From: Russula earlei
Lineage: Eukaryota; Basidiomycota; Agaricomycetes; Russulales; Russulaceae
Direction: 5' to 3'
NCBI GenBank assembly: GCA_025769875.1
Contig: JAGFNK010000299.1
Coordinates: 1 to 64,000 of the forward strand
Length of the DNA stretch: 64,000 nt
Shown here: positions 1-64,000 of the stretch, piece by piece
How the letters are laid out: each line of letters begins with the position of its first letter
Position numbering within the stretch: the stretch's first letter is position 1
Made by a program: the position numbers and the translations under genes
Notes under the pieces: generated by a model
The model's input: the letters and a program-made list of their open reading frames with translations, nothing else
The model's database searches: none
What the model was told of the DNA's origin: nothing

Positions 1-207
1 CTTCTATGACTGCATTGTTTAAAGCCCCCTTGTTGCTCTGGCCTCTAACCTTTGCCTTTGCCTCTTGCAACATGTACCAGTCCCCATCTGGTACCTCATT
101 GTTTGGCTCATCCTCCTCTGCAATGCTCTACTTGAAGCATATTGCCTGTTCCGACCCTCGCCCACCTGCTCCTGAGTCCTTAGTGATCAGCAGTATGTGT
201 CTTGAAA
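1..207 (+). repeat. LTR family A, 3' fragment cut by window edge
   Basis: This matches the last 200 bp of the complete family A LTR at 19637-20465, including the stretch with 'CCTGAGTCCTTAGTGATCAG' near the end. The terminus reads CTTGAAA where other copies have CTTGACA. It sits directly against the RNase H part of the gypsy remnant at 208, so it is an LTR inserted into that element. Only the 3' part is inside the window. Confidence 0.8.
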
Positions 208-2348
208 GTCTGTATAGACCACTACTTTGTGCTTGGCTCCCATGAGCAAGTGCCTCCAGTGCTTTAAGGCTTGAACCATGGTTAGGAACTCTTTGTCCCA
301 TGTTCTTCTCTGCTTGTTTCAAGGCAGCAGAGAAGTAACCAATTGGTCTCCTCTTTCCTTGTTCATCCTTCTGAAATAGTACTACTCAAATAGCATAGTT
401 GGATGTGTCTACTTCCAATTTTAAGGGTCATTCCTCATCAGGATGGAGCAGGATGGGGTTGGAAGATACTGTCTGGATAAGTCATTCCAGAGCATCTTTA
501 TGTTCTTGAGTCCATTCAAGTGGTACTCCTTTCTTTGTCAAGGCAATAATGGGTTGAGCAATCTGGCTGAACCCTTGGATGAAAGCCCTATTGTAGCTGA
601 GGACTACCATGACTTTGCACACTTCATGCACATCCTTGATTTCCCTGGGCCAGTCTGTGATTCCTCGAACCTTGGAGGCCTCAATCTTCATCTTCCCTTC
701 ATCTATGTCCCAACCTAGCATGATTAACTTCTGCACCATGAACTGGCACTTCTTGGGTTTCAGGGAGTATGATTCCTTCTGCATCAACTCAAGCAGTTTG
801 GTGATACACCACTTGTGGATTTCTAGCTGTTCTGGACTGTCCCCTGTGGTGATTCCAAAGTCATCCAGATAGTTGACAGTGTACTCTGCCCATCAGTCCA
901 GCCAGTCACCAAAGTCTCTTCTCATCAGCCTAGTAAAGAAGGCTGGCACATTCTTGAGCCCAAAATATATGACATTGGGCAGGTATGTTCCATATGGCAT
1001 CTTGAAGGCTGCTTTCCAGCAATCTCCTTCTGCCAATTGTTTGTTATTGTATCCCCATTGTATATCAGACTTGGAGAACACCTTCTTGCCTTGAAGTCTT
1101 TCCACCTCTTGTTCCAGATGTGGTAAAGGTTCATTGTCTTGTCTGGTCCACTGATTTAGTTGTCTATAGTCCACAATGATTCTTTTCTCCTTGCTGTCCT
1201 TCTTGCCAATGAAGAACACTGGAGATGTGTAGCTGGAAGGACCTGGAGTGATGTATCACTTTTCTACATCATCAGCTAGGAATTTCTTGAGGTATTCTCA
1301 TTCATCTTGTGTCAGGGGGTACATCTTGCAGTTCAGCTCCTTTGGGGTGTCAGGTAACAGCTCTATCTGCATATCTGGTTCCCTTTGTGGTGGGAACCTC
1401 TGGGATTTCTCTTCTGAGAAGACATCAGCAAAGCAGTGGAATTGCATTGGAATATTGGCAAGGGGGTCCTTTTATTTTTGAGGTTTGATCAACTATTGGG
1501 CCCATCTCTGAGCAATAGTCATCTTCTGTATGTAAATTGCTTCCCCCTTCTTCAATTGTCGACTTTCATCTCTTGCTCACTTTTGAATATTTGCAACATA
1601 GAGATCCAAGTACTTGTATTGTGCAGTTTCAATTTGTACTGCTCCTTCCATCAGCTGTCCTTTCTTCCAGTTGATGGTGGGGTTGAATTCATATAGGAAG
1701 GGATATCCTAGGATGACCCAGTCTGTTCCTAAGTTGGTGAGATAGAACTTTTGCAAGCTCTCCTTCTCCTTGTATTGGAGGTGAAGCCAGCAATAATGGG
1801 TGAGTTCCCCTTGCTTATTTTGAGTTCTGTCAATGTTTCATACTACCACGGGTTCATGTAGTTTTTGTCTTCCAATCTTCAGCCTTTTCAAAGCTGAGTG
1901 ATTGATGAAGTTCTCTGTTGCCCCACTGTCTAGTAGAGCAGATTCTTCAGCCATCATGTGTGCAGTGATGAAAGTGAATGGAATATTCATAGCATTCAGT
2001 CTTCTAATGTACACTTGCAACACACTATTCTTCCTAAGCCAGGCCATCAACTTAGATGCACCTAAAAACCCAGTTCCATCAGTTCCTCTAGCAAGCCCTC
2101 CTTCTGTTTGGTGGACATCTTCTTTATGGATGCAGAGGAGGAGCTCTTATTGTAGGTAGGAGGGGGAGATGTGGATTGTCCAGAGACAGTGCTTTTGTTT
2201 CCACTGTCCCCTGAGTCATCCTCCTTCTCTGTTTCCAGAGCTTGAGCCTTCCCTTTGTCCTTTGGGTTACTTGATTTCTTCTTGACTCTGTCCTTGTCAG
2301 GACAGTTCCAGCTTAGGTGCCCTGCCTTTTTGCAGATGAAGCATTTTC
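208..2348 (-). pseudogene. Decayed Ty3/gypsy pol (protease, RT, RNase H), same family as element I
   Basis: Read on the minus strand, this aligns with pol of element I (54.9-56.8 kb). The order is protease with LLDSGATENF (about 2050-1840), RT with GKKDSKEKR and FGLKN (about 1220-890), the RT thumb and connection (787-482), then RNase H to 208. Several stops and frameshifts break it. At the junction into RNase H it lacks the extra base that frameshifts element I, which makes it useful as an outgroup. Gag's end keeps the heptamer GGGTTTT followed by TAG (plus coordinates 2062-2071). The gag half lies beyond the copia insertion, at 7690-8212. Confidence 0.9.
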
Positions 2349-2597
2349 TGTTGAAGCTAAAAGGATTGTTACTCAGTCTTGTGTATGAAAGACTGTATTA
2401 GTTAGTAAGCTAACCTAAAAGGATTGTTACTATGTACGGTATTAGATCTTAGGGAGAGCGGTAAAAGGGGTGTTGTACTGACCTCAGTCTTGTGTATGAA
2501 AGACTGAGGGAAAAATTGAACGACAAGTATTCGAATATTTACATGTATGGTTCGGCTTTGTCCATACACACACCACCGGTTGGCTGCACGTCCAACA
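2349..2597 (-). repeat. Copia 3' LTR (left copy on plus strand)
   Basis: It starts TGTTGAAGC and ends CCAACA on the plus strand; the sense strand runs TGTTGG to TTCAACA. Within it, a segment containing AGTCTTGTGTATGAAAGACT occurs twice, an internal direct repeat. Its partner is 7436-7684. Confidence 0.93.
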
Positions 2598-2604
2598 TGC
2601 CCCC

Positions 2605-4598
2605 TCAGCCCTGGTGGTGTGCGTTCACTCCCATCTCCTTCATGAAACGTTCGTGTTTCTCCCTGCTGAGTCCCTTTGTCAAGACATCAGCAACCTGATC
2701 CTCAGTTGGGGTGTATGCAAGATCGATCTCTTGCGCATCGACCTTTTGGCGCAGGAAGTGGTGTTGCACCTCAATATGCTTGGTGTGATCATGGAACTCT
2801 GGGTTCTTGGCGATGGCTATGGCAGATTGGTTATCGACATGGAGTGTGGTGGGGAGATGAGGGCCTTGGCCCAGTTCAGTGAGTAATCGTCTCAGCCATA
2901 CGGCTTCTTTTGCCGCATGTGCGGCCACAATGTACTCCGCCTCCATGCTTGAGAGGGCCACTGATGTTTGTTTCTTAGAGCTCCAGCTTATGGCCCCTTC
3001 CACCAACATGAAGACAAAACCAGAGGTCGACTTCCTGTCATTCACATCACTGGCCCAGTCCACGTCGACGTATCCAGTCAAGGTCGACTGGGTATTGTGT
3101 CCATGTTGGAAAACGAGGCAGTGGTCGCTCATTCCCTGGATATACTGGATAGCACGCTTGAGCGCATGATGGTGCTCATTCCCTGGGCAAGCAGCATGTC
3201 GTCTGAGTGCAGCGACGGTATATGCGAGGTCGGGTCGTGTCCCCAGCATGAGGTACATTACTGCACCAATCATGCATTGATAGGACTTAATGTCTACCTC
3301 GGGTGAGTGCACCTTAAAAAGGTGTTCATTTGCGAGGGTCGGGGTGCTGATGGGTTTGGCGTTTGCCTTTCCAAAGTGCTCCAATATCTCCTCAACATAC
3401 TTTTCTTGGGAGAGCGCGATCCAGCCTTCCTGGCGATCGCACGTGATATGGATGCCTAGAATCCATGTGATGTTTCCTAGGTCAGTCATTTCATAGTGTT
3501 TTTTCAGTTCCTTTTTGTTTGACTCGATTACAGTTAGATTTTCAGAGGCCATAGTGATGTTGTCAACATAGAGGGCTATGAATGAGAAGTTCCTGGGGGT
3601 CTTTCAGATGAAAACTGCATGGTCTGCGTCCATGTGGGTGTACCCCATATGGGCGAGTGTGGCTTTGATATTTTCATACCAAACGCGCCCTCCTTGCTTC
3701 GTGCCATATACGGCCTTCAGCAGGCATAGTGCCATGCCATCGGGTACATGGAATCCAGGAGGCAGTTCCATGTATATTTCGTCTTTCAGTTCACCATTTA
3801 GGTAGGCTGATTTGACATCCATCTGGTGCACTTCTAGATCGTGTTCTGCAGCAAGGGCGAGGATTGTGCACAGGGACGCCATTTTGGCTACAGGTGCGAA
3901 CGTCTCATCGAAATCAATACCTTCGATTTGTGTGAAGCCTTGTGCAACGAGGCATGCTTTGTATTTCAGGATATTTCCATCTGGGCCTCATTTAATTTTG
4001 AAGACCCACTTGCTGCCCACCACTTTTTGGTTTTGTGGGTGTGGAACAATTTCGAAGACGCCCATGTTTTCGAAGGTGTGTTGTTCATCTTCGCACGCAA
4101 GTTCCCATTCTGCAGCATCAGCGCGGGACATGGCTTCAGCATAGGACTTCGGATCTGTGGCCATGTCAGTATGCGCCAAGTTCCCTTGTTCATTTCGTCA
4201 CTTTTGCTGTCCATAGGATGTGGTGCCGAACTTTGGATCGTCATCGCGTGTGGGCGCACGCGTAGTGCGTGTGGATCGCCTGATGGTGGGTTGTGCGGGA
4301 GGTTTGTCTTCCTCATCGCCCTGCAGCTCGGCAGTGGGTGCAAGTTCAGCGTCTCGCACCCCCTCCAAGTTGCTATCAGTCTTTGTTGATGTCGTCAACG
4401 CTTTCATCTGCATCGTCGTTTTCGAGAGTTACACACTCAATGTGTGGTGTGGGGCCCCCTTCATTGAATATGACATTGCGAGACTCCAGGATGCGATGGG
4501 TGGGATGATGGACTAGCTTGTAGGCTTTCCGTTGGTGTGTGTATCCGAGGAATGTACACACCAATGACCTAGCATCAAGTTTGGTGCATTTTTCCTTA
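2605..4598 (-). pseudogene. Copia RT and RNase H, inactivated
   Basis: The minus strand carries the end of integrase and the linker (4564-4376), the RT start (4179-3988), RT core motifs such as QMDVKSAYLNGEL (3882-3604), and the rest of RT plus RNase H (3552-2605; motifs LGTRPDLAY, MEAEY, DNQSA, ADVLTKG). The RT catalytic YVDD is YVDN (about 3561-3576), a G-to-A change, and RNase H has DVDWA for the usual DADWA. In-frame TGA codons at 3988-3990 and 3604-3606 fall where CGA (Arg) would restore the expected reading. The protein is therefore non-functional. The family call is secure. Confidence 0.92.
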
Positions 4599-5152
4599 GG
4601 CCCCTTTTACCAACTGAGAATTCTTGAATCTTGAACTTGAACTTGGATTTTGGGATTTTCTGGGAGTGACAGGAATGACAGGTGTGATGTAAGTGACATA
4701 ATAAACTAATATGAGTCCATTTCAAATATGAGTTATTTTCCGGTGTGATTTGCTGGGTTTACATGTGATATGTAAAATATTTTTTCTAACCCTTCCTTCC
4801 ACTCCTTCCAAGTGGGGTATTGCAAGCATGTCATTAATGCAGAATATGTGTCACCAATGTGTGGGTGCACATCTTTGTGCAAATTTTGTATGTGCAGCTC
4901 TGGTGAAAATGGGGCTGCAAGCACCCAGATGTTGAGCTCAAGTTAGACTGCTCAACTCTGAGTTTGATGCTGACACATCATGTGTAACCCCAAATATGTG
5001 AATATGCAAATGACAACAGAAAAAAATGCATATTAATTTATTATATACATCATATCACTTACATCACTCTTGTCACTCCTGTCACTCCCGGAAAATCCCG
5101 AAATCCAAGTTCAAGTTCAAGATTCAAGAATTCTCGGTTGGTAAAAGGGGCC
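4599..5152. mobile_element. Harbinger-like MITE, 554 bp, TSD TTA
   Basis: Long inverted termini start GGCCCCTTTTACCAAC and extend for roughly 110 bp, including a TTGAATCTTGAACTTGAAC segment; the centre is AT-rich and non-coding. The 3-bp duplication TTA is at 4596-4598 and 5153-5155. A sister copy lies at 44517-45080. The TWA target and GG-start TIR fit PIF/Harbinger-type elements. A Harbinger-like transposase remnant lies at 51151-52095 but no direct link was shown. The element interrupts the copia integrase, so it is younger than that copy. Confidence 0.85.
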
Positions 5153-6557
5153 TTAGGGATGTGGACGAACGCGGAGTCGGGATATGTTTGGTTTGTTCCT
5201 GTTGCATGCCTCTTCTGGGGTCATGTTGTCGAGTGTGCGAGTTGGTGTAACGTTGTGGATGAGGGCTGTGTACTCGAGCGCATTGATCCAGAACGACTCT
5301 AGAAGGTCGGCATTGATGAGCATTGCCCAGACCTTATCAAGTAGGGTCTGGCTCATGCGCTCTGCGACGCCATTGTGTTCCGGTGTGTCCGGAGTGGTAG
5401 TCTCTAGCTGAATACCTTTTTCTGTCAGGTATGCTTGAGATTCTTCACCAGTATATTTGCCCCCTCCGTCTGTGCAGAGGATCTTTAGGCATCGGCCAGT
5501 TTCGACTTCTGCACGCGTGGTGAACACCTGGAGGTGTGCCAGAGCATCAGACTTGTGCTTCAGTCTGCTGATGAACACTTTCCGAGACATATCATCTGTC
5601 CAGGTGATAAAATACTCAAAACCTTGGCGAGTTTGTGTGGGCATCTTTCCACAAATGTCCGAGAAGACGTGGCCTAACACAACATTGGCATGCATGCCAG
5701 TTGTCTTTGAGATTTCTTCCCAGGTTTGCTTCCCTTTGAGGCAAGGGATACATTTCCCAGAGGTGAGTCCTTTGCCCACAATCTCCATTCCTTTTACCAT
5801 GCCCTTTTTCAGCATCCGGTTTATAGCATTAGGGTCTAAGTGACCGAGGCGACTGGTGCCAAAGGTCTAGGGAGGCCTTGGATGAGGCAGTGTGTGCAGC
5901 AAGGGCGACCTCATGTATTTGGTCGCCTTCCATGGGGAAATGGTCCAGCGTGGCTATGCGTGCGGACTCAGACTTGGGGGATTTGATGGACATAGCATAT
6001 AATGAACCGTGTAGGGTCCCCTCACATACAAGTTGGTTGCTGTCATATATGCCACATGTTTCCCCTTCAAAACAGACTGATGCCCCACGCCACGCTAAGT
6101 GTGAAACTGACAGTAAGTTTCCATTTAAGTCCGGTACATGCAAGACATCATGGAGCAACGCAGTGCTCCATGCACCATTTGCATGCATTTGGACTTGGAC
6201 CTGGCCGACTCCAATTGCAGGGATGGAGCTGTTATCTCCAAGGATGACTTGAGTAGGGCGTGAAAAGGTAGTATATTGGCTGAACCATTCATGGTGCAAA
6301 GTCATGATGCATGATGCCCTGGAGTCCATGAGCCAGCTGTCCTTAAGGTTAGCTGCTCGGAGGTCCTTGGTTTTAAGTGCACAGATTGTGGTTGGGGCTG
6401 TATCATCCCCAGACATGTGGTATAATCGATAGGGATTGTCGTGAGTGAAAGCGTTGGCAACTCCAGCGCTAGTGATTTGTGGTGGTTGAGACTTCGGCGT
6501 CCCAGGCACGCTATCGTCGGAGGTTGCAATTTTTGCCTTCTCAGTCTGGTTTCCCAT
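5153..6557 (-). pseudogene. Copia protease and integrase, inactivated
   Basis: The minus-strand ORF 6557-5829 holds the protease and the start of the GAG-pre-integrase region (DLWHQS). The active site DSGAS is DSRAS near 6320, a loss-of-function change. ORF 5815-5153 continues with the zinc finger (CIPCLKGK) and the integrase core: FSDICGKM, TDGGGKYTG and EHNGVAERM carry the D, D, E residues. The MITE at 4599-5152 cuts it after the core. A frame break between the two ORFs is another lesion. Confidence 0.9.
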
Positions 6558-7362
6558 GAAGTTTCCAACATTCTGTTATAGTATGTCCTGTCTTGTTGCA
6601 ATGGGTACATTTTTTATTGTCCCTTTTTGAGTCCTTTCCCTTTCCTTTGTTTGACACATTGGAAAAGTAGAGCACGGCGGTATTACCTGACTCGTGGATC
6701 GTGTCCTGCTCTTCAATGAGGATTTGGCTTGATATATAGGTGGTATTAAGTTTGTCAACAGGGGTGGAACATAGGATCCTTTTGGAAGTGTGCATTGACT
6801 TTGGGAGTGAAAGGATCATCATGAAAGCTAGGACTTTTGGGTTTATTGGGAATCCAATCATTGCATGCATTTGCATGGTGAGTACTTTGTGCGCAAGCTG
6901 AGGGGCCATCGGTTCCATGTCCTTTAAGGGTTTTAGAAATAGGTCACCCAGTAGTTGAGCAGCCTGGTGCTCCCCTGTTCCTTGGAAATGTTCTGCGAGT
7001 ATGTCCCAGGATTCTTTGGAAGTAACTGATCCAAGTATTATGGTGAGAGCGTGCCCTCGGACTGTCATAAAGATTTGGGTATGCACGTCGCGGTCCCTTG
7101 ACATCCAATCTGCGGCACCGTCAGGGTCTACGATCTCACTCAGTTTCTGTTCAGTTCCTTTTACTATATCCAATAGATCCGTAGCTAGGAAGATGGCTTC
7201 CATCACTCCTTTCCACTGAGCATACTCGACTTTGCCGTCCTCAAGGGTAGGTGTGTCGGGTCGTTGAATTCTGCCTCTTCCATTTTTTCCCGTGGTTCCT
7301 GCTGTGGGAGCACTTGTGCCTTTTATAGTCGAAGGCTGTGCGACTGATGGTGAGGTACTCAT
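6541..7362 (-). CDS. gag: Copia Gag with CCHC zinc knuckle
   Basis: This 273-residue ORF opens just inside the sense 5' LTR. It has the copia Gag fold region (W-containing middle and a run around KESWDILAEHF) and a C-terminal CCHC knuckle, CTHCNKTGHTITEC, near the end. Gag packages the element RNA into particles. The ORF is intact; the last 17 nt overlap the next ORF, which starts at 6557 in another frame. It is the best preserved part of the element. Confidence 0.88.
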   Translation of the reverse strand: MSTSPSVAQPSTIKGTSAPTAGTTGKNGRGRIQRPDTPTLEDGKVEYAQWKGVMEAIFLATDLLDIVKGTEQKLSEIVDPDGAADWMSRDRDVHTQIFMTVRGHALTIILGSVTSKESWDILAEHFQGTGEHQAAQLLGDLFLKPLKDMEPMAPQLAHKVLTMQMHAMIGFPINPKVLAFMMILSLPKSMHTSKRILCSTPVDKLNTTYISSQILIEEQDTIHESGNTAVLYFSNVSNKGKGKDSKRDNKKCTHCNKTGHTITECWKLHGKPD

Positions 7363-7419
7363 TCTGCTTTGTTATGGGAAAGAATGGCTTTATTTGGGAT
7401 GTTGATGTAATTAGTAGCT

Positions 7420-7435
7420 GTCAGGTCTCATAATC
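7420..7435 (-). other. Copia primer binding site resembling tRNA-Met anticodon arm
   Basis: The 16 nt directly inside the sense 5' LTR read, on the plus strand, GTCAGGTCTCATAATC. This resembles the anticodon stem-loop of eukaryotic elongator tRNA-Met (CTCATAATC around the CAT anticodon). The minus-strand PBS would be complementary to it. Internal-tRNA priming is known for copia-type elements. The tRNA comparison is from memory. Confidence 0.6.
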
Positions 7436-7684
7436 TGTTGAAGCTAAAAGGATTGTTACTCAGTCTTGTGTATGAAAGACTGTATTAGTTAGTAAGCTAA
7501 CCTAAAAGGATTGTTACTATGTACAGTATTAGATCTTAGGGAGAGCGGTAAAAGGGGTGTTGTACTGACCTCAGTCTTGTGTATGAAAGACTGAGGGAAA
7601 AATCGAACGACAAGTATTCGAATATTTACATGTACAGTTCGGCTTTGTCCGTACACACGCCACCAGTTGGCTGCACATCCAACA
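7436..7684 (-). repeat. Copia 5' LTR (right copy on plus strand)
   Basis: It is 249 bp and the partner of 2349-2597. Relative to that copy, the differences retain C or G where the other has T or A and vice versa, consistent with CpG decay on both sides. Confidence 0.93.
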
Positions 7685-7689
7685 TTTTC

Positions 7690-8212
7690 CTTCTGCTAGC
7701 AGTTTCTTCTTCTCCTCTGTCAGAGGAGGGTGATGCTTGGTCCTTGCTGCATCAGTGGATACCAAGTCCACTTCCATAGCATTGGGGTCTCATTGGTTTC
7801 GCCTTTTCCCAGATTGTAGGGATTTCATGCAATTTTCCCTGGTGGTTAATGCTCCACCTCCAGATCCAAGATTAGCTCTCATGAGCTGGTCTCTGGCTTG
7901 TTCCTCCCTAGCAGCATTAATCCATGCTCATAGATCATTGATGGGGGGAATGTCTCTGACTGGTTGATTGTAAATTCATCATACCACCCAGGTGAGTAGT
8001 CCTGCTTTATAGGCTTTGACTGCTCCTGGCAAGTTCTGGTCCCATCCTGCTTTATTGAGCAGAACAAGGGACTTGCTGGTGTAATCATCCAGTGATGCTG
8101 CTTTAGACATTGACAACTGTTGCAGCTCCATGAAGGCATCTTCTGGCTCTGTGGTATCTTTGAATTCCACATAGAAGTTGTCCACAAACTTGGTCCAAAA
8201 GAGCATGTCAGT
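7690..8212 (-). pseudogene. Decayed gypsy gag, remainder of the remnant at 208-2348
   Basis: The minus strand aligns with element I gag from about TDMLFWTEFVD to the knuckle segment EGKC. The reading frame is broken several times. The copia element cut the knuckle; at 8212 the gag stops where the B2 LTR fragment begins and it does not resume. So the 5' end of this gypsy was lost by a rearrangement. Confidence 0.85.
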
Positions 8213-8684
8213 TGTCATGAACCATTTCCCAGAGAGGGCCCTTGAAGGACCCTTCCTTATTAGAGGAAACCCAGCCTCTATGATGCCACCCTGTTCACAC
8301 AACCAAAAGGGGTGAGTAGGTGTCCACAATATTGCACATGCATTGTCATGCAATTGATTCTAGGCACAATTGACATACAACAAGCCCTACTTAGTGGCAA
8401 CCCTTCTAGCAATAAAAGACAATAGTAGAGGCTCCTTAAAGACCCTTTAAGACGACCTCAAGTGCTTTACATTGGACACTAATGAAGATACTATAGGCCC
8501 TAGAATGCATTATTAGACTAACTCTAATAACCTTAGAACAAACTATAAGGCAATACTAAGTACCTTAAAATGGATATTAGGGTTGACTCTAATGACCCTA
8601 ATAGAACTGTATAAGGGGCCTTATAGGCAACACTATTCCACTGACAAATACCACAAGTCCCCAAATGACCAGCCCTAAACTAAC
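8213..8684 (+). repeat. LTR subfamily B2, 5' portion, truncated
   Basis: It starts TGTCATGAACCATTTCC and matches the B2 variant up to the shared CCCTAAACTAACT segment, then stops. The B2 diagnostic is the CATTGGACACTAATGAAGA region. The 3' half with the TATA box is missing, and no TSD can be seen because the right end is gone. Confidence 0.8.
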
Positions 8685-8761
8685 TCCAATCTGCTTCTGC
8701 TGGCCCTGGGTTCATCAAAATGCACCAATTGTTTAACACCCTACCACTCACATGACTGCAC

Positions 8762-9675
8762 TTCGCAGGATTCGGTTCTGTGGATTGTCTTCCTTCCTCC
8801 ATCACCTTAAGAAGTGGAGCATGCAGCTCTCACACAATTAATTTACTTGATATTTCATCTGATTATGCCTTTGCTCCCGGAATTGTGGAAACCACAATGG
8901 GGATTCTCAAGCACTCACCTATCGAGTCCCTGTTCCTTTGCATAGTATCTTTGAAACCCTCCCACTGGACTGCTTTATTTTGCAAGCTCAACATGACATA
9001 TCTTGAGAAACTCATTCTCAAAGGGGATATCCCACGGCCAGCACTCATTCGTTTTCTAACCAAGCACAAGGGCCTTAAGAGCATCCATATCCAATGCAAT
9101 GTGCCATTGGACCACATTTGACCTAGCCATCAGCCTTTCCTACCCAATCTTCTGACCCTTTGTGCTCCATTGGGGATTTGCTGTGACATTGGAGAGAAAC
9201 TGGGTAACTTGTCAAGCCTTTACAACCTAGAAGTGGAAATGAGCCAATTCCAACCACATGATCCTACCTTTCTTCATCTCTTGCAAATTGTGAGCCATTT
9301 TCAGAACCTCAACCATCTTGGGCTTCGAATTTTGCCAACTTTGCCATCTGCCTCACCACATACAAACCTGACCACTATGATAGTGATGGTTACCCAACTC
9401 GTGAGCTAAGACAGATCCACACTCTGGGTTGGTTCCTGAACCAAGCTTGCTTATCACATAGGGATATGGTATGACCTTACCACATTTTTGTCTTCCATGT
9501 CTTACCCATATAACAGGACATCATGTGTGCCTATGTACAATCCTTTCCAATGGTAGAAAGGGTTTATTGGGAAGATGTGGGTGGTAAGTTGGGGATGGAT
9601 GTCCTTAATGCACTATGTAGGGCAGCAAAGCCCACGCTGCATACTGTCATTGCCGAATCAGGTGGTCTCTCTTAG
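8762..9675 (+). pseudogene. LRR-like host protein pseudogene with one intron
   Basis: A frame runs 8780-9409 through leucine-rich segments (LEKLILKGD, LGNLSSLYNLEVEM, LNHLGLRIL) with an in-frame TGA at 9119-9121 where CGA would continue. After a frame change near 9330 the next exon ends at 9468, a 48-bp intron follows (GTATGA to AACAG, 9469-9516), and a final exon of 53 codons ends at TAG 9673-9675. Such F-box/LRR-like proteins are common in Agaricomycetes; I see no F-box here, so the family is a guess. The 5' end is unclear; a possible acceptor TTCGCAG precedes the first frame. Confidence 0.55.
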
Positions 9676-9932
9676 ATGAATGTGTGCATGCATATGTGAT
9701 GACAACTTGGCAGGTTGTTCATGTCAATGTCAATACTTTCCTCAGTTTATTCTGTGTGTGAGAATTTGCATGAAACCGCATATGTGCATATCTCTGTCAT
9801 TGGGGAGATTGATCCCCATCAGCCAATTATTGCTGATAAGGCACTTATGGCCCACAGTTCTCTGGGTTTCACTGGCCATGGCCATGGAGTAGGCAGATAC
9901 TTAAGCGAGCGAGCTCACGCACCTGAACCACC
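9676..9932. other. Host sequence downstream of LRR pseudogene
   Basis: I recognise no gene here. It contains a short inverted motif around TTGGGGAGATTGATCCCCA near 9800. It is the target of the B LTR insertion at 9933. Confidence 0.4.
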
Positions 9933-10897
9933 TGTCAAGACTCACTGTTGAACTATCCAGTTCAAGAGCGAGGAGTAAGCTCAAAGATGAGTCGGTAGAC
10001 ATCTAAGATGGTGTGGGCAAGGAGCAGAGTCTAAAGCAGTAACAAATACCAAAGGGGTATAGTTACTGGTAGAGTCGAGCAGGTACGCAGGGAAGAAGCC
10101 AGAATAGTCATGAAGGGGACGGTCCCTAAAGGAGTATCCCAGGGATGGAGAGTGCCGTAAACAAATGGACAGTCTGAGGACTGTCCGCTACTTTATTGAG
10201 TGCTTATATACTACAAGAGAACTGCTAAATATGGAACAAGTCATAACCTTGTTATCAAGCACAATAGAGTGATGAGTAAGAAGTCAGAGTGTGCTTACTG
10301 AGCATGCTCAGTCATGCTCAGTAAGCTGCTGAGTAAGAAGGCTTCTCTTGATGAGTAAGAGCCTTCACTGTCCACGTGTTCACTGCTTTAGTACATGTGC
10401 AAGCACCTGATTCATTTTCTGTTAGTTAGTTTAGGGCCGGTCATTTGAGGACTTGTAGTTTGGTTTAGGGAATAGTGTTATCTTATAAGGCCTTTATATA
10501 GTTCTATTAGGGTCCTTAGAGTCGACCCTAATACTTCTATTAAGGTCCTTAGTATTGCCTTATAGTTCGTTCTATAGTTATTAGAGTTAGACTAATAACA
10601 TGTTGTAGTGTCTTTGATACTTGGTTAATGCCTATTGTAGAGCACCTAGAGTCGTCCTAAAGGGTCCTTAGGAAGGCCCTAATACTGTCCTTTATTGCTA
10701 GAAGGGTTGCCATTAAGTGGGGCTTGCTGTATGTCGATTGTGCTGAGAATCGCTTGCACGACAATGTGTGCGTGATATTGTGGACACCTCTACTCACCCC
10801 CTTTTGCTCGTGTGAACAGGGTGACACCATAGAGGCTGGGTTTCCTCCTATAAGGAAGAGTCCTTCAAGGGCCCTCTCCAGAGAATGGTTCATGACA
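9933..10897 (-). repeat. Solo LTR family B, 965 bp, TSD CCACC
   Basis: On the plus strand it runs from TGTCAAGACTCAC to GGTTCATGACA. The duplication CCACC is at 9928-9932 and 10898-10902. The sense strand (minus) has TATATAAG followed by the GACAGTC/GACTGTC hairpin. It is the same LTR as the 3' LTR of gypsy element J at 63550. Confidence 0.95.
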
Positions 10898-11061
10898 CCA
10901 CCTGGTTTCACTTGAGTATGTATGTCAAAGTGATTGTTAATATTGTACACATGTAATTGCTGCTGCACACAACCTTTTTTATTAAATTGGAGTCAAGAGA
11001 GAATCATTGACTGCTGGACCACATACTTATACTTACATAGCAGTAGGTGATTCTCACCTTT

Positions 11062-11888
11062 TGTCAAGACACATACTGCTGATCACTAAGGACTCAGGAG
11101 CAGGTGGGCAAGGGTCGGAACAGGTGGTATGCAGTGTAGACGGCATTGAACAAGAGGATGAGCCAAACGACTAGGAGGTACCAGAGGGGGACTGGTAGGT
11201 GTTGCTGGAGGCAGAGGCGAAGGTTGGAGGCCAGTGCAGCGAAGAGGCTTTGAACAAGGCAGTCTTGAAGAGTACCTTGAAGATGAGGAAGGCTTTAAAC
11301 TGAGTGGTCGTAGGGGAGTACCCAGGAGGATGAGAGTATCACAAATGGACAGTCTAACAACTTCCATGCTACATTGGGGCTTATATACTGTGTACAGGGT
11401 CGATTACAAAGAACTGGAACTATTCTAGACTCCTTGGTACCATCCAATAGGACTACAGGGGCATAAACTCACTTGTGTCAGGTTTCAGGCTTACTGAGCG
11501 TATTACTGATCATTGTGGAGTGATGACATCTTTACAATGTCACTTGTGGAGCACTTAGTGAGCCCATGAGGTCATTGTGGGGTTGCTCAGTCAGCCATGA
11601 TGTCATTGGAGCTAAATGATGTCATATGAGTTATGCAATGAGTTATAGGAGTTCATGCCGCTGTTTCGGGTCCCTGGTGGCTGGGTGGCCATGTGGCTGC
11701 CACACGATGATTACCTGATTAGGAAATGGGTACCTGGTCATGTCATAGTGCCTTTGCAATAGCAATATCTTGCACTGCAGGAGGAGTAGGCCAAGAAATG
11801 GAAGTGTGTTGACGATGCAAAGTGAGAGAGGTCTCTCTTGAGTGAAATAGGACAATACATAGCCAGGATCTGGCCTTGGTTCATAACA
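11062..11888 (-). repeat. Solo LTR family A, 827 bp, TSD CCTTT
   Basis: The plus strand reads TGTCAAGACACATAC to GTTCATAACA. The TSD CCTTT is at 11057-11061 and 11889-11893. The short host stretches at 10898-11061 and 11889-11943 around it are continuous with each other but hold no recognised gene; they may be the 5' side of the MULE locus at 26605. Confidence 0.94.
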
Positions 11889-11943
11889 CCTTTGACACAA
11901 CTTCTTCCCATCTCACAAGATGGATGTCACCTGTCCCAGCATG

Positions 11944-12905
11944 TGTCATGAACCATTCTCCGGAGAGGGCCCTTGAAGGACCCTTCCTTATAGGAGGAAA
12001 CCCAGCCTCTATGGTGTCACCCTGTTCACATGAGCAAAAGGGGTGAGTAGAGGTGTCCACAATATTGCGCGCGCATTGTTGTGCGAGCAATTCTTGGCAC
12101 AATCGACATACAACAAGCCCCACTTAAGGGCAACCCTTCTAGCAATAAAGGACAGTATTAGGACCTTCCTAAGGACCCTTTAGGACGACTCTAGGTGCTC
12201 TACAATAGGCACTAACCTAGTATCAAAGGCCCTACAACACATTATTAGACCAACTCTAATAACTATAGAATGAACTATAAGGCAATACTAAGGACCTTAA
12301 TAGAAGTATTAGGGTCGACTCTAAGGACCCTAATAGAACTATATAAGGGCCTTATAAGATAACACTATTCCATAACCAAACTACAAGTCCTCAAATGACC
12401 GGCCCTAAACTAACTAACAGAAAATGAATCAGGTGCTCACATGTGCACTAAAGCAGTGAACATGTGGACAGTGAAAGCTCTTACTCATCAAGAGAAGCCT
12501 TCTTACTCAGCAGCTTACTGAGCATGACTGAGCATGCTCAGTAAGCACACTCTGACTTCTTACTCATCACTCTATTGTGCTTGATAACAAGGTTATGACT
12601 TGTTCCCTATTTAGCAGTTCTCTTGTAGTATATAAGTGCTCAATAAAGTAGCAGACAGTCCTCAGACTGTCCATTTGTTTATGGCACTCTCCATTCCAGG
12701 GATACTCCTTTAAGGACCATCCCCTTGTGACTACCCTGGCTTCCTCTCTGCGTGCTTACTTGACTGTACCAGTAACTGTGCCCCTCTGGTACTTGTTACT
12801 GCTCTGGACTCTACTCCTGGCCCATGCCATCCTAGACGTCTATCGACTCGTCTCTGAACTAACCCCTCACTCTTGAACTGGATTGTTCAACAGTGAGTCT
12901 TGACA
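11944..12905 (+). repeat. LTR family B, complete, first unit of a rearranged LTR array
   Basis: It runs from TGTCATGAACC to GAGTCTTGACA. Its left flank GCATG does not match the sequence at its right end (TCTAA), but it nearly matches GTATG after 26604. So it is best read as the left border of one insertion complex, 11944-26604, with TSD GCATG/GTATG. Confidence 0.85.
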
Positions 12906-13023
12906 TCTAACAGTAAAGGACAGTATTAGAAGCTCTCTAAGGACCCTTTAAGACAACCTCCAGTGCTTTACATTGGACATTAATGAAGATACTATAAGCC
13001 CTAGAACGTGTTATTAGACTAAG

Positions 13024-13889
13024 TGTTACACCATTTTCCTTTTATGGTTACTTCTTACCTTTTGCTATGGACTGTTTGCTTTTGTACGTCCCTCTACTTA
13101 CTGGCCTCATGATCTCTTACATCTTGTGATCCCTTCTTTGTTATCATGTGATCCATACATGTCCAGGTAACACTGGATTGCTGTTACTTTCCCTTTGTTT
13201 GGTTCTCTTTCCTTTTATATTTGCTTCTTAGTTTTGACTGTGCAATGCTGCACATTTACTGTGCAGCACAGTTACTTGATTCTGACTCGTTCGTGGCTTT
13301 ATTTTGATGATTCCTACTTATTATGACTCCTACTATACTAGTAGCACAGTCAAGGCACAGCTATTGCTGCGCTTCTCCTGTATATATAAAGCTCAGTGCT
13401 TTAAGACCAAAGCCCTAAGCTTGGTCTCTTGTAGAATCCAACCTTCTTTGCTCCTGATCCTCAAACAACACTACACCTCTCCATTTCATCAACTCTTCAC
13501 ACACAACACACACACACACACCATCTACCATCTACTCTACCTATCCCTTCCTTTCCTAAGAGTCTCTCTTCACTCTACTAAGAAGAGCTCTCCTCCTTAA
13601 AGACCTACCTTCCTCTTCTCTCTGCATGTTCAAGGTCTAAGACAGACTTGAACACATATAGCTAGTGGAACCAGCCCTAGTCTATCCCATTACAAACTTA
13701 CCCTAGCTTCTCAATGGACTGAGTCATACTAGGAAGGGTCTATTGGCCATAACCTGTTTAGCATAAAACACTTTGACTGCTGGAGGGATCCTTACTCTCT
13801 ACTATGGGAACCAGCCTGTTCTTCAAACCCATCTCTACTATCAAACCCATCTTAAGACTTGTGAACTGACACGGCTAGTTACTGTGACA
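13024..13889 (+). repeat. Solo LTR family C, 866 bp, TSD CTAAG
   Basis: It runs TGTTACACCATTTTCC to GTTACTGTGACA. The TSD CTAAG is at 13019-13023 and 13890-13894. A TATATATAAA box lies near 13380 and is followed by a segment with CCTAAGCTTGGTCTC about 35 nt on. A CA dinucleotide run is near 13500. The reverse copy is at 49115. Confidence 0.93.
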
Positions 13890-14695
13890 CTAAGTCTAAC
13901 AACCTTAGAACAAACTATAAGGCAATACTAAGGACCTTAATATGGATATTAGGGTCAACTCTAAGGACCCTAATTGTTGAGACTCACTGTTGAACAATCC
14001 AGTTCAAGAGCAAGGGATTAGTTCAAAGACAAGTCAATAAATGTCCAAGATGGCATGGGCAAGAAGTAATGTCCAGAGCAGTATCAAGTACCAAAGAGGT
14101 ACAGTTACTGGCAGCATTGAGCAGTTACACAGGGAAGAGGCCAGATTGATCACAAGGGGACAGTCCTTAAAGGAGTATCCCAGGAAGAGAGTGCTGTAAA
14201 CAAATGGACAGTCTGAAGACTGTCTGCTACTTTATTGAGCACTTATATACTACAAGAGAGCTGCTAAATAGGGAACAAGTCATAACCTTGTTATCAAGCA
14301 CAATTGGTGGATGAGTAAGAAGTCAGAGTATGCTTACTGAGCATGCTCCATCATGCTCAGTAAGCTGCTGAGTAAGAAGGCCCCTATTGATGAGTAAGAG
14401 CCATTACTGTCCACATGTTCACTGCTTTAGTACATGTGTAAAGCACCTGATTCATTTACTGTTAGTTAGTTTAGGGCTGGTCATTTGAGGGCTTGTAGTT
14501 TGGTTCAGGGAATAGAGTTGCTTATAAGGTCCCTTATATACTTCTATTAGGGTCATTAGAGTCGACCTTAATACTTATATTAAGGTCCTTAGTATTGCTT
14601 GTTGAAGCAGATGGGCGCAGGTTATGATAACAACGATAAGATCCTTAAGATCTATCAAAAGATATTTCAGTTTGTGTAAGACAAAACTATAATTC

Positions 14696-15187
14696 TGTCA
14701 CTGACTGGGGGTGGTGTCACTGACAAATTGTTTCACGCACGAGACATGCGCACTGAGTTGAGTGAGACAACGAGTTCTCACAAGAATTGGGGATCTCAGT
14801 GACAACACAGCAAAGGCCAGTGTGTACCGCAGAGAGGAAATATAGTGATTGAGTCCTTGTGTTCGAAGACTTAGAGAGATGAAAGAGTTTCTGAGACATT
14901 TGCTTGGTTTCCTGCAAGCCTACAGTTCTGAAGCTGAATCCAGTGATATTTCACAAGAGAACAAGCTTAGGGCTTGTTCTCTTCTACTGACAGGTTTATA
15001 TAGACAGATATATCCTATATCAAATGGTGGACATGAGGTAACAATGAGACGATCGGAACTGGAACACGCTGGAAGGTGGTGGTACATGCAAGGCAAATGA
15101 GTCATTAGAATGTGCAAGAATCGTGAGGCTTGTCTGGGTAGGCTTGTCCGGTTGCCGGTCCAGTCCAAGGTACCGGTACTTGTGACA
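14696..15187 (-). repeat. Element D 3' LTR, 492 bp
   Basis: It runs TGTCACTGACTGGGG to GTACTTGTGACA on the plus strand. The sense TATATAAA box is at 15002-14995. About 32 nt on, at 14970-14958, the sense strand reads CTAAGCTTGTTCT, complementary to the element's presumed primer binding site. An inverted repeat AGAGAACAAGC / GCTTGTTCTCT surrounds this start. Confidence 0.92.
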
Positions 15188-15205
15188 TCACCCCCTTGTT
15201 AATGT

Positions 15206-16441
15206 CTAAGCGATGTAGGGGATAATGGTGGAATGGCAGCGATGGGTGTCGAAGTGAAGCTGGTTGCGGGGGACTTGACACATTCTGTCGGTCTTGCATT
15301 GTCGGTGTGGATTTCTGCAGTGGTCAGCTAAGTGTCCATGATGATTGCAGAGGACGCAGATGGCGATTTTGGGGCATTCGAAAGTGTCGTGTCCTCTGTC
15401 ATGGCACCAAGCGCATTTGTCAGAAAGTCAAGGGGAGAACTGATACCATGGGTCCATTAAGGCCTCTTTGGCATCCTTGTGTTCTTGGTCGGTGAGTTGA
15501 GGCATGGTCCTGAATAAGACTCGTGGTTCAAGGCGAGCTTTGGTGAGTTTGACCTTGGAGTCTCTTACTTCCCATACCATGTTGTGGTACCTTTCTCAAG
15601 CCATGACAAGACCATTTGCCATCTGTCGTACCTTCTTTATGGCAAATTGATAGCGGCGTACTTCAGCTTCCAGGGACAGGTCCTGTTTGAACCTGAGGGC
15701 CTCATTTATCGCTGCGGTGTGTCTAAGGCCATCTTTGAACATAAAGGCATCCTTTTGTGTGAGAAGAGGGCGAGGGTAGGGGTCAGCTCGTGCTCGAATG
15801 GGTATGCGGTGCATGGGGCATCCAGGGCCATAAGTGGCTAGCAGAGAGGGGAAGCCGTGTGTGAGGTCAGGAAGGACAAAGCGAGGGGGAAGTGTGTCGT
15901 CTTTGTTGCCTGGGTCTGGGATCAGTAAGTCTAGTCCTAAGTCTCCTTCCTCCCATCCTTCTCCGAGTTCTTCCAGCTCTGAAGGCTGGGTGTGATTAGC
16001 AGGTGGTTCGTAGATGGGGGGTGGTGTTCTCTCATGGTTCGTTGGGGCAAAGTTTTCATCAAGCAGGATGATGTTTTCAGCCTGTTCGATGATAGGAGTG
16101 GTTATGCATGGAGGGATTGGAATGGGGTCAGGTGATGGGGAGCAAACGTGATAGGACGGGCTATGGGTTCTGATGGGAGAATTGGTCCCTTGTGTGGGGG
16201 ATCAATTGCCAAAGGCACATAATATGGTGGTGAGGGAGTCATCTTCCCATAGCTCGCGTGCTTGTACTATCATTGCAGCGTGTTGTGCAGCACGTCGAAC
16301 GAGTAGTCTGGTGTTAATGATTGCTGCCGTTGAAGGGGATGGTTCTCTGGACAGCGGTAGGTGAATGAGCATAGGAGAGTAAGGGGGAGTAGGCACAAGA
16401 GTAGTGGTAGAGGTAGCAAAGGAATTTTGTGTGGAAGACAT
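15206..16441 (-). pseudogene. Element D third ORF downstream of pol, two CCHC zinc knuckles
   Basis: A single frame runs from ATG 16441 to TAG at 15206-15208, about 411 codons, and is broken only by three TGA codons (16202-16204, 15596-15598, 15428-15430), each explained by CGA to TGA. The N-terminus is Ser/Thr/Pro-rich, the middle acidic (ELEELGEGWEEGD), and the C-terminus has CAWCHDRGHDTFEC and CVLCNHHGHLADHC, two CCHC knuckles. It starts about 50 nt after the pol stop in another frame, so it is a separate cistron on the element. Nucleic-acid binding is likely from the knuckles; the role is unknown. Element I has a comparable extension fused to pol. Confidence 0.75.
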
Positions 16442-16493
16442 GTCGTAGTATGGGGGTGTAGCAGTGAGGAATGATTGTTTGCAGGTGGTGTCT

Positions 16494-19400
16494 TTATACT
16501 TGGGGTCGTCCAGCCAAAGCAGAGTAATATTCTTTTAGAAGTTCTGGGGCATTAAAATCGTGGTGGTTGACCCAGGAGTTGTCTGATGCAGGGTATCCTT
16601 TCCAATGTACGAGATATTGAAGTTTATGTGTTCGTCCGAACCTTCTGGTGTCTAGAATCGCTTCAATTTTGTATTCTTCCTTGTTTTCGACAGTCGGTGG
16701 GGGGCATGTAAATGGTGTGCTGTATTCTTCCATCTCCTTGTAAGGGAGGAGTAAATTGACATGGAAGATGTCATGTATTTTCATCGATGGCAGGAGTTAT
16801 AATTGATAAGCGACTTTGGAAATTCTTTTTGTGATGGGGAACGGGCCATATCTTTTAGGCATTAACTTGTGTGTTCCTTGTGTTTTGAGGTTCTTTGCTT
16901 CTAGCCATACCAGGTTTCCTTCTTCCATCTCCTTCATGTTGGGTTTTAGAGGTTGTTGTTTGCGTTCTAGAAGTTGTTGTGCATCTTGTCTTGCTTCTTC
17001 CAATTGTTTTAGGCGATTGGTGGATGAGGGCATATTGTTGTCTTCTAGACTAATGTTAATTTGGGGTTTAAATCCCATGAGGAGTTCGTGTGGTGATCTT
17101 CGTGATGTTTCATGTTTCCATGAGTTGTGTGTGTATTCTGCCAAAGGGAGCATTTTTGCCCAGGAATGAGGATGGGTTGTGGTCCAGGGTCTTAGGTATT
17201 GTTCTAGCCATGCATTCATTTTCTGTTTGTCCATTGGTTTGGGGGTGGAATGCAGTGGACATGTTTTGTTTGATGCCTAGATTTTTACATATGGCTTTAG
17301 AGAAGTTTGATGTGAATTGAGGGTCTCTGTCGGAGATGATTCTCTTGGGAATACCAAACCAGGGCACGAGGTGTTTCAAATACTCATGTGCGACGCCTGT
17401 TCCATCGATCATTTTGTTGCATGGGATGAACTTTGTCGCTTTGGAGCATCCTTGGTCAACGATGGTAAGGACACTGTCGAATCCTTCTGATTTAGGTAGG
17501 TCAGTGATGAGATCCATCAATTCATATTGAAAGAGACCTTGTTCAATGTGTGTGTCGAGTGGGAAGGTTGTAGCTTTCTTTCTGGGTATGTTGGTCTTAG
17601 ATTCTTGACATTTGGCGCAACCTTTGACGTATTGTTCTACGAACTGTCATAGTCTAGGTCCTTCGTAATGTTGTTTGACTAAATCCCAGGTGTTAGCTAT
17701 TCCTGGGTGTCCTGCAAAGGGGGTGTTGTGGAATTGTCTCAAGATTTCTCGTCATTTGTTGGGTTTATCTGGTAGGTAGGTATTTCACACAAAGATTTCA
17801 GGTGGTAGTAGCATGGTTTTTTGTTCTTCTACCCCCTTGTTAAGGTCTTTGCGACGGGAAAGTGTGTCGGCAATTGTGTGTGTGTGTCCAGGGACATGTT
17901 CCATGGTGATGTTGAAATCTTGCATGTATTGCATCCATCTTGCTTGTTGTCCTGTTAATTTTTGTGGTTCTTTGAAATAAGTGAGGTTTTTATGGTCTGT
18001 CCTTATCCTGACTGGTTTATCATCTCCCAGGAAGAATGGTTGTCCACTTTTTAGCCCGAAAATTACTGCCGCTAATTCTTTGTCATGTGCATCGTAATTC
18101 CTTTCCACATCCAACAGTGTTCTAGAGTAGTATGCGATTGGATGTAGACCGTCTTCGTATTCTTGAGATATAACTGCTCCAATAGCGAATCCTGATGCAT
18201 CGGTATCTAGAACAAATTGTTTTGTCCAATCTGGGGTATGTAGTACTGGGTAAGATATGCAGGTTTCTTTTAGGATTTGAAAGGCTTGATCCTCTTTTGT
18301 CATCCATTCCCATTGTTTATTTTTCTTTGTTAAATCGTTTAGTGGTCTGGCTTTTATGGAGAAGTTGGGTATGAAGTTTCGATAGAAGTTGCAGAATCCC
18401 AAGAAACTTCTGACTTCTTTTAATGTCAATGGGGTTGGCCAGTCTTTAATTCCTTTGACCTTGACAGGGTCCATAGTTATTTCTCCTTCTCCTATAATTA
18501 CTCCAAGGTATTCAACCTTTCTTTTGTGGAATTGGCATTTTTCTAGCTTAAGGTAGAGGTTGTGTTGTTTTAATTTGGATAGTATGTGGTTGACTTTAGA
18601 TGCATGTTCCATTTCATCATTTTTTGTGGCAATGATGATATCATCCATGTAGATTTTCAACCATCCTTGTGTGAGTTCTTCTTGAAAGATGTCATCCATC
18701 ATGGTTTGAAAGGTGGCTGGAGAGTTCATCAGTCCGAAGAACATTACCATTGGTTCGAACAATCTGTTGCTGGTTTTGAAGGCTGCTTTCCATTCATCCC
18801 CTTCTTTGATCCAGATATTATTGTAGCCCCACCTGACGTCAAATTTGGTGAAAAGTTCTTTTCCTGCTAAGGCATGGATGAGTTCCGGAATTAGGGGTAG
18901 TGGATATATGTTAGGTATTGTCCATTTGTTTAGATTCCTATAATCTTGTACTGGTCGGAATTTACCATCTTTCTTTTTATAAGGAAGAATCCACTGGTGT
19001 ATGGTGAATTGGACCTTCTTATCCGTTTGAGTCGTAAGTTTTGTTCAAGGAACTTTCCCTGTTCTTCCTTTTCTTTGGGTGAAAGGGGGTACACTCTGCA
19101 ATTGATTGTCGTTGGGATGTCTGACTTTAGGTCAATAGCCTGATCCCATTTCCTTGGTCCAGGAAATCTTTCTGATTCTTGTTCCATAAATACTTGTCCA
19201 TACTGATGGTATTGATGAGGAACTATTTCTTGCCAGGTCTTTGGTTTATCTTGCATTTGTGATTCTGCTAGTTGTTGAGCTATGGTGGTTTTGTGCACTT
19301 GAGTTTGTAGCCATGGTTCATCTCCTTCTTCCCAATCCATTAATGATTTGATCCATTCTGGTGTTTCCTGGCTTCCTGAAAGGACAATTCTTCCCATCAT

Positions 19401-20640
19401 AGTTCCCTTAGACCAATTTATTTTTGGGTTAGTTGATTCTAAGAATGGGTTTCCTAAAATCATGTCGTCTTGCCCTATATCTGCGACCAAGAATTGATGC
19501 ATGTGTCTTTGTCCCAGTAATTTTAGTTCTAAGTCGACAGTTTGAGTGACTTTTCCTAAGCGATTGAGCGTCCCATCGACATTTTTGATGTTTCTGGCTG
19601 GGGATAATTTTCTAGTTTGCAGGCACAATTCCTTTGTGTTATGAACCAAGGCCAAGTCCTGGCCGAGGATTGTCCTATTTTACTCAAGAAAGACCTCTCT
19701 CACTTTGCATTGCCAACTCCCTTCCATTTTCTGGGCTATCCCTCCTGTGGTACAAGATATTGCTATTGCAAAGGCACTATAACACGACCAGGCACCCGTT
19801 TCCTAATCGGGTAATCATCACGTGGCAGCCACATGGCCACCCAGCCACCATGGACCCTGAAACAGCGGCACAAACTCTTAGAAACTGTTGCATAACTCAT
19901 CTGACATCATCAAGGCTCCAATGACATCATGGCTGACTGAGCGACTCCACAGTGACCTCATAGGCTCACTAAGCGCCCCACAGTGACATCATAATGATGT
20001 CATCGCTCCACAAAGATCAGTAATGTGCTCAGTAAGCCTGAAACTTGACACAAGCAAGTTTATGCCTCTGTAGTCCTATTGGATGGTACCAAAGAGTCTA
20101 GAATAGTCCCAGTGCTTTGTAATCGACCCTGTACACTGTATATAAGCCCCAATGAAACATGGCAGTCATCAGACTGTCCATTTGTGATACTCTCATCCTC
20201 CTGGGTACTCCCCTGCGACCGCTCAGTCTAAAGTCCTCCCTCGTCTTCAAGGTACTCTTCAACAACTGCCTTGTTTAAAGCCCCTCGCTGCACTGGCCTC
20301 TACTCTTCGCCTCTGCCTCCTGCAACACATACCAGTCCCCATCTGGTATCTTCTAGTCGTTTGGCTCATCCTCCTGTTCAACGCCATTTACGCCACGTAC
20401 CATCTGTTCCGACCCTTGCCCACCTGCTCCTGAGTCCTTAGTGATCAGCAGTACGTGTCTTGACACTTTGTCAATTTAGGGGATATGAAGCATTCTGTGG
20501 CCCCTGCTGTCTATCAGAGCTTTTCTTTTGGCTTTGTTTGATCCAATGTAAATAGTAGTCATCACTGATATTGACTTTCTTTGAGACTTGTACATGGAGT
20601 CGATATTTAAAGCTCGAGCAATCGCCATTATGCTCAAGCG
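16494..20640 (-). pseudogene. pol: Element D pol: protease, RT, RNase H, integrase, chromodomain
   Basis: On the minus strand the protease spans 20640-18930 around a family A LTR; its DSGA has gained one base near 20510, breaking the frame at the active site. RT and RNase H (18762-17785) keep KIYMDDIII and LDTDASGFAIG. Integrase (17520-16797) has MDLITDLPK, ISDRDPQF and NGQTENE carrying D, D, E. The chromodomain (16784-16494) reads LQYLVHWKGYP but has VNHHDF where the family usually has WEP. Frameshifts separate all these pieces. Confidence 0.9.
19637..20465 (+). repeat. Solo LTR family A, 829 bp, TSD CTTTG, inside element D protease
   Basis: It runs TGTTATGAACCAAGG to GTGTCTTGACA. The TSD CTTTG is at 19632-19636 and 20466-20470. 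A TATATAAG box lies near 20140, followed about 30 nt later by CAGACTGTCCATTTGTG. Opposite in orientation to the second A LTR at 21353. Confidence 0.95.
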
Positions 20641-23136
20641 TCCGAAAAATCCTCTTCTTTGTCCTCATCATCTCCCATCAAGGCTTTGATAAAGGTTTCT
20701 CTATCCTTCACAGAAAGTGCCTTTGCTGTCTTTGCTAATTTGATGACCGCGTCTTCCTCAGTAACTTCTTCGGTAGGAGGTTCAGCTGTGGTGATGACTT
20801 CAATGGTGCGGGCGCAAGTCATCTCGCATTTCGGCTTTGTAGGGCAATCGCGGGCTAGATGTCCTCGGAGAGAACAGTGGAAATGTCTTCCTTCTTCTTG
20901 GTTCTTCTGTTTCTCAGCTTTGGTGACTGCTTTGCAAGCAGCACCTGCACTGGTGTCCATCGCGTTTGGGTCGTGCAGGCATGATGTTGTTCAAGTTGTT
21001 TCTGTAGTTGGCCCAGGCTGAGTTTTCAAGTCGATTGTTTGGGAATTGATTGAGGTTGTGTGCTCACGTGCTTGAGTGGTCTGATAGGATTGTATGTTTG
21101 CGCATCCAGACTCTATGGTGTTTTTGTGCTGCTGCAACCCAATCTGCAAATGAAGTGGGGTCCTCAAGATCGAGACATGACTCGACTAAGGATCATGGGA
21201 GTCCCCATGCGAATAACCTCATGACAGTTGGCTCGTCGACATCAAGCCTGGCGCATCTTGCTAGTAGCTGGAATTCAGATACGTAGTTGTCTAGAAGACC
21301 ATCTTTCATCTTCAGTTCTTTGAGCTTATCTTGAGCTTTCTTGCGTTCCGTGTGTCAAGACATGTACTGCTGATCCGTGTGGACTCAGGAGCAGGTGGGC
21401 AAGGGTCGGAACAAATGGTATGCGGTGTAGGCGGCGTTGAACAAGAGGACGAGCCAAATGACTAAGATGTACCAGATGGGGACTGGTACGTGTAACTGGA
21501 GGCAGAGGCGAAGGTTAGAAGCCAGTGCAACAAGGGGGCTTTAAACAAGGCGGTCGTAGAAGAGTACCTTGGAAGCGAGAGGAGTCTTTAAACTGAGCGG
21601 TCGTGGGGGAGTACCCAGGAAGATGAGAGTATCACAAATGGACAGTCTGACGACTGCCATGCTTCATTGGGGCTTATATACAGTATACAGGGTCGATTAC
21701 AAAGCACTGGGACTATTCTAGACTCTTTGGTACCATCCAATAGGACTACAGAGGCATAAACTTGCTTGTGTCAACTTTCAGGCTTACTGAGCGCATTACT
21801 GATCATTGTGGAGCGATGACATCATTATGATGTCACTGTGGGGCGCTTAGTGAGCCTATGAGGTCACTGTGGAGTTGCTCAGTCAGCCATGATGTCATTG
21901 GAGCCTTGATGACATCAGATGATTTATGCAACAGTTTCTAAGAGTTTGTGCCGCTGTTTCGGGTCCATGGTGGCTGGGTGGCCATGTGGCTGCCACGCGA
22001 TGATTACCCGATTAGGAAACTGGTGCCTGGTCGTGTTATAGTGCCTTTGCAATAGCAATATCTTGTACCGCAGGGGGGATAGCCCAGAAAATGGAAGGGA
22101 GTCGGCAATGCAAAGTGAAAGAGGTTCTTCTTGAGTAAAATAGGACAATCTTCGGCCAGGACTTGGCCTTGGTTCGTAACACCATGTAGTTGGTGAATGC
22201 GCGACGGAACTGCTGTTGCAGTGCTTCCCACATGGTGAGCCCAAGCCGGATGTTGGTGGGGTCATCTTGTATGTCTTCGAGCCACTGGTCCATGGCTTTG
22301 AGCCATCCCTCTACCTTGGGTCCTTTCATTAGTGATAAGAAATATGCACACTTTTTTATAGGATCCCTAGCAATTTTGCTATTGTGATTCATGGACATGA
22401 ATCTGTTGAATGCAACTAGGAATGCATGCGTGTGAGCCCAGTTGCTGTTGAAAAACTTGGGGGGCAATGCCCTCAAGTTTTCCATATTTGGGTCCGTGTG
22501 CATCGCAGTTGTGGTCGGCACATGTTTTGAGGTCGTCGGGGTTGGGGTCGGGGCTTGGAGGTTGTATTCCACATCCTCCGAAACTGGTGAATGAGGGGTG
22601 AGGAGGGGCTTGCGCCGTTCTGGACAATGCGGGTTGGGGTTGACGGGGGTCAGAATCAGTGGCTGGCAACGAAAATGTTTGTCATTGTCATCAGTTCAAG
22701 CTCCATTGGAATGTGGGTGGCTGGGATGGGTCCTGGCATTGGGGCATGGCTTGGGGCTTTGGAGCTGGGAAGGGGTTCTCCAGAGGCTGTCAAAGTGGTG
22801 AGGTTAATCCCTCTGAGGGGGCTCTGAGTGAGGTGAAAAGCTGGGCGAGCGACACGCGTCGCTTCCCAGGTGTCCCCGCATCCTCATAATTTCAAACCAG
22901 AGGCCATAAAGGTGGCTGAGGGCTACCTTGGCATTCTTCCAGGTGACGTAGTAACCTGTCCATGGTATGCCATTGGTTTGTACCGATAAGAAGTCGACTC
23001 CATTGTTGAATGTGGTCATACTAGGGACATTCTTTTCTTGATCAGGGAGTAGCTCAAATGGGCATTTGAGAGCTGCCAGTCCTTCAACAATTGGTGTGCT
23101 GAGTCCTTTGCATCTCCAGTCTCGAGTCATAGTCAT
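20634..23136 (-). pseudogene. gag: Element D gag and pre-gag region
   Basis: The minus strand opens with an ORF 23136-22804 containing W- and Y-rich segments (IPWTGYYVTW), comparable in position to ORF1 of element I. Gag proper runs 22572-22182, is cut by an A LTR, and continues from 21352 with a readable segment (YVSEFQLLARCARLD) that has a TGA where CGA is expected near 21185. The knuckle at 20960-20634 reads HFHCSLRGHLARDC, with His in place of the first Cys. An acidic tail follows. Confidence 0.82.
21353..22181 (-). repeat. Solo LTR family A, 829 bp, TSD CCGTG/CCATG, inside element D gag
   Basis: The plus strand runs TGTCAAGACATGTAC to GGTTCGTAACA. The flanks CCGTG (21348-21352) and CCATG (22182-22186) differ by one CpG transition, consistent with an imperfectly preserved TSD. 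Confidence 0.92.
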
Positions 23137-23213
23137 GTTGAAGAGAAATCAGTATATTGTCTGTGTGAGCATGTGGTTCGGGGTCGAAGGTTCAGAGACT
23201 AAGCTTGTTCTAA

Positions 23214-23424
23214 TGTCACCAACTGGGGGCGGTGTTCGCTGACAAATCATTTCACATGCAAGATGTGCGCACTGAGTTGAGTGAGATGATCGGAACTGGA
23301 ACATGCTGGAAGGTGGTGGTACATGCGAGGCAAATGAGTCATTAGAACACGCGAGAATCATGAGGCTTGTCCAGGTAAGCTTGTCCGGTTGCCAGTCCAG
23401 TCCGAGGTACCGGTACTTGTGACA
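23214..23424 (-). repeat. Element D 5' LTR with a 281-bp internal deletion
   Basis: Both ends match the other D LTR, but everything between the repeats GTGAGAC and ATGAGAC is gone, including the TATA box and predicted transcript start. Just inside it, 23199-23211 on the plus strand reads CTAAGCTTGTTCT, which makes the minus strand a self-complementary primer binding site. Confidence 0.88.
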
Positions 23425-24569
23425 AATTCAGTAATACCTATCAAAAGATATCTACAACGTGTGATTAGATGCGAGAGATAAGATAGGAAACAGTAAGTAC
23501 TCACTTCAGTTTTGTGTAAGACAAGACTGAAGTGATCTATCAAAATACGACACTCTTAAGTACTCCAGAGCATCTCTACATACACTGCAAGTAGCTACCA
23601 TCAATAAGAAACAAAGATCATACAAGGATCAGCTGTTAGTAGCTACCGATTGTCATCAATTAACTTATCATTGTAAGTAACGCAGATCTCAGCATATGAG
23701 CTGAGCCAGACTGCATGATCCGATGTGTCATGCATCTACGCTGGTGTTGCCCGGTTTGTGGAACCGACACATTAACGCATTCGGCTGTGATTACATCACA
23801 ACATCCCAGGGTAGTGGTAACATACCAAATCACCCAAATCAATGATAATCTCAACATTGCTTTATAGTTCGTTCTATGGTTATTAGAGTTAGTCTAATAA
23901 TGCATTGTAGGGCTGTTAGTGTCTTGTTAGTGCCTCTTGTAGAGCCCTTAGAGTTGTCATAAAGGGTCCTTAGAGAGGCTATAATACTGTCCTATATTGC
24001 TAAAAGGGTTGCCACTAAGTGGGGCTTGCTGTATGTCGATTGTGCTGAGAATTGCTTGCACGACAATGTGTGTGCGATATTGTGGACACCTCTACTCACC
24101 CCTTTTGTCCATGTGAACAGGGTGACACCATAGAGGCTGGGTTTCCTCTAATAAGGAAGGGTCCTTCAAGGGCCCTCTCTGGGAAATGGTTCATGACACT
24201 AATAGAACCTTATAAGGGTCCTTATAGGAAACACTACTTCACTGGCAAATCCCCAAGTCCTCAAAAGACTGGCCCTAAACTAACTAACAGGGAATGAATC
24301 AGATGTTTTGCATGTGCACTAGGCAGTGAACATGTGGACACTAGAGGCCCTTACTCATCCTTATGGCCCTTCTTACTCAGCAGCTTACTGAGCATGACTG
24401 AGCATGCTTGCTAAGCATGCCCTAATGTCTTACTCATCCATCATTGTGCTTGATAACAAGGTTATGACTTGTTCTCTATTTAGCAGTTCCCTTGTAGTAT
24501 ATAAGCATTCAATAGAAGAGCAGACTGTCTTCAGACTGTCCATTTGATTTGTGGCACTCTATTACCAAC

Positions 24570-25396
24570 TGTCAAGACATGTACTGCTGATCACTAAGGA
24601 CTCAGGAGCAGGTGGGCAAGGGTCAGAACAGACGGTACGTGGGGAAGGCGGCATTGAACAGGAGGATGAGCCAAATGACTAGAAGGTACCAGATGGGGAC
24701 TGGTACGTGCTGCAGGAGACAGAGGCGAAGGGCAGAGGCCAGTATGGCAAAGGGCTTTAAACAAGGCGGTTGTTGAAGAGTACCTTGAAGACGAGGAAGG
24801 CTTCAGACTGAGTGGTCACAGGGGAGTACCCAGGAGGATGAGAGTATCACAAATGGACAGTCTGACAACTGCCATGCTTCATTGGGGCTTATATACAGTG
24901 TACAGGGTCGATTACAAAGAACTGGAACTATTCTAGACCCTTTGGTACCATCCAATAGGACTACAGAGGCATAAACTTGCTTGTGTCAAGTTTCAGGCTT
25001 ACTGAGCGCATTACTGATCACTGTGGAGCGATGACATCATTATGATGTCACTGTGGAGAGCTTAGTGAGCCTATGAGGTCACTGTGGAGTCGCTCAGTCA
25101 GCCATGATGTCATTGGAGCCTTGATGATGTCAGATGAGTTATGCAACAGTTTCTAAGAGTTTGTGCCGCTGTTTCGGGTTCTTGGTGGCTGGGTGACCAT
25201 GTGGCTGCCACGCAATGATTACCCGATTAGGAAACGGGTGCCTGGTCATGTTATAGTGCCTTTGCAATAGCAATATCTTGTACCGCAGGAGGGGTAGCCC
25301 AGGAAACGGAAGGGAGTTGGCAATGCAAAGTGAGAGAGATCTCTCTTGAGTGAAATAGGACAATCTATGGCCAGAACCTGGCCTTGGTTCGCAACA
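24570..25396 (-). repeat. Solo LTR family A, 827 bp, TSD CCAAC
   Basis: The plus strand runs TGTCAAGACATGTAC to GGTTCGCAACA. The TSD CCAAC is at 24565-24569 and 25397-25401. It is inserted in the truncated B2 LTR. Confidence 0.94.
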
Positions 25397-25498
25397 CCAA
25401 CTATGCTCTTTGCCAACTTCATCCTTGAACTCAGTCAACTCATCTCTGAGCTGCTCCCTCACTCTTGAGCTGGATTGTTCAACAGTGAGTCCTTGACA

Positions 25499-26604
25499 AT
25501 ACTGATATTAGGGTCAACTCTAAGGACCCTAATTGTCACAAGTACCAGCTCTTCAGACCTGGATCGGCAACTGGATAAGCCTACCCAGACAGACCTCATG
25601 TTTCCTGCACATTCTCATGACTCACTATAGCCTCGCATGTACCACCACCTTCCAGCGTGTTCTAGTCTCAACCACCTCACTGTTACTTCGTGTCTACTAT
25701 TTGATATAGGACATACTGTCTATATAAACCTGTCTGTAGAAGAGGACAAGCTCTAAGCTTGTTCTCTTGTGAATATCACTGGATTCTAGCTTCGGAACTG
25801 TAGGCTTGCAGGAAATCAAGCAAACTGTCTCAGAAATACTTTCATCTTCCTAAGTCTTCAAACGTGAAGACTTATTCGCCAATTCTCCACTCCACGGTAC
25901 ATACTAGCTCTTGCTGTATTGTCACCGAGAACCCTGAATCTCATGAGAACTTATCGTCTCACTCAACTCAGTGCGCATGTCTTGCGTGTGAACCGATTTG
26001 TCAGCGACACCGCCCCCAGTTGGTGACACTAATAGAACCTTATAAGGGGCCTTATAAGGAACACCTCCTCACCATCAAATACTTCAAGTCTCAGAAAGAC
26101 CAGCCCTAAACTAATGAACAGCAAATGAATCAGATGCTTTGCACATGTACTAGGCAGTGAACATGTGGACACTAGAAGCCCTTACTCATTGTCTAGGGCC
26201 TCCTTACTCAGCAGCTTACTGAGCATGAGTGAGCATGCTCACTAAGCATTCCCCAATGTCTTACTCATCTCCTATTGTGCTTGATAACAATGTTATGACT
26301 TGTTCTCTATTTAGCAGTTCCCTTGTAGTATATAAGCACTCAATAAAGTAGTGGATAGTCTTCAGACTGTCCATTTGATTTGTGGCACTCTATTACTCAG
26401 GGTACTCCTTTGTGCCCACCCTATCTAGTACACCCTGGCCCTCTCCTTCTGTGATCATCTCTCACAACCAGTACTAGTGCCTCTCTGGTACCTGCTACTT
26501 GTTTGGACTGTGCTCTTTGCCAACTTCATTCTTGAACTCAGTTGACTCATCTCCAAGCTCCTATCTCACTCTTGAACTGGATTGTTCAACAATGAGTCCT
26601 GACA
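25499..26604 (+). repeat. Second truncated LTR B2 copy, split by a D LTR
   Basis: The pieces are 25499-25533 and 26034-26604. It lacks its 5' part and ends GAGTCCTGACA. The following GTATG (26605-26609) pairs with GCATG before 11944. It sits head-to-tail with the previous B2 copy. Confidence 0.8.
25534..26028 (+). repeat. Solo LTR of element D family, 495 bp, TSD CTAAT
   Basis: It runs TGTCACAAGTACC to AGTTGGTGACA. The TSD CTAAT is at 25529-25533 and 26029-26033. It has TATATAAACC near 25720 and the start-site motif CTAAGCTTGTTCT about 32 nt on. This copy lacks the deletion seen at 23214. Confidence 0.94.
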
Positions 26605-28636
26605 GTATGAAGCGGATTGCAGAGCCCTTGAAAGGGAAAGTTGTTGAGATTGGGATGAATGCAACCTGCAAGCCACACCTGCATTTTCATGAGTTAGTGC
26701 TAACTTACAACATAGATAACACAAACTCAAAACACCTTGAGCTCTACAGTATAATGGGCAAGTATGACAATGCTGGGTTCCCAATGACATGCTCCCTCCT
26801 ATTGACAGCCACTGTGATTGAAACAGGGAAGTGGAAGAAAGCAATTGCAGCTTGGTCACAATGCCTCAGTGACAAATATGCAGTTAATCCAGTCTTCATC
26901 CACAGTGACAAGGACATGGGAGAGATCAGCGCTGTGCAAGAGGTGTGGGAGGCCAAGATCAACCACTGTTGGTGGCATATCCAATGCGCTGTAAGGACTC
27001 ACCTTGCAAAAGCAAAGCTGTCAACATTACCATACAACCTCAATCATGCAATGGCAGAGTACAGTTTTATTGAGCCAGATTTCATCCCAGCTGGGACAGG
27101 AGTTGATGTCAGTGACTATGAAGGGGGGGTACCTGAAGATAACCTACCTCCTCTGATTGAGGATGAATAACCACTGGCCATAGTACAGGCTTCCACAACA
27201 CAACCACCAGCCCTGATGCCTCCTGGACTACCTCTCATCCAGCATCAACCTCAACCCTTGTTGCTCACAGACACAACAAACTTGCTTTGAATAAAACTAC
27301 CAATCCTAAACATTGCTTCAGCCATTGGGCACAGCATCCAGGGAGTGGGATTTAAGCTTTCAATTGCAGTGACAGGTCTGCCAATGATTGAGGAGCAGGA
27401 GGAAATGGCAGAGGAGAATGGAGCTGCAGAAGGGGGAAAGGGAGGCAAGTGTTACCAACAACAACAACAATGGAAATCAAGACCAGTATACCTTTTGCCC
27501 TCCTCTTTATCGTGACCCAATCATCAACATGATGGAATGGAATTATTGTGCTCATCCATCAATTCCTGGATTCTGCCCTCCAGATGCAAAACTGATCATA
27601 AAATGGGCAGTTCAGTGCATGTATGACTTCTGCATGAAGCATGAGCTACCTGAGGTGTGGGTTTACCTTTGGGAGAACTGGTACCGAGCAGGTCACTGGG
27701 AGCTCTGGGCACAATGTGCTCACAAGCTCATACCAGTCTTAAAGACTACAATGATATTAGAAAGCCAGTAAGTCAAAGTTTCATGTCACCATTCTCATCA
27801 GACTCATGATACTGTCAGCTGGTGATGGATTAAGCACAACTTTCTCCACCACTTCCACATGCCACAGTGTGATTTGCTGGTTTGGATCCTTGTTACAAAG
27901 CTAGCACCAACCTATTACTGAAAGCTTGATCTCTTATTGAAGGAAAGTCCCCATTATTGCAAACTATCAAGCTGGTGGAAAGGGTTCAAGAAAATCTGGC
28001 AAAAGCTAGAAGAAACCCAATTACAACACCCATGAACAATGTATACTGACCAAAAGTGAACAAATGGATATGCACCTGTCCAGCCTTTGCAGTCAGCCAC
28101 TTTCTAGTCTGCAAGCACCTTGTGCATTGTGTACATTGTGTCCTTCCCATCTTCTTCCTCAAAGCTGTCCATTTCCATGAGCCACCCTTCTGGAGACAAA
28201 GAGTACCATGATGAACCAGTGGCAGTCATTGTGGGGCATGTTAAAGAAAGTCATGAGAACCCCAATACTGGAGGTGAAGGGGATGAGGATGATGCAGAAG
28301 GAACTGATTTTGCTGATGAAGACGACAATGAGGAGGGGGATATTGGAACTCACAAACATGATGGCAGCACATTTGAGGAGGCAATGACAGCCAATATCAA
28401 CCTCATCTTGGATATGGTGGTTGGCCTCAAACACCTAGCTTCAATTTTGGGATCAGCAGCTACTCAATGCCCTCCAGCAAGAAGGTGCTGGGTTTCTGTG
28501 GTTTGCAAAGTCATGCATAGAGAAGGAAAGGAGGGTGAACTCAACCAGGAGTACATTTGTGTTGATGTGGGAGAAATCAACAAGCAGTGCAATGTTTTAC
28601 CATGCAAGGCCCACAATTGCCAAGCAAAGCACATGA
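26605..28636 (+). pseudogene. MULE transposase with SWIM zinc finger, degenerate
   Basis: The frame 26605-27170 holds the transposase core: TNSKHLELYSIMGKYDNAGF, IHSDKDMGEI (the second catalytic D) and INHCWWHIQCAVR. A second frame (27388-27767) has LPEVWVYLWENWYR and LKTTMI. A 51-bp intron (GTAAGT to TGTCAG, 27768-27818) follows, then WIKHNFLHHFHMPQCDLLVW, and near 28077-28131 a SWIM finger WICTCPAF with CKHL. The C-terminus is acidic and ends at TGA 28634-28636. TGA codons stand where CGA is expected after HW, after TYY and before PKVN. Frameshifts near 27170, 28020 and 28480 also inactivate it. The 5' end is cut off by the LTR complex ending at 26604. Confidence 0.85.
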
Positions 28637-29057
28637 GGCTGCCAAATTTGACAAGTCATTCCATCATCTGTCATCCCTCTCAACTGTTGTTACTCATTTC
28701 CCTTTTCATTCTCCTCTTTTATCACCAGGTCACTTCTCTCTTTCTTTCTTCATCATTGATCCATCCTATTCACCCATAAATCAGCTTCAGCACAGTGCAC
28801 CCACTGTTCTTATTGGCATGTCTGCCAATGCTGTAAGGTGCTGGCCACAGAGTCATCTGAGTAGAGTATTGCTGACACCAACTGACAAGATCCCAACTCC
28901 TCATGCCACATGTCCCCACATGCCTGCCTTGCCTTCTCCCATGAAACACCTTTTATCCTGCTCTTCTGCCTCTTCTGCCTCTCCTACTCCCTTGACAATC
29001 ACCTCCCACCAACACAGCCCCATCCATTGACCCTAAAACTGCAAATTGTTGCCTCAT
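28637..29057. other. Spacer between MULE and RPB1 fragment
   Basis: The stretch is pyrimidine-rich (CTTCTGCCTCTCC-type runs). No gene was recognised. It could be a MULE 3' flank; no terminal inverted repeat could be matched by eye. Confidence 0.3.
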
Positions 29058-29480
29058 GCCCTGTGGTCCATTTGAATGGAGGTGAAGAGTCTGCAAACTT
29101 CTCATACCATGGTTTCAGACAAAGCCTTCACTATGTTGGTGCAATGTCACCCACAGCTCCTGGCAATATTCCAAGTTCACCAAATGTGTACTCACCAACA
29201 TTGCCCTACATTCCCCAATCACCATTCATGGGCATGACATCACCATTCAGTACATCCCCATATGTCACATCACCATTCTATGATCAAGGTTGTGCCCCAC
29301 TTCCCCAACATACTTGCCAACTTCACTGGCCCTTAACTTATCATCCCCTGGATATTCACCAACTAGCCCACAGTACTCACCAACATCACCATCATTTTCA
29401 CCTACATCCCCATGCTATTTGCCACAGTCACCATCCTTCAGTCCATCCTCTCCATGATACTCCTCCTTTCAACCCTTGCT
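29058..29480 (+). pseudogene. RNA polymerase II largest subunit (RPB1) CTD fragment
   Basis: The first frame reads NGGEESANFSYHGF, then AMSPTAPGN, VYSPTLPYIPQSPFMG and TSPFYDQG, the linker before the RPB1 C-terminal domain. From 29293 the reading continues one base earlier as [20 protein letters not shown], then heptads [21 protein letters not shown] (29350-29430), with a TGA where CGA (Arg) is expected near 29456. RPB1 heptads are phosphorylated to coordinate transcription and RNA processing. Only this C-terminal slice is present, with a frameshift and stop, so it is a pseudogene fragment. It lies 420 bp downstream of the MULE on the same strand. Confidence 0.85.
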
Positions 29481-30829
29481 TTCCCTTTCATCTACCTCTT
29501 GGTTGCCATGTACATTTCTTTTCTGCCATCCATTCACCTTGCTATCACTCCTCACTCACCTCTGCCTTTCTTCATGTCTCACTCCCACTCCCAACTGGCC
29601 TCGTCCACCTTTCATCCCCTCCAACAAATTCAGATGCGTAATGCATCCTCTTCACCTCCTCACTCATTTCTACCTCACTTCCCCCTTCATTCTCTGCCAC
29701 CCACATCATTGCTCCTTGCCCATCACCTTTCAAATGGGCCCTTGTTGTGCCATCACCTTTCATCACCTTTCCACCTCCTCTTGCCATTTCTTTTACTGTT
29801 GGATCACCCATCTTGGCTCAAGCCCCACACCTCCTCCCACTCACCTCACATGCACCTCAGTCACCATCACCACCACTGCTGGATGCCTTGTGCTGTTCCC
29901 CTTCAGTTCCCTCAATGCTGGTCCTTGGAACAGCAGTAGAAGGATTCAAATGTTTCGGGGCTACAAGGTATGACACCCCAGTCTGACTTCCCTTATGATT
30001 GTCTCTATTTTCTTTCACCTTATGAATTGCCTTTGTTTCTCTTTTACCTTACACTACTTCCACCCCCCTCCGATCACTATACTCCACTGCCTTGATGAAG
30101 TTTTGCTCTACACAGTCCATACACATCTCACTCCATGTCTGCCTCTTTGTCTCTTCTCCCACTTCTCTTCCAAAATCACAACATCATCTTTTAGCATAAA
30201 TACTTAGCACAAACAATGCAAAACAGTGTGTGTTGTGTCCCTCTTGAAAGCTGAAGTCTGAGCCACTGCTAAGACTCCCTGATCATCCCTTCATCATTTT
30301 ATCTTCTGTTTTCTTCTTCACTTCTTGCTCCACCCCCAGGCCTTTGCTTCAGATAAACACTCAAGGATCTCCATCTACTCATTTCCACATCTGGGGTCTT
30401 GCCTCATTTCTCACCAAGGTATCTGGTCGATGCTCACTTGTCTTGGTCCAACAGCTTCACACCTACTCACATCAGGAAAAAATGAAAATGCTATGTAGTG
30501 CTATATAGCTACCATAGCATCTGTAGCAACTTTACAACCATCAAGGTTTCATGCCTACATAGCAACCACCAAACTCTATATAGCTGCTGCCAGAGTTATA
30601 TAGAGCACCATTGACTACGTTTCTTTTATGAATGCTACATAAATCATACAATGTTACATTGACAACATAAAAATACAGTTCTCCCCATAGTCAACCATAG
30701 TCCGGAGTGCTACAGAAGCCTTTGTAGCCAACCACATGCCTATGTTCTACCAATTGCAACATTGTTATGATAAATGACTCAGGCACTTGCATTCACAAAA
30801 ATGTCAGGAAACAATGTATATTTCACACA
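29481..30829. other. No gene recognised
   Basis: The first 500 bp are CT-rich with long open frames lacking any protein signature. From 30480 to 30720 there are many short copies of CTACATAG/CTATATAG-like words, a possible decayed non-autonomous repeat; similar words occur near 37740 and 45370-45480. Confidence 0.35.
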
Positions 30830-32190
30830 TCAATGCTAACTAATATTTTTAAACTACTCAACATCTTCATTGTTGCTCCAGTCAATGCCATTCTGATGTT
30901 CTTCAATTGCCTTCTTGACAGCGTCCTCAGACAGTGAGTTCTGGTGTGAGCATGACCCTTCTTCAGCATCAAACTTTCCATAGACACTGTCAATTTATTA
31001 GCACAGTTCATTTGAAGGCGATGAATACAGACCAGCCACCAGTGAATATTGCCTTCTGCAACACCAGCAGGATACCAAGGTCCTTTGTAGCTTGGTCAAA
31101 ACTTTGGAGCATCTCATGTGCATCCTCAAAAACATGCTTGTAGTCTGCCACTGTGAAGGTGACAGGGCTGTATGACCTGGTTCTCCATTTATTGAGGGCA
31201 CATTCCATCTATAAGTTCAATAAATATGGCTTAGCAAGGGCAAAATTTGGAAAATTCACCACAGACAGTGTGACACAATGGCAACCAGTAGGAACGGATC
31301 ATATCAATCATGGAATATAATGGCATCAGGCTTGCTTTTTGATGAATTTTGGAACCAGACTTTGTTGATTATTTCTTAGATTGCATGGCTCTTCAAAAAA
31401 CTGCTCCACCCTGTTGTTTTCTGTGGGAAATCCTGGTCAACAGTGCAACATGAAATGTTAGTACACTGACTGGCAATGTACCCAATAAACGTAGGTGAAA
31501 TCATGCTTGAGCTTGGCCACTCAAGTGCATTGGTTGGCAATGACAGTCAGATTGTATGTGTGTTGGAAGTTGAAAATGTTGGCCACCACATCTTTGGCCT
31601 TGGTCTTGACATCACCATGAAGATGGCCAGATCATGCCATGATCTATGTGGCCCACGTATAATCTAAACAAATAGAATGTATATATTCACTCACTATGCA
31701 CAGATGATTCACATTGGGAACCATGTCAACATCCTTCACCTTGCATCCTGCCTTCCATGTGGCCTTGGCCCAGTTTGTTTCAGTGACCATGTTGGGATAG
31801 ATATTCATCATGCTGAGGTCAGCATGATAGTGAGTAATTGCAGCACTGATGACATCCTGGATGTCCGCTCTGAAGTCCTTGGCCTTTGGGCGCCCATCAA
31901 CTGAGTGTACCCACCTGACTTTGTGTGCAGGGCCAGGGTCCAAGTCTGACAAATGGACTGAGGCATGAGAGTTTGGGCATTGGCAGGGGAAGACAATAGA
32001 GCTAGTGCATCCATGTTGAGAGGCAACAGAACTAGTGTGTCCATGTTGAGAGGCAACAGAACTGGTGTGTCCATGTTGGGAGACAACAAAATTTGAGTGT
32101 TGGTGTTTTCAGGATGTTGCTTCCTCTGGATCACCATTGTTCTGGAGAAAGAGAACTGTGGGGCCTCCTTGAATATGTGTGTTGTATGCA
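30830..32190 (-). pseudogene. DUF6532-like protein pseudogene
   Basis: Minus-strand frames include KDFRADIQDVISAAITHY with NWAKATWKAGCK (about 31910-31650) and, further on, ECALNKWRTRSYSPVTFT with YKHVFEDAHEMLQSFDQ (31208-31008). The order and residues resemble the fungal DUF6532 family: an N-terminal helix pair, then a C-terminal block with CALNxW and a FTxxxYxxxFE motif. Several stops and frame breaks lie between. The 5' part contains a 30-bp tandem repeat (31998-32100). No function is known for the family. Confidence 0.55.
31998..32100. repeat. 30-bp tandem repeat, three units
   Basis: CCATGTTGAGAGGCAACAGA recurs at exactly 30-bp spacing (32011, 32041, 32071), the last unit with changes. 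On the minus strand it encodes a repeating LLPLNMDTLV-type peptide. Confidence 0.85.
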
Positions 32191-32275
32191 TGGCCAGGGT
32201 ATTACCTGTTCTGGCTCATCTCCTGAAGAAATGGGGGACGAGCCATTGGCATCCTCCTTGTCATATCCACCCTGG

Positions 32276-32496
32276 TGTCATGAACCATTTCCCAGAGAGG
32301 GCCCTTGAAGGACCCTTCTGTATTAGAGGAAACACAGCCTCTATGATGCCACCCTGTTCACAAGGACAAAAGGGGTGAGTAGAGGTGTCCACAATATTGT
32401 GTGCACATTGTTGTGTGAGCAATTTTTGGCACAATCAACATACAGCAAGCCCTACTTAGTGGCAACCCTTCTAGCAATATAAGATACTATAGGTCC
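32276..32496 (+). repeat. LTR B2 5' fragment
   Basis: It starts TGTCATGAACCATTTCC and ends where the full B LTR begins at 32497. No TSD is visible; the flank before it is CCTGG. Confidence 0.75.
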
Positions 32497-34015
32497 TGTC
32501 ATGAACCATTCTCCGGAGAGGGCCCTTGAAGGACCCTTCCTTATAGGAGGAAACCCAGCCTCTATGGTGTCACCATGTTCACACGAGCAAAAGGGGTGAG
32601 TAGATGTTAAGATCTGACAGATCTTAGTACCGACTCTTCTTGTGAAAGAGTTGCTTGATATAGTTCAAGCACTAGACTTCGAACCCTTTGATATTATCTC
32701 AGGAAGATTGTATGTAGAAAAGAGAGGGACCTCTTTCAGTTAGAGTCTGCACTATAATTTGTTTAGATTGTTTGACAAGATAATTGTCTTGTGAAAAGTG
32801 TAAGTCGAGCGTAAGGCTCGACTTCTTGGTACCACAGACTATTTATACGATATCTCGATAACTACTGATCCGATTTGTACGAAACTCGGGGTGTACATAG
32901 CTGAGAACCAGTAGTATCCAAATACAGAAAGCGCAATTCAGAGTGTTGGAAATGACTCACGCGTGAGTCATTCTTTTCTAGTATCAGTAAGCAATCAGTA
33001 AGCAATCAGTAAGCAGCTCAGTAAGCAATCAGTAAGCAATCAGTAAGCAGATCAGTAAGCAATCACTAAGCCAGATTGATAAGCGAACACATGAGTAATC
33101 ACAGACAAGTCAGCGGAAACAGATGACAGTTCGAGAATCAAGAGAATCTTAACAGTAGAGGTGTCCACAATATCACGCGCGCATTGTTGCGCGAGCGATT
33201 CTCAGCACAATCAACATACAGCAAGCCCCACTTAAAGGCAACCCTTCTAGCAACAAAAGACAGTATTAGGGCCTTCCTAAGGACCCTTTGGAACGACCCT
33301 AGGAGCTCTACTATAGGCACTAACCTAGTAGCGAAGGCCCTACAACGCGTTATCAGACCAACTCTAATAACTATAGAACGGACCATAAGGCAATACTAAG
33401 GACCTTAATAGAAGTATTAGGGTCGACTCTAGGGACCCTAATAGAACTATATAAGGGCCTTATAAGATAACACTATTCCCTAACCCAAACTACAAGTCCT
33501 CAAATGACCAGCCCTAAACTAACTAACAGGAAATGAATCAGGTGCTTGCACGTGCACTAAAATAGTAAACACGTGGACAAGGGGAACTCTTACTCATCAA
33601 GAGAAGCCTTCTTACTCAGCAGCTTACTGAGCATGACTGAGCATGCTCAGTAAGTGTACTCCGACTTCTTGCTCATCACTCTATTGTGCTTGATAACAAG
33701 GTTATGACTTGTTCCCTATTTAGCAGTTCTCTTGTAGTATATAAGCGCTCAATAAAGTAGCAGACAGTCCTCAGACTGTCCATTAGTTTACGGCACTCTC
33801 CATCCCTGGGATACTCCTCTAAAGGACTGTCCCCTTGTGACTATCCTGGCTTCTTCCCTGTGTACCTGTTCAACCTTCCCAGTAACCATACCTCTTTGGT
33901 ATTTGTTACTGCTCTGGACCCTACTTCTCGCCCACGCCATCTTGGACGTCTATCAACTCGTCTTCGAACTGACCCCTCGCTCTTGAACTGGATAGTTCAA
34001 CAGTGAGTCTTGACA
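32497..34015 (+). repeat. LTR family B split by LTR H; no matching TSD
   Basis: The pieces are 32497-32604 and 33160-34015; without H and its TSD the length is 964 bp. The left flank is GGTCC and the right flank GGTGT, not a convincing duplication, so this B copy probably joins two once-separate loci (the DUF6532-like gene and the Plavaka transposase). Confidence 0.85.
32605..33154 (-). repeat. Solo LTR H, 550 bp, TSD GTAGA
   Basis: The plus strand runs TGTTAAGATCTGAC to GAATCTTAACA. The TSD GTAGA is at 32600-32604 and 33155-33159. The sense strand (minus) has TATAAATAG near 32840. It contains the palindrome TGACTCACGCGTGAGTCA (32953-32970) and an 11-bp tandem array of AGTAAGCAATC-type units at 32988-33070. 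The second copy is at 43084. Confidence 0.93.
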
Positions 34016-35234
34016 GGTGTCATCTGCTGGATCTCTCCCATCCTTGCACCATATGTGGGCAATCATCCAGAGCAATGCCTGGTTGCATGCTGCAAGGAGA
34101 ATCAATGCCCGATCTGTACCATGCCTGCCAAGTCCCAAGGTGATGGATTTCTATTCCCATTATGGGCCCTGTTGCACATGGAACAGGTCTTACATCTTGA
34201 GGCTAATGGCCATCACCCTCCTGAGTTCTCAGAATGGGGCTTGTGCAAGGTCTTCTCACCATTTTGGGCTGGCATGCCCCATACAGACATCTTTATGTGC
34301 ATTTCCCCTGATATCCTCCATCAACTCTTTTTAGGTGTATTTTGTCCCCTTTTGGAATGGTGCACTCAGTTAATGGTGCTAAACATTTGGATGAATGCTT
34401 TGAAGCTCTGCTGGTGTACTCAGGACTCAAACACTTCAAGCACAGTGTTTCTAATGTGTCAAAATGGACTGGGTGTGAGTATCACAACATGTCATGGAGT
34501 CTATTGGGTGTTATTTCTGGTGGCATGGATCCCCAGGTGGTACTTGTAGCCCAAGCATTGTTGGACTTCACATATGCAGGATACTGAGGGCATATGACAA
34601 AAACTCTTCTGTGCATAGAACAGGCCTTGGAGGTGTTCCATTCACACAAACATGTATTGATTGACCTTGGAGTGTGCGAGCACTTCAATATTCCGAAAGT
34701 CCACTCAATGCAGCATTATGTGGCTGGAATTAAGTGTTTGGGCTCAGCTGACGGTTTCAACATGGAAAGCTCAGAACACCTTCACATAGATTATGCCAAG
34801 TGTGCCTTTAAGGCCTCCAATCATTGTGATTACATTATGCAAATGGCTTGGTGGATTCAATGCCAGGAAGCTATGTTTATCAATAAACAATTATTAGCAT
34901 GGTCCCTTAAAACATCTTCCCCAGAGTCAGAATCTACAAATATGATGGCATGTTTCATTACATATTTGATTGCCAAGAAACAACCCCACTACATCTCAGT
35001 TTGGACTCTGGCAATGGAATACAACACCCCAGACTTTGTCAACACATTGCAGGATTTCCTACAGAAGATTGATATACCTGGTCAATTCACCATGCCAAAT
35101 GTCTATGACCAGTTCAATATCTACAAACTGATTTATATCAACTGGTCAGCAACAATGGATTCGGACATAGAATCATACCGTGTCAATGCATTTCCCAAGT
35201 GCCCTAACAGTGGCCATGGACAACATTTGGGATC

Positions 35235-37015
35235 TGTCAAGACTCACTGTTGAACAATCCAGTTCAAGAGCGAGGGGTTAGTTCAGAGACGAGTCAATAG
35301 ATGTCTAGAAGCAGAGTCCAGAGGAGTAACAAATACCAGAGAGGTATCGTTACTGTGAGAGTCGAGCAGTCATGCAGAGAGGAGGCCAGAATAGTCACAA
35401 GGGGATGGTCCTTTAAAGGAGTATCCCAGGGATGGAGAGTGCTGTAAACAAATGGACAGTCTGAGGACTGTCCACTACTTTATTGAGCGCTTATATACTA
35501 CAAGAGAACTGCTGAATAGGGAACAAGTCATAACCTTGTTATCAAGCACAATAGAGTGATGAGTAAGAAGTCGGAGTTGTCAAGACACGTACTGCTGATC
35601 ACTAAGGACTCAGGAGCAGGTGGGCAAGGGTCGGAACAGACGGTACGTGGCGTAAATAGCATTGAACAGGAGGACAAGCCAAATGACTAGAAGATACCAG
35701 ATGGGGACTGGTATGTGTTGCAAGAGGCAGAGGTGAAGAGTAGAGGCCAGTGCAGCGAGGGGCTTTAAACAAGGCAGTTGTTGAAGAGTACCTTGAGGAC
35801 GAGGGAGGACTTTAGACTGAGCAGTCGCAGGGGAGTACCCAGGAAGATGAGAGTATCACAAATGGACAGTCTGACGACTGCCATGCTTCATTGGGGTTAT
35901 ATACAGTGTACAGGGTCGATTACAAAGAACTGGGACTATTCTAGACTCTTTGGTACCATCCAATAGGACTACAGAGGCATAAACTTGCTTGTGTCAAGTT
36001 TCAGGCTTACTGAGCACATTACTGATCATTGTGGAGCGATGACATCATTATGATGTCACTGTGGAGTGCTTAGTGAGCCTATGAGGTCACTGTGGAGTTG
36101 CTCAGTCAGCCATGATGTCATTGGAGTCTTGATGACGTCAGATGATTTATGCAACAGTTTCTAAGAGTTTGTGCCGCTGTTTCGGGTCCATGATGGCTGG
36201 GTGGCCATGTGGCTGCCACGCGATGATTACCTGATTAGGAAACGGGTGCCTGGTCGTGTTATAGTGCCTTTGCAATAGCAATATCTTGTACCACAGGAGG
36301 GATAGCCCAGAAAATGGAAGGGAGTTGGCAATGCAAAGTGAGAGAGGTCTCTCTTGAGTGAAATAGGACAATCCACGACCAGGACTTGGCCTTGGTTCAT
36401 AACAGGAGTGTGCTTACTGAGCATGCTCAGTCATGCTCAGTAAGCTGCTGAGTAAGAAGGCTTCTCCTGATGAGTAAGAGCTTTTCATTGTCCACATGTT
36501 TACTGTTCTAGTGCATGTGTGAGCACCCGATTCATTTTCTGTTAGTTAGTTTAGGGCTGGTCATTTGAGGACTTGTAGTTTGGTTAGGGAATAGTGTTAT
36601 CTTATAAGGCCCTTATATAGTTCTATTAGGGTCCTTAGAGTCAACCCTAATACTTCTATTAAGGTCCTTAGTATTGCCTTATAGTTTGTTCTATAGTTAT
36701 TAGAGTTGGTCTAATAACGCATTGTAGGGTCTTTGATACTAGGTTAGTACCTATTGTAGAGCACCTAGAGTCGTCCTAAAGGGTTCTTAGGGAGGCTATA
36801 ATACTGTCCTTCATTGCTAAAAGGGTTGCCATTAAGTGGGGCTTGCTGTATGTCGATTGTGCCGAGAATCACTCACGCAACAATGCGTGCACGATATTGT
36901 GGACACCTCTACTCACCCCTTTTGCTCGTATGAACAGGGTGACACCATAGAGGCTGGGTTTCCTCCTATAAGGAAGGGTCCTTCAAGGGCCCTCTCCGGA
37001 GAATGGTTCATGACA
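35235..37015 (-). repeat. Solo LTR family B split by LTR A, TSD GGATC
   Basis: The pieces are 35235-35577 and 36410-37015. The TSD GGATC is at 35230-35234 and 37016-37020. Removing it restores the Plavaka reading GQHLGSKFDTILV across the junction. Confidence 0.94.
35578..36404 (-). repeat. Solo LTR family A, 827 bp, TSD GGAGT
   Basis: The plus strand runs TGTCAAGACACGTAC to GTTCATAACA. The TSD GGAGT is at 35573-35577 and 36405-36409. It is nested within the B LTR. Confidence 0.95.
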
Positions 37016-37317
37016 GGATCGAAATTTGATACAATTCTTGTCACTGAAAGTGGAAATAGGCCTCAGACATCTAAGGGGTTTCAAGGTACATCTCATATTT
37101 GCAACAGAATCATGATCATTTATTGTAAATGAAGGGCTTTGCTTGGCACAGGTTCAGGTTATTTTCAAACTCCCCAAGCACCTAGGGGCTTTCCCTCATC
37201 CATTGGCTTACATTCATTGGTTTTGTCCATGCACCAATGTGGATCCCACAACACATATGCATCAAGTCGTCCTGTCAACTCGAAACCACATGCCATATTT
37301 GGAAGTCATCAGCATGA

Positions 37318-37905
37318 AATGAATATGGTGAAGTTGCGTCTTAATCCCACAATTTAGCTCAAACCAAGTTCCCTCATGGTGGACAAGAGAAGGTCACCAT
37401 ATACAAGCCATCCCAAAGTATTATCTTGGGAGGCACCTAGATTGAAATATGTTTCAGATGTATGAGGAGAATGATGGATGAGTAGCCCATGAGTTCATAG
37501 AAATGTGGATATGGCTAGTTACATTGCATGCTTCAAGTTCCCTCAGACCAGCAGTGTTCATGTGTTCATTGATCAGTAAGATCCATAGTGTCATATAAAA
37601 ACCAACTGTCTCCATAGAGCAATGTAGCAAACCAAGTGTCTCCATAGAGCAATGTAACAAAATGATTGACTCCATAGAGCAATGTAATAAACCAATTATC
37701 TACATAGTCAACCATATTTTTGGTCATCCTACATAGTGATATGTAGACTCAGTTGTATCTACTGTACCTACATAAGTATTGTTACAGCATCATGGCCATT
37801 GGAGCATTAGCTCAGGGTTCAGTGGGGCCAAGTCCCTGTGACTTGGTTCAAGGGTTCAATGGGGCCAGCTCAAAGAGACCAGATCAAGGGTTTAGCATCT
37901 CAAGG
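37318..37905. repeat. Plavaka 3' flank with a 30-bp tandem repeat (37583-37712)
   Basis: CCATAGAGCAATGTA recurs at 37612, 37642 and 37672 with degenerate units on either side. No gene is recognised elsewhere in this stretch. Confidence 0.7.
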
Positions 37906-38256
37906 TTATTGCCGTTTTCAGCACACTTGGCGGAGCTTGAATTCCACCCAAATCAGCGCAGAAACCCCCTCAAACATGCGGGGCGAATATCTCCCTCAAA
38001 ACACCTTCAATTCACATAAAACTTATTGTCCCTGAATTGCCTGAATGAGGGCTAGGCAGCCCCATTGTTTTCATGAGATTTGAGTGAGAATTGGTGGAGC
38101 TGGACTCAAGCCACCTCCACATGTGTATTAGATGAATTACAACTCAAAATCATGGTCTATATCTATATTTTTCCCTCATGTTGTACCCATGGGCTGTCTT
38201 GAGGCAGCCCCATAGTGTTTTTGACTCAAGTGTTGTGGTGTGCAACATTATTTCCA
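37906..38256. repeat. Element K left inverted repeat arm
   Basis: About 345 bp match the reverse complement of the split right arm. A palindromic GGGCTGTCTTGAGGCAGCCC lies at about 38190-38209. Confidence 0.85.
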
Positions 38257-38399
38257 GTGCGATTGGAGTCGCAGCCAGCCACTCATCACCCCTCTCGCCT
38301 CTCGATTCTGACCATCCTTCTTGTTTTTCACAGACAGAGAGGAGTGGGTTGCAAAGAGGGGTCCTATTCTGAACTCTTTCTACTACAGAGTAGCTAGGG

Positions 38400-39390
38400 T
38401 GTTTTTATATACAGGAGTCGTCTCCATTGCAGGTGGTGGCAGCAGGTGTGGACAAGGAGCGAAGGCGTAGGCAGTGAGCGTGAGTTCGTAGATAGAGACG
38501 TAGGTGGCGAGGACTCGAGAAAGAGGATGCGTGGGGTGGCTTGCGTGGGGGTGGGATCTGTCGTCTTGCGGCGGCAGTGGCGGGGTCGTCTCCACTGCAG
38601 GTGTTGGCAGCAGACGTGGGCGAGAGCGCGCAAATGGATGGGGAGGCGATGTGGGAGGCGGCATGCGGTGTGCTGTTGGCGTCGGTGACTGCTTCTCCTG
38701 CGGCGGCGGCGGCGGCATGGTGGCGGCTTCTGCTGCTGTTGTGGCGTGTCGTGGCTAAGTTCATGGCCAAGGCCTTCTTGGTCTTCTGGGGTGGTGCTGG
38801 TGGCGAGGGGTTGCGACGGTGCAGCGGTGCTGGTGTCGCGCAAAACTACTAAAGCAGCGGCTGTGACTGAGAAGACTGAGGCTTAGACTGAGAAGGTGGC
38901 GGCGGACTGAGCTGGTGCGACGGTGGAGGCGGACGGGGCGGAGGCAACGACTGACGGCAACGCAGGGGCAACGGTGGCTGTGGCTGACAAGGGCGTGGTG
39001 GCGGTGGCTTGTGAGACGGTGGTGGAGGTGGCGGCGTGTGGCGCTAAGACGTCGGTGGCTGAGGCTGAGGCTACGGCGGCGGCTGACAAGACTAAGGTGG
39101 CTGGCAAGGCTAAGAGCGCGGTGGCGGTGGTTGACTGATCTGAAGCTGGGGTGATGGAGACGGCTGGCAAAACTAGGGGCGCGGTGGCGGCGGCTGAGAC
39201 TGAGAAGGCTGAGGCTGAGGGCAGGGTGGAGACGGCGGCAGCTGGCGATGCTGGTGCTATGATGGACTGGGCTGAACTGACGAGTATGGGCGAGGCTAAG
39301 ACGGAGACTGATGCGAAGTTGGTGGCTGGCACGACTGAGGCTATAGCTACTGTGGCAACGGACGAGGCGACGGACGAGACAGTGCATTAA
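38400..39390. other. GC-rich low-complexity core of element K
   Basis: Imperfect repeats of GGCTGAGGCTGAGGC and GGCGGCGGCTGACAAG type give open frames on both strands: Ala/Glu/Thr-rich on plus (38923-39138, 39151-39390), Ser/Arg/His-rich on minus. A minus-strand TATATAAAAACACC lies near 38400. Composition is far GC-richer than the surroundings. No domain is recognised and the long frames are expected from composition alone. Confidence 0.6.
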
Positions 39391-40818
39391 GAGTCGTGTG
39401 GCTTATTCATCAACCGTCCACCTGTCCACTCCTACTCCAGGACAATGACAGGGCGTTCTTCCCTTCCCAGAGCTGCTCACCATACCTTGCTCTACCCTTC
39501 CATTTCAACCCTCTAAACCCTCATGGGCTTGAAGCAACGTGCTTCAAAACACCGGCCTGCACCGACACATACTACTGGCCAAAGGAAGGCTGCCCGAAAA
39601 AAAACTGGTGGAAATGAAAGTGACAGCTCAGGCACTCCCACTTGACCGAAGCGATCACAACCACGAGCTCAGGCTTCCAAGACATCCCTTCCTGCTATTG
39701 ATGAGGATGGGGAGGAAGAGTCCTATGCCTATGTAAATGCAGAAGCCTGGGAACTCACTACAGCACAAATGCACGGACCACAAGACATGCAAAATTGTTG
39801 CAAAGGCACACAGCCTCAATGTCGACTCACCCACACAGCTATATGGCTGGCCACGAATCGCATACAAGAGTACATATGTGCGTATTCCTTTCGTGCCATC
39901 TCCTCTTCATCCTCACATCATCATCATCGTCGCCGCCAGCACGCCACCCTCGCCCCCATCAACCACCGCACGCCCTCACCCTCAACGCCCCTGCCTTCAC
40001 CATGCACTGACGAGTCCCAATGCACAGCCGAAGAGCCCCGTACCACGCCGCCGTCTTCGTTGCCATCGGATGGTGTTGCTACTGTACATTTTGGTATGCT
40101 TTTCTCCCCTTTTTTACTAGACTCTCATTTTGTTAGTCAGAGATCTGCACGCCGCCTATGCGTCCATTTCCCAGCCTGCCACCATCTTCCCTCTCCCTTT
40201 CTACTTCCACGCCCCCTCGCTCCTCTCCCTCGCATCTGCCATCCAAGTTCTCCAATCGTCCCACCCGCAATCGCGTTCGGCAGCGCCATCAGCGCCCAAG
40301 CGACCACCCACCAGCACTCTCCCTATCCCCCCTCCAGCCTCTCCTTTGCATTGTCTCCCCCTCCTCGCGTCGTGACTCGACCACACCCCTTGTCACCACA
40401 CCTGGCCTCGGCCATCCTTCACAAATTGCCACATGCCACTACCACAGCCGCTGGAGACCACGACTCGATACCTCGCGTCGTCCAGCTTCGGTCCCCTTCT
40501 CACGTCTAGATTTCCTTTCATATGACTGTCTTTTGTGCTTTTCCTGTCCCTTAGCCTTAGTTCTAACCTGTATCTGCTACCATGTTGAATAAAGTTGCCC
40601 TGTTGTTCCCTTATCATCTGTGTGAACCTGAGTGCAGTCGAATGAACAAATGCGTTCTCGCGTTCCCGCTAGGTGCTCCTCCTCTTTGGAGCTTCAGTCT
40701 TATGAAGTCATTCTGCATTCTTGGACACACTTCACCGCCCCATGGGCTCAGGTGTGCACTTCCTGGGGGGGCTCCTTCCCGGCACACGACCGTGCTACTG
40801 TCACACGATATGAGGGAA
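39391..40818. other. Remaining core of element K, no gene recognised
   Basis: CT-rich on the plus strand after 39880, with overlapping Pro/Ser/His-rich frames (39737-40592). No signature was found. It may be captured host sequence. Confidence 0.4.
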
Positions 40819-40911
40819 ACGATGTTGCACACCACAACGCTTGAGTCAAAAACACTATGGGGCTGCCTCAAGACAGCCCATGGGTACAACATGAGGGAAA
40901 AATAATAGATA

Positions 40912-42531
40912 CAGTGACCCAAAAAACCGTTCAAATGTTTTGTACATTTTCATTGTATTAACCATATCTAGAGAACCACTGCAGCTGATAACATGTTAGT
41001 GGGCTTGTTTTAAAGCTCTACATCATAGCTTTGTAATAAAATACTATATATACTATGAACATAATTATGTAAGAAGATATAAGGTATTTCTTCCAGTGTA
41101 TCCATTTGAACAGTTTTTTTGCCTTGGTATCTAAATAGGGTATATGCCAAAAATTAGTAGTTTGTGTATCCTCCATTTGCTTTGAACACCTCTTCCACCC
41201 TCCTAGGCATACTTTCTATCAAATTCTGCACAACAGTTTGATCAATGGCCTCCCATTCCAGCTGTGTGCGCTCCCAAAGTTCATTGATTCCCTTAGGGGG
41301 TGTTGGATAAGCTGCAAGCTTCTTTTTGAGATGAGCCCAAAGATGCTCAATAGGATTGAGGTCTGGGGATTGAGCTGGCCAGTCCATGACCTGAATTCTG
41401 TGGTCTTGGAACCAAGATGTGGCAAGCCTGCTCTTGTGGATAGAGGCATTGTCCTGTTGAAAGAGGGTATCTTTGCATTTCTTCTTGAAATACTTGATAG
41501 ATGCAAGTAGTTCATCCTCCAAAATGCTGCAATAAAGTTCAGCATCCATCTTTCCATCAATCTTTGCTGCATGTCCAACTCCTTCCCAAGACATGCAGCC
41601 CCACAACATCAAGGAACCTCCTCCATGTTTGACTGTTGGCTGAACAAGGCATTCAGAAAGGTGCTCTCCTCTTTTTTTCCAAGCCCATTCCTTGCCATCT
41701 GAGCCCATACGATTGATTTTGGTCTCATCTGACCAAATTACCCTCTTCCAGTCCTCCACAGTCCAGTATAGGTACTTTTCTGCAAAGTCCTTTCTGGCCC
41801 TATAGTGACTTGGTTTAAGGTAAGGCCTCTTCTTCTTTGTAACTGCCTTCAAGCCTGCCTTGTTAAGGTAGTTTCAAATGGTCTGATTGGAGATAGTGGA
41901 CTCTTTGATGACCTCCAACCTTCTAGCAACCTGAGGAGCAGTATCTGCTTCTCCAGAGCTAAGAAGGCGTGTGGCAAAGCGGATGTCAAGGTTAGAGAGC
42001 TTGGAAGGACGACCTCCAGAGGACTTTGGAAGGTCAGGAAGGTATTTCTGGTGAATGTTGGTGATTGAACCAATGCTTCTGTGTGCTGCCTTGGCAATGT
42101 TACGAACTGAATGGTTGGCCTGGAGAAGGGAGATGATGTAGTTGACTTCATGAGGAAGAAGAGACTTCATGATGTTGTTGGTGAAGAAGAAGCAGCTGTT
42201 TTGGCTTATTTGCACATGGTTTGAGTTTATTATAGGTCACATGACCTCCATGTTCGATTTTAGCCCTCTGGGGAAAGAATATGAATCTTAATCTGAGAAA
42301 TAATGAATTCACTTACCAAGGCCAAAAAACTGTTCAAATGGGTACACCAGCAAACATACCTTATATATTCCTAAATAATTATGCTTATGCTGTATGAAGT
42401 ATACCATTACAAAGCTATGATGTAGAGCTTGAAAACAAACCTAGTTACATATTATTAGCTGCAGTGGTTCTCTAGATATGGTCAATACAATGAAAATGTA
42501 CAAAACATTTGAACGGTTTTTTGGGTCACTG
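40912..42531 (-). mobile_element. Tc1/mariner element, 1620 bp, TA duplication
   Basis: The ends read CAGTGACCCAAAAAACCG and its inverse; TA is at 40910-40911 and 42532-42533. The inverted termini are about 215 bp long with the motif ACCGTTCAAATG at the outer end and CATTTGAACAGTTTTTT in inverted orientation at the inner end of each. The transposase is on the minus strand. It is inserted in the right arm of element K. Confidence 0.95.
41154..42215 (-). pseudogene. Tc1-family DD34E transposase with one in-frame TGA
   Basis: One frame of about 353 codons is broken only by TGA near 41875, where CGA (Arg) fits the context STISNQTI-x-NYLNKAG. The N-terminal helix-turn-helix region (LLQANHSVRNIAKAAHRSIG, then GRPSKLS) precedes the catalytic core: VIWSDETKINR (D1), LFQQDNASIH (D2) and LNPIEHLWAHLKK (E), with 34 residues between D2 and E. 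The length fits full Tc1 transposases. Apart from the stop it looks intact, so this is a recently inactivated copy, assuming no further missense loss. The first Met could instead be 15 codons in (MKSLLPHE). Confidence 0.92.
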
Positions 42532-42797
42532 TATAGACCGTGATTTTGAGTTGTAATTCATCTAATACATATGTGAAGGTGGCTTGAGACCAGCTCCACC
42601 AATTCTCACTCAAATCTCATGAAAACAATGGGGCTGCCTAGCCCTCATTCAGGCGATTCAGGGACAATAAGTTTTATGTGAATTGAAGGTGTTTTGAGGG
42701 AGATATTCGCCCCGCACGTTTGAGAGGGTTTTCTGCGCCGATTTGGGTGGAATTCAAACTCCGCCAAGTGCGCTGAAAACGGCAATAAGTCAGACAA

Positions 42798-44314
42798 TGT
42801 CAAGACTCACTGTTGAACTATCCAGTTCAAGAGCGAGGAGTAAGCTCGAAGATGAGTCAAAAGACGTCTGAGATGGTGTGGGCAAGAAGTAGAGTCCAAA
42901 GCAGTACCAAATACCAAAGAGGTATAGTTACTGGTAGTGTCAAGCAGGTATGCAGGGAAGAAGCCAGAATGGTCACAAGGGGATGGTCCTTAAAGGAGTA
43001 TCCCAGGGATAGAGAGTGCTGTAAACAAATGGACAGTCTGAAGACTGTCTGCTACTTTATTGAGCGCTTATATACTACAAGTGTGTTAAGATCGGACTGA
43101 TCTTATTACCGACTCTTTTAGTGAAAGAGTTGCTTGATTTAGTTCAAGCACTAGACTTCGAACCCTTTGATATTATCTCAGGAAGAACAGATGTAAGAGA
43201 AGAGAGGGGCCTCTTTTACTTAGAGAGTTGTCACTATAAGTTGTTTAGAGATTTGACAAGCTGATTGTTTCTTGTTACAAAGTAAGTTGAGCATAAGGCT
43301 CGACTTCTTAGTACCACAGACTATTTATATGATATCTCAACAACTACTGATCCGATTCGTATGACACTTGGGATGCACATAGCTGAGAACCAGTAGTATC
43401 CAAATACGTAAAGCGTAATTCCAGAATGTCAGAAATGACTCACGCGTGAGTCATTCTTTCCTAGTATCTGTCATCAACTTAGTAAGTAGTGAGTAAGCCA
43501 TTACTGATCAGTGAGTAAGCGGATCAGTAAGCAATCACTAAGCCAGATGAATAAGCACATATGATTAAACAGAAAGGAGTCAGCAAAGCATAGGTAAGCA
43601 GATGAGAGCGAAGAACACAAGAATCCTAACAAAGAGAACTGCTAAATAGGGAACAAGTCATAACCTTGTTATCAAGCACAATAGATGGATGAGTAAGAAG
43701 TCAGAGTACACTTACTGAGCATGCTCAGTCATGCTCAGTAAGCTGCTGAGTAAGAAGGCTTCTATTGATGAGTAAGAGCCTTTACTGTCCACGTGTTCAC
43801 TGTTTTAGTACACATGCAAAGCAGCTGATTCATTTGCTGTAGTTAGTTTAGGGCTGGTCATTTGAGGACTTGTAGTTTGGTTCAGGGAATAGAGTTATCT
43901 ATAAGGCCCCTTATATAGCTCTATTAGGGTCCTTAGAGTCGACCCTAATACTTCGATCAAGGTCCTTAGTATTGCTTTATAGTTCGTTCTATAGTTATTA
44001 GAGTTAGTCTAATAACGTGTTGTAGGGTCTTTAGTATTGTGTTAGTGCCTATTGTAGAGCACTTAGAGTCGTCCTAAAGGGTTCTTAGGGAGGCTATAAT
44101 ACTGTCCTTCATTGCTAAAAGGGTTGCCATTAAGTGGGGCTTGTTGTATGTCGATTGTGCCCAGAGTCACTTGTGCGACAATGTGCACATGATATTGTGG
44201 ACACCTCTACTCACCCCCTTTTGTTCATGTGAACAGGGTGACACCATAGAGGCTGGGTTTCCTCTCATAAGGAAGGGTCCTTCAAGGGCCCTCTCTGGGG
44301 AATGGTTCATGACA
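42798..44314 (-). repeat. Solo LTR family B split by LTR H, TSD GACAA
   Basis: The pieces are 42798-43083 and 43637-44314, 964 bp in all. The TSD GACAA is at 42793-42797 and 44315-44319. Confidence 0.93.
43084..43631 (-). repeat. Solo LTR H, 548 bp, TSD AAGTG/AAGAG
   Basis: The plus strand runs TGTTAAGATCGGAC to GAATCCTAACA. The flanks AAGTG (43079-43083) and AAGAG (43632-43636) differ at one base. The palindrome TGACTCACGCGTGAGTCA is conserved at 43436-43453. The AGTAAGC array is shorter than in the copy at 32605. Confidence 0.9.
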
Positions 44315-44516
44315 GACAATGACTCAGCCTGCAGACAGAGTTGATCTTCTGGTTTCACAGAAGAGGAGGACGATGAGAGAGAGGCAGAGGAGGAAAAGGA
44401 ACACAAGGGTTCCTTGAGGTGTGCTCAGGTCAAGCAGAGTATAGGCCAGCACAAGTGAGTTGTGATTGAGAGAGTATACAGGGCAAAGGATGTGACAGGG
44501 AATGGGACAAAGCTAA

Positions 44517-45080
44517 GGCCCCTTTTACCAACCGAGAATTTTTGAATCTTGAACTTGAACTTGGATTTTGGGATTTTCCAGGAGTGACGGGAATGACAGG
44601 TGTGATGTAAGTGACATAATAAACTAATATGAGTCAATTTCAAATATGAGTTATTTTTTGGTGTGATTTGCATTCATGTGTTGGGTTTACATGTGATATG
44701 TAAAATATTTTTTCTAACCCTTCCTTCCACTCCTTCCAAGTGGGGTATTGCAAGCATATCATTAAGGCAGCATATGTGTCACCAATGTGTGGGTGCACAT
44801 CTTTGTGCAAATTTTGTATGTGCAGCTCTGGTGAAAATGGGGCTGCAAGCACCCAGATGTTGAGCTTGAGTCGGACTGCTCGACTCCGAGTTTGACACTG
44901 ACACATCATGTGTAACCCCATATATGCAAATATGCAAATGACAACATAAAAAAATGCATATTAATTTATTATATACATCATATCACTTACATCACTCCTG
45001 TCACTCTTGTCACTCCTGGAAAATCCCAAAATCCAAGTTCAAGTTCAAGATTCAAGAATTCTTGGTTGGTAAAAGGGGCC
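44517..45080. mobile_element. Harbinger-like MITE, 564 bp, TSD TAA
   Basis: It is a sister of 4599-5152, with GGCCCCTTTTACCAAC ends and the TTGAATCTTGAACTTGAAC segment in both arms. TAA is at 44514-44516 and 45081-45083. No coding capacity. Confidence 0.88.
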
Positions 45081-45083
45081 TAA

Positions 45084-45827
45084 GCTTGGGGCATTCCCCA
45101 GCTTTTACAGGTGCTTAAATACTGTATGTAGCGAGGCTGTACAGTACTATATGCAGAACAATAGATAAAAGGCAAGCCAATGGCAAAAGGGGATCAATCA
45201 ATCAGTGAAACACAAGACGGTAGAGTGACAGCTGTCAATCAACATCAAGGGATGAAACAGTAGTCAAGGTGACAAGGGTGGGAGTAGAGAACAATAGTAA
45301 GGTAAAACAATCAGAGTTAGTGATGAACCAAAAGAGGGGTAGATTACAACAAGTATAGTCATCAACTACTGGAACTACATTGAGCAATATAGACTTACTA
45401 TGATGCTATAGAGCACTACATAGTATGTTGTTGTGCTATGATGTCTATGGTGTCTACAGAATTAAGTGGTGTCTACAGACTGGACCGGTTTTTCCTGATG
45501 TACTCATGTGCCCCCGGAGACACCACAAATAACACAACATCTGCCCCCATAGGAGTGAACCCAAAATGTGGCATCCCACACATTGGCTTTGGAAACTCCA
45601 TCAGCAACATCACCAATCACCTCACATGCAACCACCCTCTGGCTCATCTATTGCTGTAACTACTGAAAGGCCCTGTTGGTAAGTCTAGTCATCTAGTCAG
45701 CTCCCTTGAAGGCTTCTAGGCTTCTCCATTATTTTTAATACTTATTCACACTCAACATGTTATGTGCATAAGATTTGTAAGAATTTCTTTTCACGGAAAT
45801 ATGAGTTTGGGGGGAGAAGGGGGGAGG
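45084..45827. other. No gene recognised
   Basis: The stretch contains CTACATAG-like words (45370-45480) like those at 30480 and a short GC-rich start. Nothing else could be supported. Confidence 0.3.
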
Positions 45828-46075
45828 TGTTGGACATTGCAGCCGCTAAGTGCCGCGCGAACGGACAACCCGGACCGTACGTGTAAATAATTCGAATTTA
45901 GTTATCGTTCGTTTTCCCTCAGTCTTTTACACACAAGACTGAGGTCAGTACTACACCTTCCTTTACATTCCTTTATAGCTAATACTGTACATAGCCCTTA
46001 TTCCATAGGTTAGCATACTAACCTGAATACAGTCTTTTACACACAAGACTGAGCCCTTATTCCATAGCTCCAACA
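45828..46075 (+). repeat. Solo copia-type LTR, 248 bp, TSD GGAGG
   Basis: It runs TGTTGGACATTGCAGCC to TAGCTCCAACA, a diverged relative of the copia LTR at 2349 in sense orientation, with both internal AGTCTTTTACACACAAGACT repeats. The TSD GGAGG is at 45823-45827 and 46076-46080. Confidence 0.92.
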
Positions 46076-46471
46076 GGAGGAAGGTCAGTTTGAGAGGATC
46101 ACTCACTCGGCCTCATGCGCTCGCGATCGAGCTCACTCGCGCTCGGGAATCACAACACCCTGAGCCCCCTTGGGACATCACTAAACACAGGTCATGGTTC
46201 TGATCCTGATTGAAGATTCGCTGTTGGCCATCAAACTATTGGCCCATCAACAAGAACCCGCTCACCGAGTATAAGAGCCAAAGCCCGCAGTCCCAATGTC
46301 CTCCAGCAGTGCTCGCATCTCATACTTGGTACCGGTTACCAAAGCACCACCTTTCCACGACTTTCACTTTTAATCAAGGTACTGGTTACCAAGAGTCTTT
46401 CTAACAATTTCTCCACCACCGACTTCCGCTGTCAATTTCAATCGACGACGATCCCACTCATAATAATAACG

Positions 46472-46996
46472 ATGCATATTTCCGCCGTTCTTGCCTTTGT
46501 CTGCCTCGCCGTTGGCGTCGCTCCATCCTTCTCGCTTCCTTCGAGCTCTAACAGGTGTGCAATCCCTTCAATTTACTCCGTCCAGAAGAACAGATTCGTC
46601 TCCAAACAGGGGGGACCCCCGTTGGGGCCACAATGAGAGGGCGGAGCGGCAGCGGGATGAGCTCCTCAGGTAGGTGGTATTCGCTGAGTCAGCACTAAAC
46701 CCAACGACGATCACAGGAACACTCAGGCCAACGACGGTCACAGTAACACTCAGGCCGGCCACGATCAGAGCATGCCAACTAATGTCGCTCCACTTCCTTC
46801 GATCTCTGTTAGGTGTGCAATCCCTTCAATTTACTCCATCCAGAAGAGCAGATTCATCTCCGACAGGGGGGACCCCCGTTGGGGCTACAATGATAGGGCG
46901 GAGCTGCAGCGGACTTCGCTCCTACGGAACACTAGTGGTGATAATGTGCCCGGCCCGGCCTCAGGCCGTGAGCCGGGCCAAGCCGGGCCGAAATAG
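46472..46996 (+). CDS. Putative small secreted protein with an internal exon duplication
   Basis: ATG 46472 starts a hydrophobic signal-peptide-like segment, MHISAVLAFVCLAVGVAP. A possible TATA box (TATAAG) is near 46268. A consistent model joins 46472-46554, 46586-46669 and 46717-46996, removing introns of 31 nt (GTGTGC to GTCCAG, unusually short) and 47 nt (GTAGGT to TCACAG, with CACTAAAC as branch point). Exon 2 gives RGDPRWGHNERAERQRDEL; a diverged tandem copy of the intron-exon block at 46802-46925 gives RGDPRWGYNDRAELQR. The repeated arginine-rich unit is the only recognisable feature; the mature function is unknown. The exon model is uncertain and the gene may be broken downstream. Confidence 0.45.
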
Positions 46997-47005
46997 GCCG
47001 GGCCA
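46944..47005. repeat. GC-rich palindromic GCCCGGCC cluster
   Basis: Several inverted copies of GGCCCGGC/GCCGGGCC lie within 60 bp, for example TGCCCGGCCCGGCCTCAGGC and later GGCCGGGCC. It could be the end of an unrecognised non-autonomous transposon. Confidence 0.4.
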
Positions 47006-47075
47006 AAGTGATGGCTTCATGATGGTGATTGGCTTTGTTGAAAAGCCCAGGCCATCAAGATGCCAGGTGATGTAG

Positions 47076-49114
47076 ATTGATGTGATGAGGCCAGCCCAAA
47101 TGTAATTGGATAATGTCACACCAAGCCAACCAGTTGCACAAATATCATTGTTATCTGATGCTATCTGACTATTGATGTATGACCATTTCACACCTATTTG
47201 GGTCAGAAAAATTTGATGTTATCCAATGCAATGTGATGACAATGCTACCCATGCTTCTTCTATCCCCTGGTTCCATCTGATAGCCCATAGCAAAAATCCC
47301 TGCTCCTACAAGAGTCACCATCACCTCCACTGCCATTCCATCAACCATCACCACACCCCTACCACTGTCCACCTGGTCAACACATGAGAATGAGTGTGCA
47401 TAGGAAACTCATGGTGGGCTGCTTGTGCCATTCCATGGTCACAGTCATGGTCATGGCCACAGCATTGTGGTTGCCACTGTGACAGTGACATTGTTGTTGC
47501 CACCACTGCTTGAGATGAAAACAAAAGTAGAAAAAAGACAGAAAACCTAGGGGAACAACAAAGGGAAACACACACATGTTGTGCATGGCAGAAGGTGGGG
47601 CAGGAGGGGAGGGGGCAGCATCATCACCACATCCAGGCCAATCCATGTCACCTTGAAGAGAGGCTTGTGAAATGGGATGATGGGCTGTTGCACTGAGGGA
47701 AGGAAGAGGGAAAAGAGAATGAAAGAATGCATGAAAATGAAAATGAAAATGCATGCTGGTTAAGTGCAAAAATCCCTGATTGCAGGAGCATTCAAGTGAC
47801 TTGTCACTTGAGGCCCAGCTTGATGGCAGTATCATTGCTGTGGTCCTGGCCAGGCTGTCACTGTGAGAAGTTAGAAATTGTGAGTGAAGCAAGATGAAGA
47901 AAAAAAAGAACAGTGCGCAACAAAAACTTCATGGAGATTGGGTGTTGTTGTTCTCATGGTCTTGGCCTAGAGTTGCCACCCATGCTGGAACAAGTGTTTG
48001 TGTCCCTGGTCTCACAATGACATCTGAGTGAGAACTCACATGAAAATGAATGAAAAAAAAGCACACACATGGACACAGTTTAATGCAGGAAACATGCCCC
48101 TCTTGTCATCTGGGTATCAAGTGTGAGGATTGTATGATCATGTCTGGAGGGAGCTTGTTGCACTTGAGGAGAGGGCAGGGTATAAGAGAGAGCTCATAAA
48201 CACAAAGAGGAAAAATGCACCTGGGCACTGCAACATGCAAAATCGCACACAAGGGAGAGAAGGCAATGAAAATGAAATAAATGAACAACAATGCAATGCA
48301 GAGCTTAATGCATGAAAATTGTGTTGCATGCTATCAGGTAATTGAATATAGAGTGGATTAGAAAAACCCCAATGGAAACAGAAAAAAAAAAAAGAGGAAA
48401 GAAAGGGGAAAATGAAAGGAAAATGCACATGCACACACAGAAAAACAGGCCAGTGATATTTGAAGGAACTTGTGTGTCACAGACAGAACCCATTTGAAGA
48501 GTTTGTGGATTGAGACAGGGTTGTTGGTCCTGTGGGAACTGGGGAGGGGGAGATGAAGACAGAGGGAGAGAGAAGAGAAGTTATATGGGACAAACATGCA
48601 GTCTGGGTGGTCTGCATGAAACCGCTGCTTGTCAATGGTGCAGATCTGGCATGGTCTCTGGGGCAGGGGAAAGAAACAGGTTGCATGCCCTAGCTAAATA
48701 AACAAAAGAAACCAGAAAAAGGAAAAGGAAGCTCACTGGGTGTGGTGCCAAACAAAACCATCATCACTGGACAGGGATATGCAAGGGATTTGGAAGCAGG
48801 GAGAATGGCCCTTCGTGGACATGCGAATGGCCCCATACATGTGCACTGCATGACTTAGACCTGAAAGACAAAGTTAGCACTGTGAAAAGTAAAAGTGAGA
48901 AAAGTGAGAAAAGTGAAAGAAAAAAATATGACAAGTGCAGAGAGTGCCATCTTTGCTGACATTGAACACAGTCAACTTGGATGTGCCAAATCATACCAAG
49001 TTCAACTTAAATTCATGTGACATCGCAGTAATCAAAACTAATTCCACTCAGATGATGTAGGTAAGTTATTGAAGTAGGTACTGAGCTGTTAATCAACAGA
49101 TGCCTTGGAGAGTC
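47076..49114. other. No gene recognised
   Basis: Purine-rich on the plus strand with A-runs (48380-48395) and many GAAAATGAAA words. Minus-strand frames are Phe/Leu/Ser/His-rich and lack signatures, as expected from composition. Confidence 0.35.
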
Positions 49115-49997
49115 TGTCACGGTAACTAGCTATATCAGTTCTCAAGCCTGAAGCAAGTTGGACAATAGCAATGTGTTCAAAGAATGGGCCAATTCCTGTT
49201 GTAAAGAATAAGGATCCCTGCAGCCATCAAAGTGTTTTATGCTAAACAGGTTATGGCCAATAGACCCTTCCTAGTATGACTTGGTCTGTTGAGAAGCTAG
49301 GGTAAGTTGTAATAAGATAGACTAGGGCCTGTTCCACTAGCTATATGTGTTCAAGTCTGTCAGAGACCTTGAACATGTGTAGAGAGAGTAGAGGAAGGTA
49401 GGTCTTAAAGGAGGAGAGCTCTTCTCATTAGAGTGAAGAGAGACTCTTAGGGGAGGAAGGGATAGGTAGAGTAGATGGTAGACAGTGTGTGTGAAGAGTT
49501 GATGAAATGGAGAGGTGGATGTGGTTTGAGGATTAGGAGTGAAGTGGGGTTGCAGGCAAATATGTTGGACAAGAGTAGGTTGGATTCTACAAGAGACCAA
49601 GCTTAGGGCTTTGGTCTCAAAGCACTGAGCTTTATATATACAGGAGAAGCACAGCAATAGCTGCACTTTGACTGTGCTACTAGTATAGTAGGAGTCATAA
49701 TAAGTAGGAGTCATGAAAATGAGGCCACAAATGAGTCAGAACCAAGTAACTGTGCTGTACAGTAAGTGTGCAGCATAGTACAGTCAAAACTAAGAAGCAG
49801 ATATAAATGAAAAGAGAACCAAACAAAGGGAAAGTAACAGCAATCCAGTGTTACCTGGACACATATGGATCACATGATAACACAGAAGGGATCACAAGAC
49901 ATAAGAGATCATGAGACCAGTAAGTAAAGGGACATATGAGGGAAAGCAGTCCATAGCAAAAGGTAAGAAGTAAACATAAAAGGAAAATGTTGTAACA
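49115..49997 (-). repeat. Solo LTR family C, 883 bp, TSD GAGTC
   Basis: The plus strand runs TGTCACGGTAACTAGC to ATGTTGTAACA. The TSD GAGTC is at 49110-49114 and 49998-50002. It is the reverse-oriented sister of 13024-13889. Confidence 0.93.
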
Positions 49998-50002
49998 GAG
50001 TC

Positions 50003-50612
50003 AGTTTTTCACCATTCTGTCAGTCCATGTTGGATAGGGTCACCTGATTCCTTATTAGGCATCAAGCCCCAGCTTGGATCATTTGGGGTAATTATGCATG
50101 TTCTCCTTCCATTACAATGTCATACTTATCTTGCATCATCTCATCTTGCATCTTGTGTCCCTTTGATTACTTGATCTCCCTACTTTTGCTACAGTAGCTA
50201 CCATCTTGAATGGAATGAATTAATCCCAAAAGGAATCCAGTCAACAAGTTTCAGCCTCACACCTTGAATATAGCCTTGCTCACTGCCCCACTCTCCTCAC
50301 ACCTGCCCTTGGATCATAGCAACATGAACTCCCTGTGCCTGTGGTGGCATGCTACAATGCTGATGAGGAGCCAGATGTTGAGGGGTTTTCTTGGGATGAC
50401 ACTGGCTGGGAAATCAACTTATGTGAATGACAATACTGTAACATTTTGAATAACAAAATTCATTATTTTGATACAAATTTGTAGCAGACAATTTGTGAAA
50501 TTTCATTTAAGATTTTGTTACAATAGATTCCTGTAACAAAATGATGAAATAAGTAAATAGTATTGACAAGATTTTAGAACCTACATTATGTTGCAAAAAT
50601 TGTAAATTATAA
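50003..50612. other. No gene recognised
   Basis: AT-rich towards the end with TTTGTTACAA-like inverted words around 50440-50530, possibly decayed transposon sequence. Nothing further can be supported. Confidence 0.3.
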
Positions 50613-50760
50613 GGCCCCATTTACCAACCAAGAATTCTTGAATCTTGAACTTGAACTTGGATTTCAGGGTTTTTCGGGGGTGACAGAAGTCACAGGCCTG
50701 ATGAAAGGACATGATAACTTGATTGACTAATATGAGTTTTTTTTATAATAATTATGAGCT
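50613..50760. mobile_element. Partial Harbinger-like MITE arm
   Basis: It starts GGCCCCATTTACCAACCAAG after TAA and continues with the TTGAATCTTGAACTTGAAC segment seen in the two complete MITEs. The opposite arm was not found. Confidence 0.65.
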
Positions 50761-51150
50761 TTTGTCCCACCAGATTTGCGAATTCACTTATCATGATTGC
50801 ATGCATGTGTGAAGTTAGATGTCCACATACTTGAAGTTGACTCAGAGTTGGTACTTGGCTTTGTTCAGGACTGTACCATATGTAATATGTTAGCGCAAAC
50901 CAAATTGTGATTTCAAATGTCATGTTGTCATGTGTCATGTGTATGTAAAAATCAATTTGTCATTGATGGTATCACAAGCAGTCATGGGCAGACTGAGAAG
51001 AAAACTGCCCCCATGTCCAGTGGTCTTTGCTGACTCAGTCTACTTGGTGGAAAAAAAATGCTTTCAAAGCATTGCATTGTCCATCCCATCATTTCCCCCC
51101 CAATTCCCAATCAATGACTGGTAAAGAAGCAAAAGCAACACCAATGGCTT

Positions 51151-52095
51151 GTGGTCATCTTGTGTATGTCAACTCTTGTCTTGCTTTGCTGTGAAGCATA
51201 TATACAACTCATCAAAGCCATCTGTCCTCATTGTATTCCATATCACACATCAGCATTAAATGGGGCTGTGTGGGTTTGTGAACTACTCACTGGCCATCCA
51301 GAGCACATTTGGAATGAGCTTGGAGTACATACACATGTCTTTGACACCCTCCAGCAGACCATCCAAAACCTTGGTGTTGCCTCATCACATCATGTCCTAA
51401 TTGAAGAACAAATCGCCATCTTCCTCTATACCACTGAAGTGTATGGGGGACACTTGAGTGAGTAAGTGTGGGGCTGACTGGTCCCAAGGAAAGAGAGAGG
51501 AGAGGAGGAGGAAAGAGGAGCAAGTTAGTATGTGCATGGTTGTCTGAGGTTCTTTGTTCAGGCAGATAGATGGAAGAGTGGACAAGAGAGATTGTTTTTT
51601 TTTTTTAGTCAAGAAGGTAACTAGGGTTTTTATGTACAGGAGAAAAGTGCTAAAGGGAAGCATATAATGAAAGGAAAAGAGATGGTGAAAGGAGTTTGAG
51701 GATGAAAGGGAGTTTGAGGCCAGGCAAGGCAGTCAAGGTGGTGGTGAACAGCTTGCAATGCAATCATGTCTTGCAAGCATGTCCATGTGGTCAGTGGCAA
51801 GGGCTTGGCATTGCAGTCAAGATCTTGACAATGGATGCAAGGTGGTAGCATGGGACAAGGGGGAGTGAGATGGATGAAAGGGATGTGTCATGTCACATTC
51901 CCACATGTGATTCTGTGGCCAGTGGATCACATACCTTACACCACTGTTACAGGGCTGTCATCAATGCATGTCAGAGAGCATTTTCAGCAGTCACCCTGCA
52001 CCATTTCAAAGTATGTATCACTTGGGTTTCTTCATGCATCTCCTGACAGGCAGTTAGGTATTTTAAAAAGATTCTTGGAGCTCTCACAAGCCCCC
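51151..52095 (+). pseudogene. PIF/Harbinger-type transposase remnant, truncated by element I
   Basis: The frame near 51240-51440 reads YHTSALNGAVWVCELLTGHP, then NELGVHTHVFDTL and EEQIAIFLYTT, typical of the N-terminal part of Agaricomycete Harbinger-derived transposases. About 500 bp intervene; reading resumes at 51940 with VTGLSSMHVREHFQQSPCTI. A probable intron (GTATGT to CTGACAG, about 52012-52050) leads to LGILKRFLELSQAP, and element I begins immediately after. The DDE catalytic part is absent from the far side of element I, so it was deleted or moved. Confidence 0.78.
51438..51943. other. Insertion of about 500 bp inside the Harbinger frame
   Basis: ACCACTG occurs on both sides (about 51431-51437 and 51937-51943), and the frame resumes across the two copies. 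The inserted sequence contains a T-run near 51592-51606 and a CTAGGGTTTTTATGTACAGG segment. It could be a solo LTR or a small hAT-like element; its ends are not diagnostic. Confidence 0.5.
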
Positions 52096-52683
52096 TGTTA
52101 CCGAGTGGTTTGGGGTCCGGAAGATGCCGGAACACCTGAACTATGGACTGCACCGTTTGCATTATGCGTGCGTCAGATCTTGATCGTTTATGTTCCTTGA
52201 TATCACATTCGGAGCGCGTTGATCGTATCTTTCAGAAGATGTACTGAAGAAGCAATGAGTAGCATTGCTTCTGTCCCAGATGTTCCTGTACCGCCACGTA
52301 CGTCGATTCCTTGATTGGGGAAGCACTTAATGCTTCCAGCACCGAGATCGTTTACATAGAAGCAACCTCGCTTCTATGAGCCATGTTTTGCTTCTATAGC
52401 ACCGACTAGTACTACAGTAGTACAAACCTTATCCCTGTAAGGCTATATAAAGCCCCCAGTCGTAACAGTTGAGCCCTAAGCTCGACTTAGTTTGCCAATC
52501 CCAAACAGTTGACTCCTACCCCGTCTGCAGAGCCCCTCTCATCTTGTTGTCATACTCTAGAAGGATCTAACACTCCTTCCCCTCCACGAGTATTGCTTGC
52601 TTGACTCAAGCATATCTGCATAGGTAGGACGCGTTTATAGACGCGACCATTGATCTTATTTAAGGCACTTTGGAGCCTTAACA
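52096..52683 (+). repeat. Element I 5' LTR, 588 bp
   Basis: It runs TGTTACCGAGTGG to GAGCCTTAACA. The TATATAA box is at 52444-52450, and AAGCTCGACTTA (52478-52489), 34 nt on, is the likely transcript start. Upstream lie consecutive short hairpins with GAAGC/GCTTC arms (52249-52271, 52320-52336, 52357-52376) and GTACTACAGTAGTAC (52409-52423). Confidence 0.95.
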
Positions 52684-52695
52684 TAAGTCGAGCTT
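52684..52695 (+). other. Self-complementary primer binding site of element I
   Basis: TAAGTCGAGCTT directly after the LTR is the exact reverse complement of AAGCTCGACTTA at 52478-52489, the predicted 5' end of the transcript. This is the arrangement by which Tf1-like elements prime reverse transcription with a fragment of their own RNA. Confidence 0.75.
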
Positions 52696-52969
52696 CTATC
52701 ACAGACATCGCTGTGAAAGCGAACCAGAAATAGGCAGGAAGCCTAAAGACTAGGATCTAGTCATCATACGGTCAGCAACCTACGCTGAAGTAGTCAAGGG
52801 GGAGAATCTATACAGACCTCTCCACGACAAGAAGAAGGTGTACTACGTGACTCTCGACGAGCAGCACGGTTGGACACACGCATACTTCTGTAAAGACCCC
52901 TACTGTCATTGGCATAGACAGTGGTAAGAGGGCAGACAAGTCCCGACTCCCTAGGAAAGGCAGTGGCGA

Positions 52970-53818
52970 GTGGACAAACTGGAAATCGAAGGAGAACATA
53001 GCATACGCGTAAAGTTCAACCAGAAATCAAAGCAAGGAACCAAATTTGGTTGGTTCAAAGCTAGAGAGAGGGACGATCTACCCTCAGGAATCAAAGGAAC
53101 TGCCATCTGGTGTTGGGCAGACCAGGAAGGGCCTAACAGATACGAGGTCCGATACAAAGGAAGCTACCTTCCTTGTGAATACATCAACGACCAGTGGTAC
53201 TTTATTGATTACCACAAAGGACGTCCCTACGCAGGAGAGGACGAAGACATCGACGAATATAAGGTCTTAGGTTTAGGAACCAGGACAGATCCTTATACTA
53301 CTCATTGGGAACCCAGAAACCCAGTAGTAGACGACCCAGCTCCATTGATACAAAAGTCATCAAGTGGAGAAACAGAACAGTCGGACCCTCCGACTACAGA
53401 TCAGAAAGCAGAAGCACCAGAAGTATTGGAGCTAGCTGAAAGACTAGAGCAGACAGTACACGTCTCGCCCATTGAACCAACAATCGTTGAAGAACCAGAA
53501 GAATCAGTCGAAATGGCTACCATTGCAGCAACGCAGACAGCCACCATTGCCACCCAGACAGCAGGTGGAAGAGCAGGGCCCACCATCGTAGTAAACCCTG
53601 GAGGAGGTCCACCTGGAGCAGGAGGACCACCTGGAGGTGGAGGAGTCCCCTTCGGACCCGGAGGTCCACCAGTACCAGGAGGAGGCCCACCTGGAGGAGG
53701 CCCTCCAGCAGGGGGACCACCAGCAGCACCTCCTGTAGGACCAGGGGCGAATCTGGCACCTCAGCCGGCACCAGGCCCCCATGGGGGCAACTGGATCTCT
53801 AAAAGGAGACCCTCCTGA
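52970..53818 (+). CDS. Element I ORF1, pre-Gag protein with Gly-Pro-rich tail
   Basis: The frame opens after TAG at 52952 and runs 282 codons from GTG 52970; no ATG is near, so the true start is unclear. A separate open stretch just upstream (about 52793-52928, VVKGENLYRPLH and CHWHRQW) may be an earlier part lost to a frameshift. Residues 1-90 hold a W/Y-rich segment (AIWCWADQEGPNRYEVRYKG), 130-190 are acidic, and 200-270 are collagen-like GGPPG repeats. The last 38 nt overlap gag in another frame. Gag-associated function is likely from position only; I do not recognise a family. Confidence 0.6.
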   Translation: MDKLEIEGEHSIRVKFNQKSKQGTKFGWFKARERDDLPSGIKGTAIWCWADQEGPNRYEVRYKGSYLPCEYINDQWYFIDYHKGRPYAGEDEDIDEYKVLGLGTRTDPYTTHWEPRNPVVDDPAPLIQKSSSGETEQSDPPTTDQKAEAPEVLELAERLEQTVHVSPIEPTIVEEPEESVEMATIAATQTATIATQTAGGRAGPTIVVNPGGGPPGAGGPPGGGGVPFGPGGPPVPGGGPPGGGPPAGGPPAAPPVGPGANLAPQPAPGPHGGNWISKRRPS

Positions 53819-54863
53819 AGTCTTCAAAGGAGACAGGAAAAAGACGAAGTACTTTGTCCAGGATTTCAATCTATGGAATCTGCTCAACAGCGACAACCCG
53901 ACCATGACTATTCCAATGAAACGAGTAGCCCTAGCTCTCACCTACATCAAAGGAGAGAAAGTGCATGAATGGGTGGTCAATCAAACGAACCTGGTAGAAG
54001 CAAAAAGAAATGGGGACCCGCCGTCTCCCTATGCACCAGTGCAGCTAGATCCAACTGACATGCTCTTTTGGACCGAATTTGTGGATGACTTCTTCAGAGA
54101 ATTCAAAGACACCACAGAGCCTGAAGACGCTTTCATGGAGCTACAACAACTGTCCATGTCTAAAGCAGCATCGCTGGATGACTATACCAGCAAGTTCCTT
54201 GTTCTGCTCAGTAAAGCAGGATGGGACCAGAATTCACCAGGAGCAGTAGAAGCCTACAAGGCTGGACTAATCACCTGGCTGGTGCGACGAATCTACAATC
54301 GACCAGTCAGAGATATACCTGCCATCAATGATCTACGAGCATGGATCAATGCTGCCAGGGAAGAACAGGCCAGAGACCAGCTCATGAAAGCCAATATTGG
54401 ATCTGGAGGTGGATCGTTGACCACCAGGGAAAATCGCATGAAATCCCTACAGGTTGGGAAAAGGCGAAACCAAAGAGATCCGAATGCAATGGAAGTGGAC
54501 TCAGTATCCACTGATGCAGCAAGGACCAAGCGACGTCCTCCTCTGACAGAGGAAAAGAAGAAACTGCTAGCAGAAGGGAAATGCTTCATCTGCAAGAAAG
54601 CAGGACATATCAGTCGGAACTGTCCAGACAAGGACAGAGTCAAGAAGAAATCAAGTAACCCAAGGGACAAAGGGAAAGCTCGAGCTCTGGAAACAGAGAA
54701 GGAGGACGACTCAGGGGATAGTGGAAATGAAAGCACTGTCTCCGGGCGATCTACATCTCCTCCTCCTACCTATAACAAGAGCTCCTCCTCGGCGTCCATA
54801 AAGAAGATGTCCACCAAACAAAAGGAGGACTTGTTGGAAGAACTGATGGAACAGGGTTTTTAG
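53781..54863 (+). CDS. gag: Element I Gag with CCHC knuckle
   Basis: ATG 53781 lies in a favourable context (CCCATGG). The 360 residues include the gypsy Gag region (PEVFKGDRKKTKYFVQDF near the start, then FREFKDTTEPEDAF) and a CCHC knuckle, CFICKKAGHISRNC, around residues 270-283, followed by a Ser-rich tail. Gag forms the particle shell and binds the RNA. It ends in GGT TTT TAG, where the -1 slippery heptamer GGGTTTT leads into pol. It could be translated by reinitiation after ORF1 or by frameshifting from it. Confidence 0.88.
   Translation: MGATGSLKGDPPEVFKGDRKKTKYFVQDFNLWNLLNSDNPTMTIPMKRVALALTYIKGEKVHEWVVNQTNLVEAKRNGDPPSPYAPVQLDPTDMLFWTEFVDDFFREFKDTTEPEDAFMELQQLSMSKAASLDDYTSKFLVLLSKAGWDQNSPGAVEAYKAGLITWLVRRIYNRPVRDIPAINDLRAWINAAREEQARDQLMKANIGSGGGSLTTRENRMKSLQVGKRRNQRDPNAMEVDSVSTDAARTKRRPPLTEEKKKLLAEGKCFICKKAGHISRNCPDKDRVKKKSSNPRDKGKARALETEKEDDSGDSGNESTVSGRSTSPPPTYNKSSSSASIKKMSTKQKEDLLEELMEQGF
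54854..54863 (+). other. Predicted -1 ribosomal frameshift site GGGTTTT-TAG
   Basis: The heptamer fits X XXY YYZ, with Gag codons GGT TTT then TAG. Slipping back one base continues into the pol frame, which is open through the overlap. The same heptamer and stop are kept in the diverged remnant (plus 2062-2071). Confidence 0.7.
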
Positions 54864-56488
54864 GAACACCTAAGTCGACGGCCTGGCTTAGGAAGAATAG
54901 TGTGTTGCAAGTGTACATTAGAAGACTGAATGCTATGAATATTCCGTTCACTTTCGTCACTGCACACACAACGGCCGAGGAATCTGCTCTACTAGACAGT
55001 GGAGCAACAGAGAACTTCATCGATCACTCAGCTTGGAAAAGACTGAAGATTGGGAAACAAGAACTACATGAACCCATGGTAGTACGAAACGTCGACGGAA
55101 CCCAGAATAAGCAAGGGGAACTCACCCATTACTGCTGGCTTCGCGTCCGATACAAGGAGAAGGAGAGCTTGCAAAGGTTCTATCTCACAGATTTAGGAAC
55201 GGATCGGGTCATCCTGGGATATCCCTTCCTATATGAATTTGACCCCACCATCAACTGGAAGAAAGGACAGCTGATGGAAGGAACGGTACAGATTGAGACT
55301 GCTCGATACAAGTACCTGGATCTCTATGTCGCAAAACTCCAAAAGCGAGCAAGAGATGAAAACCGACAATTGAAGAAAGGGGAAGCCATTTACCTACAAA
55401 AGACGACTATTGCTCAGAAGTGGGCTCAGCAGTCGATTAAACCACAGGAAGGAGAGGATCCCCTTGCCAATGTTCCAAAGCAATTCCACCGCTTTGCCGA
55501 TGTCTTCTCAGAAGAGAAGTCCCAGAGGTTCCCACCACCAAGGGAACCAGACATGCAGATAGAGCTGTTACCTGACGCACCAAAGGAACTAAACTGCAAA
55601 GTGTACCCCCTTACACGAGATGAGCGAGAATACCTCAAGAAATTCCTAGCTGATGAAGTAGAGAAGCGATACATCACTCCAGGTCCATCCAGCTACACAT
55701 CTCCGGTGTTCTTCATTGGCAAGAAGGACAGCAAGGAGAAGAGGATCATTGTAGACTATCGACGACTAAATCAGTGGACTAGACGAGACAATGAACCTTT
55801 ACCACATCTGGAACAAGAGGTGGAAAGACTCCGAGGGAAAAAGGTCTTCTCCAAATTCGACATACGATGGGGATACAATAATGTGCGACTGGCAGAAGGA
55901 GATCGCTGGAAGGCAGCCTTCAAGATGCCATATGGAACCTACCTGCCCAACGTCATGTATTTTGGGCTCAAGAACGCACCAGCCTTCTTTACTAGGCTGA
56001 TGAGAAGAGACTTCGGTGACTGGCTGGACCGATGGGCAGAATACACGGTCAACTATCTGGATGACTTTGGAATTGCCACGGGGGACAGTCCTGAACAATT
56101 AGAAATCCATGAGCAATGTGTCAACGAACTACTCACGCTGATGCAGAAGAAGTCATACTTCCTGAAACCCCAGAAGTGCCAGTTCATGGTGCGAAAACTA
56201 ACCATGCTAGGATGGGACATAGACGAAGGGAAGATGAAGATTGAGGCCTCCAAAGTCCGAGGAATCACGGACTGGCCTCGGGAAATCAAGGACGTACACG
56301 AAGTGCGCAAAGTCATGGGAGTCCTCAGTTACAATAGGGCTTTCATTCGAGGATTCAGTCAGATTGCTCGACCCATTATTGCCTTGACAAAGAAAGGGGT
56401 GCCATTTGAATGGACCCAAGAATGCAAAGATGCTTTGGAACGACTTATCCAGATAGTATCTTCTGACCCTAGTCCTGCTCCATCCTGA
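54864..56488 (+). CDS. pol: Element I pol part 1: protease and reverse transcriptase
   Basis: The pol frame is open from the Gag overlap; no Met is needed if reached by frameshifting. The protease has LLDSGATENFIDH near 54985-55025. RT follows, with PSSYTSPVFFIGKKD, VDYRRLNQWTR, KFDIRWGYNN, FGLKNAPAFFTRLM and the catalytic NYLDDFG (about 56050-56070), all intact. The connection domain continues to DWPREIKDVHEVRKVMG. An extra base near 56473 throws the frame into TGA at 56486-56488; the older copy at 430-480 lacks it. So full Pol cannot be made from this copy unless the shift is bypassed. Confidence 0.92.
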
Positions 56489-57692
56489 TGAGGAGCGACC
56501 CTTTGAACTGGAAGTAGACGCGTCCAATTATGCCATTGGAGCAGTATTATTCCAGAAGGACGAACAAGGGAAGAGGAGGCCAATAGGCTACTTCTCAGCA
56601 GCCTTGAAACAAGCAGAGAAGAACTACGACATATGGGACAAAGAGTTCTTAGCCATGGTGCGAGCCTTGAAACACTGGCGACACCTACTCATGGGAGCAA
56701 AGCATAAGGTGGTGGTTTATACAGACCATGCGAACCTGTTGCATTACCGACACCCTCAGCGAATAAATGGTCGAGTGGCAAGATACATTACCTTCTTGGC
56801 AGACTTCGACTTAGAATTGAAACATCAGGCAGGGGCAAGGAATAAAGCAGATGCCCTGTCAAGGAGACCTGACCTTGACGATGGACAAGGGGATAAAGAA
56901 GAAGTGGTCGCGCTACCTGACCATCTTTTTATTCGAGTAATGCACACTACTGCATTGGAAGAACGGATAAAGAACCAACAAGGGGAAGAAAGACACCGAT
57001 TAAAGTTACTTGATTGGGTACAGAGACACCGACTGGAGAAGCGACATAACTTATGGTGGAAGAATGAAGCCTTGGTGGTTACAGGCGACGAAGGAACCCA
57101 CAGGACCTTACTGGAACAGTATCATGACAGTCCCACAGCAGGACACCCAGGAAAAGCTAAAACATTACTGGGAATGATGCGATACTACTGGTGGCCCACC
57201 ATAAGACGCTTTGTCGATCGATATGTGGAAGGATGCGCAATTTGCCAAAGTAACAAGTCAAACACTCATCCAAATCGACCTCCCTTGTATCCCATTCCAC
57301 CAGAAGAAGGGGCTACTCCCTTCTCGACTGTCAGCATGGACTTTGTGGTCAAATTGCCGAAGTCGAAAGGATATGACAGTATATTGACTGTCACTGACCA
57401 CGATTGTACTAAAGGCGTCATCTTGCTTCCTTGCAAAGAAGAAATGGACGCAGAAGAGCTAGCACAGCTCTATAAGGACAGAATATTCCCATTTGTGGGA
57501 GTACCAAGCAAGATCATATCCGATCGAGATAAACTAATAAGTTCCAAGTTCATTAGGGAACTTTGCGACCAGCTGCATATCAAACAGAATATCAGCACTG
57601 CCTACCATCCTCAGACAGATGGACAATCAGAAAGAACGAATCAGACGATGGAAACATCGCTAAGAATCTTTTGCAACCACCAACAAGACTGA
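56489..57692 (+). CDS. pol: Element I pol part 2: RNase H and integrase core (shifted frame)
   Basis: Reading continues one base over, from HPDEERPFELEVDASN to the stop at 57690-57692. RNase H motifs: LEVDASNYAIGAV, YDIWDKEFLAMV, YTDHANLLHY, NKADALSRRPD. The integrase zinc finger has YHDSPTAGHPG and GCAICQSNK. The core has VSMDFVVKLPK, KIISDRDK and GQSERTNQTME, carrying D, D and E. A single extra T near 57690 (GAC-T-GAC) ends the frame; removing it would continue into the next ORF. All catalytic residues are present. Confidence 0.92.
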
Positions 57693-57696
57693 CTGG

Positions 57697-60105
57697 GTGG
57701 ATTGGCTGCCTCTGGTGCAATACACGATGAATTCTAACGTTTCAGAGACAACCAGACAATCCCCTTTCTTCTTATGGATGGGTTTTACGCCCAAAGCACA
57801 CCAACCAAATCGGGAAAGCAAGATACCAAGAATAGACAATTGGAAAGTCCGGATCCAGGAAGCGAGATCACAGGCACAAGAAGCGATGAAGATCGCTTCC
57901 CTAATGTGGAAGCGAAGAAGTAGTTTCCAACCTTATCAGAAAGGAGAAAGGGTATGGCTCGACAGCACCAACCTAAAAACGACACATCCTACAGTGAAAC
58001 TACGCCCAAAACGATATGGGCCCTTTGAAATCACGGAGGTGATTAGCCCGGTGACATACAGATTGGATCTCCCTAGCCGCTGGAGGATCCATAACGCGTT
58101 TCATGCCTCCTTATTGACACCTTACAAGGAAACCGAGGAGCATGGGGCCAACTACACCAATCCAGAAGCAGAATTGGTGGAAGGAGAAGAGGAATATGAA
58201 GTAGCAACGATTTTAGGTTCAAGACGAACTGGAAGGAGGAAACAGCTGGAGTATCAAGTCCGGTGGGAAGGGTACTCCGAAGCCCATGACTCTTGGGAGC
58301 CAGTAGAGAACATCAAAGCGTCTAGACTAATAGAGGAATATCACAGAAAGAACCCCACGGCCATACGGGTTATAAAAGTCCAGCGAAAGATGCCCTCTAC
58401 TTCCTCATCCCCATATCGTCGCTCACAAATGTCCCAAACTCCCACTAATGAAATCGTTCCCCAGTCCGACCTCTCTGGTGTAGAGGGGCCACTTGAAATC
58501 ACCACTCCCGATGCTTCCCTTCTTGCCTTCTTCCAAGGAATGGATGAACATAACACTGGAGAAGGAGAAGCAGATATGCGTCCTCTCGAATTTGGACCCC
58601 CTGCTGACCAAGTCGACGTTCAGCCTGGGGATTGGGATGTGACGTCCCCCACCAGCACTCTTGCCCAGGATGCCCACCCTGGAGAGCCTTGGGTACGATG
58701 GGACGCTGACAGACACCACACAGGGATTGACATCCCTGATGGCATGACTTGGGGCAACAAACCGGCCAGGTATGTGGCCTATGACGTTGCCTTGGGAGAG
58801 CCGAGAGTGAGGGGGAAGAATGGAGAAGGCCATGCAGACTATGGCGAGATCCTCCAGGCCACCCCTTGCTATAACCTCTATAACTATGGCCAAGACGAAC
58901 ATGACTTAGACTGCTTCGACACAGAGAGGCAGTTCGAAGGGCGCTGGAGACAGACCCTCTACCTGCTAGGCGACTATGGGCTGCAGGCAGAACTCTACCG
59001 CTTGGACCATCTCTACACCCTACAAGAGACACTGGAAGCTAACTATAAGGTGCTTGAAGAAGAGGAGAAGCAGCTGCGCTACAAGCTCAGCAAGTACCTA
59101 GCTGAGAAGCGAGGAGTAGAGAGAGACAGGGCTGAAGCCAAGGAGAGAATGGCGGCAGCCAAAGTACGCTCACGTTGTTGGGAGTTCATTGAAGCAGGCT
59201 GTAGCCAGGGAGAAACCCCTCCAGGTGTCTGGGCTGAAGAACTCCTCACCAACTATCGGGCTGGGCAGCCCACTCCCCCTCTACCCGTCTTCGTCCCTCA
59301 GCTGCCTTTGGCAGACATCGCTCAGGGGTATGCTACCTCTGACCCAGAACCAGTACCAGCCAGCCCCACACCTACGACGGTGCAAGGGTATTCAGAAGAG
59401 GAGATGAACGTCCTCCAAACCATGTCCGGTATGCGCCTTCGAGGAGGAGCAGGATCGGAAGCGTCACCAAACCCTTCCCCCCAAAGCTCTATCTATTACC
59501 ATTCCTATAGCAGCAGTGGGGAAGCGTCTACTGCAACGGCTGACTTCATTCCGGAGCCTCAGCAGCTGAACATGATAGAAGGGAGGAGGAAAAGGAACCG
59601 ATGCAAGTATTGTGGCGAGGTAGGACATTTTAACAAGTACTGTCCACTGCCCCACCAGTATTGCCACGACCAACTGGCAGCAGACGCTGCCTCACATTGC
59701 CTAGTACCTCCCTATCATCGTTCCTATACACCAATCAGATCATGCCCTTTCCACCGAGGATGGGAACAGGCACACCCGAGCAGGAAGAGGAAGTCCGACC
59801 AGGAGAGGGAGGACACTGCTAACCCACGCATTTTGCAGGTAGCGAAAGGAGAAGGGTCCAGGACCTTTCAAGAACCTTTCACTACGACTCCTCTTCGCTC
59901 AGACACACCTCCAGTCCGGAGGTTACCTAGGGACTCTGACAGACTCCCACAGATCATGTCTCCTGCAGCCACTGCTGAGGAGTCAGAGGCGATAGTGGCC
60001 TCAGCATTGGCTGCCTATGAGGCAGCAGAAGAAGGCCGATACACCTTCACCACATCACCTCCTCCCCTTGATGATGATGGCGTTGACCCCACCACTCGAT
60101 TTTAG
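57697..60105 (+). CDS. pol: Element I pol part 3: integrase C-terminus, chromodomain and long zinc-knuckle extension
   Basis: The third frame (about 802 codons) begins with the integrase C-terminal region (LPLVQYTMNSNVSETTRQSP, then RVWLDSTNLKT, KLRPKRYGPFEI). A chromodomain spans residues 166-218 (LEYQVRWEGYSEAHDSWEP). Then comes an unusual extension of about 580 residues: acidic linker, a Glu/Lys/Arg-rich predicted coiled coil (residues 429-493) and a CCHC knuckle CKYCGEVGHFNKYC at residues 636-649, with a Ser/Pro tail. Most chromoviral Pol proteins end near the chromodomain. The extension is open throughout, so it appears maintained. Its role is unknown; nucleic-acid binding and self-association are inferences. 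Confidence 0.85.
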   Translation: MDWLPLVQYTMNSNVSETTRQSPFFLWMGFTPKAHQPNRESKIPRIDNWKVRIQEARSQAQEAMKIASLMWKRRSSFQPYQKGERVWLDSTNLKTTHPTVKLRPKRYGPFEITEVISPVTYRLDLPSRWRIHNAFHASLLTPYKETEEHGANYTNPEAELVEGEEEYEVATILGSRRTGRRKQLEYQVRWEGYSEAHDSWEPVENIKASRLIEEYHRKNPTAIRVIKVQRKMPSTSSSPYRRSQMSQTPTNEIVPQSDLSGVEGPLEITTPDASLLAFFQGMDEHNTGEGEADMRPLEFGPPADQVDVQPGDWDVTSPTSTLAQDAHPGEPWVRWDADRHHTGIDIPDGMTWGNKPARYVAYDVALGEPRVRGKNGEGHADYGEILQATPCYNLYNYGQDEHDLDCFDTERQFEGRWRQTLYLLGDYGLQAELYRLDHLYTLQETLEANYKVLEEEEKQLRYKLSKYLAEKRGVERDRAEAKERMAAAKVRSRCWEFIEAGCSQGETPPGVWAEELLTNYRAGQPTPPLPVFVPQLPLADIAQGYATSDPEPVPASPTPTTVQGYSEEEMNVLQTMSGMRLRGGAGSEASPNPSPQSSIYYHSYSSSGEASTATADFIPEPQQLNMIEGRRKRNRCKYCGEVGHFNKYCPLPHQYCHDQLAADAASHCLVPPYHRSYTPIRSCPFHRGWEQAHPSRKRKSDQEREDTANPRILQVAKGEGSRTFQEPFTTTPLRSDTPPVRRLPRDSDRLPQIMSPAATAEESEAIVASALAAYEAAEEGRYTFTTSPPPLDDDGVDPTTRF

Positions 60106-60146
60106 AATCGTTGGTGTGTGGGACCACCAATCTGAAGGAGGGGTAA

Positions 60147-60734
60147 TGTTACCGAGTGGTTTGGGGTCCGGAAGATGCCGGAACACCTGAACTATGGACT
60201 GCACCGTTTGCATTATGCGTGCGTCAGATCTTGATCGTTTATGTTCCTTGATATCACATTCGGAGCGCGTTGATCGTATCTTTCAGAAGATGTACTGAAG
60301 AAGCAATGAGTAGCATTGCTTCTGTCCCAGATGTTCCTGTACCGCCACGTACGTCGATTCCTTGATTGGGGAAGCACTTAATGCTTCCAGCACCGAGATC
60401 GTTTACATAGAAGCAACCTCGCTTCTATGAGCCATGTTTTGCTTCTATAGCACCGACTAGTACTACAGTAGTACAAACCTTATCCCTGTAAGGCTATATA
60501 AAGCCCCCAGTCGTAACAGTTGAGCCCTAAGCTCGACTTAGTTTGCCAATCCCAAACAGTTGACTCCTACCCCGTCTGCAGAGCCCCTCTCATCTTGTTG
60601 TCATACTCTAGAAGGATCTAACACTCCTTCCCCTCCACGAGTATTGCTTGCTTGACTCAAGCATATCTGCATTGGTAGGACGCGTTTATAGACGCGACCA
60701 TTGATCTTATTTAAGGCACTTTGGAGCCTTAACA
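60147..60734 (+). repeat. Element I 3' LTR, 588 bp
   Basis: Visibly identical to the 5' LTR but for one base. The polypurine tract GAAGGAGGGG (60134-60143) precedes it. It ends AACA and is followed by AACAG, not by the CCCCC that precedes the 5' LTR. Confidence 0.95.
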
Positions 60735-63549
60735 AACAGGACACGTTGTGGTATATCTAGATGATATACTAATCCTTGCAAACACCATTCATGACTTAGA
60801 TCAATGGACACATAAAGTCCTTAAACTCCTACAGGAACATGACTTATACCTTAAGCCAGAAAAATGCGCTTTCTGTCAAACATCCATCAGCTATCTAGGC
60901 ATACACATTTCCCAAGGACACATATCAATGGACTCGGATAAGCTAGTGGGCATAACACAGTGGCCAACTCCTACTAATATCACCAAAGTTCAAGCCTTCT
61001 TAGGCTTTTGTAACTTCTACAGATGGTTTATACACCAGTATTCCCATCTGGCCCGACCATTGTTCAATTTAACTAAGAAGGATCACCCATTTCATTGGGG
61101 ACCCAAGGAAGAAAAAGCCTTCCGCACCCTCATTGAAGCATTTATGAAAGCACCAGTCTTAGCACTACCAGACCACTCCTGACCGTTCCGCTTGATCTGT
61201 GATGCAAGCGACTTTGCAGTCAGCTCTATCCTAGAACAACCAGATGAACTAAACCGGTACCACCCAGTTGCATACTTTTCCAAGTCACTGGATCCTGCTC
61301 AGAGGAACTATATGATCTATGACAAAGAACCTCTAGCCATAGTATCCTCCCTTTGGCACTTCCGGCATTACTTAGAAGGAGCTAAACACCCAGTAGAATT
61401 GTGGACAGACCACAACAACCTCACATACTTCATGATGAAACAAAAGCTCACCTGACGACAAGCTCGATGGGCTTTGCTACTCAGCGCATTCAATTTCCAC
61501 ATTTTACACCACCCCGGGACCCAAAACAAGGCAGATGGTCTGTCCAGGTGGCCAGACTATAAAGAGGGGATGCATGAAAATGATGCAAAGGTCCTGCTGG
61601 ACCAACAATTTTTTAAAATTAGAGCAACCCGATCATCCACGATGGAACCTATAGGAGACTTTGAACTAAGAAAACAATTATGTTCCAGCAAAGACTATGA
61701 CCCGGAGGTCAAAGCAGCCTTAGAAACCATCCTAAAGAATGGACCCCATCGCCTTACAAAAGGCTTGCAGGACTGAAACTTAGAAGATGGACTGATTCTT
61801 TTCAAAGGAAAAGTCTAGGTCCCAAGGTCAGATACACTAAGGCATACGGTCCTCAAAGTACACCACGATTCCTTAGCCACTGGCCACCTGGGTCAATGGA
61901 AGACCTACAAACTAATAAGCTGTAACTATTGGTGGCCAGGAATGCTAACATTTGTCAAGAGCTATGTGGATGGTTGTGCTATATGTCAAAGCACAAAGAA
62001 CCGCCCAACAATGACCATACCCCTAGTCCCTATCACCCCAGTGGGCAAGATATGGGACAGCGTCACCATGGACTTCATTGTCGACCTACCCCTCTCTCAA
62101 GGGTATGACAGCCTACTAGTAGTTGTGGACCACTTCAGTAAAGCTGCCATCATCTCCCCATGTCATAAGGACCATCACCGCAGAAGATACTGCCTCCCTA
62201 ATCATGAACAATGTGTGGAGATGAGTAGGGTTGCCAACCCAAATCATCTCTGACCAAAGTCCCCAGTTTGCAGCTAAAGTTACCCAAGAACTATGGAGAA
62301 AACTAAACGTTAAGTCTTCCCTTAGCACAGCATACCACCCCCAGTCAGATGGGGAAACAGAAAAAGTCAACCAAGAACTGGAACAGTATCTGAGAATCTT
62401 CTGTAACCACCAACAGGATAATTGGGCCAAACTAGTCCCATTCATGGAGTTTTCCCATAATGCATGCACCCATAGCACGACCCACAAAGCCCCCTTGTTG
62501 CGCAGCATAGAGCACAGCTAACAGGCCAAGCAACCCACCTTAGAGGTTGTGCTAATGCTCAAGTGATATTGGGGTGTTGAGCAATGAGTATACTTGTCTA
62601 CAAGTATGGTATTTATACCTCTATGACCCAGGGCTGTTCCTAAGTCCAAAAGAGGTGACTACAGGTGTCCACTATATCGCGCATTAAGTGACGCATGATG
62701 TGGAAACGTTCTAGACGCAGCATAAGGCTGCATCTTGTGATAGATAGCGTAGTATGCGTAACCCTATTGCCATAAGCGCATATACTAACGTTCTGTCTAA
62801 CATGTAACATCTATGAGCGGATCTTGAACCTTGTATGAAGGTCTACGCCTTCTTTGATCCATTTGGGTTCCGGTTCAAACACCCCTTTGAAATATGGTAT
62901 GGCTTCAATCCAACATTTGCCCCCCCTCTTAGTTTCAACACCAAGTTCCCTTCCGTCTTGGAACGCCTGCAACAACTAGATTTACTTAGAGAGGAGGTCG
63001 CAGCCTCCCTTTGGTATGCCACCGCACTGATGGGACAGCCCAGCTCCCATTTCCCCAAGTACCAGTTTAAGACAGGAGACTTAGTCTGGCTGGAAGCCAC
63101 TAATCTGAAGACAACACACCCAAAGCCAAGATAGCCCCTCGACGATATGGACCCTTTAAGGTTGTCACCTCATACCCAGTCAACGTATGCCTAGAACTAC
63201 CAAAGACATGGAGGATGCACCCAGTCTTCCATAACTCCCTGATCAAACCATACAAAGATACCACTGCCCACGGTCCTAACTTCAAACAACCCCCCCCTAC
63301 TATAGTGGAAGGGGAGGGAACAATATGAAGTGGACAAAGTCCTCACGTCCAGACATTCCCCTAACCATAGAGGCATTCAATACCTAATACAATGGAAAGG
63401 GTACCCCGCAGCAGAGAAACACTTGGGAGCCCGCATCCAACCTAGTCAAAGCCAAAGAGGCTGTAAAGGCCTTTCATTGGCAGTACCCAACAATGCCCAA
63501 GCCTAATAACATAGTTGCAGGAGCAACTAGGTCATAAAGAGGGGATGAA
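60735..63549 (+). pseudogene. pol: Ty3/gypsy element J (family B), 5'-truncated pol
   Basis: Reading starts at the RT catalytic region VVYLDDILIL, so Gag, protease and the first half of RT are missing. It continues with YLKPEKCAFC, WPTPTNITKVQAFLGFCNFY, RNase H (LICDASDFAVSS, WTDHNNLTYF, NKADGLSRW), integrase (GCAICQSTKN, VTMDFIVDLPL, ISDQSPQF, DGETEKVNQELE) and a frameshifted chromodomain (63330-63480). TGA stops after DHS, KLT and LQD interrupt it; the first two fit CGA to TGA. An LTR (62496-62881) splits the integrase end. Polypurine AAAGAGGGGATGAA leads straight into a B LTR at 63550, which assigns all B LTRs here to this gypsy family. Confidence 0.92.
62496..62881. repeat. Solo LTR L, 386 bp, TSD CCCCT, within element J integrase
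   Basis: It runs TGTTGCGCAGCATAG to CCGGTTCAAACA. The TSD CCCCT is at 62491-62495 and 62882-62886. Removing it restores HKAPFEIWYGF. A TATTTATACC word lies near 62608. The orientation is uncertain. Confidence 0.88.
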
Positions 63550-64000
63550 TGTCATGAACCATTCTCCAGAGAGGGCCCTTGAAGGACCCTTCTTTATGAG
63601 AGGAAACCCAGCCTCTATGGTGTCACCCTGTTCACACAAGCAAAAGGGGTGAGGTAGAGGTGTCCACAATATTGCGCACGCATTGTCGCGTAAGCGATTC
63701 TTGGCACAATCGACATACAGCAAGCCCCACTTAAGGACAACCCTTTTAGCAATAAAGGACCAGTACTAAGACCTCCCTAAGGACCCTTTAGGACAACACT
63801 AGATGCCCTATAATAGGCACTAACACAGTATCAAAGACCCCTGCAACGCGTTATTAGACTAACTCTAATAACTATAGAACGAACTATAAGGCAATACTAA
63901 GGACCTTAATAGAAGCATTAGGGTCGACTCTAAGGGCCCTAATAGAACTATACAAGGGGCCTTATAGGATAACACTATTCTCTGAACCAGACTACAAGTC
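63550..64000 (+). repeat. Element J 3' LTR (family B), cut by window edge
   Basis: It starts TGTCATGAACCATTCTCC and matches the first 451 bp of complete B LTRs. Confidence 0.93.

Follow-up and report, generated by a model that had tools for sequence, protein, structure and literature searches.

How does an LTR retrotransposon that offers no obvious site for a tRNA start its reverse transcription? The question is raised by element I, which spans 52096-60734 of the window, that is, of the whole 64,000-nucleotide stretch of Russula earlei DNA analysed here. The original prediction was that this element primes DNA synthesis with the first bases of its own RNA, as Tf1 does. Its sequence marks element I as a young LTR retrotransposon with a chromodomain, which makes it a chromovirus. 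All its features lie on the forward strand. Both LTRs were delimited by blastn and as a direct repeat; the 5' LTR (TGTTACC...CCTTAACA, 52096-52683) and the 3' LTR (60147-60734) each measure 588 bp and differ by one mismatch over that length. A TATATAA box is read at 52444-52450. The internal region holds a gag-like frame with a zinc knuckle (53739-54863; PF00098 above cut-off, PF03732 just below its own), a protease and reverse transcriptase frame (54776-56488; PF00078, E 3.5e-27, with protease PF13975 below cut-off), a frame with RNase H, integrase zinc-binding and integrase core domains (56457-57692; PF17917, PF17921 and PF00665), and a frame with the integrase C-terminus, an SH3_Tf2-1 domain, the chromodomain and a long tail (57664-60105; PF24626, E 2.3e-17; PF00385, E 5.1e-13). 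The Pfam order over 54776-60105 is thus PR-RT-RH-IN with a chromodomain ending the integrase, the protease being the match below cut-off, and the RNase H domain is present (PF17917). The pol frames of this copy are broken near 56470 and 57680; longer open SH3-domain frames occur at other loci which, by their position, are apparently copies of element I. A polypurine tract, GAAGGAGGGG (60134-60143), is followed by TAA and the 3' LTR.

The tail at the end of pol, roughly 580 residues long, carries a second zinc-knuckle-like motif, CKYCGEVGHFNKYC (59602-59643), about 430 residues past the chromodomain. This placement is unusual, and Pfam reported nothing for the motif at 1e-3. Element I is also without a target-site duplication (..AAGCCCCC at 52071-52095 versus AACAGGAC.. 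at 60735-60760), for which recombination or a lost flank may be the cause. The element belongs to a populous family. In the 66.6-Mb genome, the pattern of the LTR/PBS junction occurs 256 times with at most three mismatches, versus 3 times for the reversed control, and the best 40 of 958 candidate copies are 98-100% identical over 596-601 bases; these two results mark the family as recent and abundant. The gene content of the genome suggests a filamentous fungus, probably a basidiomycete: it holds 112 matches to the fungal kinase family PF17667, though many of these are pieces of a single gene and 4 of 14 bacterial and archaeal controls gave matches as well, and two hydrophobin matches, for which every control stayed silent.

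The segment TAAGTCGAGCTT (52684-52695), the putative primer-binding site (PBS), follows the 5' LTR with no base in between. As originally claimed, it is the exact 12-nt reverse complement of AAGCTCGACTTA (52478-52489), the predicted transcript start and self-primer with which R would begin. The position ascribed to the latter, 34 nt after TATATAA, is right if one counts from the first T of the box to 52478. Pairing goes no further than the LTR/PBS junction, where 52490 G and 52683 A are unpairable. The longest complement that the LTR offers to the first 15 leader nucleotides is 12 nt, a length reached in none of 2000 dinucleotide shuffles of the LTR (maximum 11, twice), and the position of the complement relative to the TATA box and to the LTR end adds to this result. 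The start of R is repeated in the 3' LTR at 60529-60540.

Priming by any tRNA 3' end requires TGG in the PBS, as the complement of CCA-3'. No TGG is found in the first 60 nt past the element I LTR. Twenty tRNA genes were compared with the site out of 63 listed hits, which were themselves the best candidates; the 20 mostly have different scores, and the lowest-scoring hits were left out. Within this set no 3'-end match exceeds 2 nt, and the longest internal match, at 6 nt, is shorter than the average of 7.5 obtained with shuffled PBS regions. A better-fitting tRNA, which would have spoken against the original prediction, was sought among 20 of the 63 listed hits and did not appear. It could be argued that a tRNA or a tRNA fragment is the primer all the same, with the complementarity between R and the PBS serving another role. 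tRNA priming is usual among LTR elements, the comparison covers 20 of 63 listed hits, and half-tRNA primers are predicted for some plant elements in the available part of one account (PMC6317226). The absent TGG and, among the 20 hits compared, the 2-nt 3' match and the 6-nt internal match nonetheless led us to reject both tRNA and half-tRNA priming for element I, and we regard a primer of this kind as very improbable.

Self-priming by element I can be set against other elements of the same genome. Four further families, F1, B, F3 and F5, were located through a reverse transcriptase or a Tf2-type integrase domain, and it is by these domains, not by a chromodomain, that they were assigned. Each of these families with Tf2-type integrase has its own, different primer/PBS pair of 11-12 bp. 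F1 (C58; LTR 882 bp; target duplication TAATG) pairs an R start TAAGCTTGGTCT with a PBS AGACCAAGCTTA, and B (C362; LTR 491 bp; GATTC) pairs AAGCTTGTTCT with AGAACAAGCTT. F3 (C64; LTR 564 bp) pairs ACGCTCGACTTA with TAAGTTGAGCGT, including one G.U; the contig breaks off within its 3' LTR, whose end was set by comparison with solo LTRs. F5 (C146; LTR 297 bp; target duplication GGCAT) pairs AAGTCAAATCT with AGATTTGACTT. For F1, B and F3 the LTRs were fixed beforehand by comparing ends and the complement was sought afterwards; it was present in all three. F5 is not an unbiased case: a scan of 15 stretches for such a layout brought it to light, its LTRs were confirmed later, and in 3 of the 15 the looser scan behind it also gave opposite-strand hits. 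The PBS adjoins the LTR directly in I and F3 and lies 2 nt away in F1, B and F5, and a TATA hexamer stands 32-35 nt upstream of the R start in all five families. On our reading, a 2-nt offset would let each of the five primers end in ...CT, facing AG. Between I and F3, the primer/PBS pair shows a compensatory change from A-T to C-G. Among copies of F1, B, F3 and F5 that hold both segments, eight of ten are perfectly paired (F1 4/4, B 2/2, F5 1/1, F3 1/3); the three F3 copies are L132, which is perfect, one with a G.U, and L120 with two mismatches. Taken at the level of sequence, this retention of complementarity through sequence change supports Tf1-like self-priming. The families I, F1 and B are, however, not wholly independent, because they have AGCCCTAAGCT in common around the predicted start.

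Some observations complete this survey. Directly 5' of the 3' LTR, element I has its purine tract plus TAA (60134-60149), versus TGA in F1, B and F5, the three families in which, unlike in element I, a target duplication was seen. F5 has a 6-nt match to a tRNA 3' end 36 nt into its leader stretch, away from its PBS. The LTR of group A elements (e.g. C118 and C7) could not be located. Of 11 returned stretches, one represents a new family (L125) and eight are pieces of F1, F3 or the F3 flank; two others, L117 and L123, matched nothing, and their neighbours L136 and L137 were equally without a match. Viral contigs, when scanned, yielded no confirmed independent element from outside the genome. 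The L040, L042 and L043 groups are other abundant reverse transcriptase families, one of which has dozens of copies with an identical reverse transcriptase score and frames of up to 1275 aa.

Covariation between the two segments was proposed as a check on self-priming, and its outcome is mixed. Across families it is favourable, the five having each a matching R/PBS pair. Within family I it is marginal. Fifty-one rows of element I copies were aligned, a non-random set that includes 30 loci chosen by PBS pattern, some of them overlapping; after eight incomplete rows had been dropped, the remaining 43 comprise 32 with the canonical pair, 4 with a change in R only and 7 with two-sided changes, all seven from the diverged set. 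In a genome-wide table, 47 copies are changed on both sides at the CpG; 31 of them (12 + 19) are compensated, two G.U pairs are found in 9 and two A.C pairs in 7. The excess of compensation gives a one-sided Fisher p of 0.036, or 0.074 without two near-identical copies. Because the CpG of TCGA can decay on either strand, the covariation is weak at best; we do not take it as proof, most of the changes being of the kind that such decay could produce. The same resemblance to CpG decay, together with the AGCCCTAAGCT common to I, F1 and B, could be read as a sign that the complementarity is functionless and reflects chance or the common descent of one sequence. This reading has to contend with the shuffles of the element I LTR, none of which in 2000 reached the complement, and with the outer halves of the primers, which differ among families while each PBS differs in step. 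We consider it extremely improbable.

If the two segments pair in the RNA, they would close the leader on itself. The 5' leader RNA (52478-52720) is predicted to fold into a domain that the primer/PBS helix closes, with a folding energy of -75.4 kcal/mol (z -5.4; none of 200 shuffles equally stable). All 12 primer/PBS pairs are in the minimum-energy fold of element I. The mean predicted probability of the pairs in this helix is 0.94 for I, 0.98 for F1, 0.92 for B and 0.97 for F3. For F5 it is 0.21, and the minimum-energy fold prefers another structure with 0 of the 11 pairs. Tf1/sushi elements have in common, in the available text of PMC10085805, a three-duplex "pretzel" fold, a trait that does not strictly define them. 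Its central duplex is predicted in element I; the side duplexes are not above chance there (133 and 137 of 300 shuffles as stable). None of ten tests stands out, the number of equally stable shuffles being never below 34 of 300, and the search was a simple duplex scan able to miss side duplexes. In family B one contiguous 9-bp match to a pretzel side was seen, with 61 of 300 shuffles as stable. A leader this stable might also be a structural or regulatory hairpin, acting in dimerisation, packaging or translation control, that is never cut and yields no primer; the persistence of G.U and some A.C variants in family I would suit such a role. Such a role gives no reason, however, for the complement to end exactly at the LTR border or 2 nt away from it in each of the five families, just where a primer has to lie, and the uncut hairpin is in our view very improbable.

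It is thus very probable that element I reverse-transcribes by Tf1-like self-priming, as originally proposed; the exact complement, the predicted helix, the absent tRNA match, the five families and the integrase with its chromodomain and SH3_Tf2-1 domain all point in this direction. Against it stand the F5 fold that lacks the helix, the mismatches of F3 copy L120, the 7 of 47 copies with two A.C pairs and the pretzel sides at chance. By analogy with Tf1, transcription would begin at 52478 or within a base or two of it. The first 10-12 nt or so of the RNA would then fold back on the PBS next to the 5' LTR, and the RNase H of the element would cut behind the primer stretch, again as in Tf1. Following the same model, the freed 3' end of the primer would be extended into U5.

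The start of R has a second complement, this time upstream. An arm in U3, AGTTGAGC (52467-52474), can pair with it over 8 bp, one of them G.U, in a predicted hairpin with 52480-52487 whose loop is 52475-52479. The 3' copy of this hairpin of arm and R start lies at 60518-60538, and here the arm is inside the predicted RNA. In I the arm and R start read AGTTGAGC / GCTCGACT (8 bp including the G.U), in B AAGAGAACAAGC / GCTTGTTCTCTT (12 bp) and in F3 AAGTCGAGC / GCTCGACTT (9 bp); in F1 there are 8 bp plus one unpaired A, and in F5 merely 3 bp. The arm is therefore clear in I, B and F3, bulged in F1 and nearly absent in F5. At the predicted start, the best local hairpin of every family has a loop of 5 nt: CCTAA three times, CTTAC and CCCAA. 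Compared with shuffled neighbourhoods, the hairpin has p values of 0.0032 (I), 0.0002 (B), 0.0004 (F3), 0.18 (F1, with the bulge disallowed) and 0.37 (F5), which combine to 3e-7 over five families of which I, F1 and B are not fully independent given AGCCCTAAGCT. Shuffles with a fold energy as low numbered, of 500, 2 for I, 0 for B, 1 for F3, 25 for F1 and 129 for F5. For I, 12 of the 523 other LTR positions carry an equally good hairpin; the counts are 0 of 426 for B, 5 of 499 for F3, 129 of 817 for F1 and 89 of 232 for F5. The 12 positions make the evidence for the arm moderate for element I alone. Placed in the context of the RNA 3' end, R start and U3 are predicted to pair with a mean probability of 0.69 in I, 0.53 in F1, 0.82 in B, 0.75 in F3 and 0.11 in F5.

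In an RNA that begins at R, the arm is missing from the 5' end but present ahead of the 3' R, so that it would hide the 3' copy of the primer only. Our tentative suggestion, doubtful as it stands, is that the arm is a switch which masks the duplicate primer at the RNA 3' end and leaves the 5' copy free for the PBS, arm, R start and PBS being a three-part set that co-evolves. We would give about an even chance to the alternative that the arm is an initiator DNA palindrome, hence a promoter element, or that it serves circularisation between the 3' end and the 5' R start for strand transfer. For this alternative speak the position of the arm astride the predicted start, the recurrence of the 5-nt loop in the five families, and the AGCCCTAAGCT common to I, F1 and B, perhaps an initiator in its own right. 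The family-specific outer pairs of the arm nevertheless exceed what an initiator motif needs, and the G.U tolerated in element I suits RNA better than DNA, neither point being decisive. The U3 arm may itself be new: a complement of the self-primer within U3 finds no mention in the available portions of the literature surveyed, a survey of work other than the original Tf1 papers. The U3 of fission-yeast Tosmo elements is said to contain a highly diverse segment that ends 9 bp before the U3-R junction (PMC10085805, available in part); this gap leaves room for a conserved arm, without showing one.

Related sequences are scattered through the rest of the window. A diverged relative of element I (about 88%) lies on the minus strand at 208-8214, split between 2347 and 7682 and missing its 5' end. 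LTR pieces of F1, B and F3 are found at 13327-13889, 49115-49694, 25695-26028, 14696-15028, 23164-23289, 32604-32902 and 43084-43384. Six of these seven contain the R region; the R start is unchanged in five of the six, and R start and U3 arm are both unchanged in four. The piece at 23164-23289 (minus strand) retains a B-type PBS. Near-matches with the sequence TAAGTGGGGCTT number seven in the window and lie inside a dispersed repeat.

If these readings are right, an uncommon, experimentally known way of starting reverse transcription is also used by a recently active, high-copy element and by four further families of one genome. The five different primer/PBS pairs would form a natural set for studying what RNase H needs in order to cut an RNA-RNA duplex. 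Should the U3 arm mask the 3' primer copy, it would also answer how a self-primed RNA avoids priming at the wrong end.

The primer of Ty3 is a tRNA. Ty3 has the solved reverse transcriptase nearest in sequence to that of element I (PDB 4ol8, 7q5b), and element I is unlike it in having no tRNA match. The premise of the original prediction, that Tf1 and related fungal chromoviruses self-prime, agrees with the published accounts as far as their available text goes (PMC7175516; PMC10085805), and self-priming is described there and in the accessible part of a third account as common in Tf1/sushi chromoviruses (PMC6317226; PMC10085805; PMC7175516). In the basidiomycete Tcn1 self-priming was proposed, and Tcn2-5 of the same genome possibly prime in novel ways (PMC7175516, in the part available); it was likewise proposed for most plant elements of the Tcn1 clade (PMC6317226, same proviso), and was not found for SM-Tcn1, according to the portion of PMC2864245 at hand. 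Element I resembles Tcn1 of Cryptococcus neoformans in being an LTR element of a basidiomycete for which Tf1/sushi-like self-priming is proposed (PMC7175516, available in part). It also resembles the fission-yeast elements Tj1 (S. japonicus), Tosmo1-3 and Tcry1, where self-priming was deduced from the same type of complement; pretzel folds are predicted for these elements, and the available text makes no mention of a U3 arm (PMC4600332; PMC10085805).

The closest parallel is with Tf1 of S. pombe, the founding self-priming LTR element. The Tf1 primer consists of the first 11 bases of the RNA, with the RNase H cut between bases 11 and 12, as given in the available part of PMC7175516. Element I differs from Tf1 in that its pretzel side duplexes are at chance, its frames are broken in places, and its start and cut are predicted ones. 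The two elements are alike in chromovirus gene order and, on the Tf1 side as far as the available accounts describe it, in having beside the 5' LTR a PBS complementary to the start of the RNA, over 11 nt in Tf1 and a predicted 12 nt here. The SH3_Tf2-1 match is only a hint that element I belongs to the Tf1/sushi clade, and the relatives listed from the database bear no element names. What the comparison of sequences supports is that element I fits the known mechanism of Tf1, the likeness being one of mechanism rather than of clade placement.
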